Source of the DNA: Pseudomarimonas salicorniae
GTDB lineage: Bacteria; Pseudomonadota; Gammaproteobacteria; Xanthomonadales; Xanthomonadaceae
Assembly: GCF_023156535.1 (NCBI RefSeq)
Contig: NZ_JALNMH010000007.1
Coordinates: forward strand, 207,351 to 271,350
Reading direction: 5' to 3'
Length of the DNA: 64,000 nt
The notes under the pieces were generated by a model that made no database searches, had not been told where the DNA came from, and saw nothing but the letters and a program-made list of their open reading frames with translations. Positions within the stretch are counted from its first letter, which is position 1. Each line of letters opens with the position of its first letter. The position numbers and the translations under genes are program-made. Below are positions 1 through 64,000 of the stretch, one piece after another.

Positions 1-712
1 CGCTGAGGAAGCAGCCCCAGCTGGCCTCGCTACCCGGACGATAGCGCTGCACGGTGGCGACGATGCGCTCGCGCAACTCACCGGCGCGCTGGCCGTCCTC
101 GCCATCGAGGTCCTCGGCATAGGCCGGCCGCCACCAGCGTTCGACGCTCGGCGCCCCACCACGCCAGCGCAGCACGCCGGCCGGCGGCAGGCGGCGCACC
201 TCGGGCACGATGGTGTGTGGAGCCGGCACGCAGGCGAAGTTCAGATAGTGGAACAGGGCCTCCGGGTCGGGCCGCCGCTGACACCAGGGCGCGCGCAGCA
301 GGGGCCCTAGGCGGTTGCAGAGCAGCAGCTGGTCCTGCTCGACGGCGTAGTACATCGGCAGGGTGTTGAAGTGGTCGGTGACCGCCAGCCATTCGCCGCC
401 GTCGCGACGCTGGGCGGCAAAGGCGAAGCGCCCGCGCCAGCGCTGCCAGCCGCCCCCGTCGAGCACCGCATCGAGTTCCCGCGGATCACCCTCGACGAGG
501 TCGAACAGGCCCACCGCCTGCCAGCGCTCGCCCTGCAGGCAACGCACTCCGCCCTCGCCCGCCGCCGGCAGGCCGCCGGGGATGGCCGGCCAATCGGGTG
601 CCAGGGCTGCGCAGTCGGGCACCGGCCGGGCGTCCAGCAGGAAGCTCCCGACCGCCGCGGCCGGCTGCACGCGCATCGACAGGGTGTCGCGCAGGGCGAG
701 GGTGGCACTCAT
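1..712 (-). CDS. Asparagine synthetase-like amidotransferase, N-terminal part (cut by left edge)
   Basis: Last visible gene of the leftward polysaccharide operon; 237 residues are in the window and the C-terminus lies beyond the left edge. The N-terminal half resembles the class II glutamine amidotransferase domain of AsnB (HFNTLPMYY, then an LNFACVPAPHTI stretch followed by a RRLPAG motif). The visible end, SWGCFLS, is where the synthetase P-loop (normally LSGGxDSS) begins. Its ATG overlaps the stop of the preceding glycosyltransferase by 4 nt (ATGA), so translation is probably coupled. Classical AsnB has Cys at position 2 as glutaminase nucleophile; this protein starts Met-Ser-Ala-Thr, so it may lack glutaminase activity, as in beta-lactam synthetase relatives. 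Relatives in exosortase-type EPS loci are thought to amidate or modify sugars; that role is inference here. Confidence 0.8.
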   Translation of the reverse strand, partial: MSATLALRDTLSMRVQPAAAVGSFLLDARPVPDCAALAPDWPAIPGGLPAAGEGGVRCLQGERWQAVGLFDLVEGDPRELDAVLDGGGWQRWRGRFAFAAQRRDGGEWLAVTDHFNTLPMYYAVEQDQLLLCNRLGPLLRAPWCQRRPDPEALFHYLNFACVPAPHTIVPEVRRLPPAGVLRWRGGAPSVERWWRPAYAEDLDGEDGQRAGELRERIVATVQRYRPGSEASWGCFLS

Positions 713-1827
713 GCCGGCGCTCCATCCAGGCAGCGACGGTAGATGGAGAGGGTGCTCTCGACCATGGCGCCGCTGGCAAAGCGGCGCTCGATGGTCTCCC
801 GGGCACCAGCGCCGAGTCGATGGCGCAGCTCGGCATCGCCGAGCATCCGATCGAGCGCCGCGGCCAGTGCGGCTTCATCCTCGTTCGGCACCAGCAGGCC
901 GGATTCGTTGTCGGTGATCAGCTCGGGACTGCCGCCGACCGCGGTGGCGACCACCGGCAGGCCATGCGACATCGCCTCGAGGATCGAGTTGGACATGCCC
1001 TCGTCGCGCGAGGAGGAGGCCAGCAGGTCGGCCGCCTGCATCAGCACCGCGGCGTCCTTGCGCTCGCCGAGGAAACGCACCCAGGGGCGCAGGGCCAGCT
1101 CGTCGCAGAGCCCCTCGAGGAACCCGCGCTCCGGGCCGTCACCGGCGATCCACAGCCAGGGCCGCCGGGCTTCGGGCAGCCGGGCGAGCGCGCGCAGCAG
1201 CAAGCCGATGTTCTTGAAGCCGACCAGACGGCCCACGTAGGCGACCAGGGGCTGCCCGGCCGGCAGGTCGAGCGCCTCGCGCGCGGCGGCACGGCGCGCG
1301 GCATCGATCGGCTCAGGGAGGTCGACCGCGTTGGGCACCACGTCGATCCGCTCGCGCGGCACCGCCGAGCGCTGGGCGACCAGATCGGCGCCGGCAGCGC
1401 TGTTGGAGATGATCCCGGCCGATCCCGCGGCGATCCAGCGCTTTGCGCGGAAGGTCCAGGCCGGATCATCGAGACCGAGGCCACGGATCGAGCTGACCAG
1501 GCGCGTGCCGGGCACGCCGTAGAGCGCCAGGCGCACCCAGACCTCGGCGGTGATCGAGAAGGCATGCACCAGGTCGAAGCGGCCGCGCCGCAGGAATCGC
1601 CACAGCGCGGCGAGAAAGCGCGGATCCAGCGCGCTGCGCTTGTCGATGCGCTTTACCGGAATGCCGGCCTCGACCACGGCATCAAGCAGGAAGGAGGGCT
1701 TGCGGAAGTACAGCAGGCTGACATCGACGCCGCGACTCTTCAGCCCGAGCAGCAGGCGGACGATCTGCCGCTGGCTGCCGCCGACCTCCATCTCGTCGCT
1801 GACCACCAGGATCCTCTTGCCGCTCAT
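709..1827 (-). CDS. Glycosyltransferase family 4
   Basis: Cytoplasmic or membrane-associated retaining GT-B glycosyltransferase of 372 residues, expected to add one sugar of the exopolysaccharide repeat unit from a nucleotide donor. The N-terminal acceptor half carries the glycine loop EVGGSQRQ (residues 14-21). The C-terminal half has VAYVGRLVGFKN (195-206), AGDGPE (228-233) and the family EX7E motif, Glu276 to Glu284, followed by the VVATAVGGSPELI loop. The ATG overlaps the stop codon of the upstream glycosyltransferase by 4 nt, and its own stop overlaps the next start in the same way. The specific sugar cannot be read from sequence. It is similar in length and context to the GT4 proteins found in PEP-CTERM/exosortase polysaccharide loci. 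Confidence 0.88.
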   Translation of the reverse strand: MSGKRILVVSDEMEVGGSQRQIVRLLLGLKSRGVDVSLLYFRKPSFLLDAVVEAGIPVKRIDKRSALDPRFLAALWRFLRRGRFDLVHAFSITAEVWVRLALYGVPGTRLVSSIRGLGLDDPAWTFRAKRWIAAGSAGIISNSAAGADLVAQRSAVPRERIDVVPNAVDLPEPIDAARRAAAREALDLPAGQPLVAYVGRLVGFKNIGLLLRALARLPEARRPWLWIAGDGPERGFLEGLCDELALRPWVRFLGERKDAAVLMQAADLLASSSRDEGMSNSILEAMSHGLPVVATAVGGSPELITDNESGLLVPNEDEAALAAALDRMLGDAELRHRLGAGARETIERRFASGAMVESTLSIYRRCLDGAPA

Positions 1828-3053
1828 GCATGCTCCTGCGCCAGCACGGCGCGAAAATGATCCAGCAGGCGCCCGGCCTCGATGCCGGCGTCGAACTCGC
1901 GCTCGATGCGCCGCCGCGCGGCCTCGCCCAGCCGGCGACGCAGCGCCGGATCGCCAAGCAGGCGGGCGATCGCCTCGGCGAGGGCGCCGGCATTGTCCGG
2001 CGGAACGAGCAGGCCGTCGACCTCGTGCGTGATCAGCTCGGGCAGGCCGGATACCGTGGTGCCGATCACTGCCGCGCCACTGGCCATGGCCTCCATCAGG
2101 GCCACCGGAATGCCGTCCTGGTTGCCTTCGGGAGTGAGCACGCTGGGCATCACGAAGATCGCCACCCGCGAAAGCATTTCCCGCACGCGCTCCTGGGGCT
2201 GCGCACCGGGCATGGCCAGCGAAGTATCGAGACCCGCCTCGCGGCGCTGGGCCTCCAGCGCCGCGCGCTGCGGGCCCTCACCGATCAGTTCGCATTCGAA
2301 CGCAATGCCCTGCTCGCGCAGGCGGCGCAGTGCCTCGATAAGCACCGGGAAGCCCTTGATCGGGTCCAGCCGCCCCACCGTGCCGAGGGCTTGTGGTGCG
2401 CGGTCGTCGAGACGCAGCGGCAGCTCGGACAGATCCACGCCGCAGTGGACCACCTCCAGCGGCGCGGCGTTCTCGTCCCGCCAGCGTGCGAGATGGCGGA
2501 CGTTGAATCGGGAGATGGTCACCGCCAACCGCGCCGAGGCGAGCTTGCGCGCCAGCAGCTGATCCTCGACGAAGATGTCGTGGGCGTGGGCGGTGAAGGA
2601 AAACGGCCGCAGCATCAATCGACCCAGCATCCAGGCCGCGGTCGAGGGATAGGTCGCCCAGTGCGCATGGATCCACTGCGGGTCGAAGCGCCGCACCTCG
2701 GGCAGCAGGGCGAGCGTGCGCCACAGGCCGACCAGGGATTTGGCCAGCGGCAGCGGCTGCCGCCACATGCCGCGGACCAGATGGGCGAGCACGGCCAGCG
2801 TGCCCAGGGGATGGCGCAGCACGCTACCAAGCGCCGGCAGCGCCTCGCGCAGCCAGCCACGAGGACCGATCACCCGCGGCATCAGCGCCGCCGCCCGCGC
2901 CTGGACGAAGGCCTCCGAGGGCGGACGCAGGGACAGGATGCGCACCTCGACGCCGCGTGCGATCAGCTGCTCGATCTCGCGGACGATGAAGGTCTCGGAC
3001 CAGCATGGAAACAGCGAGACCACGTAGAGCACGCGCTGCGGCGCCGGAATCAT
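1824..3053 (-). CDS. Glycosyltransferase family 4
   Basis: GT-B glycosyltransferase of 409 residues for exopolysaccharide repeat-unit assembly. The start is placed at the ATG that overlaps the stop of the preceding GT2 gene (ATGA) and gives the N-terminus MIPAPQRVLYVVSLFPCWSE, a standard first beta strand and loop; an upstream in-frame extension would run through the GT2 gene. The acceptor domain contains FTAHAHDIF. The donor half has LGTVGRLDPIKGF and a modified EX7E motif in which the first Glu is Asp (DGIPVALMEAMASG), a pattern seen in colanic-acid-type GT4 enzymes. Coupled on both sides to other glycosyltransferases. Substrate unknown. Confidence 0.87.
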   Translation of the reverse strand: MIPAPQRVLYVVSLFPCWSETFIVREIEQLIARGVEVRILSLRPPSEAFVQARAAALMPRVIGPRGWLREALPALGSVLRHPLGTLAVLAHLVRGMWRQPLPLAKSLVGLWRTLALLPEVRRFDPQWIHAHWATYPSTAAWMLGRLMLRPFSFTAHAHDIFVEDQLLARKLASARLAVTISRFNVRHLARWRDENAAPLEVVHCGVDLSELPLRLDDRAPQALGTVGRLDPIKGFPVLIEALRRLREQGIAFECELIGEGPQRAALEAQRREAGLDTSLAMPGAQPQERVREMLSRVAIFVMPSVLTPEGNQDGIPVALMEAMASGAAVIGTTVSGLPELITHEVDGLLVPPDNAGALAEAIARLLGDPALRRRLGEAARRRIEREFDAGIEAGRLLDHFRAVLAQEHA

Positions 3054-4213
3054 GGCCGCTCCCCCGCGGCGCCGAGGGGGGTGGTCTGCCACAGGTGCGA
3101 GCGGCTGCCTCGCAGGTGGTCCCACAGGCCGAGTACGGCGTAAAGGTTCAGCTCCCATACCGCGGCGGCGAGGCGAAGCGGCAACAGGCGACGCAGCGCC
3201 GGCATCGTGAGGGCCGCCAGGCCGGCGAGGTGCCCGGCCAGCTGGCAGGCCAGCAGGGCCAGCCAGGCCGGCTCACCGTCCAGCGCCAGCAGCGAATTGC
3301 CGACCAGGGCGCCGAGCAGGAAGAACGGGATCAGCAGGCGCAGCACCTTGTGGCAGAGAAAGCGCCACCACAGGGGATGCGCGAAGGGCAGCAGCAGGGC
3401 CGGCCAGCGCGCCAGCAGCTGCCAGTTGCCGGCGAGGGTGCGCCGCTTGCGCGCGGCCTCGACCCCGGCGCTGGGCGCGGGCAGGTCCCAGGCAATGGCG
3501 GCATCGACAAGACCGATCCGGCCGCCGCGCTCGGCGACCTTCAGCGGAACGTAGAGGTCGTCGAGCACCAGGCCGGCAGGGATTTCCGGCAGGTCGCTGC
3601 GGCGCAGCGCGTAGAGCGCACCGCTGACCCCGACCACCGAGCCACTGAGCGCCTCGTTGCGGCGCAGCCAGGATTCGAATCGCCAGTAGACGCCGACCGA
3701 GGCCGAGCCGCTGGGCCCGGGGCGAAAGCGGAGGCTGCCCCCGGCCACCGCCAGTTCTCCGCCGCCCAGCGCGTCGCACAGGGCCTGCACCGCGCCCGGC
3801 TCCAGGCGCTGGCGCAGGTCGCAGAACACCAGCACGTCGCCCGAAGCCAGCTGCAGCGCCTCGGCCAGGGCGGCGCTTTTGCCCCCGCGCGACTCGATCA
3901 CCCTGACCCGCAGCCGCTCACCTGCCCGCCGACGCAGGATGGCTGCGGTGCCGTCGCTTGAGCCGTCGGACACGACCACCAGTTCCATCAGCTCGGCCGG
4001 ATAGTCGTGTTGCAGGAGGTGATCGAGCTTGGACTCGAGTTCGGAGTCGCCATTGTGCACGGCCATCAGCACGCTGACCCGTGGCTGCCAGGCGCGGGTG
4101 GCCCAGGGTCGCGGCCAGTGCGCCGCACGCAGCGCAATCCCCAGCGGGTACAGGAAAAAGGTCAGCGCGAGCAGGGCGACACTGGACAGCAGCAGCCACA
4201 GGGCAGCGCTCAT
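3050..4213 (-). CDS. Membrane-anchored glycosyltransferase family 2
   Basis: Inverting GT-A glycosyltransferase of 387 residues with one N-terminal membrane helix (about residues 3-28) and a hydrophobic C-terminal region with about three helices, the topology of processive or membrane-bound GT2 enzymes. The nucleotide-binding loop is VSDGSSDGT. A CDLRQ stretch lies where the family DxD is expected, an LDDLYVP acceptor/base motif follows, and an RRTLAGNWQ segment resembles the R/QxxRW region. Start and stop both overlap neighbouring genes by 4 nt. Probably adds or polymerises a sugar at the inner membrane. The precise linkage is not predictable, and the departure from DxD deserves attention. 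Confidence 0.85.
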   Translation of the reverse strand: MSAALWLLLSSVALLALTFFLYPLGIALRAAHWPRPWATRAWQPRVSVLMAVHNGDSELESKLDHLLQHDYPAELMELVVVSDGSSDGTAAILRRRAGERLRVRVIESRGGKSAALAEALQLASGDVLVFCDLRQRLEPGAVQALCDALGGGELAVAGGSLRFRPGPSGSASVGVYWRFESWLRRNEALSGSVVGVSGALYALRRSDLPEIPAGLVLDDLYVPLKVAERGGRIGLVDAAIAWDLPAPSAGVEAARKRRTLAGNWQLLARWPALLLPFAHPLWWRFLCHKVLRLLIPFFLLGALVGNSLLALDGEPAWLALLACQLAGHLAGLAALTMPALRRLLPLRLAAAVWELNLYAVLGLWDHLRGSRSHLWQTTPLGAAGERP

Positions 4214-4989
4214 CCGCCCGCCCCGCCAAGCAGGGCACTGCGCAGGCGCTCATAGCCACGGTCGCCCAGCAGGCGCTTGGCTCCGGCGAGCAGGCCGTAG
4301 CGAAGGCGCTGCCGGCGCAGCGCGGACTGACCCTGCAGCGCCCAGCGGCAGAGCTGCTCGGGCGCGTGCCCGGCCAGCACCGCGACGCGCGGTGCGATGC
4401 CCCGGACCTGGCCGCGCTGCAGGGTGCCCGGCGCCGAGCCGAGCACCGCCGCGTAGCCGCAACTGCGGGCGAGGCGATCCAGGCCGGGCGGGCAACGCCC
4501 ACCCGGCGGCGCCAGCAGGCTGACCGGGCGGCCAAGCGCATCCTCGATGGCCAGTCTGGAGCGCCTGAGGTCCTCGACGAGGGCTTCGGGGGAAAGATGG
4601 GTGAAGTAGCGATGATCCATGCCATGCGACTGGATACTCATCCCGGCATCGGCCATCTCGCGCAGTTGCGCCCAGCTGCAGAAGCCTCGGGTTCCGACGC
4701 GCGCCGGGTTGACGAAGAAATCGGCGCGCAACCGGCGCTCGGCGAGCAGCGGGAAGGCCGCCTGGTGATTGCTGAGATCGCCGTCGTCGAAGGTCAGCCA
4801 CACGCCCTCGGCTTCGCCGGCCGCCAGGCCATCGCGGGCCGAACCAACGTGACGGCCGGTGGCGGCGAGCGCATCGAGGTGTTCGGCGAAGCGGGCGGCT
4901 GACACCGTGTAGTGCGGGTCGGCGCCGTGCGGGCCGCCGTCTCCGGCATCCACGGCGTGGTACATCAGCACGAGCACTTCGCCCGCCAC
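4210..4989 (-). CDS. Polysaccharide deacetylase (NodB/CE4 family)
   Basis: Predicted metal-dependent deacetylase of 259 residues acting on N- or O-acetyl groups of the polysaccharide. Motif 1 TFDDG is at residues 66-70, the metal-binding His pair is in SHGMDHRYFTHL (His122 and His126), and the PPGG loop of motif 3 follows. No signal peptide is visible, so it may act on cytoplasmic or lipid-linked intermediates, unless the N-terminus is mis-set. The GTG at 4989 lies 11 nt after the preceding beta-barrel gene; an ATG eight codons in is an alternative start. The stop overlaps the GT2 start (ATGA). Similar deacetylases are regular members of exosortase-type EPS operons. Confidence 0.85.
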   Translation of the reverse strand: MAGEVLVLMYHAVDAGDGGPHGADPHYTVSAARFAEHLDALAATGRHVGSARDGLAAGEAEGVWLTFDDGDLSNHQAAFPLLAERRLRADFFVNPARVGTRGFCSWAQLREMADAGMSIQSHGMDHRYFTHLSPEALVEDLRRSRLAIEDALGRPVSLLAPPGGRCPPGLDRLARSCGYAAVLGSAPGTLQRGQVRGIAPRVAVLAGHAPEQLCRWALQGQSALRRQRLRYGLLAGAKRLLGDRGYERLRSALLGGAGG

Positions 4990-5000
4990 GTCGCCCCCCG

Positions 5001-6311
5001 TCAGCGCCGCAGGCTCAGGGTGAGCAGGGCGCGGTCATCGTCGAAACGCTGGGTGGGGTCGGTGCTGTCCCGCTCGCTGCGGCTGAGCTCAAGTCCGATC
5101 GCCAGACGGCGGGTGCGCTGCCACGTCCAGGTCAGGCCATAACGGAGGTCCTGGTCGTCACGCGTCGAGCTCAGGAAGCCGCGGTCTTCGCGAGCCGCAA
5201 AGGCGCCGAGACGGTGTCGCGCACGCACCTGGCGGGCGAGGGCCACGGACAGGCCTTCGAGATCCTGGTCGAGGGACTCGCTGCTTTCATAGCGCTGCTC
5301 GCGCAGGTAGCCGACCAGGGCGAAATTCCAGGTATCGCCGCCGTGGGTGAGGGCGAGTGAGCCGCCCTGTTCGATGAACACCTCCGAGCTGACAACGGTA
5401 GTGCGCAGATCGGCCGCGGCAATCGGCTGCTCGAACTGCTCCGGCGTGGGCGCGGCGTCGAGCACATCCTGGGCGGCATCGGACACCTGACGTTGCAGGC
5501 GCGCATCCAGCCGCGTGCGCGGACGCAGTTCGAATCCGGCGCGGGCGCGGAGAAGCGGCTCGTCGATGCGCCTCGCGGGTCGATCGACACGCGCATCGAA
5601 GCGCAGCCCGGTCCAGCCGGCGTCCAGCGACCAATCTCCGCCCTCGAGCCGCCGGTCATAGCGGACGAACAGGTTCTGCCGGCGATAGTCGGGCGTGGCG
5701 CCGGTCGCCAGGTCGAAATCGACATCGCCTGCCTCGGCATGCGCGGACAGGGTGCTGAGCGGATCGAGCTCGAAAAGGGCCCGCGCGGCGAGACTGCTGC
5801 GGGTGGCATCGAATTCGCGGTTGCGCTCGGCATCGCTGCCGCCGGTCCGCAGCTCGACCGCTAGCCGCGCACGCGGCGTCGGCCGCAGGGTCAGGGTCGG
5901 GCCGGCAGTCCAGACATGCACCCGCTGGCGATTGTCCGGCGACTCGGCAAGGAAGCTGTTGACCGGCTGGTCGCTGAGCGAGTCCTCGAAGGCGAAGCCG
6001 AGGCGCTGATCGAGTATCTTCCAGTTGCCGCGCAGGCCCACCCGGGCCAGGGTCTCGTCCTCGAAGCCGCTGCGATCGTAGAAGCGCTTCTCAAGGTCGC
6101 CCGCGGCGCGCAGGGAGAGCCGGTCGCCCTCCTCGAGGAGGGCCAGCGAGAGCCGCGGACTGGTCACCAGGTCATCCACCGGCTCGGCCCGACGGGCGAG
6201 GTTGCTGGCATGCTCGATGCGCAGGTCGACGCGATAATCGAGCGTCCAGGCGCGGGCGCCGGGCGCGGCCAGCAGGGCGCCGATGAGGAGGGCGAGCGGC
6301 AGTCGGGCCAT
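5001..6311 (-). CDS. Outer-membrane beta-barrel protein of the EPS locus
   Basis: Protein of 436 residues with a clear signal peptide (hydrophobic core followed by GARA, then WTLDYRVDLRIEHASN). The mature part is a run of short amphipathic strands with alternating Arg/Asp and hydrophobic residues, as expected of a large outer-membrane barrel. The arrangement, and the N-terminal strand starting right after cleavage, resemble the PEP-CTERM-associated EPS barrel family (TIGR03016-like); this assignment is from memory and context. Located 3 nt downstream of the BY-kinase-like gene and 11 nt upstream of the deacetylase. Likely role: outer-membrane pore or scaffold for polymer export, perhaps cooperating with the short Wza-like protein. 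The final residue is Arg, not the aromatic residue preferred by BAM substrates. Confidence 0.72.
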   Translation of the reverse strand: MARLPLALLIGALLAAPGARAWTLDYRVDLRIEHASNLARRAEPVDDLVTSPRLSLALLEEGDRLSLRAAGDLEKRFYDRSGFEDETLARVGLRGNWKILDQRLGFAFEDSLSDQPVNSFLAESPDNRQRVHVWTAGPTLTLRPTPRARLAVELRTGGSDAERNREFDATRSSLAARALFELDPLSTLSAHAEAGDVDFDLATGATPDYRRQNLFVRYDRRLEGGDWSLDAGWTGLRFDARVDRPARRIDEPLLRARAGFELRPRTRLDARLQRQVSDAAQDVLDAAPTPEQFEQPIAAADLRTTVVSSEVFIEQGGSLALTHGGDTWNFALVGYLREQRYESSESLDQDLEGLSVALARQVRARHRLGAFAAREDRGFLSSTRDDQDLRYGLTWTWQRTRRLAIGLELSRSERDSTDPTQRFDDDRALLTLSLRR

Positions 6312-6314
6312 GGC

Positions 6315-7019
6315 TCAGGGCACCCGGTTGAAGACCAGTCCGGCCATCCGCGCCGGATCGAATACCGCGGCCGCCTCGCGCACCGCCGTGGGGGTATCGC
6401 GGCCATAGCCGGCGACCAGGACCGACTGGTCCGCCACCTGGGAGAGGATGCGTGCGTCGGGCGAGGAGGACACTGCCGGGCCGTCGAGCACGATGCTCAG
6501 GCTGGCGTCGGCGGCGCGCAGCGAATCCAGCAGGGCGACCATGCGCTGCGAGCCGAGCAGCTCGCCGCTGGCCTCGCGGCGGCCGCCGGCCGGAACCAGC
6601 ATCAGCCGGGCGACTCCGGTCGGGTAGACGACGTCGGACAGCGACTCGACCCGGCCCTCGAGATAGTCGACCAGCCCGCCCTTTTTCGGATCGACGGCAA
6701 GCCGCTCGTGCAACTGGGGTGCGCGCAGGTTGCAATCGATCAGCACCGCGCAGCGGCTCTCATCGAATGCCACGGCGCTGGCGAGATTCAGGGCGACGAA
6801 GCTGCCCCCATTGCCGCGCTGCACCGCCGCCACCAGGATCACGCTGTTCCCGGCGTGGTGCGCCAGCAGCTGCGTGCGCAGGTCGCGGAAGGCATCGGCG
6901 GGTCGCGGATCGGCCATGTCGTGGCTGATGATCCGCCGCGTGCGGAGCTGGCCGCCGGAGAAGCTGTCCGTTGGGGACAGGGCGCCGGGAAACACCCGGC
7001 TCAGGGCATTGCCACTCAT
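6315..7019 (-). CDS. BY-kinase/Wzc-like P-loop protein with degenerate Walker A
   Basis: Cytoplasmic protein of 234 residues resembling the ATPase half of bacterial tyrosine kinases (CpsD, the C-domain of Wzc). The N-terminal AFRDLRTQLL segment (residues 43-52) and the Walker A' motif VLIDCNLR (92-99) match the family. The P-loop AVQRGNGGSF (65-74) has Gly where the catalytic Lys of GxGKS/T belongs. A C-terminal Tyr cluster is absent; the protein ends FNRVP. Coupled by a 4-nt overlap to the Wzz-like gene, its usual activator partner. It may bind nucleotide poorly or serve as a structural regulator of chain length instead of an active kinase. It could belong to a Lys-less subfamily found in some EPS loci. 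Confidence 0.75.
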   Translation of the reverse strand: MSGNALSRVFPGALSPTDSFSGGQLRTRRIISHDMADPRPADAFRDLRTQLLAHHAGNSVILVAAVQRGNGGSFVALNLASAVAFDESRCAVLIDCNLRAPQLHERLAVDPKKGGLVDYLEGRVESLSDVVYPTGVARLMLVPAGGRREASGELLGSQRMVALLDSLRAADASLSIVLDGPAVSSSPDARILSQVADQSVLVAGYGRDTPTAVREAAAVFDPARMAGLVFNRVP

Positions 7020-8581
7020 ATCGCCACGCCTCCGCGGGTCAGCGCCACGATGGCGTAGACGGCCATCACCAGACCGATGACCAGCAGCGCGCCGAGCTGG
7101 CCGAACAGTTCCCGGCGACGATCGGCCCGGGTCCGGTACTCCGGCACCGCGACCAGAAGCGGCAGCCCGCTGGCCGAGGCCAGGGTCTTGCCGCTGCGGG
7201 CGCGGGGGTCGAACTGCAGCAGGGCCAGCAGCAGGCCGATGGGCGCCGCGACGCCGAGCAGCAGGCCGGCCGCCGCGAAGTGCAGCAGGCGCAGGCCGGC
7301 CGGCTGCAACGGCAGCGCCGCCGGCTCCTGCACGCGGAAGCTCAGCCCGCGCTGTTCAGCGTCCAGGCTCATCGACAGGCGCGCGTTCTCGCGACGCTTA
7401 AGCAGGTCCTGATACAGGTCACGGTTGACCTCGTAGTCGCGGGTCAGCTCGGCAAGCTCGGCCTCGGAGTCGGCGACCCTGCGACCGCGTTCAAGGGCCT
7501 CGTTGAGCAGCAGGTCGTTCTCGCTGATCCGGGCCCGAAGGGCGGCCATGTCCGAGCGCACTTTCGCCAGGCTGGAGCGCAACTGCAGATACAGAGGGCT
7601 GGTATTGAACTCGGGGTCCTCACGCGCGCCGAGGGCCTCGCGCTCCTGCTCGCGGCGCAGCAGCTGCTGCATGTCCTCGATCTGCAGGCGCACCCGGACC
7701 ACGTCGGGGTGCGCGTCTGTGAAATCCAGCTTCAGCCGGCCCAGTTCGTTGTTCAGCTCGACCAGACGCTGCTGGTACTGCGAGCTCTGCCGGCGCGAGT
7801 CGGAGATCTCCGACTCGCCGCTGAGCTGCTCCTGCAGGTCGCGCTCGACCATCTGCAATTCGGAAAGCTCGGTGCGCGCCTTCTCGATGCGCCCGCGGAC
7901 CTCGGCCACGCGCGTGCGGACGTCGACGTCGCTGCCCGGCCGGGCCTCCAGATTGTCGGCGCGGAAGCGCTTCAGGTTGGTCTCGGCATCGACAAGCTTG
8001 CGGTGATAGTCCTCGACCTGCTGGGCGATGAACTCGTAGGCCTCGCGGCTTTCGCGCTCCTTGGCCTCGAGGCTGTTGGCGATGAACAGCTCGGAGAAGC
8101 GCTGCGCGACCTTGAAGGCCCGCGCGGGGTCGCCATCCCAGTAGGCGATGCGGATCAGGTTCGCGCCTGGCGTGGAGATGCTGGTGCGGCGCTTGATCTC
8201 CTCGATGGTGCGCTCGGCCTCGATCGGATCCTCGATGTCCTTGTCCCAGCCGCCGACGGTCAGGATCTCGTTCATCACGGCCCGCGAGAAGATGACTTCG
8301 CGGGCGATCCGGGCGCGGTCGCTGGCGCTGGTCGGCACCGCGCGCCCCTCCATCAGCGGGGCGATGATGTTGCCCTCGCCGATCAGGATCGTGGTCGCCG
8401 AGGTGAAACGCTTGGGGACCAGCATGCCAACTGCGAGCACCGCCAGGGCCACCGCGGCGAATATCACTGCCAGCCAGAGCGCCTTGCGGCGCAGCTCGTG
8501 GCCGAGGGTCGGCAGCAGGGCCAACCACGCCGGCGTCGCCGACCCCTGCTGCGCCATCCCGGGCATCGGCTGGTAGTTCAA
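7016..8581 (-). CDS. Polysaccharide chain-length determinant (Wzz/GumC type)
   Basis: Polysaccharide co-polymerase of 521 residues in the inner membrane. There is an N-terminal helix around residues 37-54, a long periplasmic region rich in heptad coiled coil (about 175-425, including AEVRGRIEKARTELSELQ), a second hydrophobic hairpin near 430-455 and a C-terminal helix (about 492-512). Length and layout fit the PEP-CTERM-locus chain-length family (TIGR03007-like). The start is a TTG that overlaps the stop of the Wza-like gene (TTGA); an ATG five codons later is possible. It should control polymer length with the kinase-like protein encoded next. No fused kinase domain. Confidence 0.87.
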   Translation of the reverse strand: MNYQPMPGMAQQGSATPAWLALLPTLGHELRRKALWLAVIFAAVALAVLAVGMLVPKRFTSATTILIGEGNIIAPLMEGRAVPTSASDRARIAREVIFSRAVMNEILTVGGWDKDIEDPIEAERTIEEIKRRTSISTPGANLIRIAYWDGDPARAFKVAQRFSELFIANSLEAKERESREAYEFIAQQVEDYHRKLVDAETNLKRFRADNLEARPGSDVDVRTRVAEVRGRIEKARTELSELQMVERDLQEQLSGESEISDSRRQSSQYQQRLVELNNELGRLKLDFTDAHPDVVRVRLQIEDMQQLLRREQEREALGAREDPEFNTSPLYLQLRSSLAKVRSDMAALRARISENDLLLNEALERGRRVADSEAELAELTRDYEVNRDLYQDLLKRRENARLSMSLDAEQRGLSFRVQEPAALPLQPAGLRLLHFAAAGLLLGVAAPIGLLLALLQFDPRARSGKTLASASGLPLLVAVPEYRTRADRRRELFGQLGALLVIGLVMAVYAIVALTRGGVAI

Positions 8582-9201
8582 AGAACCCGCTCCGGCACGG
8601 TGATGATGTCGCCCGGCTGGACGTCGAGGTTGGTCTCAAGGTCGCCACGCTTGAGGATGCTGTCGAGGCGGATGTCGAACGTATCGGCCTCGCCTTCGCG
8701 CTTGCGGTAAAGGCGGGTGCGGTTGGCCGAAGCGAATTCGGTGAGGCCGCCGGCTGCCAGTACCGCGTCGAGCACGGTCATGCCCTGGCGGTAGGGAATC
8801 GAGACCGGCTGGCGCACGGCGCCCGTGACTCGCACCCGCGAGATGTACTCGTGGCTGCGCAACTCGACCAGGATGACGGCCACCTTGGGTTCGCGAAGAT
8901 AGGCCTTGAGCTGTTCTTCGATGTCGGCGGCGACTTCCTCGGGCAGGCGCCCTCCGGCGCGCACATCTCCGAGCAGAGGCACCGAGACCATGCCGTCGGG
9001 ACGCACCGGCACCGTGATGCTCAGTTCGGGGTTGCGCCAGACCGATACCTGGATGCGGTCATCAACCCCGATTCGATAGGCGCTTCCGGCCGACTCGGGT
9101 TCCGCCATGGCCGGCGCCGCCAGCGCCAGCAGCGCCAGCAGGAAGGCACGCGCGGCCTGCGCCGGCGTCGAACGCGGTCGCGCCGCAGATAGAAGACTCA
9201 C
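8578..9201 (-). CDS. Short Wza-like polysaccharide export protein
   Basis: First gene of the leftward operon, 207 residues. A GTG start at 9201 is chosen because an AGGAG Shine-Dalgarno lies 7 nt upstream and it gives a normal signal peptide (LLALLALAAPAMA, then EPES). A longer in-frame reading to 9345 would run through the promoter. The mature protein has a Poly_export (PES) domain (YRIGVDDRIQVSVWRNPEL) followed by an SLBB-like domain (VRVTGAVRQPVSIPYR) and a C-terminal GDIITVPERVL. It is much shorter than E. coli Wza (about 380 residues) and lacks the C-terminal outer-membrane helix and a lipobox Cys, so the separate beta-barrel protein of this operon may supply the outer-membrane channel. 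Confidence 0.88.
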   Translation of the reverse strand: MSLLSAARPRSTPAQAARAFLLALLALAAPAMAEPESAGSAYRIGVDDRIQVSVWRNPELSITVPVRPDGMVSVPLLGDVRAGGRLPEEVAADIEEQLKAYLREPKVAVILVELRSHEYISRVRVTGAVRQPVSIPYRQGMTVLDAVLAAGGLTEFASANRTRLYRKREGEADTFDIRLDSILKRGDLETNLDVQPGDIITVPERVL

Positions 9202-9285
9202 CTGATTACTCCTGGTTGCCACGCACGGCGAGCCGCTACCGGACCGCGCCTCGCGGGCGGGCCGGACCGCCGCCGGCAGGCCGCG

Positions 9286-9315
9286 ATGATACGCGTAAAG
9301 CCATGATATTGTGAA
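9286..9315 (-). promoter_or_regulatory. Predicted sigma70 promoter of the leftward EPS operon
   Basis: Reading leftward, TTCACA (9315-9310) serves as -35 and TATCAT (9291-9286) as -10, with an 18-nt spacer; each hexamer matches consensus at 5 of 6 positions. It lies about 85 nt upstream of the GTG at 9201. The -35 box is embedded in the CRP-type palindrome at 9310-9325. Confidence 0.55.
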
Positions 9316-9325
9316 TCGCATCACA
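9310..9325. promoter_or_regulatory. Perfect CRP/Clp/Vfr-type operator TGTGA-N6-TCACA
   Basis: The 16-nt sequence TGTGAATCGCATCACA is an exact match to the CRP-family core. Its centre lies roughly 38-39 nt upstream of the start point predicted from the -10 box, close to the class II activation position. In Xanthomonas the CRP-like protein Clp activates exopolysaccharide genes and is antagonised by c-di-GMP; the same logic here is inference. Confidence 0.7.
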
Positions 9326-9343
9326 GTTCCCCCGCCCTCCTGC

Positions 9344-10042
9344 ATGCCCGTCTCGCCCGACTATCTTGCCGATTACCGGACTCTCGACTGCGCGCCGGGC
9401 TGCACGGTGGCCGAGCTGGAAAGGGCCTGGCGACACGCACTGAGCCGCCACCATCCGGACCGCGCCGAGCCCGGCCGGCATTCCGAAGCCGCCCTGCGCA
9501 CCCAGGCCCTCAACACCGCGTACCGCCGACTGCGAAGTTTCGCCGATCAGCACGGCCGGCTGCCTGGCAGCGCGGGCCCGGCCGCCGTGAAGGTCGAGGC
9601 CAGACCGCAGCCCGGAGCACGCCCCGCCGAAGCGGTACCCGAGGCCCCGGCCGCGCGAAGTCCGCGACGAAGCTGGCTGGCCGTCACCGCCGTGTGCCTG
9701 GTGCTCGGGGCCTCCTGGCTGCTGCAGCCCGGGCCGGAGCTCGCCAAACGCTCCGTGGAGACCAGCACCGGCCCAGCCCCCACGACGGCCGCGGCCCTGG
9801 TTGCGGGCGCGCCCCTCGAACTCGACAGCAGCGCCTCGGAAGTACGAGCGCGAATCGGACGACCACCGCTGCGCCGGGTGACCGGGTTCGACAGCGAGGT
9901 CTGGGAGTACGGACCCTCGATGGTCGCGCTGCGCGACGACCGGGTGGTCGACTGGTACAACTCGCCGCTGCGCCCACTCCCCTTCCCCTCCGAGCGACCG
10001 GAGAATGCCGGCGCCATCAACGAGCCCCTTTCCCGAAGATGA
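9344..10042 (+). CDS. Membrane-tethered J-domain protein with C-terminal BamE/SmpA-like module
   Basis: Protein of 232 residues. An N-terminal J-domain (about residues 8-68) holds the HPD tripeptide (37-39) needed to stimulate Hsp70. It is followed by a Pro/Ala linker, a single membrane helix (about 110-127) and a C-terminal module (about 156-210: SASEVRARIGRPPLRRV, then EVWEYGPSMVAL and DRVVDWYN) that looks like the SmpA/OmlA/BamE fold. The ATG at 9344 is preferred to the GTG at 9311, because the GTG lies inside the CRP-type operator and neither has a good ribosome site. It diverges from the EPS operon and its 3' end overlaps the convergent sugar-transferase gene by 26 nt. Function unknown; possibly recruits DnaK to the membrane. 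Confidence 0.65.
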   Translation: MPVSPDYLADYRTLDCAPGCTVAELERAWRHALSRHHPDRAEPGRHSEAALRTQALNTAYRRLRSFADQHGRLPGSAGPAAVKVEARPQPGARPAEAVPEAPAARSPRRSWLAVTAVCLVLGASWLLQPGPELAKRSVETSTGPAPTTAAALVAGAPLELDSSASEVRARIGRPPLRRVTGFDSEVWEYGPSMVALRDDRVVDWYNSPLRPLPFPSERPENAGAINEPLSRR

Positions 10043-11423
10043 CCACTTCGCAGGTCTGCAGCAGGATCATCAGGTCGAAGACCAGGCTGTGGTTCTTCAC
10101 GTAATAGAGGTCGTAGCTGAGCTTCTCGCGCGCATCCTCGACCGAGGCGCCGTACGCGTAGCGGATCTGCGCCCAGCCGGTGATTCCCGGCTTGACCGCC
10201 TCCCGCAGTGAGAAATAGGGGATCTTCTCCGCCAGCTCGCGGACGAACTCCGGGCGCTCGGGCCGGGGCCCGACGAAACTCATCGAACCCTCGAGCACGT
10301 TCCAGACCTGAGGGATCTCGTCGATGCGAAGCTTGCGGATCACCTTGCCGACCCGGGTGACCCGGTCGTCGTCGCTGCTCGCCCAGCGCGCCTTGCCGTC
10401 CGCCTCGGCATCGGTGCGCATGCTGCGGAACTTCAGCACGTTGAAGGTCCGCCCGGCGAGGCCGACCCGCTGCTGGCGGTAAAGGATCGGCGCCCGCGGG
10501 CCGCTTTCCAGCACGATGGCCAGCGCAGTCAGGAGCATCAGGGGCGAGGCGAGCAGGAGCAGCAGGCTGGCCATGATCAGGTCGAAACCGCGCTTCGTTG
10601 CGGCCCGCGTCGAGCCGGCGTCGAAGCCTTCGGCGAAGACGACCCAGGAAGGCCGGACCAGCGTCAGGTTGACGCGGCCCGACTCGTTCTCGAAGAACTG
10701 CGCCATGTCGGTGATCTCGACCCCGCGCAGGCGGCATTGCATCAGCGCCTCGAGCGGCAGCGCACCGCGCTGCTCATCCGGTGCGGTGACGATCTCGTCG
10801 ATATCCAGGTCTTCGACGATGTCGACCAGCGAACGGCCGTTCTCGATCCACTGCGCCTCCTCGACTTCGGGCGTGTCGCCCTTCATCGGGATGTAGCCGA
10901 CGACCTGGAAGGTGCGCCGCTCGGCCCGTCTGCGCATGCGCGCGTCAAGCTGCTTGGCCCGGCGACCCGTGCCCAGGACCAGAACGCGACGCTTGATCAG
11001 CTCGGCACGGACCACGTGCAGCGCCAGCCAGCGCAGGCCGATCACCGCCAGCCAGCCCAGCGCAAGCGCCATGGCCATCACGCCGCGCCCGATGGTCTTG
11101 CCGGGGATGAGGTACTGCAGCATCACCAGCGCCAGGCCCCCGACGGCAAAGGCCACCAGGCCGCGCACCATGTAACCTCGCACCCCCTCGCGGGTGTACA
11201 TCACGTACATGCCGAGCGCGGCCATGGCCAGCACCTGGACCGAAGTAAAGACCAGCGCCCGCGGCATCACCGCGCCGAAGGCCTGGGCCGCCAGCGCGTC
11301 ATCGCCCCAGAAGCGGATCCAGACGGCGAGGTGGAAGGCGCCGAACAGCACGGCGAACTCGGCCAGGCCAAGCACCACCATCCACCGGCGCGCTGGATGG
11401 AGCGCATCCGAAAGAGAACGCAT
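10017..11423 (-). CDS. Undecaprenyl-phosphate sugar phosphotransferase (EPS initiating enzyme)
   Basis: Polyprenol-phosphate sugar-1-phosphate transferase of 468 residues, the enzyme that starts repeat-unit synthesis on undecaprenyl phosphate in the inner membrane. An N-terminal set of four to five helices (about 15-135) is followed by a nucleotide-binding-like region with VLVLGTGRRAKQLDARM. The C-terminal bacterial sugar transferase domain carries KRGFDLIMASLLLLL, LYRQQRVGLAGRTF, KFRSMRTDAE, LRIDEIPQVWNVL and the signature SFVGPRPERPEF. It resembles the EpsB/PEP-CTERM-associated family (TIGR03013-like). Transcribed leftward on its own from the 11.4-11.8 kb gap; its 3' end overlaps the J-domain gene. 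Confidence 0.9.
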   Translation of the reverse strand: MRSLSDALHPARRWMVVLGLAEFAVLFGAFHLAVWIRFWGDDALAAQAFGAVMPRALVFTSVQVLAMAALGMYVMYTREGVRGYMVRGLVAFAVGGLALVMLQYLIPGKTIGRGVMAMALALGWLAVIGLRWLALHVVRAELIKRRVLVLGTGRRAKQLDARMRRRAERRTFQVVGYIPMKGDTPEVEEAQWIENGRSLVDIVEDLDIDEIVTAPDEQRGALPLEALMQCRLRGVEITDMAQFFENESGRVNLTLVRPSWVVFAEGFDAGSTRAATKRGFDLIMASLLLLLASPLMLLTALAIVLESGPRAPILYRQQRVGLAGRTFNVLKFRSMRTDAEADGKARWASSDDDRVTRVGKVIRKLRIDEIPQVWNVLEGSMSFVGPRPERPEFVRELAEKIPYFSLREAVKPGITGWAQIRYAYGASVEDAREKLSYDLYYVKNHSLVFDLMILLQTCEVVIFGKGAR

Positions 11424-11447
11424 CCCTAGATCCCCATGTGCTTTCCT

Positions 11448-11469
11448 TGCGTAGGGACACCCCTACGCA
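11448..11469. promoter_or_regulatory. 9-bp inverted repeat, possible operator
   Basis: TGCGTAGGG, a 4-nt spacer ACAC, then CCCTACGCA: a perfect 22-nt palindrome located 25-46 nt upstream of the sugar-transferase start. Its symmetry is that of a dimeric response-regulator operator (NarL/LuxR type is one possibility). Which protein binds is unknown. Confidence 0.45.
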
Positions 11470-11503
11470 GCGCCGCGCCGAACGGACGCAGGCGGGATTC
11501 CAT

Positions 11504-11520
11504 CCACCCCTCAAGGGTGG
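11504..11520. promoter_or_regulatory. Small inverted repeat
   Basis: CCACCC, 5-nt loop CTCAA, GGGTGG. It could be a short hairpin or a second half of the control region. No T-run follows on either strand, so a terminator is unlikely. Confidence 0.3.
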
Positions 11521-11804
11521 CGAGTGTGTCATTCTCGGCTGAGCCCATGAGCCTGGGAAGTAAAGTTCCTGCACTGTTTGTGCGCGCGGCCCGGAGGCCT
11601 CATCGTGTCCGGCGCCGCCGGACGATCCAAAAGCGGTCACGCGTTGCCGAGTGCCGCTGGGCCCTGATTCCTGCGGGACCAAGCGGGGCGATCCCGGACA
11701 GCAAGCGTCCCTTAACGCCCTGTTGGGACAGTCACGCCCTCCACTGCCTGCAGACTGCCGGAATCCTCAGCTAAACTGCGCAACCGATCACACTCCCGGC
11801 CCCC

Positions 11805-13097
<1,293 letters not shown>

Positions 13098-13125
13098 ACC
13101 ATTGACTCCCTCACGACGAGATCCC

Positions 13126-14133
13126 ATGCGCATCCTGGTCACCGGCGCCGCCGGCTTCATCGGCTCCACCCTCGGCCACCGTCTGCTCGATGACGGCCAC
13201 GAGGTCCTGGGCTATGACAATCTCAACGACTACTACGATCCCAGCCTCAAGCAGGCGCGTCTGGATCGTCTGACGCCGCGCGAGGGATTCCGCTTCGTCA
13301 AGGCCTCGCTCGAGGACAACCGGGCGATGCAGGCGGCCTTTGCCGACTTCCGCCCGCAGCGGGTGGTCAACCTCGCCGCCCAGGCAGGCGTGCGCTATTC
13401 GCTGGAGAACCCGCGCGCCTACATCGATGCCAACATCGTCGGCTTCCTGAACATCCTCGAGGCCTGCCGCCACGGCGAGGTGGAACACCTGGTCTATGCC
13501 TCATCGAGCTCGGTCTACGGCGCGAACCGCAAGCTGCCCTTCGCGGTCGAGGACAGCGTTGATCATCCGGTGAGCCTGTACGCCGCCAGCAAGAAGTCGA
13601 ACGAGCTGATGGCGCACACCTACAGCCACCTGTTCGGCCTGCCGACTACCGGCCTGCGCTTCTTCACCGTCTACGGCCCCTGGGGCCGGCCGGACATGGC
13701 GCTGTTCCTGTTCACGCGCAGGATCCTGGCCGGCGAGCCGATCGACGTCTTCAACTTCGGCAAGCACACGCGCGATTTCACCTATATCGATGACATCGTC
13801 GAGGGCGTCGCGCGAACCCTGTACAACACGCCGGCTCCGGATCCCGATTTCGATCCAATGAACCCGACCCCGGCCAGCAGCCGCGCGCCCTATCGGGTCT
13901 ACAACATCGGCAACCACACGCCGGTGCAGCTCTCGCGCTACATCGAGCTGATCGAGGAAGCGGTCGGCAGGAAAGCCGAGAAGCGCCTGCTGCCGCTGCA
14001 GCCGGGCGACGTGCCCGACACCGAGGCCGATGTCGCCGCCCTGGTGCGCGACACCGGCTACTCGCCGGAGACACCGGTGGACGTCGGCGTGAAGCGTTTT
14101 GTCGAGTGGTACCGGGACTACTACGGAGTCTGA
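13126..14133 (+). CDS. NAD-dependent UDP-uronate epimerase
   Basis: Extended short-chain dehydrogenase/epimerase of 335 residues. The start is set at the ATG giving [14 protein letters not shown], the NAD-binding GxxGxxG at the exact N-terminus; an upstream TTG would add eight residues. The catalytic motifs are SSSSVYGAN and YAASKKSNE (Tyr-x3-Lys). The segment [16 protein letters not shown] is characteristic of UDP-glucuronate 4-epimerases of capsule loci (CapI/LspL type). It probably converts the uronic acid made by the preceding dehydrogenase into its C4 epimer before incorporation in the polymer. The stop is 3 nt before the megasynthase start, so the two are in one transcript. Confidence 0.88.
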
Positions 14134-14136
14134 GCA

Positions 14137-17100
14137 ATGACCGGGAACAGGGGAGAGGGGACGGTGCAGGCGGGCCTTGAGGCCACGACCGAAACCATCG
14201 GCGCGATCTGGCGCGACCTGCTCTCCATGCCCGAGCTGGACGCCCGGGCCAACCTGTTCGAGGCCGGCGCGCACTCCCTGCTGGTGCCGCAGTTCCTGTC
14301 CCGGGCGCGCGAGGCCGGGCTCGACGGGCTGGCCGTCGCCGACGTTTATGACGCACCCAGCGTGTTGGGCCTGGCGCGCCGGCTGCACGCCCAGCCGGCG
14401 GCGGGCGCGCCGCGCAGCAGCGCGCGCAGCCGGCCGACCGAGGGCATCGCCATCGTCGGCATGTCGGCGCGCTGCGCCGGTGCCGAGAACCTCGATGCGC
14501 TGTGGGAAAACCTGCTCGCCGGGGTCGAATCGCTGTCGCGCTTCTCCCCCGACGAGGTCGACCCGGACGTGCCCGAACGGCTGCGCAACAGCCCGCACTT
14601 CGTGGCCGCGCGGGGGGTGCTGCGCGATGTCGAGGGCTTCGACGCGGAGTTCTTCGGCATCTCGCCCCGCGAGGCGGTGCTGCTCGATCCGCAGCAGCGC
14701 ATGCTGCTCGAGCTCAGCTGGCATGCGCTGGAGCATGCCGGCATCGACCCCGCCCGGCATCCGCGGATCGGCGTCTACGCCGGCACCGCCAACAACCAGT
14801 ACGCGCCGCTGCTGCAGCGCCACGCGCCGCAGCTGATTCGCGCCAGCGGCGACTTCACCGCCATGCTGGGCGCCGAGAAGGACTTCGTCGCCACCCGCAT
14901 CGCCCATCGGCTGGACCTCAAGGGCCCGGCCGTCACCATCCTCACCGCCTGTTCCACCGGGCTCGTGGTGGTCGTCCAGGCCTGCGAGGCGCTGGCCGCC
15001 GGCGCCTGCGACGCGGCCCTGGCCGGCGCTTCCACCGTACTGCTGCCGCAGGCCGGCGGCTATCTGCACGTCGAGGGCGGCATGGAGTCGGCCGACGGTC
15101 GCTGCCGGCCGTTCGATGCCGAGGCCTCGGGCACGGTGTTCTCGAACGGCGGCGCGGTCGTCGTGCTCAAGCGCCTGGAAGACGCGCTGGCCGACGGCGA
15201 CACGATCTACGCGGTGATCCGCGGCACCGGGCTCAACAACGACGGCGGCGGCAAGGCCAGCTTCACCGCACCCAGCGTCAGCGGCCAGGCCGCGGCGATC
15301 CGCATGGCCCTCGACGCGGCGGGCGTCCCGGCGCGCGATGTGGGCTATATCGAAGCCCACGGAACGGCCACCGCGCTCGGCGACCCGATCGAGATCAGCG
15401 GCCTGTGCAGCGCCTTTGCTCCCGACACCGATGAGCGCGGCTTCTGCTGGCTGGGCTCGGTCAAGGGCAACATCGGGCACACCTGGGCCGCGGCCGGAAT
15501 GTTCGGCCTGATCAAGGCCGCGCTCGCCCTGCACCACGGGGTCATTCCGGCCAGCCTGCACTTCCGTCGCGCCAATCCGCAGATCGATTTCGGGGCCACG
15601 CCGTTCAAGGTCTGTGCCGGCAACCAGCCCTGGCCGCGTGGCGATCGCCCGCGCTATGCCGGGATCAGCTCCTTTGGCGTCGGCGGCACCAATGCCCATG
15701 TGCTGCTCGGCGAGGCGCCGGTCGCGACCTCGACCGGCGTCCACGAAGACGGCCCCCAGGTGCTGGCGCTCAGCGCACGCAGCGAATCGGCCGCCCTGGC
15801 CCTGGCCGGTCAGTTGGCGGACCGCCTCGAGCGGGACCCCTCCGGTTCGCTTCCAGAATTGGCCTACGCCCTGCTCCGTGGCCGCCCCGAACAGCGCTGG
15901 CGCCTTGCAGTGGCGGCGGAGACGGCGGCCGACGCAGCCGCCGCCCTGCGCGGCGCCCGGCACGCCGTCGAGGCCCTTCCCGAGGCGCGGGTGGTGTTCC
16001 TTTTTCCCGGCCAGGGTTCGCAGCAGGCGGGCATGGCGGCGGCGGCCTACGATGCCCTGCCCGGATTCGCCCGGGCCCTGGACCAGGCGCTCGACGCGGT
16101 CGCCCCGCACCTCGATGTCGACCTGCGCAGCCTGCTGCTGGAGGACCGCCCCGGCCATGCCGAGCGACTCGAGGAGACCCGGCATGCGCAGCCGGCCCTG
16201 TTCTGCATCGAGTGGGCCTTTGCCAGCTGGCTCGGCCAGCTCGGCCTGCGTCCGGCGGCCCTGATCGGCCACAGCATCGGCGAGCTGAGCGCGGCCTGCG
16301 TGGCCGGTGTGCTCACGCTTGAGGAGGCCGCCCGACTGGTCTGCGCCCGCGGTGCGGCGATGTGGTCGCAGCCGAGGGGAGCCATGCTCGCCGCGCGGGC
16401 CAGTGCGGAGGTGCTGCGTCCGCTGCTCGGAGCAGAGATCGAGATCGCCGGGCTCAACGCACCGGAACTGACCGTGCTGGCCGGGCCGGGCGCGGCCATC
16501 GACACCCTGGCAGGCCAGCTGGAGGCCGCCGGCATCCAGTCGACCCGCCTGCGCGTCTCGCACGGCTTCCACAGCGAGGCCATGGCCGGTGCCATGCCGA
16601 AGGTCGAGTCGGTAGCAGCCGGCCTTGCCGCCCGGGCGCCAAGGCTGCCGCTTTATTCCTGCATCGACGGCGCCCGCTGGCCGGACCAGGCCCCTGCGCC
16701 CGACTACTGGGCACGCCAGCTGCGCGCCCCGGTGCACTTCTCGGCGGCGCTGGCCAAGGAGGCGTCGATCCCCGGGACGCTGTTCGTCGAGGTCGGCCCG
16801 GGCCAGGCATTGAGCGCCCTGGCCCGCCAGCACCGCGCTGCGGACGGCAGTGCGCTGCGGGTGATCGCGCTGCAGCCGCCCGCCGGGCGCCCCGCCCACG
16901 CCTGCAGTGCCCTGCAGGGTCTGGCCCAGCTCTGGGCGCAGGGCGCAGCGGTGGTCTGGCCGCAGCCCGGTGGCCGGCGGCGCGTGCCCCTGCCGCTGTA
17001 CCCCTTTGCCCGCACCCGCCACTGGTTCGAACGCGGCGAGGGCAGCATCGAACATCAGGTCGCGGCTGATACCGCCCCCCAACGCCCCTCCCTTCCGCGT

Positions 17101-20100
17101 GAGGAGACCCCCGTGGCTTCCCGACTTCCCGCCCTCCGCGCCGAGCTGATCCAGGTGTTCGCCGACGCCTGCGGACTCTCGCCCGCCGAACTGCGCTGCG
17201 ACCAGGCCCTGGTCGAGCAGGGCCTCGATTCGCTCTCCGCCACCCAGGCGAGCCTCGAGATCGAACAGCGCCTGGGCGCGAAGCTGCGGTTTCGCCGACT
17301 GCTCGAGGACCTCGATACGGTCGACAAACTGGCCGGGTTCTTCGACGCAGAGCTGCCCGCCGACCGCTTTGCGCCGGCGCCGACGACTGCGGCTTCCGTG
17401 GAGCACCCCGCTCAGACGGCGACGACAGCGGGGCTGCCTGCCCTTCCCGCGCTTCCGGCGGCAGCCGATGGCACGGTGCAGGCCCTGGTCCAGCAGCAGC
17501 TGGCGCTGATGCAGCAGCAGCTGGCTCTGCTCGCCGGACACCCGCTGACCGCGGCCACGCCCGCCGGGCCGGACCCGGCTTCGGCCCCTGCCGCAGCCGC
17601 GTCCTCGCCGCAGGCAGCGCCCGGCGCAGCCTCCGGTGACGAGCCGGCCAACCTGATCAGCAAGCCCTTCGGCGCCTCGGCGCGGATCACGCTGTCCGCG
17701 CAGTCCGAGCTCAACGACGCCCAGCGTCGCTGGGTCGATGACTTCACCGCCCGTTACCTCGAACGCTTCGGCGCCTCCCGCGAGTTCTCCCAGCGCCACC
17801 GCGCGCTGATGGCCGATCCGCGCGTGGTGACCGGATTCAATCCGCAGTGGAAGGATCTGGTCTTCCCGATCGTCGCGGACCGCTCGGAGGGGGCGCGGCT
17901 CTGGGACATCCAGGGCAACGAGTTCATCGACCTGCTGTCCTGTTTTGGCGCCAACCTGCTCGGCTACAAGCCCAAGGCGATCACCGAGGCGATGCATGCC
18001 CAGCTTGACCGCGGCATCGAGGTCGGGCCGCAGCACCCGCTGGCCGCCGAAGTCTCGGCCCTGCTCAGCGAGTTCTCCGGACATCCGCGGGTCGGCTTCT
18101 GCAATACCGGCTCGGAGGCGGTGATGGGCGCGATGCGCATCGCGCGCACGGTGACCGGGCGCAAGACCATTGCAATCTTCACCAACAGTTACCACGGCAT
18201 CTTCGACGAGGTGCTCGTTCGCGGCACCCGCCAGCTGCGTTCGCTGGCCGCCGCGCCGGGCATTCTCGCCAGCTCGGTGGAGAACGTGCTGGTGCTCGAC
18301 TATGCCAGCGAGGACGCCCTGCGCGTGCTCCGCGAGCGCGGCCGCGAGCTGGCGGCGGTGATGATCGAGCCGGTGCAGAACAAGTACCCGACGCTGCAGC
18401 CGCGCGACTTCGTCCGCGCCCTGCGCGAGATCTGCGACGAGGCCGGCTGCGCGCTGATCTTCGACGAGGTGGTGACCGGCTTCCGCCTCGCCGCGGGCGG
18501 CGCGCAGGAGTTCTACGGCGTGCGCGCCGACATCTGCAGCTACGGCAAGATCATCGGTGGCGGCCTGCCGATGGCGGCCATCACCGGCAGCGCGAAGTGG
18601 CTGGACGCGCTCGACGGCGGCCACTGGCAGTACGGCGACGCCAGCTATCCCGAGGCCGGCGTGACCTACTTCGCCGGCACCTACGTGCGCCATCCGCTGG
18701 CCCTGGCCGCGGCCAAGGCCACGCTGGGATACATCAAGCAGCGCGGCCCGGCTTTGTTCGATGAGCTGAACGCACGCACCCAGGACCTGGTGGATCGGCT
18801 CAACGCCGGCTTCCTCGCCCGCCAGGCGCCGGTCAAGGCGGTGCATTGCGCCTCGCTGTGGCGCCTGCACTGGGACGAGGACCAGCGCTACGTCAGCCTG
18901 TTCTACTACCTGGCCCGCTACCACGGACTGCATCTGTACGAGCAGTTCGGCCATTTCGTCACCGAACCGATGGATGCAGCGGTCATCGACCGCATCGTCG
19001 AGGTCTTCCTCGGCGCGGTCGACGAGCTGATGGAGCTGGGCCTGCTTACCCGTCGCGACGGCCTGCCGCCACCGGACGGCGGGAAGCCCACGGGCAGCGA
19101 CCGCGAGGGCGCGCTCTCGCCGGGCCAGGGCGAGCGCTGGCTGGCCGCCAACTTCGACAGCCAGGCCCTGCGCGCACTCAACGAAACGCTCTGCCTGCGC
19201 CTCGACGGGCCGCTCGACGTCGAGGCCCTGCGCGGCGCCCTGGGCGAGCTGCAGCGCCGCCATGCCGTGTTCCGGCTGCGCATCGAGGCCGATCGGCCGC
19301 TGCAGCGCGAAGTGCCGGGCAGCGAGCGGGCGCTGGACTGGAAGGATCTTTCCCAGGCAGCCGACCCCGATGCCGCGCTCGATGCCTTCGCCCGCGAGGC
19401 CGGCCTGCAGACCGTCGAGCTGGGCGAGGGCCCGATGATCCGCATGACCCTGCTGCGCCTCGACCCGCAGCGCCACGCCCTGCACCTGGTCTACAGCCAT
19501 CTTGCCGTCGATGGCTGGGCGATCAGCGTGTTCCTCGAGGAGCTCGCCCTGCTCTATCGCGAGCGCACCGGCGGCGGCGCGTCCGGACTGCCGACGCCGG
19601 GCCTGCCCTGGGAGTTCGCCCGCCAGGAGCAGGCGCGCATGGCGGGGCCGGATGGCCAGGCCGACGCGGCTTTCTGGAAGCGGCTGCTGTCCGATCCGCC
19701 GGCAGCGCTGTCGCTGGGCGACCTGCCCCCGTCCTCATCACGCAGTTTCACCGCAGACACCGCCTACCTGCGCATCGAGGGCGCCCGTTTCGCCGCGCTG
19801 AAGCAGCTGGCCAGGGATCGCCGGGTGACGCTGTTCCAGCTGCTGCTCGGCACGGTGGCGACCCTGGTCGGCCGCCTCGGCCGGCAGTTGGAGTTCCTGC
19901 TCAGCATTCCCTATGCCAGTCAGGGTCTCGGCCGGCATCCGGCGCTGATGTCCGACGGCGTGCTCGATCTGCCCCTGCGCGTTGCGCTGGCCGACGACCG
20001 CGACGTGCTCGGCAACCTGCCGGCAATCCGCAGCGTGCTGATGGACGCGCTGGAACATCCGCTGATGACCCAGGGCCTCGCCGCCCGCCTGCTGGCCCTG

Positions 20101-23100
20101 CCCAGCCGCGGTGACCGGCCACCGCTGACCGGCGTGTACTTCAATCTGAACCCGCGCGTGGTGCTCGACGGCTTCGCGCCGCTGCGGGCCAGCATGCGCG
20201 AGGGCCGCAAGCCGGGCCTGCTCAGCGAGCTGATGTTCAACTTCTACGAGGAGGACGAGGCACTGGCGCTGGATCTGCACCACAGCACCGAGTTCTTCAG
20301 CCCCGGGCGCATCCGCGAGATCCTCGAGGCGCTGGACGCGGACATCGGCGCCCTGACCGGCGGCGCGCCCGCCTCTCCGGCAGCTACGTCGCCGACCGCC
20401 TCCGACGCCTCGACACCGAGCGCTTTCGGCCAGGCCATGCCCGCCCGCGATGCCGCACTGGGCGAGACCCCGCGCATCGAGCGCTGGATCTCGGCCCAGG
20501 CACAGCGCAGTGCCGACCGTATCGCGATCAGCGCCGGCGAGGAGCACTGGACCTACGGCCAGCTCGAAGCGCAGGCCAACCGTATCGCGCAGACGCTGCA
20601 GGCGCGCGGTGTGCGGCCGGGTGACTGGGTCGGTCTGTGCCTGCCCCGCGGGCCGCAGCTGATCGCCGCCCTGCTCGGCATCCTCAAGTGTGGGGCCGCC
20701 TACGTGCCGCTGGATCCGGCGTTTCCGCTGCAGCGGCTGCGCGACATGATCGAGGATGCCGGCCTGCGCCTGCTGCTGAGCGACAGCGAGAACGCCGCGC
20801 GACTTGAGGTCGGCGCGCTGGAGACCCTGCGGATCGACCTCGACGCCGCCGAGATCCGCGCCGCGGCCGGCAATGCTCCGCGCGTCGAGATCCGCGGCGA
20901 CGCCCCGGCCTACGTCATCTATACCTCCGGCTCCACCGGAAAACCCAAGGGCGTGGTGGTCCTGCAGCGCGGCGTGGCCAACTTCCTGCGCAGCATGGCG
21001 CACACGCCGGGCATGCGCGGCGACGATCGCATCCTTGCGGTCACCACGCTCAGTTTCGACATCGCCGTGCTCGAGCTGCTCCTGCCGCTCTGCCTGGGCG
21101 CGCGGATCGTGCTCGCCCAGCGCACCGACGCGATCGACGGCCAGGCGCTGCGCCAGCTGATCGAACGGCATCGGGTCAGCATCATGCAGGCCACGCCGAG
21201 CACCTGGCACCTGCTGCTGGAGGCCGGCTTCCGGGCACCGCAGGGCTTCCGCGCCCTGTGTGGCGGTGAGGCACTGAGCCCCGCCCTCGCCAGGCGCCTG
21301 CTCGACTGCGGCGTGGACCAGCTGTGGAACATGTACGGGCCGACCGAGACCACGGTCTGGTCGACCGTGTCGCAGGTCACCGACGCCCAGCACATCAGCG
21401 TTGGCCGACCCATCGACGATACCGTCGTGCGCCTGCTCGACGACTCGGGCCAAGAATGCGGCGTCGGCGAGCCGGGCGAGATCTGCATCGGCGGCGCCGG
21501 CGTGGCCCAGGGCTATCACGCCCGCCCCGAGCTGACCGCCGAGCGCTTCATCGCCGATCCCTTCGACGCCAGCCCCGGCGCGCGGCTCTACCGCACCGGC
21601 GACCTCGGCGCCTGGAACGAGGACGGCACGATCCGGCACATGGGCCGGCTCGACCACCAGGTCAAGCTGCGCGGTTACCGGATCGAACTGGGCGAGATCG
21701 AGGCGCGCCTGGAGCAGGTCCCCGGCGTCGCCCGCGCGGCGATGCGGGTGGAGAGCTTCGGCGAGATGGACGACCGGCTGGTCGCCTATGCGGTCCCGGC
21801 CCCCGGGCAGGCCCTGCCCGCGCTGGCCGCGCTGCGCCGCGAGCTTGGCCGCCATCTCCCCGACTACATGCTGCCCCAGGTGCTGCGCGAGCTGGCCGAG
21901 ATGCCGCTGCTGCCGAACGGCAAGATCGATCGCAAGTCGCTGGGCGCCGAGCTCGGCAGCGCGGCCTCGGCAGGGGCTCCGGCGAGCGCTCCGGTGGCGG
22001 CCACCCCGCAGCCTGCAGACCGGACAGCGAACGACGCGAGCCTGGTCATTGCTGCCGAGATGGGCCGCCTGCTCGGCCAGGAGGGCTTCTCGCCGAGCGC
22101 GAATTTCTTCGAGCAGGGCGGCCACTCGCTGTTGGCCGCCGAGCTGGCAGCGGCGATCAAGTCGAAGCTGGGCGTGCGACCCAGCCTTCGCACGCTGTTC
22201 GAGTCGCCGACGCCGCTGGCGCTGGCTGCGGCGCTGGGCGCCACCCGGAGCACCACGGACCCTGCGCCGCCCGGCGCAGCCGAGCCGCGCCGCCGCGAGG
22301 ATCGCCGACAGGCGCCGCTTTCCGTGCAGCAGCTTCGCGCCTGGTTCCTCGAACAGACCGCCCCGCACGGCAGCGTCAACCTGCTGCCCTCTGCCCACCG
22401 GCTGATCGGGGTCCTCGACGTCGATGCGTTCCGCCGCGCCCTGCGCGCCCTGGTCAGCCGCCAGTCGGTCCTGCGCAGCGTGTTCCTGCCCTCGAACGAC
22501 GGCGTGGTGATGGAGGTCCGCGAGGCCTTCGATCCGTCGCTGCCGATGACGGATCTGTCCGGCCTAGCCCGCGAGGTCGCCGAGTCGCGGGTGCGCGACA
22601 TCGTCGCCGGCCTGCAGGCCGAGCCCCTCGACCTCGGCCGCGGCCCGCCGTTCCGCGCCGCCCTGCTGCGCATGGGCGACGAGGAGCACGTGTTCGTCTT
22701 CGTCGTCCACCACCTGGTCTGGGATGGCTGGTCGTTCGACCTGCTGTATCGCGACATGGCCGAGCTCTACCAGGCCGAACTCGGCGGCGGCGAGGGCCCG
22801 GCGCCGCTGGAGCTGGAATACGGCGATTACAGCGCCTGGCAGCGCGAGCTGCTGGCCTCGGACGCGCTGCAGCCACAGATCGCGCACTGGCGGCAGCGCC
22901 TTCTTCCCGCGCCGGCGCCGCTGGCCCTGCCGCTTGACCATCCGCGCCCGCCGGAGATGAGCGGTCGCGGCGCCTCGGTCCGCCTGGTGCTCCCGCCCGA
23001 ACAGCTCGAGCGCCTGCACCGCCTCGCCCGGACCCGCGGCACCACCGTGTTCGTGATCCTGCTCACCGCCTATGTGGCCATGCTGCAGCGCCTGACCGGG

Positions 23101-24012
23101 CAGCGCGACCTGATTGTCGGGACGCCGGTCCGCGGCCGCGAGCACGCCGCCTTGCTGCCGGTCATGGGCTTCTTCGTCAACGCGCTGCCGCTGCGCTTCG
23201 ACGCGCCCCTTTCCGAGCTCGAGCCCGCCGTCGAGGCAGTCAAGGCGGTGGTCAGCGACGCGCTTGGTCACCCCGACGTGCCGGTCGAGGCCCTGGTCCG
23301 CGAACTCAAGCTGCCGCGTGACAGCAGCCGCCCGGCCCTGTTCCAGACCCTGTTCTCCTTCCAGGATGTGCGCGAACGGCCGCGCCGCTGGGGGCCCCTG
23401 CGCCACGAACGGGTCGGCGTTCCGGTCGGTGGCTCCAGCCACGAGCTGAGCCTGTGGTGCGTCGAAACCGCGGTCGGGCTGGAGACCATATTCACCTTTG
23501 CCGCCGACCTGTTCGCGCCCGACACCATCCGCGGCTGGGCCATGGCCTATCAGCGCCTGCTCGGGGCCATCGACCAGGAAGCCCTGTCCGGCCTGCTGGC
23601 TGCGCTGTCGGACAGCAGCCCGGATCGATCATCCGGCGCGGTCCCTGCTCCTTCCGCGGCCGCGCCCACGCGGGTCACGGAATCCGCCCCGCAGGGCGCA
23701 GCGCGCGAGCTGCTTCGGGCAATCTGGAAGGAGCTGCTCGCTGTCGATTCGGTATCGGACGACGACAACTTCTTCGAGCTGGGCGGCCATTCCCTGCTGG
23801 CCCTGACCATGGTCGGACGGGTCGAGGTGGCCTGCGGCAAGCGGCTGTCCCTGCTTCGCGTGGGCGACAGCAGCCTCGGCGCACTGGCCGCCGAGCTGGA
23901 GGCCGGGGAGCCGCGCCGCGAGCCGGAGCCGGCCCTGGCCACGTCATCCGTGGAAGCGACCGCCCGCCCCGCCGGCCGCAGGTGGATGCGCAGATTGCTC
24001 GGCCGCGAATGA
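14137..24012 (+). CDS. Hybrid PKS-NRPS megasynthase with internal aminotransferase
   Basis: Assembly-line enzyme of 3291 residues. Domains in order: carrier 1 (Ser47 in GAHSLL); ketosynthase about 101-525 (Cys272 in TACSTGL, His408 in EAHGTAT, His448 in KGNIGHT); acyltransferase about 618-965 (Ser713 in GHSIGE, HGFHS, suggesting malonyl-CoA); carrier 2 (Ser1032 in GLDSLSATQ); Gln-rich linker about 1113-1135; class III aminotransferase about 1195-1635 (FDEVVTGFR, PLP Lys1471 in YGKIIGGGLP); condensation domain 1 (SHLAVDG, His1788); adenylation domain about 2110-2600 (YTSGSTGKPKG, YGPTETT, YRTGDL, Lys2596); carrier 3 (Ser2664); condensation domain 2 (HHLVWDG, His2859); carrier 4 (Ser3219). There is no ketoreductase, acyl-ligase loading domain or thioesterase. 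The order parallels the aminotransferase modules of mycosubtilin/iturin (MycA) and microcystin (McyE) synthases. Expected chemistry: extend a carrier-bound acyl group by malonate, transaminate the beta-keto to a beta-amino group, then couple it to an amino acid, probably glycine. An ACGGAG ribosome site lies 8 nt before the ATG. It ends in an ATGA overlap with a hydrolase gene. Confidence 0.95.
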   Translation: MTGNRGEGTVQAGLEATTETIGAIWRDLLSMPELDARANLFEAGAHSLLVPQFLSRAREAGLDGLAVADVYDAPSVLGLARRLHAQPAAGAPRSSARSRPTEGIAIVGMSARCAGAENLDALWENLLAGVESLSRFSPDEVDPDVPERLRNSPHFVAARGVLRDVEGFDAEFFGISPREAVLLDPQQRMLLELSWHALEHAGIDPARHPRIGVYAGTANNQYAPLLQRHAPQLIRASGDFTAMLGAEKDFVATRIAHRLDLKGPAVTILTACSTGLVVVVQACEALAAGACDAALAGASTVLLPQAGGYLHVEGGMESADGRCRPFDAEASGTVFSNGGAVVVLKRLEDALADGDTIYAVIRGTGLNNDGGGKASFTAPSVSGQAAAIRMALDAAGVPARDVGYIEAHGTATALGDPIEISGLCSAFAPDTDERGFCWLGSVKGNIGHTWAAAGMFGLIKAALALHHGVIPASLHFRRANPQIDFGATPFKVCAGNQPWPRGDRPRYAGISSFGVGGTNAHVLLGEAPVATSTGVHEDGPQVLALSARSESAALALAGQLADRLERDPSGSLPELAYALLRGRPEQRWRLAVAAETAADAAAALRGARHAVEALPEARVVFLFPGQGSQQAGMAAAAYDALPGFARALDQALDAVAPHLDVDLRSLLLEDRPGHAERLEETRHAQPALFCIEWAFASWLGQLGLRPAALIGHSIGELSAACVAGVLTLEEAARLVCARGAAMWSQPRGAMLAARASAEVLRPLLGAEIEIAGLNAPELTVLAGPGAAIDTLAGQLEAAGIQSTRLRVSHGFHSEAMAGAMPKVESVAAGLAARAPRLPLYSCIDGARWPDQAPAPDYWARQLRAPVHFSAALAKEASIPGTLFVEVGPGQALSALARQHRAADGSALRVIALQPPAGRPAHACSALQGLAQLWAQGAAVVWPQPGGRRRVPLPLYPFARTRHWFERGEGSIEHQVAADTAPQRPSLPREETPVASRLPALRAELIQVFADACGLSPAELRCDQALVEQGLDSLSATQASLEIEQRLGAKLRFRRLLEDLDTVDKLAGFFDAELPADRFAPAPTTAASVEHPAQTATTAGLPALPALPAAADGTVQALVQQQLALMQQQLALLAGHPLTAATPAGPDPASAPAAAASSPQAAPGAASGDEPANLISKPFGASARITLSAQSELNDAQRRWVDDFTARYLERFGASREFSQRHRALMADPRVVTGFNPQWKDLVFPIVADRSEGARLWDIQGNEFIDLLSCFGANLLGYKPKAITEAMHAQLDRGIEVGPQHPLAAEVSALLSEFSGHPRVGFCNTGSEAVMGAMRIARTVTGRKTIAIFTNSYHGIFDEVLVRGTRQLRSLAAAPGILASSVENVLVLDYASEDALRVLRERGRELAAVMIEPVQNKYPTLQPRDFVRALREICDEAGCALIFDEVVTGFRLAAGGAQEFYGVRADICSYGKIIGGGLPMAAITGSAKWLDALDGGHWQYGDASYPEAGVTYFAGTYVRHPLALAAAKATLGYIKQRGPALFDELNARTQDLVDRLNAGFLARQAPVKAVHCASLWRLHWDEDQRYVSLFYYLARYHGLHLYEQFGHFVTEPMDAAVIDRIVEVFLGAVDELMELGLLTRRDGLPPPDGGKPTGSDREGALSPGQGERWLAANFDSQALRALNETLCLRLDGPLDVEALRGALGELQRRHAVFRLRIEADRPLQREVPGSERALDWKDLSQAADPDAALDAFAREAGLQTVELGEGPMIRMTLLRLDPQRHALHLVYSHLAVDGWAISVFLEELALLYRERTGGGASGLPTPGLPWEFARQEQARMAGPDGQADAAFWKRLLSDPPAALSLGDLPPSSSRSFTADTAYLRIEGARFAALKQLARDRRVTLFQLLLGTVATLVGRLGRQLEFLLSIPYASQGLGRHPALMSDGVLDLPLRVALADDRDVLGNLPAIRSVLMDALEHPLMTQGLAARLLALPSRGDRPPLTGVYFNLNPRVVLDGFAPLRASMREGRKPGLLSELMFNFYEEDEALALDLHHSTEFFSPGRIREILEALDADIGALTGGAPASPAATSPTASDASTPSAFGQAMPARDAALGETPRIERWISAQAQRSADRIAISAGEEHWTYGQLEAQANRIAQTLQARGVRPGDWVGLCLPRGPQLIAALLGILKCGAAYVPLDPAFPLQRLRDMIEDAGLRLLLSDSENAARLEVGALETLRIDLDAAEIRAAAGNAPRVEIRGDAPAYVIYTSGSTGKPKGVVVLQRGVANFLRSMAHTPGMRGDDRILAVTTLSFDIAVLELLLPLCLGARIVLAQRTDAIDGQALRQLIERHRVSIMQATPSTWHLLLEAGFRAPQGFRALCGGEALSPALARRLLDCGVDQLWNMYGPTETTVWSTVSQVTDAQHISVGRPIDDTVVRLLDDSGQECGVGEPGEICIGGAGVAQGYHARPELTAERFIADPFDASPGARLYRTGDLGAWNEDGTIRHMGRLDHQVKLRGYRIELGEIEARLEQVPGVARAAMRVESFGEMDDRLVAYAVPAPGQALPALAALRRELGRHLPDYMLPQVLRELAEMPLLPNGKIDRKSLGAELGSAASAGAPASAPVAATPQPADRTANDASLVIAAEMGRLLGQEGFSPSANFFEQGGHSLLAAELAAAIKSKLGVRPSLRTLFESPTPLALAAALGATRSTTDPAPPGAAEPRRREDRRQAPLSVQQLRAWFLEQTAPHGSVNLLPSAHRLIGVLDVDAFRRALRALVSRQSVLRSVFLPSNDGVVMEVREAFDPSLPMTDLSGLAREVAESRVRDIVAGLQAEPLDLGRGPPFRAALLRMGDEEHVFVFVVHHLVWDGWSFDLLYRDMAELYQAELGGGEGPAPLELEYGDYSAWQRELLASDALQPQIAHWRQRLLPAPAPLALPLDHPRPPEMSGRGASVRLVLPPEQLERLHRLARTRGTTVFVILLTAYVAMLQRLTGQRDLIVGTPVRGREHAALLPVMGFFVNALPLRFDAPLSELEPAVEAVKAVVSDALGHPDVPVEALVRELKLPRDSSRPALFQTLFSFQDVRERPRRWGPLRHERVGVPVGGSSHELSLWCVETAVGLETIFTFAADLFAPDTIRGWAMAYQRLLGAIDQEALSGLLAALSDSSPDRSSGAVPAPSAAAPTRVTESAPQGAARELLRAIWKELLAVDSVSDDDNFFELGGHSLLALTMVGRVEVACGKRLSLLRVGDSSLGALAAELEAGEPRREPEPALATSSVEATARPAGRRWMRRLLGRE

Positions 24013-24737
24013 GCAGCCCGGTGCTCGAACCGGTCCGGATCCCGGTGGGTCCTGCGTGGATCCACGCGCTTCTGCGTCGGCCGCCGACGCCGCGCGCCGT
24101 GCTGCTGGTGGCGCCGCCGTTCTTCCACGAATGGCAGCGCAGCTACCGGCTGTTCGCCCAGCTCTGCGAGGCGCTCGTCGAACACGGGCTGGCCAGCCTG
24201 CGCCTCGACTACCGTGGCTGCGGCGACTCCTGGGGTGACGACGCCGACTTCCTCCCCAGCCGGGCCCTGGCCGATGCCGAGTGCGCCCTGGGCTGGCTGC
24301 GCGAACGCTTCGAAGCCCTGCCCTGCGCCCTGCTGGGCATTCGCGGCGGCGCGCTGATTGCCGAACCGGTAGCCCGGGCCGCCGGCTTGCCCTGGGCGGC
24401 CTGGCAGCCCGTTCCCAGCGGACGTGTGCATCTCGACGAGCTGTGGGCGCGCGAGCGCCGCGAGCGCAGCAGCCGCGGCCGCTATCCCTGGCTGCTCGAA
24501 GACGTGGCCGAAGATCCCGGCGTGCTGATGGGGCAGCGCGTGCATCCGGAGTTCGGCATCGAGCTGTCCACCCTGCGCGCGGAGACGCCGCCCGACCTGC
24601 TGCTCGACGAATCAACCGACGACGGGCTCGACCCTGCCCTGTTCGGCTGGGTCCAGCAGATCTCCATCGCCGGCCAGCCGCCGCTGCCGGCGGTCCGCGC
24701 CGCGGCCCGGCGCCTTGGCGAACGCTTCGCGCCATGA
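24009..24737 (+). CDS. Alpha/beta-hydrolase-fold protein, atypical nucleophile (EPS/exosortase hydrolase 2-like)
   Basis: Protein of 242 residues translationally coupled to the megasynthase (ATGA). Hydrolase-fold marks are VLLVAPPFFHEWQRSYR (oxyanion region, 31-47), LRLDYRGCGDSWG (64-76) and the nucleophile elbow LLGIRGGALIAE, where Arg112 occupies the position of the Ser/Cys/Asp nucleophile. No convincing catalytic His is visible near the C-terminus. From memory, the exosortase-A-associated hydrolase 2 family (TIGR03101) has a similar Gly-x-Arg elbow, which would fit this locus. Possible roles are a non-catalytic partner of the next hydrolase, or help in releasing or transferring the megasynthase product. 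A conventional type II thioesterase is unlikely. Confidence 0.7.
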   Translation: MSSPVLEPVRIPVGPAWIHALLRRPPTPRAVLLVAPPFFHEWQRSYRLFAQLCEALVEHGLASLRLDYRGCGDSWGDDADFLPSRALADAECALGWLRERFEALPCALLGIRGGALIAEPVARAAGLPWAAWQPVPSGRVHLDELWARERRERSSRGRYPWLLEDVAEDPGVLMGQRVHPEFGIELSTLRAETPPDLLLDESTDDGLDPALFGWVQQISIAGQPPLPAVRAAARRLGERFAP

Positions 24738-25558
24738 TCCGCGAGCGAAGCCTCCTGTTCGAGGACGGCCGACTGGCCATCCTGACCGAAGCGCAGGGCC
24801 CTGCCCGGCTGGTCCTCGTGCTGTCCAATGCCGGCTTCATCCACCGCATGGGACCGTTCCGGCTGCACGTCGCCCTGGCCCGGCAGCTTGCATCGCTGGG
24901 CGTCTGCACGGTGCGCGTCGACCTGCCGGGAATCGGCGATTCGCTGCGCGCCGCCAGCCGTCCCCAGCTCAGCCTGGCCGGGGAACTGCTCGATCGCCTG
25001 GCGCAGGAAACCGGCTGCGAGCGCTTCATCGTCGGCGGCATCTGCAGCGCGGCCGACTTCGGCTGGTCGCTGGCTCTCGCCGACCCGCGCGTGGCCGGCG
25101 TCCTGCTGCTCGACGCACTCGCCCGCCGCGAACTGCCGGCCTACCGGCTGGGCCAGTTCCAGCTGCACTGGCGTCGCGGCCCGCGGGCCTGGCTCGACAC
25201 GCTGCGCAGGCGACTGCGGCCGCGCCCTGCGCAGGAGGCGGGCGCAGGGCCCCGCGCCGCGCCGCCCACCGATGCCGAGCTGCGTGACTGGCCGGCGCCC
25301 GGCAGCGAGTCCGCCCAGCTCGCGAAGCTGGTCGAACGCGGCACCGAACTGCTCTTCGTCTACACCGGCGGGGCGCTGACCTACTTCAGCCATCCGCGAC
25401 AGTTCCACACGGGCTACGGCCAGGCTACCCGCTCGCCGCGGGTCCGCTTCCGCTTCTGGCCCGATTGCGACCACCTGTTCTACCGCCCCGAGCACCGCGA
25501 GCGACTGCTCGGTGAAGTGTCATGCTGGATCCAGCAAAGATTCGGAGAAACGCCATGA
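24734..25558 (+). CDS. Alpha/beta hydrolase with Cys nucleophile elbow (EPS/exosortase hydrolase 1-like)
   Basis: Protein of 274 residues; the ATG overlaps the stop of the preceding hydrolase (ATGA). It shows an oxyanion loop LSNAGFIHRMG (30-40), VDLPGIGDS (62-70), a nucleophile elbow GGICSAAD with Cys104, and a probable catalytic His247 in DCDHLFY. A Cys-His hydrolase or acyltransferase directly behind an assembly line lacking a thioesterase is a good candidate for product release or transfer to an acceptor such as a sugar; this is inference. It resembles the exosortase-A-associated hydrolase 1 family (TIGR03100-like). Two such hydrolases side by side are a known signature of PEP-CTERM polysaccharide loci. 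Confidence 0.74.
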   Translation: MIRERSLLFEDGRLAILTEAQGPARLVLVLSNAGFIHRMGPFRLHVALARQLASLGVCTVRVDLPGIGDSLRAASRPQLSLAGELLDRLAQETGCERFIVGGICSAADFGWSLALADPRVAGVLLLDALARRELPAYRLGQFQLHWRRGPRAWLDTLRRRLRPRPAQEAGAGPRAAPPTDAELRDWPAPGSESAQLAKLVERGTELLFVYTGGALTYFSHPRQFHTGYGQATRSPRVRFRFWPDCDHLFYRPEHRERLLGEVSCWIQQRFGETP

Positions 25559-26421
25559 ACATCGATCGTGTGGGGCCCATCAGCGTGGCCGAGTTCCACG
25601 CCGAGTTCGTCGTGCCCCGCAAGCCCGTGGTCCTGACCCGCGCCATCGAGGACTGGCCGGCCTTGTCCACCTGGTCACCTGAGTGGTTCCGCGAGACCTG
25701 GGGAACGCGCAAGGTCCGCTGCCGCGGCGCGAAGGGCGAGACGACCCTGGCCGAGTACATCGACGGCCTGGCCGGCTCGACGATGGAATCGCCCTCCCCC
25801 TACCTGCGCAACCTCAACATCCAGACCGATTGGCCGGAGCTCGCCCCCGCCATCAGTCCGCGCTGCGCCTACACCCAGGACGACTGGCTCAGCTCCCGCG
25901 TGCTTCCGGCCGGCTGGCCCCGTGCGGCCAAGCACCTCAACCAGCTCTTCATCAGCGGCACGGGCACCTACATCCCGCTGCACTTCGACGACTGGATGAT
26001 GCACGCCTTCATCAGCAATGTTCACGGCGACAAGCGCTTCGTCCTGTATCCGCCCGGGCAGGCTGACCTGCTCTACCCGAGGGACGACTACTACCTCGTC
26101 TCCCGGTTCCCCAACCCCTTCGAGGTGGACCTGGGCGAGTTCCCCCGCTTCGCCGAAGCGACCCCATTGAGCATCGACCTGCACAAGGGCGAGTCGGTCT
26201 TCATTCCGTGCGGCTGGTGGCACACCACGAGAACCCTCTCGCCGTGCATCTCGGTCAGCTCCAACTTCGTATGCGAAAGCAATTGGAACGACTTCGCCGA
26301 CGAGCTGTGCCACATGCGTGACCGGCTCGGCGGACGCACCTGGAAGACCCCGCTCATCCGCGGCTACCTCGCCCTTGCCGGCCAGGCGCTGCGCTCCGGC
26401 CGGCGTCTGCGACTGCACTGA
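25555..26421 (+). CDS. JmjC/cupin_8-like Fe(II) 2-oxoglutarate oxygenase
   Basis: Cytoplasmic protein of 288 residues coupled to the second hydrolase (ATGA), with CGGAG upstream of the ATG. The fold signature is the double-stranded beta-helix iron triad HFD (His143, Asp145) and a distal His223 in GWWHTT, plus Lys160 in VHGDKRF as likely 2-oxoglutarate anchor. The N-terminal VVLTRAIEDWPALSTWSPEW is typical of cupin_8/factor-inhibiting-HIF-like hydroxylases. Such enzymes hydroxylate amino-acid side chains in proteins or on carrier-bound peptides. Position in the operon suggests tailoring of the megasynthase product; a protein substrate cannot be excluded. Confidence 0.8.
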   Translation: MNIDRVGPISVAEFHAEFVVPRKPVVLTRAIEDWPALSTWSPEWFRETWGTRKVRCRGAKGETTLAEYIDGLAGSTMESPSPYLRNLNIQTDWPELAPAISPRCAYTQDDWLSSRVLPAGWPRAAKHLNQLFISGTGTYIPLHFDDWMMHAFISNVHGDKRFVLYPPGQADLLYPRDDYYLVSRFPNPFEVDLGEFPRFAEATPLSIDLHKGESVFIPCGWWHTTRTLSPCISVSSNFVCESNWNDFADELCHMRDRLGGRTWKTPLIRGYLALAGQALRSGRRLRLH

Positions 26422-26461
26422 GCATGGCGCCCCGCGACCCCATCCAACGCATGGACTCGAA

Positions 26462-27466
26462 ATGAGCACACAGTGCAAAGCCCCCATCCTGGTCACCGGC
26501 GGCGCCGGCTACATCGGCAGCCACGTGGCGCTGCAGCTGCGGGAGGCCGGAGAGCGGGTCATCGTGCTGGACAACCTCAGCACCGGCTTCCGCGAGGCGG
26601 TCCTCGATGCCGAGCTGGTGGTCGGCGAGGCAGGCGACTTCGCCCTGGTCCACGGCCTGCTGGAGGCGCACGGCATCGACACAGTGCTGCACTTCGCCGC
26701 GCGCACCATCGTCCCCGAATCGGTGGCCGACCCGCTGCGCTACTACGGCAACAACACCTGCGCCACGCGCAACCTGCTGGCGGCCTGCGCCCGCGCCGGG
26801 GTGCAGCACTTCGTGTTCTCGTCGACGGCGGCGGTCTACGGCGTCCCCGAGGGCGGCCGCTGCCGCGAGGACTCGCCGAACGCGCCGATCAACCCCTATG
26901 GCACGTCCAAGCTGATGAGCGAGTGGATGCTGCGCGACCTCGCCGCCGCCAGCGAGCTGCGCTACGTCGCCCTTCGCTATTTCAACGTCGCCGGCTGTGA
27001 CCGCAAGGGCCGCATCGGCCAGAGCACCGAGAAGGCGACCCTGCTGGTCAAGGTGGCCGCCGAGGCGGCGCTCGGGCGCCGTCCCCGGCTGGCGATCTTC
27101 GGCACCGACTACCCGACGCCGGACGGCACCGGCGTGCGCGACTACATCCACGTCGAGGACCTCGCCCGCGCCCATCTCGACGCCCTGCGTCATCTGCGCG
27201 AGGGGGGCACTTCGCAGACGCTGAACGTGGGCTACGGCCACGGCTACAGCGTGCGCGAGGTGATCGACACCATGACCCGCGTCCACGGCGCACCGATCCC
27301 GACCGTCGAAGAGCCACGTCGAGCGGGCGATCCGCCGGTGCTGATCGCCGAGTGCGAGCGGGTCAAACAGGTGCTTGGCTGGACGCCCGAGCTCGACGAT
27401 CTCGAGATGATCTGCCGCACTTCGCTGGACTGGGAGCGCCGACTCACCGCCTCTCGCGGTCACTGA
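26462..27466 (+). CDS. galE: UDP-glucose 4-epimerase
   Basis: Interconverts UDP-glucose and UDP-galactose (or the N-acetyl forms) in the cytoplasm; 334 residues. The N-terminal NAD motif is VTGGAGYIGSHV, with DNLSTGFREAV following. The catalytic Ser/Tyr/Lys residues are in FSSTAAVYG and NPYGTSKLMSE, with the sugar-binding region ALRYFNVAG and GTDYPTPDGTGVRDYIH, a GalE hallmark. The start at 26462 leaves a 40-nt gap after the cupin gene. Part of the rightward EPS operon, where it would supply UDP-galactose or UDP-GalNAc. Confidence 0.93.
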   Translation: MSTQCKAPILVTGGAGYIGSHVALQLREAGERVIVLDNLSTGFREAVLDAELVVGEAGDFALVHGLLEAHGIDTVLHFAARTIVPESVADPLRYYGNNTCATRNLLAACARAGVQHFVFSSTAAVYGVPEGGRCREDSPNAPINPYGTSKLMSEWMLRDLAAASELRYVALRYFNVAGCDRKGRIGQSTEKATLLVKVAAEAALGRRPRLAIFGTDYPTPDGTGVRDYIHVEDLARAHLDALRHLREGGTSQTLNVGYGHGYSVREVIDTMTRVHGAPIPTVEEPRRAGDPPVLIAECERVKQVLGWTPELDDLEMICRTSLDWERRLTASRGH

Positions 27467-27468
27467 AC

Positions 27469-27831
27469 ATGCCATTCCCTCCCGACCAGCGCTCTGCGCT
27501 GGCGCGCGCCCTTCTATTCAGTGGGCTCGGCGTCGTTGCCCTGCTGCTGCCGCTGCCCCCGATGCCGGAATGGCAGAGCCTGATCAACCTGGCTCACGTG
27601 CCCCTGCTCGCCGTGCTCGCCTGGCTCTGGCTCGATGCCCTGGCCAGCCTCGGGGTGCCGCGGCTGCGCGCGATGATCGGCGTTCTGTTGCTCGGGGCGG
27701 CGGCCGGCGGCGCGATGGAACTGATGCAGTGGTTCATCCCCGGTCGCTGGCCCGATCCGAACGACTTCCTCCTCAATCTCGTCGGCCTGCTGCTGGGCCT
27801 CTTCGCGCACTGGCTGTACAGAAGAGACTGA
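27469..27831 (+). CDS. VanZ-like small membrane protein
   Basis: Integral membrane protein of 120 residues with about four hydrophobic helices (near 12-30, 38-55, 65-85 and 97-115) and the VanZ-family features LINLAHVPLLAVL and ELMQWFIPGRWPDPNDFLLN, where Glu and the PxDxxxN-like stretch are conserved. Starts 2 nt after galE and is the last gene of the rightward operon. VanZ-like proteins recur in polysaccharide and PEP-CTERM loci. The biochemical role is unknown. Confidence 0.78.
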   Translation: MPFPPDQRSALARALLFSGLGVVALLLPLPPMPEWQSLINLAHVPLLAVLAWLWLDALASLGVPRLRAMIGVLLLGAAAGGAMELMQWFIPGRWPDPNDFLLNLVGLLLGLFAHWLYRRD

Positions 27832-28410
27832 GACGCACGGGCGGGACCCGATCAGATTCGCCGGCCTCGCGGCGTGCCCGTCCCAGGCCCAACCCGAAAC
27901 CCAGCCGCCTGCCCCCTGCCACCCGCCGCGGGTTTGCCCAGCATCGCCAGAAAACGTGATCGCGCTCTGCCCACCGCGCCTCCCGGCGGCGGAGACACAG
28001 CTGCCGGCAGAAACCGGCCAGGAGTGAGCGTAGCGGAAGGTGAACTCCGGGCGCGAAGTTCGCATTCGCCCCGGCCCCGCTGTAGGAGCCAGCTTGCTGG
28101 CGATAGGCGCCCCGGATGGGACGATCGCCAGCAAGCTGGCTCCTACATTCGGGTGTTGTGGAAGGTCTTCTTCGCGCCCGAAGCTCGCATCGGCGACGGC
28201 TCACTCCGGGTCGACAACGGCCGATCAACGTTTCGCCGGAGTTTGTCAACGGCCGTGCCTGCCGCAGTTCGAAAGGAGGGCTTAGCTGCGTGCTCAGGCG
28301 CGCGAAGTCCAAGCAGCCGGCGGGGAAGGCGCACTTTCACCTCTCGGGAACACCGTTGCTCCGCCCGCGCACGTATCTTTACTGCCTGTCACCCGCCGTT
28401 CGAGCCCCGC
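27832..28410. other. Non-coding gap carrying a REP/MITE-like element
   Basis: This 579-nt stretch between the EPS operon and the DUF885 gene holds one full copy of the 133-bp palindromic element (28048-28180) flanked by degenerate GC-rich sequence. An AACGGCCG motif is repeated at about 28217 and 28249. The frame of the downstream gene stays open through much of it, but the residues are low-complexity and match no domain. No clear terminator or promoter was recognised. Confidence 0.6.
28048..28180 (+). repeat. 133-bp palindromic REP/MITE-like element, copy 1
   Basis: Terminal inverted repeats CGGGCGCGAA/TTCGCGCCCG enclose a perfect 24-bp inverted repeat (28081-28104 and 28124-28147) with a 19-nt spacer. 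Each 24-nt arm contains its own small hairpin, CCAGC-TT-GCTGG. The sequence from 28048 to 28179 is nearly identical (two differences noticed) to 42684-42815. Confidence 0.85.
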
Positions 28411-30222
28411 ATGCCCACTGCCATCTCCCGCGTCTGCCTGATGCTGATTGCCTGTCCACTCCTGCTCGCCGCCTGTGCCCCGCCGCCCGACCACCGCACC
28501 GCCGCCTCGTCGGTGGCCGCCGCGCCATCGGTCGCCCGGTTCTTCGCCGACTTCACCGATTCCTGGATGAAGCGGCAGCCGGAGCAGGCCACGCAGAGCG
28601 CCTACTTCGATGGCGAGGCGCAGGACGCCCTCGATGGCCAGCTGTCTCCGAACACCCGTGGCTTCCGGGAGGAGACCGTCGCCCTCGCCCGCGAGGGACT
28701 GGCGCAGCTGGCAGGCTTCGACCGGGCCGCGATGAGTGCGGCCGAGCGGCAGTCGGCCGAACTGATGGACTGGCAGCTGGAGGCTCTGGTCGCGCGCGAG
28801 CGCTTTGCCGACTACAGCTTTCCGCTGAACCAGTTCTCCGGGGCCAACGTGCGCCTGCCGAGTCTGCTGACCGTGGTCCATCCGCTTACCGAACCGGGCG
28901 ATGCCGAGCGCTACCTCGCTCGGCTCGAGCAGTTCGATCAGCGCATGGGGGAAGCGGTCGAGCGCTCGCTCGAGCAGGGGGCGGCAGGCATCCTGCCGCC
29001 GCGCTTCATCCTCGACGCGACCATTGCCCAGATGGAGCGGTTCGTCGACGGGCCGGCAGCGGAGAACCCCCTGGTGGCGACCTTCAGCCAGCGGCTCGGG
29101 CGCGTCGAAGGACTGGACGAGACAGCTCGCTTGGAGCTCGTGGCCCGCGCCGAGCAGCTGGTCACGGATGAGGTCTACCCGGCCTGGCGGCTCGCGATCG
29201 AGACGCTGCGCGGCCAGCGCGACTCGGCCACCGACGATGCCGGGCTGTGGCGCTTTCCCGAGGGCGAGGCGGCCTATGCCAATGCCCTGCACCAGTTCAC
29301 CACCACCCGTTTGAGCGCGCAGGAGATCCACGACATCGGCCTGCGCGAGGTGGCCCGGATCGAGGGCGAGATGGACGCCATCCTGCGCGGGCTTGGCCGC
29401 GAACGGGGCAGCGTCGCCGAGCGCGTCGCCCAGCTGCGCCGTGACCTGGGGTACAGCGACGATGCCTCTGGCCGGGCGGCGATCATGGCCGACATCGAGA
29501 CCATGATCCGCGACGCCGAACGGCGCGCCGACGCCCTGTTCGACATCCGCCCCGAGTCGGAGGTGATCGCCCAGCCCTACCCCGAGTTCCAGTGGGCCAG
29601 CGCCGCCGCCAGCTACACCGCACCACCGCTCGACCGCTCGCGACCCGGCATCTACCAGATGCCGCTGCGCGCCGAACGCCTGACCCGATTCGGGCTGCGC
29701 ACCCTGGTCTACCACGAGACCGTGCCCGGTCATCACTTCCAGGTCGCGCTGTCGGTGGAGAACGAGTCGTTGCCGCGCTTCAGGCAGGTGCGCGCCTTCG
29801 GCGGCATCTCCGCCTTCAGCGAGGGCTGGGCGCTGTACGCCGAACGCCTGGCGGTCGAGGAGGGCTGGTACGAGGGCGACCCCGAGGGCCTGCTTGGCCA
29901 GCTCGACGCCGAGCTGTTCCGCGCCCGCCGTCTGGTCGTCGACACCGGCCTGCATGCATTGCGCTGGACCCGCCAGCAGGCGATCGACTACGGCATCCCG
30001 TCCTCCGAGGTGGACCGCTATGTGGTGATCCCCGGCCAGGCCACCTCGTACAAGATCGGCCAGCTGGAGATCCTCCGCCTGCGCGATCGCGCCCGCGAGG
30101 CACTGGGCGAGCGCTTCGACCCGAAGGCCTTCCACAATCGCGTCCTGCTCACCGGCGTCGTCCCCATATCCATGCTCGAAGCCGAGGTCGAGGCACTGAT
30201 CGCCGAGGCCGGACAGCGCTAG
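28411..30222 (+). CDS. DUF885 family putative peptidase lipoprotein
   Basis: Probable outer-membrane or periplasmic lipoprotein of 603 residues. The ATG at 28411 gives a lipoprotein signal (LLLAAC, lipobox Cys22 followed by APPPD); a longer in-frame reading upstream runs through the REP element and lacks a signal. The zinc-peptidase-like motif HETVPGHH (435-442) is the hallmark of DUF885 (PF05960), a family distantly related to gluzincin peptidases. The downstream GGISAFSEGWALYAERL segment supplies the conserved Glu of the family. Substrate unknown. Monocistronic by appearance, with 45 nt before a convergent gene. Confidence 0.87.
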   Translation: MPTAISRVCLMLIACPLLLAACAPPPDHRTAASSVAAAPSVARFFADFTDSWMKRQPEQATQSAYFDGEAQDALDGQLSPNTRGFREETVALAREGLAQLAGFDRAAMSAAERQSAELMDWQLEALVARERFADYSFPLNQFSGANVRLPSLLTVVHPLTEPGDAERYLARLEQFDQRMGEAVERSLEQGAAGILPPRFILDATIAQMERFVDGPAAENPLVATFSQRLGRVEGLDETARLELVARAEQLVTDEVYPAWRLAIETLRGQRDSATDDAGLWRFPEGEAAYANALHQFTTTRLSAQEIHDIGLREVARIEGEMDAILRGLGRERGSVAERVAQLRRDLGYSDDASGRAAIMADIETMIRDAERRADALFDIRPESEVIAQPYPEFQWASAAASYTAPPLDRSRPGIYQMPLRAERLTRFGLRTLVYHETVPGHHFQVALSVENESLPRFRQVRAFGGISAFSEGWALYAERLAVEEGWYEGDPEGLLGQLDAELFRARRLVVDTGLHALRWTRQQAIDYGIPSSEVDRYVVIPGQATSYKIGQLEILRLRDRAREALGERFDPKAFHNRVLLTGVVPISMLEAEVEALIAEAGQR

Positions 30223-30267
30223 GGTTCGCGCGGACCCACCCGCCGCAGCCGCTGCGCCGGGTGGGCC

Positions 30268-30711
30268 TCAGCGCAGCTGCGAGGGATCGAAGCCGGCGGA
30301 CTCGAGCCAGTCGAGCGCGGCGTCGCGATCATTGAAGTAGCGTGCCACGCAGCTGTCCGGACCGGCTGCGTAGACCTGGTCGAACTGGCTTCGGGTGACG
30401 CCCTGGGCGACGGCATCGGGGGCATGGACGATAGCGATGAGACGCAGGCCCATCGCGACCCGCCAACGATGCAACTCGATCAGCGCCGGCAGCGAGCCCG
30501 GCGTGTACAGGGCCTCGCCGTGCAGGTCGACCAGCATTGCCCAGGGCTCGCCGTCGAACTGCGCTGCCATCACCGCGGGCCGGGTGTGCTCGCAGAAGAA
30601 CTGCGCCGCCTGCTCGTTCCAGGGGCCCGTGGCATCGATGTGGAGCAGCTGGCCACGCACGCGGATGTCGTAGAGCCCGTGCGCGCTGAACTGGGATTCC
30701 GGGCGGTTCAT
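30268..30711 (-). CDS. Small STAS/SpoIIAA-like protein of unknown function
   Basis: Cytoplasmic protein of 147 residues without signal or membrane segments. The alternation of strands and helices (IRVRGQLLHIDATGPWNEQ, then EPWAMLVDLHGEALYTPGS and GLRLIAIVHAPDAVAQGV) resembles the SpoIIAA/STAS-like fold found in many short proteobacterial proteins, but I cannot name a family. Convergent with the DUF885 gene and about 100 nt from the NYN gene upstream. Confidence 0.65.
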   Translation of the reverse strand: MNRPESQFSAHGLYDIRVRGQLLHIDATGPWNEQAAQFFCEHTRPAVMAAQFDGEPWAMLVDLHGEALYTPGSLPALIELHRWRVAMGLRLIAIVHAPDAVAQGVTRSQFDQVYAAGPDSCVARYFNDRDAALDWLESAGFDPSQLR

Positions 30712-30814
30712 GGCGCGGTTTCCAATGAGCGTTAGATCCTAGCACCGGCGACCGCCTTGCAGACTGCGAGCTCGCGCACGGATCGTTCTGGACGGCGCTC
30801 CGCACCGCGGCGGT

Positions 30815-31603
30815 TCAGCTCCGCAAGCGCACGTAGACCAGCTTGCTGCTGCCGCCGGCGAGCGGCTCGGCGCGCAGTTCGAACTCACCGGGATAGGCCG
30901 CGAACAGGTCGCTGAGCTTGCGGTGCCCGAACAGGCGCGGATCGAAGTCCGGACGCAGCGTGTTGAGGTAGGCGCCCACCGCAGCCAGTGCCACCCAGTC
31001 GCCGTCGCCATCCACCTCGTCCACCGCGGTTCGCAGCAGGACTGCCGGATCGACATCGCCCGGCTCGGCGGTCTTCGGCTCCGGGCGCGGCGGCTTGCCG
31101 CGGGCGACCGCGGCATCCTCCTCGCTGCGCGCCTCCTCGCCCGGACGGTCATCCGCCGGGGGCCGAAGCAGTTCGGTGTAGATGAACCGGTTGCAGGCGG
31201 CGACGAAGGGCTGCGGCGTCTTGCGCTCACCGAAGCCGTAAACCTGCAGCCCCTCCTCGCGGATGCGCACCGCGAGCCGGGTGAAGTCGCTGTCGCTGGA
31301 GACCAGACAGAAGCCGTCGAAACGCCGCGTGTAGAGCAGGTCCATGGCATCGATGATCAGGGCGCTGTCGGTGGCGTTCTTGCCCGAGGTGTAGGCGAAC
31401 TGCTGCACCGGCTGGATCGAATGGGCCAGCAGATGGCGCTTCCAGCCGCCGTGCGCGGTGCGCGTCCAGTCGCCATAGATGCGGCGCACCGTCGCCGCGC
31501 CCAGCCTCGCGACCTCCTGCAGCAGGCCCTCGATGATCGAGGGCTGGGCGTTGTCGGCATCAATCAGCACCGCAAGGCGCAGGGGCTCTCGGGATCCGGC
31601 CAT
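30815..31603 (-). CDS. NYN (PIN-like) domain protein with C-terminal OST-HTH/LOTUS domain
   Basis: Protein of 262 residues. The N-terminal NYN nuclease-like domain (about 8-150) keeps the acidic cluster AVLIDADNAQ (Asp15, Asp17), GKNATDSALIIDAMDLL and LVSSDSDFTRL, as in LabA/DUF88 and MARF1-like proteins that act on RNA. A charged linker (about 155-190) leads to an OST-HTH/LOTUS domain at the C-terminus (ALAAVGAYLNTLRPDFDPR, then FGHRKLSDLFAAYPGEFEL). The start is set at the ATG at 31603; a longer upstream frame would overlap trxC. Probably an RNA-processing or RNA-binding protein. Confidence 0.85.
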   Translation of the reverse strand: MAGSREPLRLAVLIDADNAQPSIIEGLLQEVARLGAATVRRIYGDWTRTAHGGWKRHLLAHSIQPVQQFAYTSGKNATDSALIIDAMDLLYTRRFDGFCLVSSDSDFTRLAVRIREEGLQVYGFGERKTPQPFVAACNRFIYTELLRPPADDRPGEEARSEEDAAVARGKPPRPEPKTAEPGDVDPAVLLRTAVDEVDGDGDWVALAAVGAYLNTLRPDFDPRLFGHRKLSDLFAAYPGEFELRAEPLAGGSSKLVYVRLRS

Positions 31604-31689
31604 CGGGGCGCTCCTGTGTCGGAAGCCAGCAGCCTCGCCGCTGAGCGGAACGCCGTCAATCCGACGCCGCCCAACAACGCCTCGGGTGT

Positions 31690-32148
31690 CTATCCCTCGC
31701 CCAGGTGCCTGATCAGGGCGTTCCGCGCGAACTGGATGATGGCCTGGGCCGGCATCGCGCCCGACTGACGGGCGATTTCCTCGCCGCGCTGCAGCAGCAC
31801 CAGGGTCGGGATGCTGCGGATGCCGAACTGCGCGCCGAGCTGGGGCTGGGCCTGGGTATCCACTTTGACCAGGTGCATCCAGGGCTCGAGCTGGGCGGCC
31901 GAGGCGGCGAAGGCCGGGGCCATCTGCAGGCAGGGCCCGCACCAGGGGGCCCAGAAATCGACCAGCAGCGGCAGGTCGGCCCGCAGGGCGTGGCTGTCGA
32001 AATGCTCGGCATCGAGCGCGAAGGGCACGGCGGCGAACAGCGGCTCGCGGCAGCGGCCGCAGTTCGGGCGCTCGTCGAGGCGCGATTGTGGCACGCGGTT
32101 GAGCACGTGGCAGGCGGGGCAGGCGATCTGCAGCAGGTCGTCGCTCAT
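31690..32148 (-). CDS. trxC: Thioredoxin 2
   Basis: Cytoplasmic thiol-disulfide oxidoreductase of 152 residues. The N-terminal zinc ribbon has two CxxC pairs (Cys10/Cys13 and Cys30/Cys33), the mark of TrxC, and the thioredoxin domain carries the active site WCGPC (69-73) and the cis-Pro loop IRSIPTLVLL. It reduces oxidised proteins during oxidative stress and is often controlled by OxyR in relatives; no OxyR site was identified here. It is followed leftward by the NYN gene and diverges from the photolyase fusion. Confidence 0.93.
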   Translation of the reverse strand: MSDDLLQIACPACHVLNRVPQSRLDERPNCGRCREPLFAAVPFALDAEHFDSHALRADLPLLVDFWAPWCGPCLQMAPAFAASAAQLEPWMHLVKVDTQAQPQLGAQFGIRSIPTLVLLQRGEEIARQSGAMPAQAIIQFARNALIRHLGEG

Positions 32149-32230
32149 CGGCGGGTACCGGGTGAAGGCAGGCGCCGAGTGTAGCCGCGGCGCGACCGCG
32201 GATTCACGGCCACCGGCCTAGCCTTGGGGG

Positions 32231-34615
32231 ATGAGCCATGCCCTTCCCGACTGCCTGCCCGAGGCGCTGCGCCAGCGCTGCCGCCTGCTCAATGACCGCG
32301 ACCTGGCCGCCGGAGGCGACTACGTGCTGCTCTGGGCCCACCATGCCCTGCGCGACCACGACAACCCGGCTCTGGATGCGGCCCTGCACCTCGGCGTCGC
32401 GCTCGATCGGCCGGTGCTGGTCTATCAGGGCCTTGGCGGCGGCCACCGCTTCGACGCCGACCGCCACCACGCCTTCATCCTGCAGGGCGCGCACGATTAC
32501 CAGCGAGCGCTGGCCGCGCGCGGCATCCGTCACCACACCAACGTACCCGGCCTGACGCCCGGCGCCGGGCTCGCCGACCTGCTGCCGCGCGCCGCCGCCC
32601 TGGTCTGCGAGGACTTCCCCGCGCCGCCCTTCCCGCGCTGGACGCGTCGCTGGGCGGAACGGTGCGATGTGCTGTGCCTGGCGGTCGACGCCGCCTGCAT
32701 CGTGCCGATGGCCGCCACGGGAACGCGCTTCGACCGCGCCTTCGCCTATCGCGAGGCGATGCAGGCGCGCTTCCAGGCCGAGCTGGATGCCGGCCCCGCA
32801 CCGCCGCCTGCGGCCAGGCCCTGGAAGCCGGGCACGGACGGCCCGACCGGCGGCCTCGACTGGGACGGCTTCGATCTCGCGACGGCGCTGGCCCACTGCG
32901 CCATCGACCACACCGTGCCACCGGTGGCGGATACGCCGGGAGGCAGCGCCTCCGGCTATGCCCGCTGGGCGGAATTCCGCGGCGAAGGGCTGCGCCGCTA
33001 CCACCAGCTGCGCAACGACGCTGCGGTCGAACCGCCGCTCGGCGTGTCGCGGATGTCGCCCTACCTGCACTACGGCATGGTCAGCCCCTGGCGGCTGGCC
33101 CGCGAGGCGCGCGAACAGGGTGGCCCCGGGGCGAAGAAGTTCATCGACGAGCTCTGGGTATGGCGCGAGCTGGCCTGGCAGTGGTGCTGGCATACGCCCG
33201 ATGTCGAGGCCGAATCCGCGCTGCCGGGCTGGGCGCGGGAAACCCTGGCCGAGCATGCGGCCGACCCGCGGCCGGACTACACCGACGAGTCACTGCATCG
33301 CGGCCGCAGCGGCGAACGCCTGTGGGACCTTGCGCAGCGCTCCCTGCTGCGTCACGGCGAGCTGCACAACAACCTGCGCATGACCTGGGGCAAGGCGCTG
33401 GTCGGCTGGTCGCACGACGCCGGCGAGGCCATGCGCCGGCTTCGCGATCTTAACCACCGGTTCGCGCTGGACGGCAACGACCCGGCCTCGTATGGCGGGC
33501 TGTGGTGGTGTCTGGGCCTGTTCGACCGGCCGTTCACGCCGGCCCAACCGGTGCTGGGCACGCTGCGTGGGCGCTCGATCCGGGGCCACGAGCGGCGCCT
33601 GGATGTCGCGCGCTACGCAGCCCGCGTCGGGCGCGCAAGCCGGTCACTGCCGCGGGTCGCCGTTCTCGGCGCCGGACTTGCCGGCGCGGCCGCGGCCCAG
33701 GCGCTCGTCGACCAAGGGTACGCGGTGCAGGTGGTCGACAAGTCGCGCGGCAGCGGCGGCCGGCTCAGCACCCGGCGCAGCGAGGTCGGCCCCTTCGACC
33801 ACGGGGCGCAGTTTCTGCGCGCCCACGATCTGCGCTTTCAGGCCCAGGTCGCCCGCTGGCTGCAGGCCGGGCTGCTGCAGTCGTGGACGCCTCGCGCTGT
33901 CAATGGCGAAGCGCTGAAGGGAGCACTGGTCGCGGTTCCCGGTATGAGCGAGCTGGTCAAGCCGCTGCTCGATGGCGCCGACCTGCAGCTTGGCCGGGCG
34001 GTGACCCGGTTGCAGCGCGAGGGTGGCATCTGGCGGCTGCTCGATGCCGAGGGCGCAACGCTGGCCGAGGCCGAACAGCTGATCGTCACCGCCCCGGCGC
34101 CGCAGGCCGAGGCGCTGCTGGGCGGGGCCGCGCCGAGCCTGGCGGGGCGCCTGCGCGAGGCACGCTATGCGCCCTGCTGGGCGTCGATGGTCGAGATCGA
34201 AGGCGAAGCCGAGGTCGACCTGCTGCGCGAGCGCGGGCCGATCGCCTGGGCCACGGCGGACGCCAGCCGGCCGGGGCGACCCGACGGTGGACGGTGGCTC
34301 ATCCACGCCACGCCGGCGTGGAGCCGGAAGCGGCTGGAGTCACCCGCAGAAGATGTCGGCGAGGCGCTGGCCTCGGCCCTGTCCGAAGCGCTTCAGCGGC
34401 CGGCGCGCCTGGTCGCCGCCCACCGCTGGCGCTACGCCCTGGTCGAACAGCCGCTGGGCGTCGACTTCCTTGCCGAACGCGAACTCGGCCTGCGGGTGGC
34501 CGGTGACCATTGCCTCGGCGGCCGGCTGGAGGCCGCCTGGCTGAGCGGCTGCGCCGCCGCCGGCGACCTGATGCGCGAGGTGGCGCTGCCCACCCAGGTA
34601 GAAGGCACCGGCTGA
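32231..34615 (+). CDS. Photolyase/cryptochrome fused to renalase-like FAD oxidoreductase
   Basis: Two-enzyme fusion of 794 residues. Residues about 25-440 form a DNA photolyase/cryptochrome: an alpha/beta antenna domain, then an FAD domain with RMSPYLHYGMVSP (274-286), KFIDELWVWRELAWQ (303-317), RHGELHNNLRMTWGK (374-388) and GNDPASYGGLWWCLG (415-429), closest to class II CPD photolyases. From about residue 474 a second flavoprotein begins with the dinucleotide motif VAVLGAGLAGAAAAQAL, then SRGSGGRLSTRR and FDHGAQFLRA, as in renalase-like NAD/FAD oxidoreductases (COG3380). The two genes are often neighbours in bacteria; here they are one chain with no internal stop. Function: light-driven repair of pyrimidine dimers plus an oxidoreductase of unknown substrate, perhaps supplying reduced flavin. 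Confidence 0.85.
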   Translation: MSHALPDCLPEALRQRCRLLNDRDLAAGGDYVLLWAHHALRDHDNPALDAALHLGVALDRPVLVYQGLGGGHRFDADRHHAFILQGAHDYQRALAARGIRHHTNVPGLTPGAGLADLLPRAAALVCEDFPAPPFPRWTRRWAERCDVLCLAVDAACIVPMAATGTRFDRAFAYREAMQARFQAELDAGPAPPPAARPWKPGTDGPTGGLDWDGFDLATALAHCAIDHTVPPVADTPGGSASGYARWAEFRGEGLRRYHQLRNDAAVEPPLGVSRMSPYLHYGMVSPWRLAREAREQGGPGAKKFIDELWVWRELAWQWCWHTPDVEAESALPGWARETLAEHAADPRPDYTDESLHRGRSGERLWDLAQRSLLRHGELHNNLRMTWGKALVGWSHDAGEAMRRLRDLNHRFALDGNDPASYGGLWWCLGLFDRPFTPAQPVLGTLRGRSIRGHERRLDVARYAARVGRASRSLPRVAVLGAGLAGAAAAQALVDQGYAVQVVDKSRGSGGRLSTRRSEVGPFDHGAQFLRAHDLRFQAQVARWLQAGLLQSWTPRAVNGEALKGALVAVPGMSELVKPLLDGADLQLGRAVTRLQREGGIWRLLDAEGATLAEAEQLIVTAPAPQAEALLGGAAPSLAGRLREARYAPCWASMVEIEGEAEVDLLRERGPIAWATADASRPGRPDGGRWLIHATPAWSRKRLESPAEDVGEALASALSEALQRPARLVAAHRWRYALVEQPLGVDFLAERELGLRVAGDHCLGGRLEAAWLSGCAAAGDLMREVALPTQVEGTG

Positions 34616-34670
34616 GCGACGGATCAGGCGGCGCCCCGGCAGTCCCCGCCCAGGGCAGGCGGCCGGGGTC

Positions 34671-35618
34671 TCAGTGGCAGTGGTCGTCGAGCACGTCGTC
34701 AGCGGCGCGGGCCAGCTGACGGTACTGCGGCGACTCCGGCTGCAGGGTGGCGTGGCCGATGCCGAACTCGTCGCGCAGCCGGCGCTGGGCGGCCATCAGG
34801 GTGGCGGGCCAGTTCTGGTCGCTGTCGACCGAGAGGTGGGCGGACAGCAGCAGACGGTCGCCGGCCAGGGTCCAGACGTGCAGGTCATGCACTGCAACCA
34901 CCCCCTCCACCGCGCCCAGCCGGCGGCGCACGGCGTCCAGATCGGTGCCGGGGGGCGTGGCTTCCATCAGCACCCGGATCACGTCGCGCAGCAGGCGCCC
35001 GGCCGAAACCAGGATCAGGCCGCAGATCAGCAGGGTGAGCAGCGGATCGATCGGAGTCCAGCCGGTCAGCCAGACCACGAGGCCGGCGATCAGGGCGGCG
35101 ACCGAACCGAGCAGGTCGCCGATGACGTGAAGCACGGCGCCGCGCATGTTCAGCGCGTGGCTGTGCGTGCCGTGCAGCTGCCACAACACCAGCAGGTTCA
35201 CCCCCAGGCCGATCGCTGCGATCAGCATGACCACGCCGCCCTGCACCGGCACCGGCTGCTGCAGCCGGCCGATGGCGGCCAGACCCAGCGCCACCACCAG
35301 GATCAGCATGAACACGGCATTGAGCAGGGCCGCCAGCACCTCGGCCCGGCGCCATCCGTAGCTCATTTCCGGGCTGGGCGGCCGCTGGGCCAGCCGCGCG
35401 GCGAGGAAGGACAGCGCCAGCGCCACCGTGTCGGTGACCATGTGGCCGGCATCGCCGAGCAGGGCCAGCGACCCCGCCCACCAGCCACCGACTGCTTCCA
35501 CCCCGGCGAAACCAAGCGTGATCGCGATGGCCCACCCCAGCGCCTTCGCCCTGCCCTCGGCGTCGGATGACGTGTGCGAGTGGTCGTGGTGGCCGTGCTC
35601 GTGGCCGTGCGCGCTCAT
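34671..35618 (-). CDS. Cation diffusion facilitator (zinc-type efflux transporter)
   Basis: Inner-membrane antiporter of 315 residues exporting Zn2+ or similar divalent metals. The N-terminus is His-rich (MSAHGHEHGHHDHSH), six membrane helices follow, and helices II and V hold the metal-site residues (LLGDAGHMVTDTVAL and the ALNMRGAVLHVIGDLLGS region). A cytoplasmic C-terminal domain (about 220-315) includes VHDLHVWTLAGDR, as in CzcD/ZitB. The start is chosen at the ATG beginning the His-rich tail; ten extra residues would be possible upstream. Stands alone, divergent from nothing obvious. Zinc preference is inferred from the His tail. Confidence 0.9.
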   Translation of the reverse strand: MSAHGHEHGHHDHSHTSSDAEGRAKALGWAIAITLGFAGVEAVGGWWAGSLALLGDAGHMVTDTVALALSFLAARLAQRPPSPEMSYGWRRAEVLAALLNAVFMLILVVALGLAAIGRLQQPVPVQGGVVMLIAAIGLGVNLLVLWQLHGTHSHALNMRGAVLHVIGDLLGSVAALIAGLVVWLTGWTPIDPLLTLLICGLILVSAGRLLRDVIRVLMEATPPGTDLDAVRRRLGAVEGVVAVHDLHVWTLAGDRLLLSAHLSVDSDQNWPATLMAAQRRLRDEFGIGHATLQPESPQYRQLARAADDVLDDHCH

Positions 35619-35660
35619 TGGCGAAGCATACCCAAGCTGCGTCGCCAAAGACCGCTCCGC

Positions 35661-38600
35661 TCAGGCCAGCGGGTCTTCTCCATAGGTGCCGACGAACCGG
35701 AGCGCATCACTGTTCTCGAAGGCCGACTCGTCGAAGCGCAGTGCCTCGATGATGGTGGACATGGACGCCTCGTCGTTCGGCCGGTAGGCGCCCCAGCCAT
35801 TCCGCCCGGACCGCTTCACCCGGTACAGCGCGCGGTCGGCCAGTTCAACCAGCTGCTCCCAGTCGAGACTGGTCTTGGCATCAGTGAAGAGCGGGTACTC
35901 GACCAGGCCGACCGAGCAGGTGACCTGGCCGCTGCGCCCGTTGCCGAAGTCGAACTCGCGTTCCGCGCAACCGCGGCAGAGCCGCTCGCCGAGCAGGGGA
36001 ACGAACTCCGCCGGCGTCGGGCGGAACACCACCATGAACTCCTCGCCGCCCCAGCGCGCCACGTAGTCACCGGTGCGTACCTGGTTCTGGAGCAGGCCCG
36101 CGAACTGCTCCAGCACCCGGTCGCCGGCGGCGTGGCCATGCTCGTCGTTGACCCGCTTGAAGAAGTCGATGTCGAGCAGGGCGAAGACAATGACCTGGCC
36201 CAGGCCCGGATTGCGCTGCAGCTCGCGCCCGTAGAAGGCGAGATCCTTGGGGATCTGCTGGGAGAGGTAGCGGCGGTTGCGCAGACCGGTCAGCGGGTCG
36301 GTCAGGCTGGCCTCCTGCAGCTGACGGTTGGCCTCGGCAAGATCCGCCGTGCGCGCCTGGACAAGGCGCTCCAGTTCGGCGGCGCGCTGTTTGTAGCGTC
36401 GACGCTGGAGGAGCAGCAGTCCCAGCCCGCCCAGTGCCAGCAGCAGCCCCAGCAGCGCGCGGAACAGCCCGGTTTCGGTGAATCGGGGCGGCACGCTGAA
36501 CTCGATTGCGGCAGGCTTGCTCCAACGACCCTCTACCGTCGAGGCCTGTACCTCGAAGCGGTAGTCTCCGGCCGCGAGGTTGGTGTAGGCGGCGATGCGC
36601 AGTTCGGCGGCCTCGGGCTCGCGCCAGTCCTCGTGGTAGCCGATCAGCCGGTAGCGAAAGGCGACGCTGCGGGGATCGAGGAAACTGATGGCGGTGAACT
36701 CGATCGACAGGTCACGCTGACCCTCGGGTAGCGGGCCCGCCATTGCGTCCACGGCCCGCCATTCGCCGCCGACGCGCCAGCGCTCGACGATCGCCGGTGG
36801 CGGCTCACGGTCGAAGCGCACGTCGGCGGTATCCAGCGCGACCACGCCGTCGCGCGTCGGTGCCCACAGCACGCCCTCGCGGAACAGCCCCTTGGCAAGG
36901 CCGGCGCCGTTGCAGCAGAAGCCCTTCTGGCCGCCGCGGCGATCGCCGCGTTCGTTGAGCAGCATCTGCCCACGGACCCGCTTGCGCTGACCGGCGGCGA
37001 AACCGGCGAGATCGGCGAGCGGCACCCGATAGATGCCGCGTATGCCCGCCACCCAGAGCATGCCGGCATGGTCGGCGACAAAGAAGGGCGCGCTCTGCGG
37101 CACGCCCTGCGGGGCGCCGAAACTGTGCCAGCGCTGGCCATCGAAGTAGTGCAGGGCCTCGTTGAGGCTACCGAGCACCAGGCGCCCGTCGGGCAGCTCG
37201 TGCTGCACGGTGATGTCGAGACCCGGCGGGAGCCCCGCCTCGAGGCCGATCGGCACGAAGCGCTCGCCGCGAAACTCATGCGGCCCCGACTGGCTGCCAA
37301 CCAGGAGCCGGCCATCGCGGGTCAGCAGCAGGTGGCGAACCCGCGCGTCGAGCAGGCCATCGTCCTCGTCGAAGCGCTGCAGGACCTGGCCGTCGTCGCG
37401 GAACAGCCCTTGATTGGTGGCGATCCAGAGCAGGCCCTCGGCGTCGCGGAGCAGGCCGTTGACCTGCGCTCCGCGCAGGGCGACGAAGCGGGTGGGCTCG
37501 CCGAGCTGTCCGTCCTGCCACAGCGCCAGGCCCGCCCGGGTACCGATCCACAGCCGGCCGTCCTCGGGCAGCAGGGTGTAGGCATTGGGGTGCGGCAGCG
37601 CGCTGCCGGGCACGACCGACTCGAAGCGACCATCGACCAGGCGCTGCAGGCCATTGTCGCTGCCGACCCAGAGCCCGCCCTGGCCATCCGCCGCCAGGGA
37701 CCAGAGCAAGGGCGACTCCAGGCCCTCGCGACGGCCATAGCGCCGGGTCCAGCCGTCCCTCAGCCGGCTGAGCCCGTTCCATTGGCTGCCCAGCCAGAGG
37801 TTGTGCTCGCGGTCCTCGAAGATCCGTCGTACCGCCAGCCCGGCCTCGCCGTCCACCACCCGTTCCACCGGCCGGCCGTCGCGCAGCCGGGTCAGATGGG
37901 CCAGCTCGGCCACCCAGAGGTTGCCATCCCGATCCTCGTGCAGGGCCTCGATGGTGGCAGCGACCAGGTGCGGGGCCTCGACGTAGGGCTGCCACAGGTC
38001 ACCATCCAGCCAGAACAGTCCCGCCGTGGTGCCGGCCCACAGCCGGCCCTGGGCGCGCACCAGACGCGCGGCCACGGCGGTGGCGGCCTCGGTGGGCAGC
38101 TTCAGGAACTCGGTCTGACCGGCGGCATGCCGGTACACGCCTCCCAGGCTGCCGATCCACAGCGCATCGTCCTCTACCAGCAGGCTGCGTGCCGGGCCCG
38201 AGAGCTGCAGGCGAAGCTGCAGACGGGCGTCGACCACCGCATACACGGCATTGCCCGAGGCGGCCAGCACGGTCTCGCCCTCGGCCGCGAGGTCGGCGAT
38301 GTCCGGCTGCGCCTCGACGTCATCGGCCAGCGGAATGGGCTCGAAACGGCCGTCCTGTCGCCGCGCCAGGCCCTTGTAGGTGGCGATCCACAGGACGCCG
38401 TCAGGGCCGCTCAGCAGATCGTTGACCCAGCCTCCGGGCAGGGCCGGCTCGGCCTCGGGCGTGTAGACGGTGAAGCGGTGACCATCGAAGCGCGCCAGGC
38501 CCGCCTGGGTGCCTATCCACAGGTAGCCTTCCCCGTCCTGGGCGATGGCCCGGGCGCTGATCTGCGGCAGGCCCTGCTCGATGCTCCAGACATCCCGGAC

Positions 38601-38744
38601 GTAGTCATGGAAACGCTTGTCGGAATCGAGCGCCGCGGCGACGCCGGCCAGCCACAGGGCCGCCAACGCCAGCAGCGCGCGGATCGCCCCACACGCACGG
38701 ACCGTTCTTCCCGTGCCCGGCAGATGACTCCCGGAAACTCTCAC
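35661..38744 (-). CDS. Two-bladed-propeller sensor diguanylate cyclase (Reg_prop-Y_Y_Y-GGDEF)
   Basis: Membrane sensor of 1027 residues making cyclic di-GMP. A signal sequence (about 20-38) is followed by a periplasmic beta-propeller of Reg_prop repeats (GYLWIGTQAGLARFDG, GNLWVAELAHLTRL, GGLWVGSDNGLQRL) to about residue 640, a Y_Y_Y Ig-like domain (about 680-755), a membrane helix (about 765-787) and a short coiled coil. The C-terminal GGDEF domain has the active-site variant GGEEF (899-903) and an intact RxxD inhibitory site (RTGD) five residues before it. The GTG start overlaps the stop of the ETF-QO gene (GTGA), so it is translated from that transcript. The ligand is unknown. Confidence 0.9.
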   Translation of the reverse strand: MRVSGSHLPGTGRTVRACGAIRALLALAALWLAGVAAALDSDKRFHDYVRDVWSIEQGLPQISARAIAQDGEGYLWIGTQAGLARFDGHRFTVYTPEAEPALPGGWVNDLLSGPDGVLWIATYKGLARRQDGRFEPIPLADDVEAQPDIADLAAEGETVLAASGNAVYAVVDARLQLRLQLSGPARSLLVEDDALWIGSLGGVYRHAAGQTEFLKLPTEAATAVAARLVRAQGRLWAGTTAGLFWLDGDLWQPYVEAPHLVAATIEALHEDRDGNLWVAELAHLTRLRDGRPVERVVDGEAGLAVRRIFEDREHNLWLGSQWNGLSRLRDGWTRRYGRREGLESPLLWSLAADGQGGLWVGSDNGLQRLVDGRFESVVPGSALPHPNAYTLLPEDGRLWIGTRAGLALWQDGQLGEPTRFVALRGAQVNGLLRDAEGLLWIATNQGLFRDDGQVLQRFDEDDGLLDARVRHLLLTRDGRLLVGSQSGPHEFRGERFVPIGLEAGLPPGLDITVQHELPDGRLVLGSLNEALHYFDGQRWHSFGAPQGVPQSAPFFVADHAGMLWVAGIRGIYRVPLADLAGFAAGQRKRVRGQMLLNERGDRRGGQKGFCCNGAGLAKGLFREGVLWAPTRDGVVALDTADVRFDREPPPAIVERWRVGGEWRAVDAMAGPLPEGQRDLSIEFTAISFLDPRSVAFRYRLIGYHEDWREPEAAELRIAAYTNLAAGDYRFEVQASTVEGRWSKPAAIEFSVPPRFTETGLFRALLGLLLALGGLGLLLLQRRRYKQRAAELERLVQARTADLAEANRQLQEASLTDPLTGLRNRRYLSQQIPKDLAFYGRELQRNPGLGQVIVFALLDIDFFKRVNDEHGHAAGDRVLEQFAGLLQNQVRTGDYVARWGGEEFMVVFRPTPAEFVPLLGERLCRGCAEREFDFGNGRSGQVTCSVGLVEYPLFTDAKTSLDWEQLVELADRALYRVKRSGRNGWGAYRPNDEASMSTIIEALRFDESAFENSDALRFVGTYGEDPLA

Positions 38745-40342
38745 AGGTTCTGGTAGTTCGGTCCGGCGCCGCCCTCGGGCGTCACCCAGTTGATGATCTC
38801 GTAGGGATCCTTGATGTCGCAGGTCTTGCAGTGCACGCAGTTCGCGGCATTGATCTGCAGTCGGCGTTCACTGCCCTCGCCAACCATCTCGTAGACCCCG
38901 GCCGGGCAGAACCGGGTGCAGGGATTACCGTACTCGGTCGTGCAGCGGGTCAGGCAGATGCTGGTGTCGGCGACCTTCAGGTGGACCGGCTGGTCCTCGT
39001 CGTGCTCGGTGGCGGCAAAGTAGACGCCGGCCAGGCGGTCGCGCGGCGGAAGCTCGCGATCGACGTAGTCACGCTTGGGCGACTCCTGCTCGGACAGCTT
39101 GTTCAGGGTGGCGTGATCGGAGGCCACCTTCAGGGTCCACGGCGAGGCACCGGCGACCAGGGTCTCCCAGGCCGAATTCAGCAGACCGAACCAGAGGCCT
39201 TTCTTGAAACCCGGCTTGATGTTGCGGACCTTCTTCAGCTCGGCCATCACCGCCGAGCCGCGCAGCTTCGCGTCCCAGCCTTCGCTGCTGACCGAGGCAG
39301 CGATATGTTCAGCGGCGAGCATGCCCGAGCGCAGCGCCTGGTGGGTGCCCTTGATCTTCGGCACGTTGAGCAGTCCGGCGGTGTCGCCGATCAGCATCGC
39401 GCCCGGCATCTCCAGCTTCGGCAGGGACTGCCAGCCGCCGGTGACGATGGCGCGCGCACCCGCCGAGAGGATATTGCCGCCCTCGAGCAACGGCTTGATG
39501 GTCGGATGGTGCTTCCACTGCTGGAAGGCTTCGTAGGGCTGGTAGTTGGGGTCGCGGTAGTCGAGCCCGGATACGTAGCCCAGCGCGATGCGGTCGCCAT
39601 CGAGGTGATAGAGGAAGCTGCCGCCATAGGTGCGGGTGTCGGCCGGCCAGCCGAGCGAGTGGACGATCTTGCCGGGCTTTACCCGGCCCGCCGGCACCTG
39701 CCACAGCTCCTTGATGCCGATCGAATAGCTCTGCGGGTCGCTGTCGGCGTCCAGGCCGAAGCGCTTGACCAGGCGCTTGGTCAGGTGACCGCGGGCGCCC
39801 TCGGCCAGCACCGTCAGCTTCGCGCGGATGTCGATGCCCTGGGTGTAGCCGGCCTTCTGCGAGCCGTCCTTGGCGACACCCATGTCGCCAATGCACACAC
39901 CGCCGACCGACCCATCCTCGTTGTAGTAGATCTCGGAGGCGGCGAAGCCGGGATAGATCTCGACCCCCAGTGCTTCGGCCTGCGGCGCCATCCACGCGCA
40001 CATCGCGCCGAGGCTGACGATGAAGTTGCCGTGGTTGTTCATCTGCGGCGGCACGATGGGGAACTTGAAGCCACCGGTCTTCGTCAGGTACCAGAACTCG
40101 TCCTCGGCCGCCGGCACGCAGATCGGCGGCGGGTTGTCGCGCCAGCCGGGCAGCAGCTCGTCGAGCGGCTGCGGCTCGATCACCGCGCCGGACAGGATGT
40201 GGGCGCCGATGGTCGAGGACTTCTCGATCACGCAGACCGAGAGGTCGGCCTTGAGCTGTTTCAGACGGATGGCCAGCGCAAGCCCTGCCGGCCCTGCGCC
40301 CACAACCACCACGTCGTATTCCATGAACTCGCGCTCGCTCAT
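38741..40342 (-). CDS. Electron-transfer flavoprotein-ubiquinone oxidoreductase
   Basis: Membrane-associated FAD/4Fe-4S enzyme of 533 residues that passes electrons from ETF (fatty-acid and amino-acid dehydrogenases) to ubiquinone. The N-terminal FAD motif is VVVVGAGPAGLALAIRL, with IEKSSTIGAHILSGAVIEP following. The C-terminal ferredoxin-like region holds the cluster cysteines in CTRFCPAGVYE and CVHCKTCDIKDP, preceding INWVTPEGGAGPNYQNL, the conserved C-terminus of ETF-QO. The ATG at 40342 gives the usual short N-terminus before the FAD motif; a start 20 codons earlier is unlikely. A probable promoter lies in the divergent gap. Its stop overlaps the diguanylate cyclase start. Confidence 0.95.
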   Translation of the reverse strand: MSEREFMEYDVVVVGAGPAGLALAIRLKQLKADLSVCVIEKSSTIGAHILSGAVIEPQPLDELLPGWRDNPPPICVPAAEDEFWYLTKTGGFKFPIVPPQMNNHGNFIVSLGAMCAWMAPQAEALGVEIYPGFAASEIYYNEDGSVGGVCIGDMGVAKDGSQKAGYTQGIDIRAKLTVLAEGARGHLTKRLVKRFGLDADSDPQSYSIGIKELWQVPAGRVKPGKIVHSLGWPADTRTYGGSFLYHLDGDRIALGYVSGLDYRDPNYQPYEAFQQWKHHPTIKPLLEGGNILSAGARAIVTGGWQSLPKLEMPGAMLIGDTAGLLNVPKIKGTHQALRSGMLAAEHIAASVSSEGWDAKLRGSAVMAELKKVRNIKPGFKKGLWFGLLNSAWETLVAGASPWTLKVASDHATLNKLSEQESPKRDYVDRELPPRDRLAGVYFAATEHDEDQPVHLKVADTSICLTRCTTEYGNPCTRFCPAGVYEMVGEGSERRLQINAANCVHCKTCDIKDPYEIINWVTPEGGAGPNYQNL

Positions 40343-40448
40343 CGCTGGCCGTCCTGTGCTGTCGCGCGACGCCCGCCGCGCTGGGGATGTGTGCTTGCTC
40401 ACCGCGACGTCGCGGCCCTGCCAGGCCTGCGCCCATGCGGCAGCGCGG

Positions 40449-40478
40449 ATTATAGGCCGCCCACCGCGCAGGCATAAT
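40449..40478. promoter_or_regulatory. Possible back-to-back promoter elements between ETF-QO and amidase
   Basis: The leftward strand has a perfect -10 TATAAT (40454-40449) and the rightward strand has CATAAT (40473-40478), 34 nt before the amidase ATG. Each would use the other's region as a poor -35 (TTATGC and TTATAG). The arrangement fits overlapping divergent promoters for the two genes. Confidence 0.4.
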
Positions 40479-40511
40479 GCGCCCAGCGCCCCACCACGGA
40501 ACCCGGAGCCG

Positions 40512-41861
40512 ATGAGCGACGCAACTTCCGCCTTGCGGAACTCCTCGATGTGCCGGCAGCTGAGCCTGCTGGCACGTGGCGAGTTGAGCGCACGCGCGCT
40601 GACCGAGTCCTATCTCGGCGCGATCGAGCGCGAGAATCCCGAACGCAACGCATTCTGGGTCATCGACCAGGAGGGCGCGTTGGCGGCCGCCGATGCCGCC
40701 GACCTGCGTCGCGCCCGGGGCGAGCCACTGGGCCGGCTCGACGGTATTCCGCTGGCGGTCAAGGACAACTTCGACGTCAAGGGCCTGCCCACCAGTGGAG
40801 GACTGGTCGGACGCCGGCAGATGGTCGCCGAGCAGGACGCCCACTGCATCGCGCGGCTGCGCGGCGCCGGCGCGGTGATTCTCGGCAAGACCAGCCTCGA
40901 CGAGGCCATGCTTGGCACCACCGGCGCCCATCCCACCTTCGGCCATGTTCCCCATCCGCTGGATGCGGGCCTGGCCGCCGGCGGCTCCTCCGCCGGGTCG
41001 GCGGTGGCGGTGGCGGCCGGCCTTGCCAGCGCCGCGATCGGCACCGATACGCTCGGCTCGGTGCGGATCCCGGCGGCCTTCTGCGGCGTCTACGGGCTGC
41101 GCCCGACCCAGGGAGAGATCTCCTGCGCCGGCGTGTTGCCGGCGCTGCCGCGACTCGATGTGGTCGGCCCGCTGGCCCGCTCGCTGGATGACCTCACCCT
41201 GCTGCTTCAGGTGATGAGCGGCTACGACAACAACGACCCGCGTTCACGCCGTCGGCGGGTACCACTGGCCCTCCCCGACTGGGAGCCGGGCAGCCTGCGC
41301 TGCGGGGTGATCGCCGACCCCGCCGACCTCGGCGCCGAGCCTGAGGTGGTCGCGGCCTTCGATAAGGCCATCGAGGAATGCGGCCGCCTGCTGGGCAAGA
41401 TCAGCTCGGTTCCCCTGGCCGGATTCGAGCTGCCGCGCCTGCGCCGCGCCGCCTTCCTGATGATGGAGGCGGGTCTGGCCAGCCTGCCCGCCGCAGAGCT
41501 GGAGGGCGCCTCGGCGCGCCTGCAGTCTATGCTCGACTTCGCCCGCTGCCGGACGGCCGTGCACTACGCCCATGCCGACCGCGCCCTGGATAGCGCGGTG
41601 ATTGCCACCCGCCGCCTCTTCGAGCAGGTCGACGTGCTGCTGCTCCCGACCGTCCCGCAGCCGCCGCCACCGCTCGGCGCCGAGGAGCCCTCCCACCTCG
41701 CCGACTTCTGCAGCTTTGCCAGCCTCGCCGGCTGCCCGGCGCTCAGCCTGCCCCTGCCGGGCCAGCTCGGCCTGTCCCTGGTCGGTCCGCGTGGAAGCGA
41801 CCTGCGCCTGCTCGAGCTCGGCGAGGTGATTGCCGCCCTGCTGGGGAACGAGCAGGAGTAG
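40512..41861 (+). CDS. Amidase-signature family amidohydrolase
   Basis: Hydrolase of 449 residues with the Ser-cis-Ser-Lys triad of the amidase signature family: Lys in LAVKDNFDV, the glycine/serine stretch AAGGSSAGSAVAVAAG, and the nucleophile region GTDTLGSVRIPAAFCG. A GGAG ribosome site precedes the ATG. It resembles GatA and allophanate-hydrolase-type amidases, but no gatB or gatC is adjacent, so a tRNA-amidation role is unlikely. The natural amide substrate is not predictable. The downstream AlkB-like gene starts about 60 nt after its stop and may be co-transcribed. Confidence 0.88.
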   Translation: MSDATSALRNSSMCRQLSLLARGELSARALTESYLGAIERENPERNAFWVIDQEGALAAADAADLRRARGEPLGRLDGIPLAVKDNFDVKGLPTSGGLVGRRQMVAEQDAHCIARLRGAGAVILGKTSLDEAMLGTTGAHPTFGHVPHPLDAGLAAGGSSAGSAVAVAAGLASAAIGTDTLGSVRIPAAFCGVYGLRPTQGEISCAGVLPALPRLDVVGPLARSLDDLTLLLQVMSGYDNNDPRSRRRRVPLALPDWEPGSLRCGVIADPADLGAEPEVVAAFDKAIEECGRLLGKISSVPLAGFELPRLRRAAFLMMEAGLASLPAAELEGASARLQSMLDFARCRTAVHYAHADRALDSAVIATRRLFEQVDVLLLPTVPQPPPPLGAEEPSHLADFCSFASLAGCPALSLPLPGQLGLSLVGPRGSDLRLLELGEVIAALLGNEQE

Positions 41862-41922
41862 GGTGGCCGACAACGCCATGCGGGTGCTCCGACCGCACAC
41901 GGCGCATGCCAGGCTGGCTGTC

Positions 41923-42549
41923 ATGGGAGAACACATTCCCGCGCTGATCACCGATCTGCCCGGCGCCATCCTGCGCTGGGCGCCGGGGTTCCTCGATCGC
42001 GACCAGGCCGACAGGTTGCTTCGCCAGCTGCGCAATGAGATCCCCTGGGAGCAGCACCACGTGCGCCTGTTCGGACGAAGCCATCCGGCTCCGCGACTGT
42101 CCTGCTGGGTAGGCGATGCGCAAGCCCGCTACCGGTATTCCGGCACGCTGTTCGAACCCCGCCCCTGGACGCCAGCGCTCTCAGCGCTGCGCAACCGATT
42201 GAACGACCTGTTGGGCGCGGGATTCAACAGCGTCCTGGCCAATCTTTACCGCGGCGGCGCCGACGGTATGGGCTGGCACGCCGATGACGAACCCGAGCTC
42301 GGCCCCGACCCGCTGATCGCCTCGCTCAGCCTCGGCGCGCCGAGGCGCTTCCTGCTGCGCAGCCGCGACCGCCGCCAGCGCGCCGAGCTGCTTCTCACGC
42401 ATGGCTCCCTGCTGCTGATGGAGGGTGCCACCCAGCAGCACACCCAGCACAGCCTGCCGAAGACCGCCCGCCCCAGCGGCGAGCGGATCAATCTGACCTT
42501 CCGCCGGATCGTCAATGCCACACCGCCGGGAGCGCGCGGGGTACGGTAG
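41923..42549 (+). CDS. AlkB-like Fe(II)/2-oxoglutarate dioxygenase
   Basis: Nucleic-acid repair-type dioxygenase of 208 residues, expected to remove alkyl groups from bases by oxidative demethylation. The iron triad is HAD (His119, Asp121) in GWHADDE with the distal His176 in TQHSLPK, and Arg188 and Arg194 in ERINLTFRR bind 2-oxoglutarate. N- and C-terminal features (RLFGRSHPAPRLSCW, YSGTLFEP, VLANLYRGGADGMGWH) match the AlkB2/3-like group. An AGG sits 9 nt before the chosen ATG; another ATG at 41878 would add 15 residues. Follows the amidase gene. Confidence 0.9.
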   Translation: MGEHIPALITDLPGAILRWAPGFLDRDQADRLLRQLRNEIPWEQHHVRLFGRSHPAPRLSCWVGDAQARYRYSGTLFEPRPWTPALSALRNRLNDLLGAGFNSVLANLYRGGADGMGWHADDEPELGPDPLIASLSLGAPRRFLLRSRDRRQRAELLLTHGSLLLMEGATQQHTQHSLPKTARPSGERINLTFRRIVNATPPGARGVR

Positions 42550-42683
42550 GAGCCCGACGGCTTTCAAGCCAGGCAGGCGGCGGCCTGCCGACGAAACCCG
42601 CTGCGGCCAGCGAGATACACCGCGCGCCGGCTACCGGAAAGCGCGGTCGCCGACCAGGACATGGCAGAGACCGAGGACCAATT

Positions 42684-42816
42684 CGGGCGCGAAGTTCGCA
42701 TTCGCCCCGGTCCCGCTGTAGGAGCCAGCTTGCTGGCGATAGGCGCCCCGGATGGGACGATCGCCAGCAAGCTGGCTCCTACATTCGGGTGTTGTGGAAG
42801 GTCTTCTTTGCGCCCC
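42684..42816 (+). repeat. 133-bp palindromic REP/MITE-like element, copy 2
   Basis: Same orientation as copy 1. The 24-bp inverted repeat is at 42717-42740 and 42760-42783, and the left end CGGGCGCGAA is intact. The right end has decayed (TTTGCGCCCC) and touches the stop codon of the lipoprotein gene at 42816. Confidence 0.85.
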
Positions 42817-43511
42817 TACCGGCCCTTCGCCGCGTCCTGCTGCGGGGCGGCGGCGGTATCGGTGTCGGTGATCCTCTCGCTCGCCGCCGCGGCCTGGGTC
42901 GTGGTCCAGCGGGCGAGCTCGAAAACGGCTGCGTGGGCGGCGCGCTGCAGGGTCTGCGCGCCCGCGGCGCTGCCGCCGCCCTCGACCGGCGCGTCCTGCA
43001 CGAACCGGGCGCTGGCGACGGCGCGCGCGCTGGCGGCGTCGAGCAGCAGGGCGTGCAGTTCGACGCGGGCCTGCGCGCCGGCACTGTAGTCGAGCTCGAA
43101 ACGCTCGATGCGCAGGACCAGCTGCAGGTCGGGCTTGATGCCGCCGCCCGGCGCCGCGGCGGCCGCGAAGCTGCCGGACAGGGCGCGCAGCAGCTGCGAC
43201 TGCAGCCATCGCGGGGTGCGATCGGGCAGGGCCACGCCCGCGAGCTGGGCCAGCTGGCCGGCCTCATCGCGGACCAGGATGCGGGTGCCGTCGAGCAATG
43301 CCGAGGCCTGCGGCTCGGGCACCAGCAGCTGCAGCGGCAGGGCCTCGGCGGAGGCCATCGGACTCGCCTGAGCCGGCACATCGACCACGGCCAACGGCGC
43401 CCTGGGCGTAAGCCCGCAGCCGGCAAGCAGGCCGGCGGCCAGGGCGATGCCCGCAAGCTTCAGGCTGGAGCGGAACGGACGAACGGCAGGTCGGGCGTAC
43501 GGGCGGTTCAT
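42816..43511 (-). CDS. ABC transport auxiliary lipoprotein (PqiC/Mla-associated)
   Basis: Lipoprotein of 231 residues, last gene of an MCE-type lipid transport operon. The signal peptide ends in a lipobox (AAGLLAGC) and the mature part (LPLQLLVPEPQASALLDGTRILV, then WLQSQLLRALSGSF and LQLVLRIERFELDY) matches the ABC_trans_aux family that includes PqiC, thought to sit in the outer membrane and receive or pass lipids. The ATG overlaps the MCE gene stop by 4 nt. The C-terminal tail after about residue 205 is Ala/Thr-rich and runs into a repeat element, so it may have been altered by it. Confidence 0.83.
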   Translation of the reverse strand: MNRPYARPAVRPFRSSLKLAGIALAAGLLAGCGLTPRAPLAVVDVPAQASPMASAEALPLQLLVPEPQASALLDGTRILVRDEAGQLAQLAGVALPDRTPRWLQSQLLRALSGSFAAAAAPGGGIKPDLQLVLRIERFELDYSAGAQARVELHALLLDAASARAVASARFVQDAPVEGGGSAAGAQTLQRAAHAAVFELARWTTTQAAAASERITDTDTAAAPQQDAAKGR

Positions 43512-44473
43512 TCGGGCTGGTACTCCGGGAGCTGGTCACGGCCGAGCACGAAGCCCGGGGGGTTCTGTTCGAGCTTCTGGCTGATCCGCCGCCAATCCTC
43601 AAGCAGGGCGCGCAGCTCGGCGAGGGTGGGGCCGACCTGGGCCAGACCCTCCTGGGTGAAGCCGGTGAGCGCGGCACGGTTGTCCTGGACCAGCTCGGCG
43701 CTGTCCCGGGTCAGTCGCTCGATCGAATCAAGGCTGGAATTGAGCTTCGCGCTGAGTTTCGGCAGCTCTTCGCTCAGCGCCCCGTCGGCCCGGGCCAGAC
43801 TGGTGTCGAGCCGGCGCATGGCGGATTCAGCACCGTCCAGCAGCTCGGCGAGGCGCTGGCTGGCGTTGGCCGCCTCGGCGAGCACGGTGCGGATGTCCGA
43901 CTCGCTCTCCGCGGTGGCGCGGCTCAGCGTTTCGAGGTGTTCAAGCGTGGCCGACACCCGGTCGACGTTCTGCTTGGACAGCAGCCGGTTGATCCGCACC
44001 AGCACCTGGCTGGTGGTGCTGGCGATGTCCTCGCTGCTGCTGAGGAGCTGGGCGATGGCCGAGGGCTGCGCCTGGATCACCGCCGGGTCTTCCTCGCTTC
44101 CGAGCAACAGGGGCGACTCCGGCTTGCCGCCGCTGAGCTGGATGATGGCGACGCCGGTCACACCGGTGAAGCTGAGCTTGGCCACGGTATCGGTGCGCAC
44201 CGGCACCTCGGCGCCAATGCGCACCGTGGCCCAGACCCTGGACGGATCATCCGGGTCGAGCTGCAGCCGGCGCACCTCGCCGACCTGGATGCCGTTGTAC
44301 TGCACCGCACCGCCGACCGTGAGCCCGGTGACGGACTCCTCGAAGATCACCCGGTAGACATTCCACTGGCGGTCGAGCGCGGTCTTGCCCAGCCACAGGG
44401 CAAAACCCATGGCGACGGCGACCACGGCCAGCGCAAAGGCGCCGATCATGACGTGGTGGGCGCGGGTTTCCAT
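43508..44473 (-). CDS. MCE/MlaD-family substrate-binding protein
   Basis: Periplasmic protein of 321 residues anchored by one N-terminal helix (about 8-28). The MCE domain follows (about 38-115: VYRVIFEESVTGLTVGGAVQYNGIQVGEV, shortened here to its key segments GLTVGGAVQYNG and VRIGAEVPVRTDT). A long helical C-terminal region (about 145-300) with heptad character resembles the needle-forming helices of PqiB/YebT-like or MlaD-type proteins. Works with the permease and ATPase encoded upstream to move phospholipids or other hydrophobic molecules between membranes. The start overlaps the ATPase stop by 1 nt (TGATG). Confidence 0.88.
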   Translation of the reverse strand: METRAHHVMIGAFALAVVAVAMGFALWLGKTALDRQWNVYRVIFEESVTGLTVGGAVQYNGIQVGEVRRLQLDPDDPSRVWATVRIGAEVPVRTDTVAKLSFTGVTGVAIIQLSGGKPESPLLLGSEEDPAVIQAQPSAIAQLLSSSEDIASTTSQVLVRINRLLSKQNVDRVSATLEHLETLSRATAESESDIRTVLAEAANASQRLAELLDGAESAMRRLDTSLARADGALSEELPKLSAKLNSSLDSIERLTRDSAELVQDNRAALTGFTQEGLAQVGPTLAELRALLEDWRRISQKLEQNPPGFVLGRDQLPEYQPE

Positions 44474-45261
44474 CAGTGTTCTCCTTGCGGGTCGGTGGCG
44501 CGCAGCGCGGCGCGTCCGCGCGGGCCGCCGAAATAGTCCTGCACCCAGGGGTGGTTGAAGCTTGCGACCCGGTCGAGGCGGTCGCTGACGATGACCTTGC
44601 CACCGGCGAGCACGGCGACCCGGTCGCAGACCGCGTGCAGGGTATCGAGGTCATGGGTCACCAGGAACACGGTCAGGCCCAGAGAGCGGCTGAGGGTGCG
44701 CAGCAGCTCGTCAAACCGCGTCGCCCCGATCGGATCGAGGCCCGCGGTCGGCTCGTCGAGGAACAGGATCTCGGGGTCGAGGGCCAGGGCGCGGGCGAGG
44801 CCGGCGCGCTTGCGCATGCCGCCGGACAGCTGCGACGGGTACTTGTGCGCCGCGCTATCGGGCAGGCCGGCCAGACGGATCTTCAGCAGGACCAGCTTGT
44901 CGAGCAGCGAGGCCGGGAGGTTGTGGCGCTCCTTGAGCGGCACGGCCACGTTCTCGCCGACGGTCAGCGAGGAGAACAGGGCGCCTTCCTGGAACAGCAG
45001 GCCGATCCGGCTGCCGACCTCGCGGCGCTCACCGTCGTTGCAGCGCGAGAGATCGACGCCGAACACCTTCGCGCTGCCCGCGGTCGGCTCGCGCAGTCCG
45101 ACGATGGTCCGCAGCAGCACCGATTTGCCGGTACCCGAGCCGCCGATCACGCCGAGGATCTCACCGCGCCGCACGTCGAGGTCGAGGCCGTCGTGCACTG
45201 TTTGCGAACCGAAGCGGTTGAGCAGTCCGCGCACCTCGATGACGTGGTCGGCCGCGCTCAC
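44473..45261 (-). CDS. MlaF-type ABC transporter ATPase
   Basis: ATP-binding subunit of 262 residues for the MCE transporter. Walker A GGSGTGKS, Q-loop region LLFQEGALFSSLTVGENV, signature LSGGMRKRAGLARAL, Walker B LFLDEPTAGLDP and the switch His in LVTHDLDTLHAVCD are all intact. The family-specific SALFSSLTVxENV-like stretch is characteristic of MlaF/Mkl proteins. The GTG start at 45261 overlaps the permease stop (GTGA); longer readings upstream would run through the permease gene. Confidence 0.92.
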   Translation of the reverse strand: MSAADHVIEVRGLLNRFGSQTVHDGLDLDVRRGEILGVIGGSGTGKSVLLRTIVGLREPTAGSAKVFGVDLSRCNDGERREVGSRIGLLFQEGALFSSLTVGENVAVPLKERHNLPASLLDKLVLLKIRLAGLPDSAAHKYPSQLSGGMRKRAGLARALALDPEILFLDEPTAGLDPIGATRFDELLRTLSRSLGLTVFLVTHDLDTLHAVCDRVAVLAGGKVIVSDRLDRVASFNHPWVQDYFGGPRGRAALRATDPQGEH

Positions 45262-46466
45262 AGATCCAGCTCCATGAAGAAGATCGCGAACATCGCGTCG
45301 AACAGGATCACCAGGAAGATCGACTGCACCACCGAGGACGTGGTGTGCCGACCGACCGACTCCGCGCTGCCTTCGACCTTGAAGCCTTCGAGGCAGCCGA
45401 CCACGGCGATGAGGAAGGCGAACACCGGCGCCTTGACCAGCCCGACCCAGAGATGGCGGATGTCGGTCATCTCCTGCAGCCGGGTGACGAACATCACCGG
45501 GCTGATGTCCAGCGCCAGGCTGCCGACCAGGGCGCCGCCGAGGATGCCAGCCAGGGTGGCTACGAAACTGAGCAGGGGCAGCATCACCAACAGGGCAAGC
45601 AGCCGCGGCACCACCAGAAGTTCCACCGGATCCATGCCCAAAGAGCGGATCGCGTCGACCTCCTCGCGCGACTTCATCGACCCGATCTGGGCGGTGAACG
45701 CACTGCCCGAGCGGCCGGCCAGCAGGATGGCGGTCAGCAGCGGACCGAACTCGCGGAGGAAGGAGACGCTGACCAACTCGACGGTGAACAGCTGGGCGCC
45801 GAAGTCGCGCAGCACCGTGGCGCCGAGGAAGGCGACCACCGAGCCGATCAGGAAAGACAGCAGGGCCACGATGGGCACCGCATCCAACCCGGTCTGCTCC
45901 ATGTGGAACGCGGTCGCGGTCAGCCGCAGGCGGCGACGACCGATCAGGATCTGCCCAAGCGTGCCGAGCGACAGTCCGACGAAACCAAGCAGGGCGATGC
46001 TCTGACGCCATTGCGCTTCCAGGGCGGCGCCGGTGCGCCCGAGCAGCTCTCGCAGGCCGTTCTCAGGCTGGACGGGGACCTCCGCCGGCTGACCCTGGCC
46101 GGCGACCAGGCGCAGCAGGGTCTCGGATTCGTGACTAAGACCGACGAAGTGCGCCAGCGGTTCGGCCGCGTCCGCCGGTGGCAGGCGCTCAAGCCAGAGC
46201 AGGGCGCCGGCACTGTCGAGGGCGGCGACGCCGCTGGCCTCCACCTCGCCCACCTCCAGTCTGCGCGGCAGGCCTGCCAGCGCACGGCGCGCCTGATCCA
46301 GACGATGCAACGTCCACTCGCCGGACAGCCGCAGGCGGGGCAGAGCGTCGGCAGGGCTTTCCAGCTGGGCTTGGGGGTCGGTCAAGGGAAGAGGCAAGGA
46401 TCCGGGCGGCACGCAGCTTACCGCGGACGCAGGGCGCCGTCGCAGCGTCCGATGCCGCGGCGCCAC
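45258..46466 (-). CDS. MlaE-type permease with N-terminal STAS-like domain
   Basis: Inner-membrane permease of up to 402 residues. The C-terminal part (about 145-402) is a complete MlaE: TGLDAVPIVALLSFLIGSVVAF, then REFGPLLTAILLAGRSGSAF and MKSREEVDAIRSLGMDP, with five to six helices. The first 140 residues (PRLRLSGEWTLHRLDQARRA, then VEASGVAALDSAGALLWLERL) resemble a STAS domain, the role of MlaB in E. coli, here fused to the permease. The exact start is uncertain: GTG at 46466, GTG at 46412 or a TTG slightly downstream are possible, none with a strong ribosome site. Diverges from the ThrE-like gene. Confidence 0.87.
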   Translation of the reverse strand: MAPRHRTLRRRPASAVSCVPPGSLPLPLTDPQAQLESPADALPRLRLSGEWTLHRLDQARRALAGLPRRLEVGEVEASGVAALDSAGALLWLERLPPADAAEPLAHFVGLSHESETLLRLVAGQGQPAEVPVQPENGLRELLGRTGAALEAQWRQSIALLGFVGLSLGTLGQILIGRRRLRLTATAFHMEQTGLDAVPIVALLSFLIGSVVAFLGATVLRDFGAQLFTVELVSVSFLREFGPLLTAILLAGRSGSAFTAQIGSMKSREEVDAIRSLGMDPVELLVVPRLLALLVMLPLLSFVATLAGILGGALVGSLALDISPVMFVTRLQEMTDIRHLWVGLVKAPVFAFLIAVVGCLEGFKVEGSAESVGRHTTSSVVQSIFLVILFDAMFAIFFMELDL

Positions 46467-46533
46467 CAGTTCAGCAGCCAGCGACCGGGGACATGCGAGA
46501 GTAGCGGGCTTTCCTCCTGCCCTGCCCGCCGAG

Positions 46534-47769
46534 ATGACCGAGGCCGAGTCCTTCCGCGCCCGAACCGAGTTCGTGGTCGAGCTGTCGCGCCGCCTTCACG
46601 CCTACGGGACCACCTCGCAGCGCCTCGAGGCCGCCGTCGGAAAGGTCGCCAAGCGCCTCGGGCTGACGTGCGAGATCTGGGCCAACCCGACCGGCATCAT
46701 CATCAGCTTCGGCGGCGGCATCGGCCCGAACGGCGGCCCGGAGAACACCCGCGTGCTGCGCATGCCGCCAGGCGATGTCAACCTCGCCCGGCTGTGCCGC
46801 GCCGATGCCATCGCCGAGCAGGTCCTGGCCGGCGAGCTGAACGTCGCCGAAGGCAGCGCGGCGCTGCGCGCCCTGGAGACCGAGGTGTCGAGCGCCTGGG
46901 CGCGCCTGCTGACGGTGCTGTGCTTCGGGCTCACTTCCGCCTCGGTTGCCGTGCTGTTCGGCTCCGGCTGGGCGGAACTGGTCGCGGCCGGACTGATCGG
47001 ACTGGTGATCGGCGTCCTCTGCGAGGCCGCGGTGTCCCGCCCGCGGCTGAACGAGTCGGTGGACGCCCTGGCGGCCTTCGTCGCCACCTTCATCGCCTTT
47101 GCCATCTCGGAGTTCATCACGCCGCTTGCGCTGGACTCCGTGGTCATCGCCGCGATCATCGTCCTGCTGCCGGGCCTGACCCTGACCAATGCGGTGTCCG
47201 AACTCTCCACCCAGCAGCTGGTTGCCGGCACGACGCGCTTCGCGGGCGCCGTGGCCATCCTGCTCAAGCTGACCTTCGGCGCGGTGGCGGCAATGCAGAT
47301 TGGACGCGCCCTGGGCTGGGTCATGCTGACCAGCGCCTCGCAGCCGATGGGCGACCTGGCGCTTTGGGTGGCCTTGGCTGTGGCCGCCTGCGCCTTCGCC
47401 GTGCTGTTCCGCGCCGAACTCCGCGATTATCCGCTGGTCATCGCCGCCGCCATCGGTTCGTTTCTGGCCACTCGAATGGCCGGGGCGGCCTTCGGCAGCG
47501 AGGCCGGGATTTTCTTCGCCGGCCTGCTGATCAGCGCTGCGGCCAATCTGTATGCACGTCTGGCCAATCGCCCCGGCGCGGTGATCCGGGTGCCCGGAAT
47601 AATCCTGCTGGTTCCGGGATCAACCGGTTTTCGGAGCGTGTCGTTCGTATTCGAACGCGATGTCTTCAATGGCCTCGAGGCCGCGGTCACCGTGATCACG
47701 GTGCTGATTTCCCTGGTCGCCGGCCTGATGTTCGGCAATCTTCTGGTTCCGCCGCGGCGCAACCTGTAA
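46534..47769 (+). CDS. ThrE-type threonine/serine exporter family protein
   Basis: Inner-membrane protein of 411 residues. The N-terminal cytoplasmic segment (about 10-115, with RLHAYGTTSQRLEAAV and GIIISFGGG) and a first block of five helices form the ThrE/DUF1212 domain, and a second five-helix block (about 265-405, with YPLVIAAAIGSFLATRMAG and PGIILLVPGSTGFR) the ThrB-like partner domain. Both halves are in one chain, as in Corynebacterium ThrE, where they are split in some bacteria. Predicted to export threonine or serine. The PGLTLTNAVSEL motif of the family is present. Followed by a convergent H-NS gene. Confidence 0.87.
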   Translation: MTEAESFRARTEFVVELSRRLHAYGTTSQRLEAAVGKVAKRLGLTCEIWANPTGIIISFGGGIGPNGGPENTRVLRMPPGDVNLARLCRADAIAEQVLAGELNVAEGSAALRALETEVSSAWARLLTVLCFGLTSASVAVLFGSGWAELVAAGLIGLVIGVLCEAAVSRPRLNESVDALAAFVATFIAFAISEFITPLALDSVVIAAIIVLLPGLTLTNAVSELSTQQLVAGTTRFAGAVAILLKLTFGAVAAMQIGRALGWVMLTSASQPMGDLALWVALAVAACAFAVLFRAELRDYPLVIAAAIGSFLATRMAGAAFGSEAGIFFAGLLISAAANLYARLANRPGAVIRVPGIILLVPGSTGFRSVSFVFERDVFNGLEAAVTVITVLISLVAGLMFGNLLVPPRRNL

Positions 47770-47793
47770 GCCGCGACGGCCCCAACGCGTGAC

Positions 47794-48108
47794 TCAGATT
47801 TCCAGTGACTCCAGCGACTTGCCCGCGTCCAACTGGGCCTGGACCCAGCGCGGACGTTTGCCACGGCCGGTCCAGGTCTGGGCGGGGTCATCGGGGTTGC
47901 GGTACTTCGGCGCCACCGTGCGCCCGGCCTTGCCGCGACCCGTTCCGAACAGCTCCTCGATTGTATAGCCCTCCTCCCGGGCCATTTCGATCAGCTTGCC
48001 CCGGACCTCGGAAAGACGCTGCTTCTGCAGCTTTTTCTTCTGCTCCGCCGCGGCGACAATCAGCTCTTCGAGTTCACGCGAGCTGAGATTTTCAAGATTC
48101 ACGGCCAT
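47794..48108 (-). CDS. H-NS-family nucleoid protein
   Basis: DNA-binding protein of 104 residues. The N-terminal helices (residues 1-45, AAAEQKKKLQKQRLSEVRGK) form the oligomerisation coiled coil. The C-terminal DNA-binding domain (about 68-92) has the family core KYRNPDDPAQTWTGRGKRP, where TWTGRGKRP provides the AT-hook-like minor-groove loop. Length and motif fit the betaproteobacterial/xanthomonad BpH3-like H-NS type. An AGGA ribosome site lies 8 nt before the ATG. It would silence AT-rich foreign DNA; this window has little AT-rich sequence. Confidence 0.93.
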   Translation of the reverse strand: MAVNLENLSSRELEELIVAAAEQKKKLQKQRLSEVRGKLIEMAREEGYTIEELFGTGRGKAGRTVAPKYRNPDDPAQTWTGRGKRPRWVQAQLDAGKSLESLEI

Positions 48109-48257
48109 CTGGATATTCCTCGGATTTTCTGCGGGGGAAACGGATAATTGCCGGCGAGACTACCCAAGCACCCGCGCTCAGGCAATCGGTGGCAAGTTGC
48201 GGACCAGCGGGCCCTTGAACGCGGTAGAGTCGGGCGTCCCCGCCGGAAATCGAATCT

Positions 48258-50075
48258 ATGCGTCGACCGATGGTTCGGCTGACCCACGTCGTTTTTCTCG
48301 CCGCCCTCGCCCTCAGCGGTGCCGCCAGCGCCCTTGAGACACGTTGGCACCTCGCCGAGGGCGTACTCGGCATGTGGGCGATCGAGGTGGTCCCGCTGGA
48401 TCCGTCCAGTGCGAAGGCGTTCGTCGATCCCGCCCTGCCCCACTACCGCAGCTGGCGAAGCGCGGCGCAACCCGGCAGCCGCGATGGCCTCTGGACGCTG
48501 CCGGGCCTGCGGCTTCGCCGAGGCGACCATGAGATTGTTCTGGAGCAGATTCACCTGGAGCTCGACCCGGCCCGCGCCGGCGTCACGGTGAGCGATGCCG
48601 CCGGCCGTCCCTGGCTGATCGCCGACCTGGCACACCAGATGCCGGGCCTGGAGCTCGACTGGCGACATCTGAGCCTGCGCCCCCTGCCGGCGCTGGCCCG
48701 GGCCCTCGGCGAACCGGCGCTCGAGCATGTGGTGCTCGGCAGCCTGGCGCTGCGCGGGGGCCCGAACCTTTCCGCCAAGGGTGCCGGCGACTGCACGGCA
48801 GGTGGCAACTGGCCGGCCCCCGGGCAGCCGGCCGACATCGCCCTGACTGCCCTCGGCACGGTCGCCGGGTTCGCCAGCCGCGACTGCAGCGGCGGCAGCT
48901 GCGTGCAGCCGAGTCCGGCGGGAAGCACCGCCGGCGAGGTGGTGCTGGCACCGGATGCACTGCTGGTCAACGTAGGCGAGCGCGACGTCGCCTGGTACAC
49001 CAAGTTCTATCCTCTGAATGCCCAGCAGACATCGCCCCCTGACCTGCCCTACCCGGTTGACCAGCACCCCTACCTTGTCTGGGCGCTGTATCGCGAAGAG
49101 GCCGACGGGACCCTCGTCCCGCTCGGCAGCTCGGGCGTCAAGCACGCCTTCTTCGCCCAGAACTCCGGCTGTGGCTGCCGCGGGGACTACGTGCTCTTTC
49201 CCGGCTGCGGGGACCTGTATTCCGCGGCGACCAACGACCTTGCTTCGTTGCTCGGTCCACGCCGCGAGATCGATCCGCGCTCGGGCCGCTGGGGCCGATG
49301 CGGCTCGGTATTCGATCCGGACTGCAATGGAATGCAGGACTTCAGTGGCTACGCCCAGCCCTTCGAACGCCGGCTGCTGGCCGCCGAGAGCGAGCTTATA
49401 ACCTCGGCGCATCCGGGGGCCCGCTGGTTCATCGAAGCCTGGTACGTGGTCCGGGATGACGGCAACATCGACAACAGCATGGCCCACCGCGAGATTGTTC
49501 CCGCCAAGTCGGGCAGCGGCTGGCTGTTCCCGACCTCGGGCGAGCTCGTCGCCGGGCCTGTGATCAACCGCTGGGTCCCGCCGGCCGGCAACACGACGAC
49601 CGAGGCCTCACAGCGCCTCGACCTGCCCGAGGGCCGCCTTCAGATGGCGGTCAAGGTCGATGAGCTGGGCAGCTGCCGCTACCGCTATCGCTACAGCCTG
49701 ATGAACCTCGACTACGCCGACTCCGAGTTCAGCGGCAGCGACCCCAATCTGCGGATGCTGTCTTCCATCGGCATACGCGGACTGGCCTTTGCGGTCGACG
49801 CCCGGTCAGTGAGCGGCCTGCGCTTCCGTGACGATGACCGTCAGGCGGGCAACGACTGGACGGCCAGCAGCAGCGGAGCGCTCATCCTGTCGGCCCCGGC
49901 CGGAGGCGATCTGGGATGGGGTCGTCTGGCCACGCTGGAGTTCGAGTCGGACCTGCCGCCGGGCCAGGGCCCCGTGGAGGTCAGCCTTGGCCAGTCGGAC
50001 AGCGCCAGCTTCACGCTGCCCGCGCCGACCACCAACGGCGAGCGGGCCCACTGCGACGGCTTCGAACAACGCTAG
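48258..50075 (+). CDS. Secreted protein of unknown function with C-terminal CDGFE tail
   Basis: Exported protein of 605 residues. Signal peptide at residues 5-25 (VVFLAALALSGAASA). The mature part has about ten Cys residues, some clustered (RDCSGGSC, NSGCGCRGDY, RCGSVFDPDC), suggesting disulfides, and no recognised domain. A central portion with HPYLVWALYREEADG and ITSAHPGARWFIEAWYVVRDDGN looks like a beta-rich viral-jellyroll- or protease-like fold, but I cannot name it. The chain ends HCDGFEQR; many secreted proteins of Xanthomonadales-type bacteria end in a similar Asp-Gly-Phe-Glu motif, of unknown purpose. It stands alone between H-NS and the next unknown gene. Confidence 0.72.
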   Translation: MRRPMVRLTHVVFLAALALSGAASALETRWHLAEGVLGMWAIEVVPLDPSSAKAFVDPALPHYRSWRSAAQPGSRDGLWTLPGLRLRRGDHEIVLEQIHLELDPARAGVTVSDAAGRPWLIADLAHQMPGLELDWRHLSLRPLPALARALGEPALEHVVLGSLALRGGPNLSAKGAGDCTAGGNWPAPGQPADIALTALGTVAGFASRDCSGGSCVQPSPAGSTAGEVVLAPDALLVNVGERDVAWYTKFYPLNAQQTSPPDLPYPVDQHPYLVWALYREEADGTLVPLGSSGVKHAFFAQNSGCGCRGDYVLFPGCGDLYSAATNDLASLLGPRREIDPRSGRWGRCGSVFDPDCNGMQDFSGYAQPFERRLLAAESELITSAHPGARWFIEAWYVVRDDGNIDNSMAHREIVPAKSGSGWLFPTSGELVAGPVINRWVPPAGNTTTEASQRLDLPEGRLQMAVKVDELGSCRYRYRYSLMNLDYADSEFSGSDPNLRMLSSIGIRGLAFAVDARSVSGLRFRDDDRQAGNDWTASSSGALILSAPAGGDLGWGRLATLEFESDLPPGQGPVEVSLGQSDSASFTLPAPTTNGERAHCDGFEQR

Positions 50076-50116
50076 CCTGCTAGACTCGGCGGCGGTCCGG
50101 ACTGGCCTCGATAGCG

Positions 50117-50941
50117 ATGGGACTGCTTGACGACCTTGAAAAGGAAGCCGAACGCCTGCGCGAGGAAGAGGCGCGCAAGGCCGGCTCTGACGCCCAGCGC
50201 GAACAGGCCTGGACCGAGCGGCTGGAGCCAGCCATGCGCGAGCTGGAGGCCTACCTCAAGCGTCTGACCGAGAGCCTCAAGCTGCTCAAGAAGCGGATCC
50301 GCGCCGTGTACACGGTCAATGGCTACGGTGAGGTGGTCGTCTACATCGACCCCGCCTTCGTGGTGCGCACCGAAACCGGTTCGCGCAGCATCGACGTCAT
50401 CGTCGAGATGGTTGGCCAGGTCGCCACCGAGGAGTGCCCGCTGGTGGTCGCCGACACCCTGACCCGGGCCAAGACCCTGTCTTCGATCCTCCAGCAGCAT
50501 CGGCTCGCCGGCATGTTCGATGCCAGCAAGAACGCCAACGGGGAGGTCACCGCGGCCAAGTTCCAGGCCCGGGGCAAGATTCCCATGCAGCTCACCGTGC
50601 ACGCCGACCAGGAAAGCGGAGTCGCCCGCTTCTCGTTCAAGAACATGGAAGGCTTCGGCCAGAGCGCGAGGCAGTTTCCCGCCGAGCAGATGAGCGCCGA
50701 ACTGTTCGATGCGCTCGGCCGGTTCCTCACCCGCGAAGACAGCGGATTCGCCCAGGAGAGCCTCGGCGAGAACGTGCGGCGCGAATTGCAGAGCAAGCTG
50801 CAGCGCGAGCAGGCCAAGCGTGAATGGGAAAGCCGCCTCGCTGTCCAGCTCGTCGAGGACGAGGCCAAGGTCCTCGGCAGCCTGGACGCGTCCCTGCGCC
50901 CCGGACTACTGGGCGGCCTGCGCCGACTGCTCGGGCGCTGA
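50117..50941 (+). CDS. Cytoplasmic coiled-coil protein of unknown function
   Basis: Protein of 274 residues with no signal or membrane helix. The N-terminal 65 residues are a charged helix (LEKEAERLREEEARK, LKRLTESLKLLKKRI). A central beta-rich portion (about 66-185) contains YTVNGYGEVVVYIDPAFVVR and KFQARGKIPMQLTVHADQ, and the C-terminal helical part (about 190-262) has QSKLQREQAKREWESRL. It begins 41 nt after the CDGFE protein. I do not recognise the family. The composition suggests a structural or oligomeric protein. Confidence 0.7.
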   Translation: MGLLDDLEKEAERLREEEARKAGSDAQREQAWTERLEPAMRELEAYLKRLTESLKLLKKRIRAVYTVNGYGEVVVYIDPAFVVRTETGSRSIDVIVEMVGQVATEECPLVVADTLTRAKTLSSILQQHRLAGMFDASKNANGEVTAAKFQARGKIPMQLTVHADQESGVARFSFKNMEGFGQSARQFPAEQMSAELFDALGRFLTREDSGFAQESLGENVRRELQSKLQREQAKREWESRLAVQLVEDEAKVLGSLDASLRPGLLGGLRRLLGR

Positions 50942-50966
50942 GCGCCCCGGCCCTGCAGATCCGTTT

Positions 50967-51099
50967 CGGGCGCGATGCAGGCCTTCCGCAAAACCCGAAT
51001 GTAGGAGCCAGCTTGCTGGCGATAGGCGCACCGGACTAAACGATCGCCAGCAAGCTGGCTCCTACAGCGGGACCGAGGCGAAGGCGCACTCCGCGCCCG
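50967..51099 (-). repeat. 133-bp palindromic REP/MITE-like element, copy 3 (inverted)
   Basis: The 24-bp inverted repeat (51000-51023 and 51043-51066) is identical to the other copies. The flanks match copies 1 and 2 when reverse-complemented, with several substitutions, and the terminal repeats CGGGCGCGAT/CCGCGCCCG are partly decayed. It sits between two convergent genes, and its hairpins could also end transcription. Confidence 0.85.
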
Positions 51100-51113
51100 G
51101 ATCCGCTGCTGAC

Positions 51114-52808
51114 CTAGGCGCCCAGCTTCGCCAGCAGCGCCGCCCGATCCAGCTGTTCGGCAGCGTCGGCGCGTCGGGCTCGGTATTCGAAGGTGCCGGC
51201 GGCAAGGCCGCGTTCGGAGACCACCACGCGGTGCGGAATGCCGATCAGCTCGATGTCGGCGAACATCGGCCCCGGGCGCAGGCCGCGGTCGTCGAGCACG
51301 CAGTCGACGCCGGCTTTGTGCAGGTCCGCCATCAGCGACTCCGCGGCCTCGATCACGCCGGCGTCGTTCTTCGGGTTGATCAGGCAGATCGCCACCTGCC
51401 AGGGCGCCATCGGTTCCGGCCAGCAGATGCCGCGCTCATCGTGGTTCTGCTCGATGGCGGCGGCGACGATGCGCGAGACGCCGATGCCGTAGCAGCCCAT
51501 CGACATGACCTGGGACTTGCCCTGCTCGTCCAGCACCGTCGCGCCCATCGCCTCGGCGTACTTGCGACCGAGCTGGAACACGTGGCCGACCTCGATGCCG
51601 CGCGCCAGGCGGATCTCGCCGCCGTCGGCCGCACGATCGCCCGCCACGACGCTGCGGATGTCAGCCACGGTCTCGGGCTCGGGGAGGTCGCGTCCCCAGT
51701 TGACACCTGCCAGATGGAAGCCACGCTCGTTGGCGCCGACGACGAAGTCGGCCAGCGCCGCGACCTCGCGGTCAGCGATGACGCGAATCGCCTGCTTCGG
51801 CCCCACCGGACCAAGAAAGCCGGGCTCGCTGCCAAGGTGCGCCTGGATCTCCGCCTCGCTGGCGGCGCGGTAGTCGGCCATGCCCGGCAGCTTGCCGAGC
51901 TTGATCTCGTTGACGCTGTGATCGCCGCGCACCAGGGCCAGAACGAAGCCGCCGTCGGTCATCACCGCCACCGACTTCACCGTGCGTTCCAGCGCGATGC
52001 CGAGCAGCTTGGCCACGTCCTCGCAGGTCTTCTGCGTCGGCGTATCCACCTTGCGCATTGCCTCGCTCGCGGCCGGACGCGGACCCGGCGCGGCAGCCTG
52101 GGCGGTCTCGACGTTGGCGGCGTAGTCCGAGCCGGTGGAGAAGGCCAGCCCATCCTCACCCGACTCGGCCAGCACATGGAATTCCTGCGATGCATCGCCA
52201 CCGATCGCGCCGGAGTCGGCCTGAACCGCACGGAACTCCAACCCAAGACGAGTGAAGATGCGAATGTAGGCCGCCTTCATGTTCTCGTACTCGCGCGCCA
52301 GGTCCTCATCGGTGAGATGGAAGGAGTAGGCGTCCTTCATCAGGAACTCGCGGGCGCGCATCACGCCGAAGCGCGGACGGATCTCGTCGCGGAACTTGGT
52401 CTGGATCTGGTAGAAGTTGACCGGCAGCTGCTTGTAGGACTTGAGCTCGTGGCGGGCGAAGTCGGTGATGACCTCCTCGTGGGTCGGCCCGTAGCAGTAG
52501 CCGGCTTCCTTGCGGTCACGGATCTTCAGCAGCTGGCCGCCGAACTTCGCCCAGCGGCCGGTCTCCTCCCACAGCTCCTGCGGCTGGATGGAGGGCATCA
52601 GCACCTCGATCGCCCCGGCTGCGTTCATCTCCTCGCGGACGATGTTCTCGACCCGGCGCAACACGCGCAGGCCGAGCGGGCTCCAGGTGTAGATGCCGGC
52701 GGCCAGCTTGCGGATCATCCCCGTGCGCAGCATCAGCTGGTGGCTGACGATCTCGGCGTCGGCGGGGGTTTCGCGGGCGGTGCTGAGGTGGAAGCGGGAC
52801 AGGCGCAT
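51114..52808 (-). CDS. proS: Prolyl-tRNA synthetase
   Basis: Class II aminoacyl-tRNA synthetase of 564 residues of the bacterial (ProS1) type. The N-terminus is [20 protein letters not shown]. The catalytic core has [36 protein letters not shown] (motif 2 region) and [21 protein letters not shown] split by the insertion, the class II motifs; the editing (INS) domain lies between motifs 2 and 3 (about 225-405). Motif 3 is in [17 protein letters not shown], and an anticodon-binding domain follows (about 470-564). The start at 52808 is the conserved N-terminus; longer frames upstream lie in another gene. Convergent with the coiled-coil gene; upstream lies a thioredoxin-fold-like gene. Confidence 0.95.
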
Positions 52809-52864
52809 GGGACTCGGCGGCTTGGACGAAAGCCGACAAGTGTAACCGCCTGCAGGCCGCCGCC

Positions 52865-53749
52865 CTATTCGGGGATGAGGCCGGCCTGATCGGCCGCGGC
52901 GAGCAGCGCCTCGCGCTGGCCCTCCTTCGACCAGCCCGAGACCGTGGCGACCACCTGGCCGTCGCGCAGGAAATAGAAGACGGGCGTGGCCCAGCTGTCC
53001 ACTTCCGGCCAATCGGCCTCGCGGTGGACCCAGTTCAGCGGCAGCGTGACGCCGCCCGGCCTCCACGCCCCCTCCTCGGCTGCCGCGAAGCGTCCGGCCT
53101 GGTGAACCAGCAGGGTGGCATGGCGCGCAAACAGCGCCGCCAGCTGCGGGTCGGCCGCGATGGCCTCTGCCGCCCGCTGGCTGGGGCCGCAGTGCGGATG
53201 GCTGCTGACCAGAATGCCGTCGGACGGCGCGGGCAGCCCGACCGCCTGAAGCCGCTGCGAGTCGGTTCCGGCCTCGACCCGCCACGCCAGCCGTTGGCCC
53301 GGCGGCAGTTCCGTCACTGGTGAGCGGCCGGGCAATGGCTCCAGACCGGCCTCGGGATGGCGCGCGGCGAGCGCATCGGCCGCATCGAAACGGCGCATAC
53401 GCACCAGGCTGACATGCAGGTTCTCGATCTGCGCATCGGTCGGCGCTCCCTGCGATTCGAGCCCGGCAAAGGCGCGCTGCAGATCCTCGAGGTGCGCCGA
53501 CTTCGGGCTGTAGAACAGCGCCAGGTAAGCGGCCTCGAAGCTGGCGGACGGTTCCCGGCCCACCCCATCGGCGCCCGAAGCCTTCAGATCGGCGTAGACC
53601 CGATCCACCAAGGCGGCGAACCGGCGGTCGTCGAGCCCGCCGCGCTGGTCGGTGATATCGCGAAGGGCGGACAGGCCCGCGGCTGCGCACGTTTCCCAGG
53701 CCATCAGGCCCAGCAGTAGACAGGCACTGGCTCTGCTCATGATGCGCAT
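52865..53749 (-). CDS. Secreted protein with a possible thioredoxin-like C-terminal domain
   Basis: Exported protein of 294 residues. The signal peptide covers about residues 8-23 ([17 protein letters not shown]). The first half (about 30-150) is helical, with a TPR-like feel. The second half contains [34 protein letters not shown], then [20 protein letters not shown], the layout of a thioredoxin fold (strand, Cys loop, cis-Pro strand), but the CxxC is reduced to a single Cys (HCGPS). The start is the ATG at 53749; another three codons later is possible. Function unknown; it could be a periplasmic redox or binding protein. It is 57 nt from proS. Confidence 0.65.
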
Positions 53750-53886
53750 CGTGTTCTTCTTCGAGGGGCCTCGCTGGATCATCGGGTAAGGGTCATCGAG
53801 CCTGCAAGCGGTTATCCTAGGCGGCTTCCGGGCACTTCGCGGCCGCGCTGCGGTCGAAGCTTGCTCCATCGAATTCAGGAGCCTTC

Positions 53887-54945
53887 ATGCAGACCTGGCT
53901 GGTTACCGGCGGTGCCGGCTTCATCGGCGGCAACTTCGTCCTCGATGCCCTGGTCCGGGGCGGGGTCCGCATCGTCAATCTCGATGCGCTGACCTACGCG
54001 GGCAACCTCGACACGCTGTCCTCGGTGACGGGGGATCCGAACCACCTGTTCGCGCACGGCTCGATCGGTGACCGTGCCCTGGTGGGCAAGCTCCTGCGCG
54101 AGCACCGACCGACTGCAATCATCAACTTCGCGGCAGAGAGCCATGTCGACCGGTCGATCGACGGTCCGGCGGCCTTCGTCGAAACGAACGTGGTCGGCAC
54201 GCTGGCCCTGCTCGAGTGCGCGCGGGACTACTGGCGCGAACTGGAGGGCCCGGCCAGGGAGGGATTCCGCTTCCTGCACGTGTCCACCGACGAGGTCTAC
54301 GGCTCGCTGGGCGACACCGGCGCCTTCACCGAGACCACGCCGTATGCACCGAACTCGCCCTACTCGGCCTCGAAAGCGGCGTCCGATCACCTGGTGCGCG
54401 CCTTCCACCACACCTACGGGCTGCCGACCCTCACCACCAACTGTTCCAACAACTACGGGCCGTTCCAGTTCCCCGAGAAGCTCATCCCTCTGATCATCGC
54501 CCGGGCGGTCGCCGGCGAGCCGCTGCCGGTCTATGGCGATGGCATGAACGTGCGCGACTGGCTGTTCGTGCTGGATCACTGCAGCGCGATCCGCACGGTG
54601 CTGGAGCGTGGCCGCATCGGCGAGGTTTACAACGTCGGCGGCGAGGCCGAGAAGCCCAATATCGAGGTCGTGAAGACCCTCTGCGCCCTGATCGATCAGC
54701 GCCGGCCGCGCAGCGACGGCCAGCCGCGCGAGAGCCAGATCAGCTTCGTCAAGGACCGCCCCGGCCATGACCGCCGCTACGCCATCGACTGCTCGAAGCT
54801 CAAGCGCGAGCTGGGCTGGACACAGAGCGTGGACTTTGCGGCCGGCATGGAGAAGACCGTCGACTGGTACCTCGGCCACCAGGACTGGGTACAGAAGATC
54901 CTTGACGGGTCCTACCGCCTGGAGCGGCTGGGGAGCGCGGCATGA
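53887..54945 (+). CDS. rmlB: dTDP-glucose 4,6-dehydratase
   Basis: Second step of dTDP-L-rhamnose synthesis: dTDP-glucose to dTDP-4-keto-6-deoxyglucose; 352 residues. The NAD motif is [13 protein letters not shown] and the catalytic stretch is [13 protein letters not shown] with [25 protein letters not shown] is diagnostic for RmlB. A CAGGAG ribosome site precedes the ATG. First gene of rmlBACD, followed by a 106-nt gap carrying heptamer repeats. Product feeds polysaccharide or O-antigen synthesis. Confidence 0.95.
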
Positions 54946-55010
54946 CCGGGCAGGTCATGCGAGGAGCAGGTGCCCGCCCGGGGCGTCCAGCGCCCGGACA
55001 GCGGCTTCTG

Positions 55011-55038
55011 ACGAATCACGAATCCCGAATCACGAATC
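55011..55038. repeat. Four tandem ACGAATC heptamers
   Basis: ACGAATC, ACGAATC, CCGAATC, ACGAATC in direct tandem, ending 13 nt before the rmlA start codon. Length in multiples of seven suggests slippage can change the copy number. Similar (C/A)CGAATC runs occur in other Xanthomonadaceae genomes, as I recall. Confidence 0.8.
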
Positions 55039-55051
55039 ACGGCTGTCAACC

Positions 55052-55936
55052 ATGATCCCCAAAGGCATCATCCTCGCCGGAGGCAGCGGCACCCGGCTCT
55101 ATCCGATCACCCAGGGCATCAGCAAGCAGCTTCTGCCGGTGTACGACAAGCCGATGATCTACTACCCGCTCAGCACACTGATGCTGGCGGGCATCCGCGA
55201 CGTGCTGATCATCAACACCCCGCACGAGCAGCAGCTGTTCAAGAGCCTGCTGGGTGATGGGTCCCAGTGGGGCATGCGGCTGACCTACGCCGTGCAGCCG
55301 AGCCCGGACGGCCTCGCCCAGGCCTATCGGATCGGCGCCGAGTTCGTCGACGGCCAGCCCAGCTGCCTGGTGCTCGGCGACAACATCTTCTACGGCCACG
55401 GCTTTTCCGAGCTGCTGCGCCGCGCTGCGACCCAGGTCACCGGAGCGACCGTGTTCGGCTACTGGGTGCATGACCCGGAGCGCTACGGCGTCGCCGAATT
55501 CGACCGCGAAGGGCGCGTGGTGGGGCTCGAGGAGAAGCCGGCCAAGCCGCGCTCGAACTACGCGATCACTGGAATGTACTTCTACGACGGCCGTGCCGCC
55601 GACTTCGCGGCCAAGCTGAAACCGTCCCCGCGCGGCGAGCTTGAAATCACCGACCTCAACCGCTGCTATCTGGAAGAGGGCGCGCTGCGTCTGGAGAAGC
55701 TCGGCCGCGGCTATGCCTGGCTCGACACCGGCACCTTCGAGTCCCTGCTGCAGGCCGCCAACTTCATCGAGACCATCGAGCAGCGCCAGGGCCTGCGGGT
55801 CTGCTGCCCGGAGGAAATCGCCTTCGTCAATGGCTGGATCGACGCCGCACAGCTGGAAGCGCTGGCCAAGCCCCTAGCCAAGAACGGCTATGGCCAGTAC
55901 CTGCTGGGTCTGCTGACCCGCGGGCACGTCGCATGA
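55052..55936 (+). CDS. rmlA: Glucose-1-phosphate thymidylyltransferase
   Basis: First step of dTDP-rhamnose synthesis, joining dTTP and glucose-1-phosphate; 294 residues. The nucleotidyltransferase signature [11 protein letters not shown] is at the N-terminus, followed by [17 protein letters not shown] (trimmed key residues LLPVYDKP), [10 protein letters not shown] and [11 protein letters not shown], all conserved in RmlA. The ATG at 55052 follows the heptamer repeats and is the only start giving the canonical N-terminus. It overlaps the next gene by 4 nt. Confidence 0.95.
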
Positions 55937-56490
55937 AGGTCACCGAGACCCGATTGCCGGGCTGCCTGATCATCGAACCCAAGGTGTTCGGCGACGCCCG
56001 CGGCTTCTTCATGGAGCAATGGAACGCGGCGCGCTATGCGGAGCACGGCATCGTGATGGATGCGGTACAGGCCAACCTGTCGCGCTCGGCGCACGGTGTG
56101 CTGCGCGGCCTGCACTACCAGCTGCCGAATCCGCAGGGCAAGCTGGTGTCCGTACTTGAGGGCGAGGTCTACGATGTCGCGGTCGACATCCGGCGCGATT
56201 CCCCCACCTTCGGCCAGTGGACGGCGGCGGTACTGAGCGCGGAGAACCGCCGCCAGTTCTGGATTCCGCCGGGTTTCGCCCACGGTTTCGTGGTGACCTC
56301 CGATTTCGCCCTGTTCCACTACTTCTGCAGCACCCTGTACGACGGCCCGGCCGACAAGGGCATCGCCTGGAATGATCCGGACCTGGCCATCGACTGGCCC
56401 GTCAAGACGCCGTCGCTGTCGGCCAAGGACCAGGTCGCGCCGCGGCTGAAGGACGTCGACCCGCAACACCTTCCCGCCTTCGCCGCATGA
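55933..56490 (+). CDS. rmlC: dTDP-4-dehydrorhamnose 3,5-epimerase
   Basis: Cupin-fold epimerase of 185 residues for the third step of dTDP-rhamnose synthesis. It has [13 protein letters not shown], the catalytic His in [17 protein letters not shown], then [13 protein letters not shown], the RmlC signature. Start and stop each overlap neighbouring genes by 4 nt (ATGA). The order rmlB-A-C-D is the same as in many Xanthomonadales and Pseudomonas-like genomes. Confidence 0.95.
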
Positions 56491-57398
56491 AGATCCTGCT
56501 GACCGGTGTCGACGGGCAGGTCGGCTTCGAGCTGCACCGGGCGCTGGCGCCGCTCGGCAGGATCGTCGCCAGCAGTCGCTCAGGCGCCTTGAGCGGCGGA
56601 GGCCAGGCGCACGGCCTCGACCTGTCGAGCGCCGAAGCCATCAGCGCCACCCTTGACTCGCTGGAACCGCAGGTGGTGGTGAACCCCGCCGCCTATACGG
56701 CCGTCGACAGATCGGAGAGCGAGCCCGAACAGGCGCATCAGGTAAACGCACGGGCGCCGGCCGTGATGGCCGACTGGTGCGCCCGACGCGGCGCATTGCT
56801 GATCCACTACTCCACCGACTATGTGTTCAATGGCGAATCCGACCGCCCCTGGCGCGAGCACGACCCCACCGGCCCGCTCGGGGTTTACGGCGCCAGCAAG
56901 CTGGCCGGCGAGGAGGCGATCCGCGCGTCCGGCTGCCGCCACCTGATCCTGCGCACCGCCTGGGTCTATTCGTCGCGCTTCGCGAACTTCCTCAAGACGA
57001 TGCTCCGGCTGGGTGCCGAACGCGACGAGCTGGGCGTGGTGTCGGACCAGATCGGCGCCCCGACGACCGCTCGCGGCCTCGCCGAAGTGAGCGCCGCCCT
57101 GCTCGCGCGCATCGATTCGCTCGACGGCGAGCGACTCGGTACCTTCCATTGCGTCCATGCCGGGCAGACCAGCTGGCACGGCTTCGCCGAGGCGATCTTC
57201 GCCCGCGCGGTGGAATCCGGACTGCTCCCGCGCGCGCCGCTTGTGCGCCCCATCGGCACCGTCGACTACCCGACCCCGGCCCGCCGGCCTCCCTACTCGG
57301 TGCTTGACTGCAGCCGCCTGCGCGAAGTCCATGGTCTTTCCCTGCCCGAGTGGCAGGACGGGCTGGACTGCGTCATCGGCGAGCTGGCGGCGCGCTGA
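56487..57398 (+). CDS. rmlD: dTDP-4-dehydrorhamnose reductase
   Basis: NADPH-dependent last step of dTDP-L-rhamnose synthesis; 303 residues. The N-terminus is [19 protein letters not shown] (cofactor loop GxxGQxG), with VNPAAYTAVDRSE, HYSTDYVFNGE and the YGASKLAGE catalytic Tyr/Lys. Coupled to rmlC by overlap, and to the following ATP-grasp gene by a TGATG junction. Confidence 0.94.
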   Translation: MKILLTGVDGQVGFELHRALAPLGRIVASSRSGALSGGGQAHGLDLSSAEAISATLDSLEPQVVVNPAAYTAVDRSESEPEQAHQVNARAPAVMADWCARRGALLIHYSTDYVFNGESDRPWREHDPTGPLGVYGASKLAGEEAIRASGCRHLILRTAWVYSSRFANFLKTMLRLGAERDELGVVSDQIGAPTTARGLAEVSAALLARIDSLDGERLGTFHCVHAGQTSWHGFAEAIFARAVESGLLPRAPLVRPIGTVDYPTPARRPPYSVLDCSRLREVHGLSLPEWQDGLDCVIGELAAR

Positions 57399-58258
57399 TG
57401 CGCATCGCCCTCGCCACCGCCATCGCTGCGTGGGAACAGGACGCCGATCTGCCGCCGCTGCTCGAGGCCTTCGCCCGGGCCGGCATCGGTGCAGAGGCGC
57501 TGGCCTGGGACGACCCGACCGTCAGCTGGTCGCGCTTTGATGCGGTGCTGTTGCGCTCCACCTGGGATTACGCGGTGCGCCGGGATGCCTTTCTGGACTG
57601 GTGTGGCCGGGTGGAGAAGGCCACCCGTCTGGTCAATCCTCTCGAGACCGTGCGCTGGAACTCCGACAAGCGCTACCTGGCCGACCTGGCCGCGCGCGGC
57701 GTCGCCATCGTCCCGACGGTATTCATCGAATCCGATCGCGACCTGCCGCGCATTGCGGAACAGTCCGGGGAGTTCGTGCTCAAGCCCAGCGTCGGCGCCG
57801 GCTCTCGCCATGCGGCACGCTTTGATCCCACCCAGGCGGCCGAGGCCGATCGTCATGCCCGACGCCTGCTGGCCGAAGGCTACTGCGTCCTGCTTCAACC
57901 CTATCTGGAAGCGGTCGACGAGCACGGAGAAAGCGCCCTGGTCCATATCGGCGGGCGCTACACACACGCCATCCGCAAGGGCCCCCTGCTGCCGCGCGGC
58001 GGCACGGCTTCCGACCTGCTCTTCGCCGCGGAGGATATCCGGCCGCGCATTGCCACCGACGCCGAACACTCGGCCGCCGAACGGGTGCTTGCCGCCCTGC
58101 CGCATCCCGCCCTCTACGCTCGCGTCGACCTGCTTCCCGGCAAGACAGGCCCGCTGCTGCTGGAGCTGGAGCTGGTCGAGCCCTCCCTGTTCTTCGAAGG
58201 CAGCGAGGACGCCGCAGACGCCCTCGTCGACGCCCTGGTCGAGTCCCTGCAAGGCTGA
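57398..58258 (+). CDS. ATP-grasp family ligase
   Basis: Cytoplasmic ATP-grasp protein of 286 residues, coupled to rmlD (TGATG). The N-terminal pre-ATP-grasp part has RSTWDYAVRRDAFLDW. The central domain shows WNSDKRYLADLAARGVAIVPT, FVLKPSVGAGSRHAARF (ATP-binding Lys and glycine-rich loop) and YLEAVDEHGESALVHIGG, with the metal-binding ELELVEPSLFF near the end. It resembles the RimK/glutathione-synthetase-type group and relatives such as the cycloserine-pathway ligase DcsG. The reaction is likely carboxylate-amine ligation; the substrate and its link to rhamnose synthesis are unknown. Confidence 0.82.
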   Translation: MRIALATAIAAWEQDADLPPLLEAFARAGIGAEALAWDDPTVSWSRFDAVLLRSTWDYAVRRDAFLDWCGRVEKATRLVNPLETVRWNSDKRYLADLAARGVAIVPTVFIESDRDLPRIAEQSGEFVLKPSVGAGSRHAARFDPTQAAEADRHARRLLAEGYCVLLQPYLEAVDEHGESALVHIGGRYTHAIRKGPLLPRGGTASDLLFAAEDIRPRIATDAEHSAAERVLAALPHPALYARVDLLPGKTGPLLLELELVEPSLFFEGSEDAADALVDALVESLQG

Positions 58259-58461
58259 CTGAGGCGTATCGTGGCGCGGGTCACGCAGGGCGCCGAGCGG
58301 AGATCCAAGGGGTACGCCTTGGAGGCATCGATACGGACGTTCGAGCGGTACGTACGGTGCACCCAGGGCGCACCCTATGCGGATTCGCGTCCGCGCGGCG
58401 AGCGGCTCATATGTGCCTGAGGCGGTCGCTTGCCAGTGGGCGTCCGGTTAACTGACGAGGC

Positions 58462-58488
58462 GGTCCGTCGGCCCCGGGCCGACGGACC
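58462..58488. terminator. 27-nt perfect palindrome, probable bidirectional terminator
   Basis: Two 13-nt arms (GGTCCGTCGGCCC and its complement) around a single centre base, between the convergent ATP-grasp and RND-exporter genes. Very stable GC hairpin, but no T-run on either side, so simple intrinsic termination is uncertain. Confidence 0.5.
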
Positions 58489-58502
58489 CTGGATGGGCCT
58501 GA

Positions 58503-60992
58503 TCAGGCCGCTTTGGGCTTGCTCCAGCCTGCCTTGGTCAGCAGGCGGAGCAGGGCGGGGAGGAGGATCAGTGCGCCGATCATGTTCATGACGAACATGA
58601 AGCTGAGCAGGATGCCCATGTCGGCCTGGAACTTCAGCTCGGAGAAGATCCAGGTGCCCACGCCGACGGCCAGGGTGACCGCGGTGAACAACACCGCCGT
58701 GCCGGTCAGGCGCAGTGCCTTGTAGTAGGCCTCGTGCAGAGATTCGCCCTGGTCGAGGAATTCCTTCATCCGGCTGTAGATGTAGATCGCGTAGTCGACG
58801 CCGATGCCGACACCAAGGGCCGCGACCGGGAGGGTGTTCACCTTAAGGCCGATGTTCATGTTGGCCATCAGTGCATTGGCCAGCACCGAGACCAGGGCCA
58901 GCGGGGCCACGATACAGACAGTCGCCATGATCGAGCGGTAGGTCAGGAGGCAGAGCACGATGACCGCGAGGTAGACCCACATCATCATCGGGAACTGCTC
59001 GGCCTTCACCTCTTCGTTGGTCGCCGCCATGACGCCGGCATTGCCGGTGGCCAGGCGCAGGTTGACCGCATCACTGTCGAACTCGCCGCCATCGGCGAGC
59101 ACCTTCTCGGCCTCCTCCGAGAGCTGAACACGCAGGTTCACCCCCGGGTGCCAGGCGTCGTTGGCAGCCCGGAACTCCTTCACCGCATTGATCACCCGGT
59201 CGATGGTCTCGGCCTTGTGGTCGGTGAGGAAGAGCATCACCGGCATGGCGCTGCAGTCGCTGTTGAGAAGGCCCGAGTCGGTCTCGAAACCCTGCGTCGC
59301 CACACGCAGCGAATCCGGATTGCGTGGCAGCACGCGCCAGCGGATGTTGCCTTCATTCCAGCCGGCGTTGACGATTTTCGCCGCCATCGGCAGGGAGATG
59401 ACCTGCTGGACGCCTTCCACGTTGGCCATGTGCCAGCTGAACCGGTCCACCAGCTGCATCACCTGGCTGCTCAGGGTGCACGCATCCGGCCGGGCCTCCA
59501 CGATCACATTGATGGCGTCGATGCCGAGCCCGAAGCGCTCGGAGATCGCGCGCGCATCCTGGTTGAAGCGGGCGTCCTGGCGCAGTTCCGGCACACCTGC
59601 CTCGGAGTCGCCGATCTTCATGTTCTTGGCTTCGTGGCTGCCCCAGACCGCGAGGCCGATGCCGATCAGCACGGCAATGACTGCCGGGACGGGCTTGGAG
59701 AACGACGACAGCGCGTTCCAGAACGGATGCGGCCGGCCCTCGCGACGGATGCGCTTCTCGCGGTAGGCGCGGTAGCGTTTGCCGAAGCCGGTCATCGACA
59801 GCAGGACCGGAAGCAGGATCAGGTTGGTGAGGATGATCACCGCCACGCCCACGGAGGCGGTAATGGCCAGCTCCTGGATGATGCGGATGTTGATGAAGAG
59901 GATGGTGATGAAGCCGATGCAGTCGGAGAGCAGGGCGATCGAGCCCGGCACCAGCAGTCGGCGGAAGGTCCGCTTGGCGGCCTCCAGCGAATAGACGCCG
60001 GTCGAGGCCTCAAGGGTCTTGGCGTCGCCTTCCACCCCTCCGAACAGGCGCTCTGCCAACCAGGAGTTGATCATCTGCACGCCGTGGCTCACGCCGATCG
60101 CGAAGACCAGGAAGGGCGTCAGGATATTCATCGGGTCGATGCCGAAGCCCATCAGCCTCAGCGCACCGAGCATCCAGATCGTGGCGGTGATGGCCGCGAG
60201 CACGGTCCAGCTGGCGAGCCTGAAGGAGCCCGAATAGAGCAGAAGCAGGATGAACGTGAGGACGATGGCGATGCCGAAGAACATCACCACCGATTTGGCG
60301 CCGTCGGCGATGTCGCCGACGATTTTGGCGAAGCCGATGATGTGGATATCGTACTTGTCGCCCTCGTACTTCTGGCGCAAGGCCTCGAGATTGGCGGCCA
60401 CCTGCTGGTAGTCGAGGTTGCGGTTGACGTCCTCGGGCACCAGCTCGGCCCAGATCATGGCGCCCGAGTAATCCTTGGCCACCAGCCGGCCAACGATGTT
60501 GGCCTTGACGATGTTGTTGCGGATGGTGGCGAAGTGCTCTTCCGAGGCCTCGAAGCCGGGCAGGCTCGGGGTGAACTCCTGCGGGATCACGTTGCCGCCC
60601 GCAAAACCATCCTCGACCACCTCGACGAAGCGTACGTTCGGCGTGAAGATCGAGCTGACCCGCGAGTCGTCGGTGGCATCAAGGGCGATGACGTCCTTGG
60701 TCATCTCCTCCATGGTGCGCATGAAGTCGACGCTGAACATGTTGCCGTCCTTGGCGATCACCGCCACCAGGACGCGATTGGCACCGCCGAACTCCCTCTC
60801 ATAGTCGAGGAAGGTCTGCATGTATTCGTGGTGCAGCGGAATCTGTTTCTTGAATCCGGCCTCGACGCGCAGCTGGGCGGCGAAGTAGGCCATCAGGATC
60901 GTGCCGAGCACGAACAGGACCAGAATCAGCCGGCGCTGGCCGAAGACCAGCTTCTCGGCAAGACGGTGGAAGGCGCTATCAGGGACGCTCAT
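58503..60992 (-). CDS. RND-superfamily (MMPL/COG1033) exporter
   Basis: Inner-membrane protein of 829 residues with the duplicated SSD/MMPL layout: one N-terminal helix (about 18-37), a periplasmic loop, six helices (about 225-425), a second loop, and six C-terminal helices. Conserved features are GIDPMNILTPFLVFAIGVSHGVQM (shortened to its key PFLVFAIGVSHG) and ALGVGIGVDYAIYIYSRMKE, which carry the proton-relay Asp/Gly residues of the family. Its loops are smaller than in AcrB, as in lipid- or hopanoid-exporters (HpnN-like). The neighbouring YCF48 and DUF1329 genes form the usual set with this exporter in Pseudomonas-like genomes. Substrate unknown. Confidence 0.88.
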   Translation of the reverse strand: MSVPDSAFHRLAEKLVFGQRRLILVLFVLGTILMAYFAAQLRVEAGFKKQIPLHHEYMQTFLDYEREFGGANRVLVAVIAKDGNMFSVDFMRTMEEMTKDVIALDATDDSRVSSIFTPNVRFVEVVEDGFAGGNVIPQEFTPSLPGFEASEEHFATIRNNIVKANIVGRLVAKDYSGAMIWAELVPEDVNRNLDYQQVAANLEALRQKYEGDKYDIHIIGFAKIVGDIADGAKSVVMFFGIAIVLTFILLLLYSGSFRLASWTVLAAITATIWMLGALRLMGFGIDPMNILTPFLVFAIGVSHGVQMINSWLAERLFGGVEGDAKTLEASTGVYSLEAAKRTFRRLLVPGSIALLSDCIGFITILFINIRIIQELAITASVGVAVIILTNLILLPVLLSMTGFGKRYRAYREKRIRREGRPHPFWNALSSFSKPVPAVIAVLIGIGLAVWGSHEAKNMKIGDSEAGVPELRQDARFNQDARAISERFGLGIDAINVIVEARPDACTLSSQVMQLVDRFSWHMANVEGVQQVISLPMAAKIVNAGWNEGNIRWRVLPRNPDSLRVATQGFETDSGLLNSDCSAMPVMLFLTDHKAETIDRVINAVKEFRAANDAWHPGVNLRVQLSEEAEKVLADGGEFDSDAVNLRLATGNAGVMAATNEEVKAEQFPMMMWVYLAVIVLCLLTYRSIMATVCIVAPLALVSVLANALMANMNIGLKVNTLPVAALGVGIGVDYAIYIYSRMKEFLDQGESLHEAYYKALRLTGTAVLFTAVTLAVGVGTWIFSELKFQADMGILLSFMFVMNMIGALILLPALLRLLTKAGWSKPKAA

Positions 60993-61046
60993 TGTGGATT
61001 CCTTGGCAGCGGATCGCGGGGGCGTAGGAAGCGTGGCGGCCGGGCA

Positions 61047-62159
61047 CTACCGATCCCGGGCCGGCACCTCGTAGCGCGCGATGCCCTTGTCACTGGTGAA
61101 GAGAAAGGTGCGGGCACCCATCGGCACCACCGCTGAGAGCACCGGTGTCTCGCCGGAGTCGTTCTCGAAGGTGTAGAGCGTGAAGGCGGATTCTGAATCG
61201 GCGCGATGAAGAACCACGCCGTTGGCTCCGACGATGACCGCGCCGCCGTTCGGCAATGCGGCTCCGCCCATCAGGCTGAGCTCGGTACCGGTCCTCACGA
61301 GCTCCCAGGTATCCCCACCGTCGCGTGTCTCCTGCACATGACCGCGAAGTCCGTAGGCCAGCAGGTGCTGGTCGCCGAGCACCAGCACGCCGAACATCGA
61401 GCCCTCGTAGGGCAGGGAGATTCGTTCCCAGGTCTCGCCATCATCGCGTGAGCGGAAGGCTGCGCCACGCTCGGCAACGATCATGAAAAGTCCGGCCGGG
61501 GTGCGCGCGATGGCGTTGAGATGGGGGTCTTCCTCCTCGTCGAGCATCAGCTCGTCGGCATCAAAGGTCCAGGCGTCTTCGCTGTCGCTCTCAGCCGGGG
61601 CGGCAGCTTCCTCCCCCTCCTCCCCCTCAATGGCGGTCTGCCGGAGCAAGGGCACGCGCCTCCAGGTGGCGCCGGCGTCATCGGTACGCAGCATCAGGCT
61701 GTAGGCACCTACGGCGTAGCCGACGTTCGCGTCGAGGAACAGCACGTCGAGCAGGGGCGCGGCGTAGCGGGGCGTCCAGTCAGGCGAGTCGAAGCCCTCC
61801 TGGGTCCAGGTTTCCTCCCGCTGCAAGGTCCAGCTCAGGCCGCCGTCGGGGCTGTGCAGGATGGTGCCGTCATGACCCACCGCCCAGACCTTTTCGCCGA
61901 CGGCGTCGACCGAAGTCAGGGTGGCCCGGGTGGGGACCGACTCGGCCTGGCGCCATTCAGTGCGCGATTCACTGAGCAGGACATGCCCGCGTTCGCCGAC
62001 GGCCACCGCGCGCGAGGCCGACTCGGTGGCATCCAGTACCAGCGATCGCTGGGCGGCCAGCGGCATCCGCTCGGCCTCGTCGCTGGCTGCGGCGATGGAC
62101 ACGGCGCCGGCTGCCCAGGCAAGGCCCAGTCCGGCCAGCAGGATCTTCGATGCGTTCAT
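61047..62159 (-). CDS. Secreted YCF48/BNR-repeat protein
   Basis: Exported beta-propeller of 370 residues. A signal peptide (about 5-25, ending SIAAASDEA) precedes repeated sialidase-like Asp boxes: SPDGGLSWTL, TDDAGATWRR, SRDDGETWER and TRDGGDTWEL, with WAVGHDGTIL-type strands as in YCF48/HCF136. An acidic insert (about 180-212, EGEEGEEAAAPAESDSEDAW region) interrupts the propeller. GGGGGAG precedes the ATG. In relatives it accompanies an RND exporter and DUF1329 proteins, and probably assists outer-membrane or periplasmic assembly; this is inference. Confidence 0.85.
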   Translation of the reverse strand: MNASKILLAGLGLAWAAGAVSIAAASDEAERMPLAAQRSLVLDATESASRAVAVGERGHVLLSESRTEWRQAESVPTRATLTSVDAVGEKVWAVGHDGTILHSPDGGLSWTLQREETWTQEGFDSPDWTPRYAAPLLDVLFLDANVGYAVGAYSLMLRTDDAGATWRRVPLLRQTAIEGEEGEEAAAPAESDSEDAWTFDADELMLDEEEDPHLNAIARTPAGLFMIVAERGAAFRSRDDGETWERISLPYEGSMFGVLVLGDQHLLAYGLRGHVQETRDGGDTWELVRTGTELSLMGGAALPNGGAVIVGANGVVLHRADSESAFTLYTFENDSGETPVLSAVVPMGARTFLFTSDKGIARYEVPARDR

Positions 62160-62310
62160 TACGCTCCCCCTTGCGCGTACCGTCCGTGGCCCGCCACCTG
62201 GCGGGGCGTGGTCGGTGTCTTTCTACCAGCGTGCCGAATCTGCGGCGGCGGCGCCAGTCCCCGGACCGGCGTCGCCAATGGGCGGCGTTCCACGCCGCCC
62301 GGCATGCCGA

Positions 62311-63675
62311 TCAGCGTACGCCGCGGCTCCGCAGCGCCTGCGGCGAGAAGTTCTCCGGGGTGGTCTGGAAGGAGAAGTCGTAGGCCGTCTCCTGATTGTC
62401 CAGACCGACCGCGATGTAGCGTCCGGACTGCAGGTCGTGGTGGTTCTCCATCGTGCTCCAGAAGACCGGCACCTCGTAGTAGTTCACCGACGGCGCATCG
62501 GAATAGCGCCACAGGCGACCCTGGCCGTCGTAGTGATCGATCATCAGGATCTGCCAGCTGTCCTCGTCGAGGTAGAAGGTGCGCCGGGAGTTGATGTGGC
62601 GCTTGCCCTGCTTGAGCTTGGCGTCGACCACCCACACCCGGTGCAGCTCGTAGCGCAGCAGATCGGGATTGACGTGACCCGGCTTGAGCAGGTCGTCGAC
62701 CTTGACCTTGTCGCTGTGGGCCTTGTAGGAGTTGTACGGGACGTACATCTCGCGCTTGCCCTTCAGCTCCCAGTCGAAGCGGTCCATCGCGCCGTTGAAC
62801 ATGTCGGTCATGTCATTGGTACGCAGGCCATCCGAGGCGGTGCCGGGGTTGTCGTAGGCGACGTTTGGCGCACGGCGGACACGCCGCTGGCCCGGGTTGT
62901 AGATCCACGCCTGCCGCGGCTGCTTGATCTGGTTCAGCGACTCATGGACCAGCAGCACCTGGCCGGCGAGGCGGGCCGGGCTTTCAACGACCTGGTAGAA
63001 GTACAGCAGGATGTTGTTCGTGGACTCGATGGTGCTGCCCGGCTTGTAGTAGAGGCCGAGGCCCTCCTCACGGATGCGGACCAGGTTGTACTGGCCGCCG
63101 GCGGTCGGCGCGGCCTGATTGGCCCAGCGGGCGAAGGACACGCCCTTGTACTTCAGCTTGTGGTTCCAGATCGCCTCGTAGCCATCCTTCGGAATCGGGA
63201 AGGGCAGACCCTCGGCGGCATCCACCACGCCGTCGCCGCCGCTTTCCAGCTTCGCCGTGGTGGCATTCTTCTTGGTGAAATCGTAGGTGCGCTGGGGGAA
63301 CGCCGCCGAGCGACGGGTCGGGTAGACGTCCATCCGGAAGGTCGGATAGCGCTCGAACATCGCCTTCTGGCCTTCGCTCAGCTTGTCGGCGTACTGCTTG
63401 TAGTTCTGCGGGGTGATCGCGAACTGGACCTTGTCCGAGGCGAACGGATCAGGGTGGTGGTCGCCCAGCTTGTAGCCGGCCGGCGGGCGGGTAATGCCAC
63501 CGGTCCATTCGGGGATGCTCTTGTCGGCGTTGCCCGCCTTCTCGGCACCGACCGGGGTGAGATCCTTGCCCAGGCGGGCGGCCTGCTCGGCACTGACCGC
63601 GGCCAGGGCCGGGGCTCCCACCAGCATCGCCACCGCCAGACCGAGGACCTGCGATCGCACTGTCAGACCTTGCAT
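62311..63675 (-). CDS. DUF1329 family exported protein
   Basis: Secreted protein of 454 residues. The ATG at 63675 is preferred because GGAG lies 6 nt upstream and it gives a normal signal peptide (VLGLAVAMLVGAPALA, then AVSAEQA); an ATG five codons earlier is possible. The DUF1329 (PF07044) traits are GKDLTPVGAEKAGN near the N-terminus, YNLVRIREEG, and the C-terminal IDHYDGQGRLWRYSDAPSV with SPQALRSRGVR. Members usually come with a DUF1302 porin-like protein and an RND exporter and are proposed to act in the outer membrane with a LolA/B-like fold. It is followed upstream by a second copy of the same family. Confidence 0.88.
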   Translation of the reverse strand: MQGLTVRSQVLGLAVAMLVGAPALAAVSAEQAARLGKDLTPVGAEKAGNADKSIPEWTGGITRPPAGYKLGDHHPDPFASDKVQFAITPQNYKQYADKLSEGQKAMFERYPTFRMDVYPTRRSAAFPQRTYDFTKKNATTAKLESGGDGVVDAAEGLPFPIPKDGYEAIWNHKLKYKGVSFARWANQAAPTAGGQYNLVRIREEGLGLYYKPGSTIESTNNILLYFYQVVESPARLAGQVLLVHESLNQIKQPRQAWIYNPGQRRVRRAPNVAYDNPGTASDGLRTNDMTDMFNGAMDRFDWELKGKREMYVPYNSYKAHSDKVKVDDLLKPGHVNPDLLRYELHRVWVVDAKLKQGKRHINSRRTFYLDEDSWQILMIDHYDGQGRLWRYSDAPSVNYYEVPVFWSTMENHHDLQSGRYIAVGLDNQETAYDFSFQTTPENFSPQALRSRGVR

Positions 63676-63742
63676 CAATCTCTCCCTCATGAGCTTGCAG
63701 AAGACTGCGGCGCCCCGGGGGACGCCGCAATGGACACCATGA

Positions 63743-64000
63743 TTATCTTACGCCGGTCACCCGCAGCGACTGCGGCGAGAAGTTCGCCGGATCCGCGTCG
63801 TAGCCGAAGTCGTTGACGGTCTCCTGGTTGTCGATGCCGGAGACCAGATAGCGACCCGACTGCAGGTCATTGTGGATCTCCAGCGTCGACCAGAAGGTCG
63901 GCACCTCGTAGTAGTTGATCGACGGCGCCTCGGACAGCCGCCACAGACGGCCCTGGCCGTCGTAGTGGTCGATCACCATGATCTGCCAGCCGTCCTCGTC
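63743..64000 (-). CDS. Second DUF1329 family protein, C-terminal part (cut by right edge)
   Basis: The last 85 residues of a paralogue of the preceding gene; the N-terminus is outside the window. The visible part, IDHYDGQGRLWRLSEAPSIN through SPQSLRVTGVR, aligns along its length with the C-terminus of the first copy (about three-quarters identical by eye), pointing to a tandem duplication or two specialised copies. It should be the upstream gene of the same transcript. Confidence 0.85.
   Translation of the reverse strand, partial: DEDGWQIMVIDHYDGQGRLWRLSEAPSINYYEVPTFWSTLEIHNDLQSGRYLVSGIDNQETVNDFGYDADPANFSPQSLRVTGVR

Follow-up and report, generated by a model that had tools for sequence, protein, structure and literature searches.

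Here we show that an exopolysaccharide (EPS) locus of the XrtA type in Pseudomarimonas salicorniae carries a PKS-NRPS megasynthase, followed directly by two alpha/beta-hydrolase-fold proteins related to the pair that stands behind a stand-alone carrier in standard XrtA loci. On balance we favour a reading in which the megasynthase would build a beta-amino-acyl-glycine unit and the hydrolase pair would off-load this unit in trans, with a polysaccharide precursor as the possible acceptor. Positions refer to the window, by which we mean the whole 64,000-nucleotide stretch of DNA that was analysed, and are collected in Table 1.

The megasynthase clearly sits in an XrtA-type exopolysaccharide locus, with the export, chain-length and phosphotransferase genes of XrtA/PEP-CTERM EPS systems all scoring over the cut-offs of their models (TIGR03027, TIGR03007 and TIGR03013). 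The co-directional cluster described in a sequence-only reading of this DNA was recovered, with the TviB-like and epimerase genes directly upstream (gaps of 4 bases between the two and 3 bases before the megasynthase) and galE and the VanZ-like gene downstream. However, galE is not the next gene, as that reading had it: two alpha/beta-hydrolase-fold genes and a Cupin_8 gene intervene, overlapping or near-overlapping. Four-base ATGA overlaps join the megasynthase to the hydrolase 2 gene and hydrolase 2 to hydrolase 1, and also hydrolase 1 to the cupin gene if the latter begins at 25555. In the database, the model of the hydrolase-2-like protein begins four codons later than 24009.

Table 1. Features of the megasynthase and its surrounding EPS locus, in window coordinates
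Feature	Position	Strand	Evidence and remarks
Glycosyltransferases, deacetylase, outer-membrane protein and tyrosine kinase of the EPS locus	709..7019	-	XrtA families below cut-off
XrtA-type chain-length determinant	7016..8581	-	TIGR03007, 372 bits (cut-off 279)
XrtA-type polysaccharide export protein	8578..9345	-	TIGR03027, 203 bits (cut-off 180)
EpsB-type polyprenyl glycosylphosphotransferase, XrtA/PEP-CTERM type	10017..11423	-	TIGR03013, 568.9 bits (cut-off 393)
TviB-like UDP-N-acetylglucosamine 6-dehydrogenase	11805..13097	+	Start of co-directional run; NF011729, 586.9 bits (cut-off 592); TIGR03026, 376.5 bits (cut-off 189.8)
NAD-dependent sugar epimerase/dehydratase	13102..14133	+	PF01370, 190.6 bits
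PKS-NRPS megasynthase, 3,291 aa	14137..24012	+	T-KS-AT-T-AMT-C-A-T-C-T
T1 carrier domain	14185..14391 (edges approximate)	+	GAHS serine kept; preceding loading A of most relatives absent
KS domain	14440..15846	+	PF00109/PF02801/PF16197; Cys and both His motifs present
AT domain	15994..16869	+	PF00698; motifs GHSIGE, SHGFHS
AMT (class-III aminotransferase) domain	17662..18963	+	PF00202; PLP lysine in YGKIIGGG
C1 condensation domain	19111..20406 (edges approximate)	+	PF00668, two stretches; SHLAVDG, second His and Asp kept
A domain	20494..21924	+	PF00501, 313.6 bits; hand-read code DILQLGMVWK, glycine-like
T3 carrier domain	22051..22236	+	PF00550, best stretch, residues 2639-2700
C2 condensation domain	22306..23571	+	PF00668, best stretch, residues 2724-3145; HHLVWDG intact
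T4 terminal carrier domain	23704..23892 (edges approximate)	+	Without own A domain
Basic amphipathic C-terminal tail GRRWMRRLLGRE	23974..24009	+	Proposed docking or membrane tail
Hydrolase-2-like protein, alpha/beta-hydrolase fold	24009..24737	+	Arg at nucleophile position; TIGR03101, 59.1 bits (cut-off 202.75)
Hydrolase-1-like protein, proposed acyltransferase or thioesterase	24734..25558	+	Cys104/Asp127/His247; TIGR03100, 40.4 bits (cut-off 168.45)
Cupin_8/JmjC-type protein	25555..26421, or from upstream in-frame ATG 25522	+	HxD...H residues; PF13621, 111.1 bits
galE	26462..27466	+	TIGR01179, 434 bits (cut-off 262)
VanZ-like protein	27463..27831 (start codon uncertain)	+	PF04892, 39.6 bits

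The megasynthase is encoded by a single open reading frame, in which Pfam models place a ketoacyl synthase, an acyltransferase, a class-III aminotransferase, an AMP-binding domain, two condensation stretches and four carrier stretches, with E values for the main domains (2.5e-40 to 1.4e-113) far beyond chance. The order T-KS-AT-T-AMT-C-A-T proposed earlier stands as read, but overlooked the second C and the fourth T. An in-line class-III aminotransferase with its PLP lysine after KS-AT-T is a feature of AMT-containing hybrid PKS-NRPSs, and the earlier suggestion of a beta-aminating module is strengthened by the best PDB relative of the AMT domain, the aminotransferase of mycosubtilin synthase MycA (364 bits). 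The KS-AT-T-AMT-C order, which we take to be that of MycA, is shared with the AMT modules of MycA and microcystin synthases; unlike these, the window protein has no N-terminal ligase (most relatives carry a proline-coded loading A domain, not a fatty-acyl ligase), and it combines a glycine-coded A domain with an A-less C-T end and a release pair in trans. The AT motif is presumably of the malonyl type.

No release domain was found in cis in the megasynthase, whose C-terminal end consists of T4 and a short tail; the earlier statement that a thioesterase is lacking thus holds in cis but not in trans, where the two alpha/beta-hydrolase-fold genes follow. The basic tail pattern occurs in 82 of 101 relatives without a fused C-terminal domain versus 2 of 13 with one, a descriptive comparison, since the final pattern was written after the tails had been seen; it leaves aside 6 of the 120 proteins, whose ends were unclear. 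Narrower criteria gave 39 of 120 (first regular expression) and 51 of 101 versus 1 of 13 (hydrophobic-moment score).

Adenylation codes were read by hand at what we take to be the PheA positions. The code of the window A domain lies one residue from DILQLGMIWK, reported for Gly in the available part of PMC12283262, which agrees with the glycine incorporation proposed earlier, and the glycine-type A domain (A2) reads DILQLG[ML][VI]WK in 109 of the 120 listed relatives. A further A domain precedes the KS in 110 of these 120, with the code DVQ[FY][VI]AHVVK in 69 of the 110 and in 18 more without one position; DVQYVAHVVK and DVQYIAHVVK are reported for Pro in the available part of PMC9113097. The codes would therefore fit Gly for the window A domain and Pro for the loading A domain of most relatives. 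Ten of the 120 listed relatives have no loading A domain, one of these (P0061) beginning inside an A domain. The window protein begins at T1, and its genome yielded no second full-length NRPS-type A domain, which upholds the earlier remark that a loading ligase is missing. A loading A domain acting in trans from elsewhere in the genome was considered and rejected, the two remaining matches being partial and 29-32% identical. The idea that the XrtA ligase TIGR03098 gave rise to the loading A domain was likewise rejected, as standard ligases are about equally similar to the glycine A and loading A domains.

Both hydrolases score far under the cut-offs of their XrtA models. A Cys-His couple in hydrolase 1, a hydrolase 2 that lacks a nucleophile and the adjacent order 2-1 are found in the window and in 11 of 11 standard sequences per protein, drawn from 17 stretches, these being features derived in this analysis and not curated ones. 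In hydrolase 1, C104 and H247 are present in 98 of 98 aligned sequences (of 109 found) and in 125 of 125 rows once locus and standard XrtA rows are added; D127 is kept in 113 of 114 megasynthase-side rows, and all 11 standard rows have Asn there. The nucleophile position of hydrolase 2 is R108 in 40 of 40 sequences; across all 73 rows it is occupied by Arg or Gly, and in none by Ser or Cys. In a tree of hydrolase 1, a long branch (2.14, support 100/100) separates the megasynthase side from the standard sequences. Predicted models of hydrolase 2 (pLDDT 92.3) and hydrolase 1 (pLDDT 91.8) both matched generic alpha/beta-hydrolases, esterases and lipases in Foldseek, so that the fold is uninformative on transfer versus hydrolysis. 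The Cupin_8 protein is probably an Fe(II)/2-oxoglutarate oxygenase.

In standard XrtA loci a carrier directly precedes hydrolase 2 and then hydrolase 1 (PF00550 exceeds its cut-off in all 6 tested), the decarboxylase TIGR03099 exceeds its cut-off in 5 of 6 tested, and one fused hydrolase 2/1 frame was seen. The comparison with PEP-CTERM ligase, carrier and decarboxylase genes drawn in the sequence-only reading is supported and can be sharpened: related 2-1 pairs stand behind the stand-alone carrier and behind the megasynthase alike. Of 369 class genomes sampled, 23 have a hydrolase 2 over cut-off, and 22 of these 23 also have an over-cut-off TIGR03098 ligase; conversely, 21 of 43 class genomes with an over-cut-off ligase have no over-cut-off hydrolase 2. 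The ligase is over cut-off in none of the 25 megasynthase genomes searched and in none of 9 AMT-positive class genomes, with sub-cut-off relatives in 17 of the 25; in the window genome the best match (237 of 592 bits) is the megasynthase A domain itself. In the genomes searched, the ligase set and the megasynthase never co-occurred over cut-off. The window locus thus shares with XrtA/PEP-CTERM loci the export, chain-length and phosphotransferase genes and the order of hydrolase 2 then 1 behind a carrier, but differs in having no exosortase match in or near it, no over-cut-off TIGR03098, sub-cut-off hydrolases, and a 10-kb assembly line where those loci have their small supply genes. The titles and abstract openings listed in literature searches on XrtA hydrolase 2 give no function for hydrolase 2 or 1, and words starting with ligase, hydrolase or decarboxylase were not found in the main text, as available, of the PEP-CTERM founding paper (PMC1569441).

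Since the pair is related to the one behind the stand-alone carrier, the megasynthase seems to offer a second route of supply to the same kind of transfer step. In the reading we favour, T1 would carry a starter (proline in relatives, judging by the code; the loading A domain is missing here), KS-AT would add malonate, the AMT domain would convert the 3-oxo to a 3-amino group, and C1-A-T3 would add glycine. C2-T4 would then add a further unit, either a second glycine via the sole A domain or an amine, and T4 would pass the chain to hydrolase 1 (Cys104-Asp127-His247), whose catalytically dead partner would be hydrolase 2. The Cupin_8 protein would probably hydroxylate the unit.

Among assessable family loci the hydrolase pair is present at the megasynthase in 32 of 43 and was not found at the gene in the other 11, as against 0 of 22 Bacteroidetes outgroup loci; these counts rest on profile and tblastn matches, naive open reading frame picking having chosen some antisense frames in G+C-rich loci. 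The profiles were partly trained on sequences of the same loci, and tblastn with the window proteins alone returned the same 32 loci with hydrolase 1. In one genome of the same family (G025) the tail is present, yet about 14 kb of downstream sequence yielded no pair. Elsewhere, a hydrolase-2-like domain (P0073 and P0078) or a type-I thioesterase domain (PF00975, GGSMG; P0051 and P0075) is fused to the megasynthase. One of the latter, from Pseudomarimonas arenosa (P0051, locus L010), is 56% identical over 99% to the window protein, with an AMT stretch identical to that of a same-genus genome (G002). Its EPS locus is kept gene for gene. The megasynthase differs in having a fused thioesterase as well as a loading A domain, and a search of about 20 kb on either side found no hydrolase pair and no cupin. 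Within one genus, then, a fused thioesterase replaces the pair at the same locus, and the role of the pair is therefore directly testable.

That thioesterase is compatible with the release of a free compound as well as with transfer, and the strongest alternative, less probable in our judgement but a serious contender, is that the product is an ordinary free secondary metabolite, for instance a small beta-peptide or a lactam, which is hydrolysed or cyclised off by hydrolases 1 and 2 and secreted, its place among EPS genes reflecting shared regulation or chance. Fused thioesterases, as in P0051 and P0075, are a usual route for free products, and the family is patchy, with 3 of 60 relatives above 850 bits, the window genome included. 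The genomic context cuts both ways. With relatives assigned to what we take to be Lysobacterales and Burkholderiales, and a Rhodocyclaceae MAG counted with the latter, EPS markers lie near the megasynthase in 4 of 4 Lysobacterales contexts examined, but in Burkholderiales they lie within about 30 kb in 6 of 13 contexts and are absent from 7. Because of these latter contexts, relatives sit partly in unrelated neighbourhoods, one part of the outcome that the sequence-only reading had named as refuting its suggestion that the unit may decorate the polysaccharide. Against a free metabolite stand the Lysobacterales contexts, the gene-for-gene conservation of the locus in Pseudomarimonas arenosa, the related pair that serves standard XrtA EPS loci devoid of a megasynthase, and the lack of a dedicated transporter among the genes scanned at 709-30222.

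A second, unlikely alternative is that putrescine or another free diamine is joined to the chain by the terminal C-T didomain, so that the line itself frees its product as an amide, the pair being employed elsewhere, for example in proofreading. Over the C-T stretch the best PDB match is the 'special condensation domain' 8z0q, which we take to be that of glidonin; the C domain alone, however, scores higher with the Txo1 C domain, and the C2 motif HHLVWDG is intact. Some NRPSs for peptides with a C-terminal putrescine do end in C-T didomains, according to the available part of PMC10587159. Against this, some relatives have a fused thioesterase after the last carrier, and the later A domains of relatives read DILQLG[ML]VWK in 35 of 42 cases, so that the A-less module could well be loaded by the one Gly-coded A domain that is left.

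That the unit is instead an amine nucleophile accepting PEP-CTERM proteins from exosortase A is very improbable: the pair does belong to exosortase-type loci, and of 11 Burkholderiales megasynthase genomes searched, 10 have exosortase matches above 200 bits, but none of 14 Lysobacterales megasynthase genomes searched has a match above 40 bits, and the window genome has only a 43.9-bit PF09721 relative, on another contig. A search of the window genome for PEP-CTERM substrates (PF07589) gave zero matches, as silent as its control search.

Returning to off-loading by the pair, a broader and more tentative proposal, which could well prove wrong, is that XrtA-associated hydrolases 1 and 2 are not hydrolases but a carrier-to-polysaccharide acyltransferase, composed of a Cys enzyme and a dead partner. 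It would be fed by two unrelated supply lines, either the ligase/carrier/decarboxylase set or a PKS-NRPS making a cationic, proline-derived beta-amino-acyl-glycine, and would yield a peptide-decorated, charge-balanced slime. In Dlt D-alanylation a carrier-bound amino compound is transferred onto an anionic surface polymer, the teichoic acids. If decoration is right, the window system would work alike without being a member, as it has an assembly line where Dlt has one ligase, and no DltB-type membrane acyltransferase was found among the neighbouring genes scanned. The present findings give the pair a residue-level prediction, that of a Cys transferase with a dead partner, and, if decoration holds, the slime would carry a decoration comparable to the D-alanylation of teichoic acid in Gram-positive bacteria: a peptide modification of an exopolysaccharide produced by a modular assembly line.

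The megasynthase fills one uninterrupted frame of 3,291 codons, in which Pfam marks two condensation and four carrier stretches in addition to the domains listed in the table, and motif reading gives the order T-KS-AT-T-AMT-C-A-T-C-T. The sequence-only reading, T-KS-AT-T-AMT-C-A-T, was correct to its end and had overlooked the terminal C-T. The first condensation domain reads SHLAVDG, with its second histidine retained. A 1,999-aa open frame on the opposite strand most probably arises as a by-product of G+C-rich coding sequence.

Coordinates of the megasynthase domains, neighbouring genes and other features
Feature	Position	Strand	Basis
XrtA-type exopolysaccharide set	709-11423	-	
Antisense open frame	13501-19500	-	
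Megasynthase	14137-24012	+	
Megasynthase start to end of first carrier (T1)	14137-14391	+	
KS	residues 102-570		Pfam
AT	residues 620-911		Pfam
Class-III aminotransferase (AMT)	residues 1242-1557		Pfam
AMP-binding domain incl. C-terminal part, single copy	residues 2120-2596		Pfam
Hydrolase 2	24009-24737		
Hydrolase 1	24734-25558		
DUF885 family protein	27874-30222		458 bits
GGDEF protein	35661-38744		
MlaD/MCE-like and ABC ATP-binding (MlaF-like) genes	43508-46011		
rmlA	54767-55936		507.6 bits, above cut-off
Phosphopantetheinyl transferase match (L150)	G000:C30:197580-197789		44.6 bits
Exosortase-family match (L109)	G000:C5:43163-43597		43.9 bits
Aquimonas voraii acetyltransferase and carrier-like gene	L009:16250-17434		
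Carrier and fused hydrolases 2 and 1, standard XrtA locus of G304	L095:4535-6654		

The exopolysaccharide (EPS) set includes TIGR03027, TIGR03007 and TIGR03013 above their cut-offs, together with a tyrosine kinase, an outer-membrane protein, a deacetylase and glycosyltransferases assigned by Pfam or by XrtA models that score under their cut-offs. The plus-strand series runs from the TviB-like gene to the epimerase gene, 4 bases apart, and after another 3 bases to the megasynthase. The first gene 3' of the megasynthase (hydrolase 2) and the second (hydrolase 1) both encode alpha/beta-hydrolase-fold proteins; they come closest to TIGR03101 (59.1 bits against a cut-off of 202.75) and TIGR03100 (40.4 bits against 168.45), respectively. 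Next come a Cupin_8 gene, galE and a VanZ-like gene. The megasynthase/hydrolase 2 and hydrolase 2/hydrolase 1 junctions are 4-base ATGA overlaps, as is hydrolase 1/cupin if the cupin starts at 25555 and not at the in-frame upstream ATG at 25522; in its database model, hydrolase 2 (238 aa) begins four codons downstream, a start that would abolish its overlap with the megasynthase. The megasynthase run of genes likely forms an operon. The DUF885 gene lies directly past the VanZ-like gene, the MlaD/MCE-like and MlaF-like genes adjoin, and a 1,027-aa protein with a GGDEF diguanylate cyclase domain at its end is a possible regulator of slime. The rmlA match suggests that dTDP-rhamnose genes lie towards the right-hand end of the window. 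One phosphopantetheinyl transferase match lies on the megasynthase contig ~10 kb before the window, and a stronger second one on contig C2.

Linkage was scanned by AMT alignment with one genome per species; 141 stretches were confirmed and the best 80 loci kept, of which 50 had an AMT identity of at least 64% and, with 7 cut by contig ends, 43 were assessed. Both hydrolases occur within the locus in 32 of the 43, a cupin relative in 24 and all three in 16, and tblastn with the window hydrolase 1 alone found it in the same 32 loci. The pair was found in none of 22 Bacteroidetes outgroup loci. Of seven Pseudoxanthomonas/Luteimonas loci (AMT 53-54% identical), where L073 and L080 show an AMT frame that stops early with more NRPS frames behind it, all seven carry hydrolase 1 and six carry hydrolase 2. 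One Rhodanobacter genome has the pair beside galE, elsewhere in the same EPS locus. Three Hydrogenophaga loci (L023, L033 and L040) contain a second pair in opposite orientation just past the first, its hydrolase 2 in L033 continuing beyond the locus into L132. Aquimonas voraii, the source of hydrolase-1 relative P0149, has a hexapeptide-type acetyltransferase and a carrier-protein-like gene behind its megasynthase.

For hydrolase 1, 109 relatives were found and 98 aligned; the columns without variation include G102, C104 and H247, and in the structural model C104 follows strand 97-103 and precedes helix 105-116. In hydrolase 2 the modelled nucleophile elbow falls at position 108, between strand 102-107 and helix 108-121, and this position is Arg in all 40 proteins compared. 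The row sets were extended with locus frames recovered by ORF picking (15 for hydrolase 1, 21 for hydrolase 2) and 11 standard XrtA sequences each; with the window protein counted twice in each set, Cys and His of hydrolase 1 are present in 125/125 rows, and all 73 rows of hydrolase 2 have Arg or Gly at the nucleophile position, none having Ser or Cys. Asp127 of hydrolase 1 is found in 113 of 114 megasynthase-side rows, against Asn in all 11 standard XrtA rows, and the two sides part with full support in a 76-row tree. Given the invariant Cys-His of one protein and the Arg/Gly of the other, the name "hydrolase" is doubtful for both.

The EPS locus of Pseudomarimonas arenosa, whose AMT stretch is identical letter for letter in a same-genus genome, shares its gene order with the window (glycosyltransferases, deacetylase, kinase, chain-length, export, EpsB, TviB, epimerase, megasynthase, galE). 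Its megasynthase, however, has a loading A domain and ends in a thioesterase (PF00975, GGSMG), both absent from the window protein, and a search of ~20 kb to each side showed neither of the two hydrolases and no cupin. Relatives P0073 and P0078 have a hydrolase-2-like domain fused at the megasynthase C-terminus. The fused C-terminal domains of P0101 and P0109 contain a GLCAG motif, so that a Cys nucleophile may occur there in cis too. A short basic amphipathic C-terminal tail, matched by a pattern drawn up after the tails were seen, ends 82 of 101 relatives without a fused domain versus 2 of 13 with one; the background is 488 of 6,000 random 26-mers, 11 of 70 stretches that follow internal carriers, and 25 of 109 hydrolase-1 and 5 of 40 hydrolase-2 C-termini. 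Thioesterase replacement, fusions and tail fit a release step in trans, docked on the last carrier, although the same-family genome G025, which has the tail yet no pair within ~14 kb downstream, counts against this.

Standard XrtA loci were sampled as 17 stretches from 16 genomes. Six stretches have an 81-88-aa frame immediately 5' of hydrolase 2, a carrier by Pfam in 6/6, and among the neighbouring ~410-aa frames tested the TIGR03099 decarboxylase was above cut-off in 5/6. In one standard genome, hydrolases 2 and 1 are fused in a 618-aa frame, accompanied by an 88-aa carrier (PF00550). Across 369 class genomes, hydrolase 2 was above cut-off in 23 and ligase TIGR03098 in 43; 22 of the 23 also have the ligase, which in the other 21 of its 43 genomes occurs alone. 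The ligase was above cut-off in none of 25 megasynthase genomes picked from the 80 loci (five of the 53-54% branch), 17 of which have sub-cut-off relatives, and in none of the nine class genomes in which AMT was matched at E 1e-120, namely the window genome and eight others scoring 406-711 bits. Ligase-type and megasynthase supply systems look mutually exclusive in the sampled genomes.

A search of 5.8 billion proteins yielded 2,250 matches among 2,524 candidates scored, and the best 120 were read. An A domain precedes the KS in 110 of these; the ten without it include the window protein and six relatives at 66-67% identity, all ~3.2 kaa. Hand-read codes are DILQLG[ML][VI]WK in the A domain after AMT (109/120), DILQLG[ML]VWK in later A domains (35/42) and DVQ[FY][VI]AHVVK in the loading A (69/110, with 18 more lacking one position). 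Identical or one-residue-different adenylation codes are reported in PMC12283262 for Gly and in PMC9113097 for Pro, and because the codes match these reports, the relatives' unit is predicted to be proline-derived, extended with malonate, beta-aminated and followed by Gly, often twice. A second NRPS-type loading A domain was not found in the window genome, so its starter may be either glycine activated by its only A domain or a unit supplied in trans. T1 of the window protein keeps its serine though the loading A is cleanly missing.

Window-like EPS markers (window homologues plus one exosortase only) lie within ~30 kb in 4/4 Lysobacterales and 6/13 Burkholderiales contexts, a sample of 17 contexts from 27 placed genomes in which contig ends shorten some; in two Hydrogenophaga contexts an EpsB-type gene is the sole marker matched. 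The megasynthase-hydrolase cassette thus varies less than its EPS surroundings. Of the megasynthase genomes searched for exosortase, 10 of 11 from Burkholderiales and none of 14 from Lysobacterales gave matches above 200 bits; the sole match in the window genome is weak and sits outside the EPS locus. Protein sorting is therefore not required. Similarly weak matches were seen in Aquimonas and Pseudomarimonas. Attachment of the product to the polysaccharide is favoured, because the locus is intact in two species of the genus and a related pair occurs in megasynthase-free EPS loci; its free release is a close rival. The enzymes are of known kinds, newly arranged: release from the AMT PKS-NRPS is likely the task of a stand-alone Cys/dead hydrolase pair, a relative of the one in XrtA polysaccharide loci.
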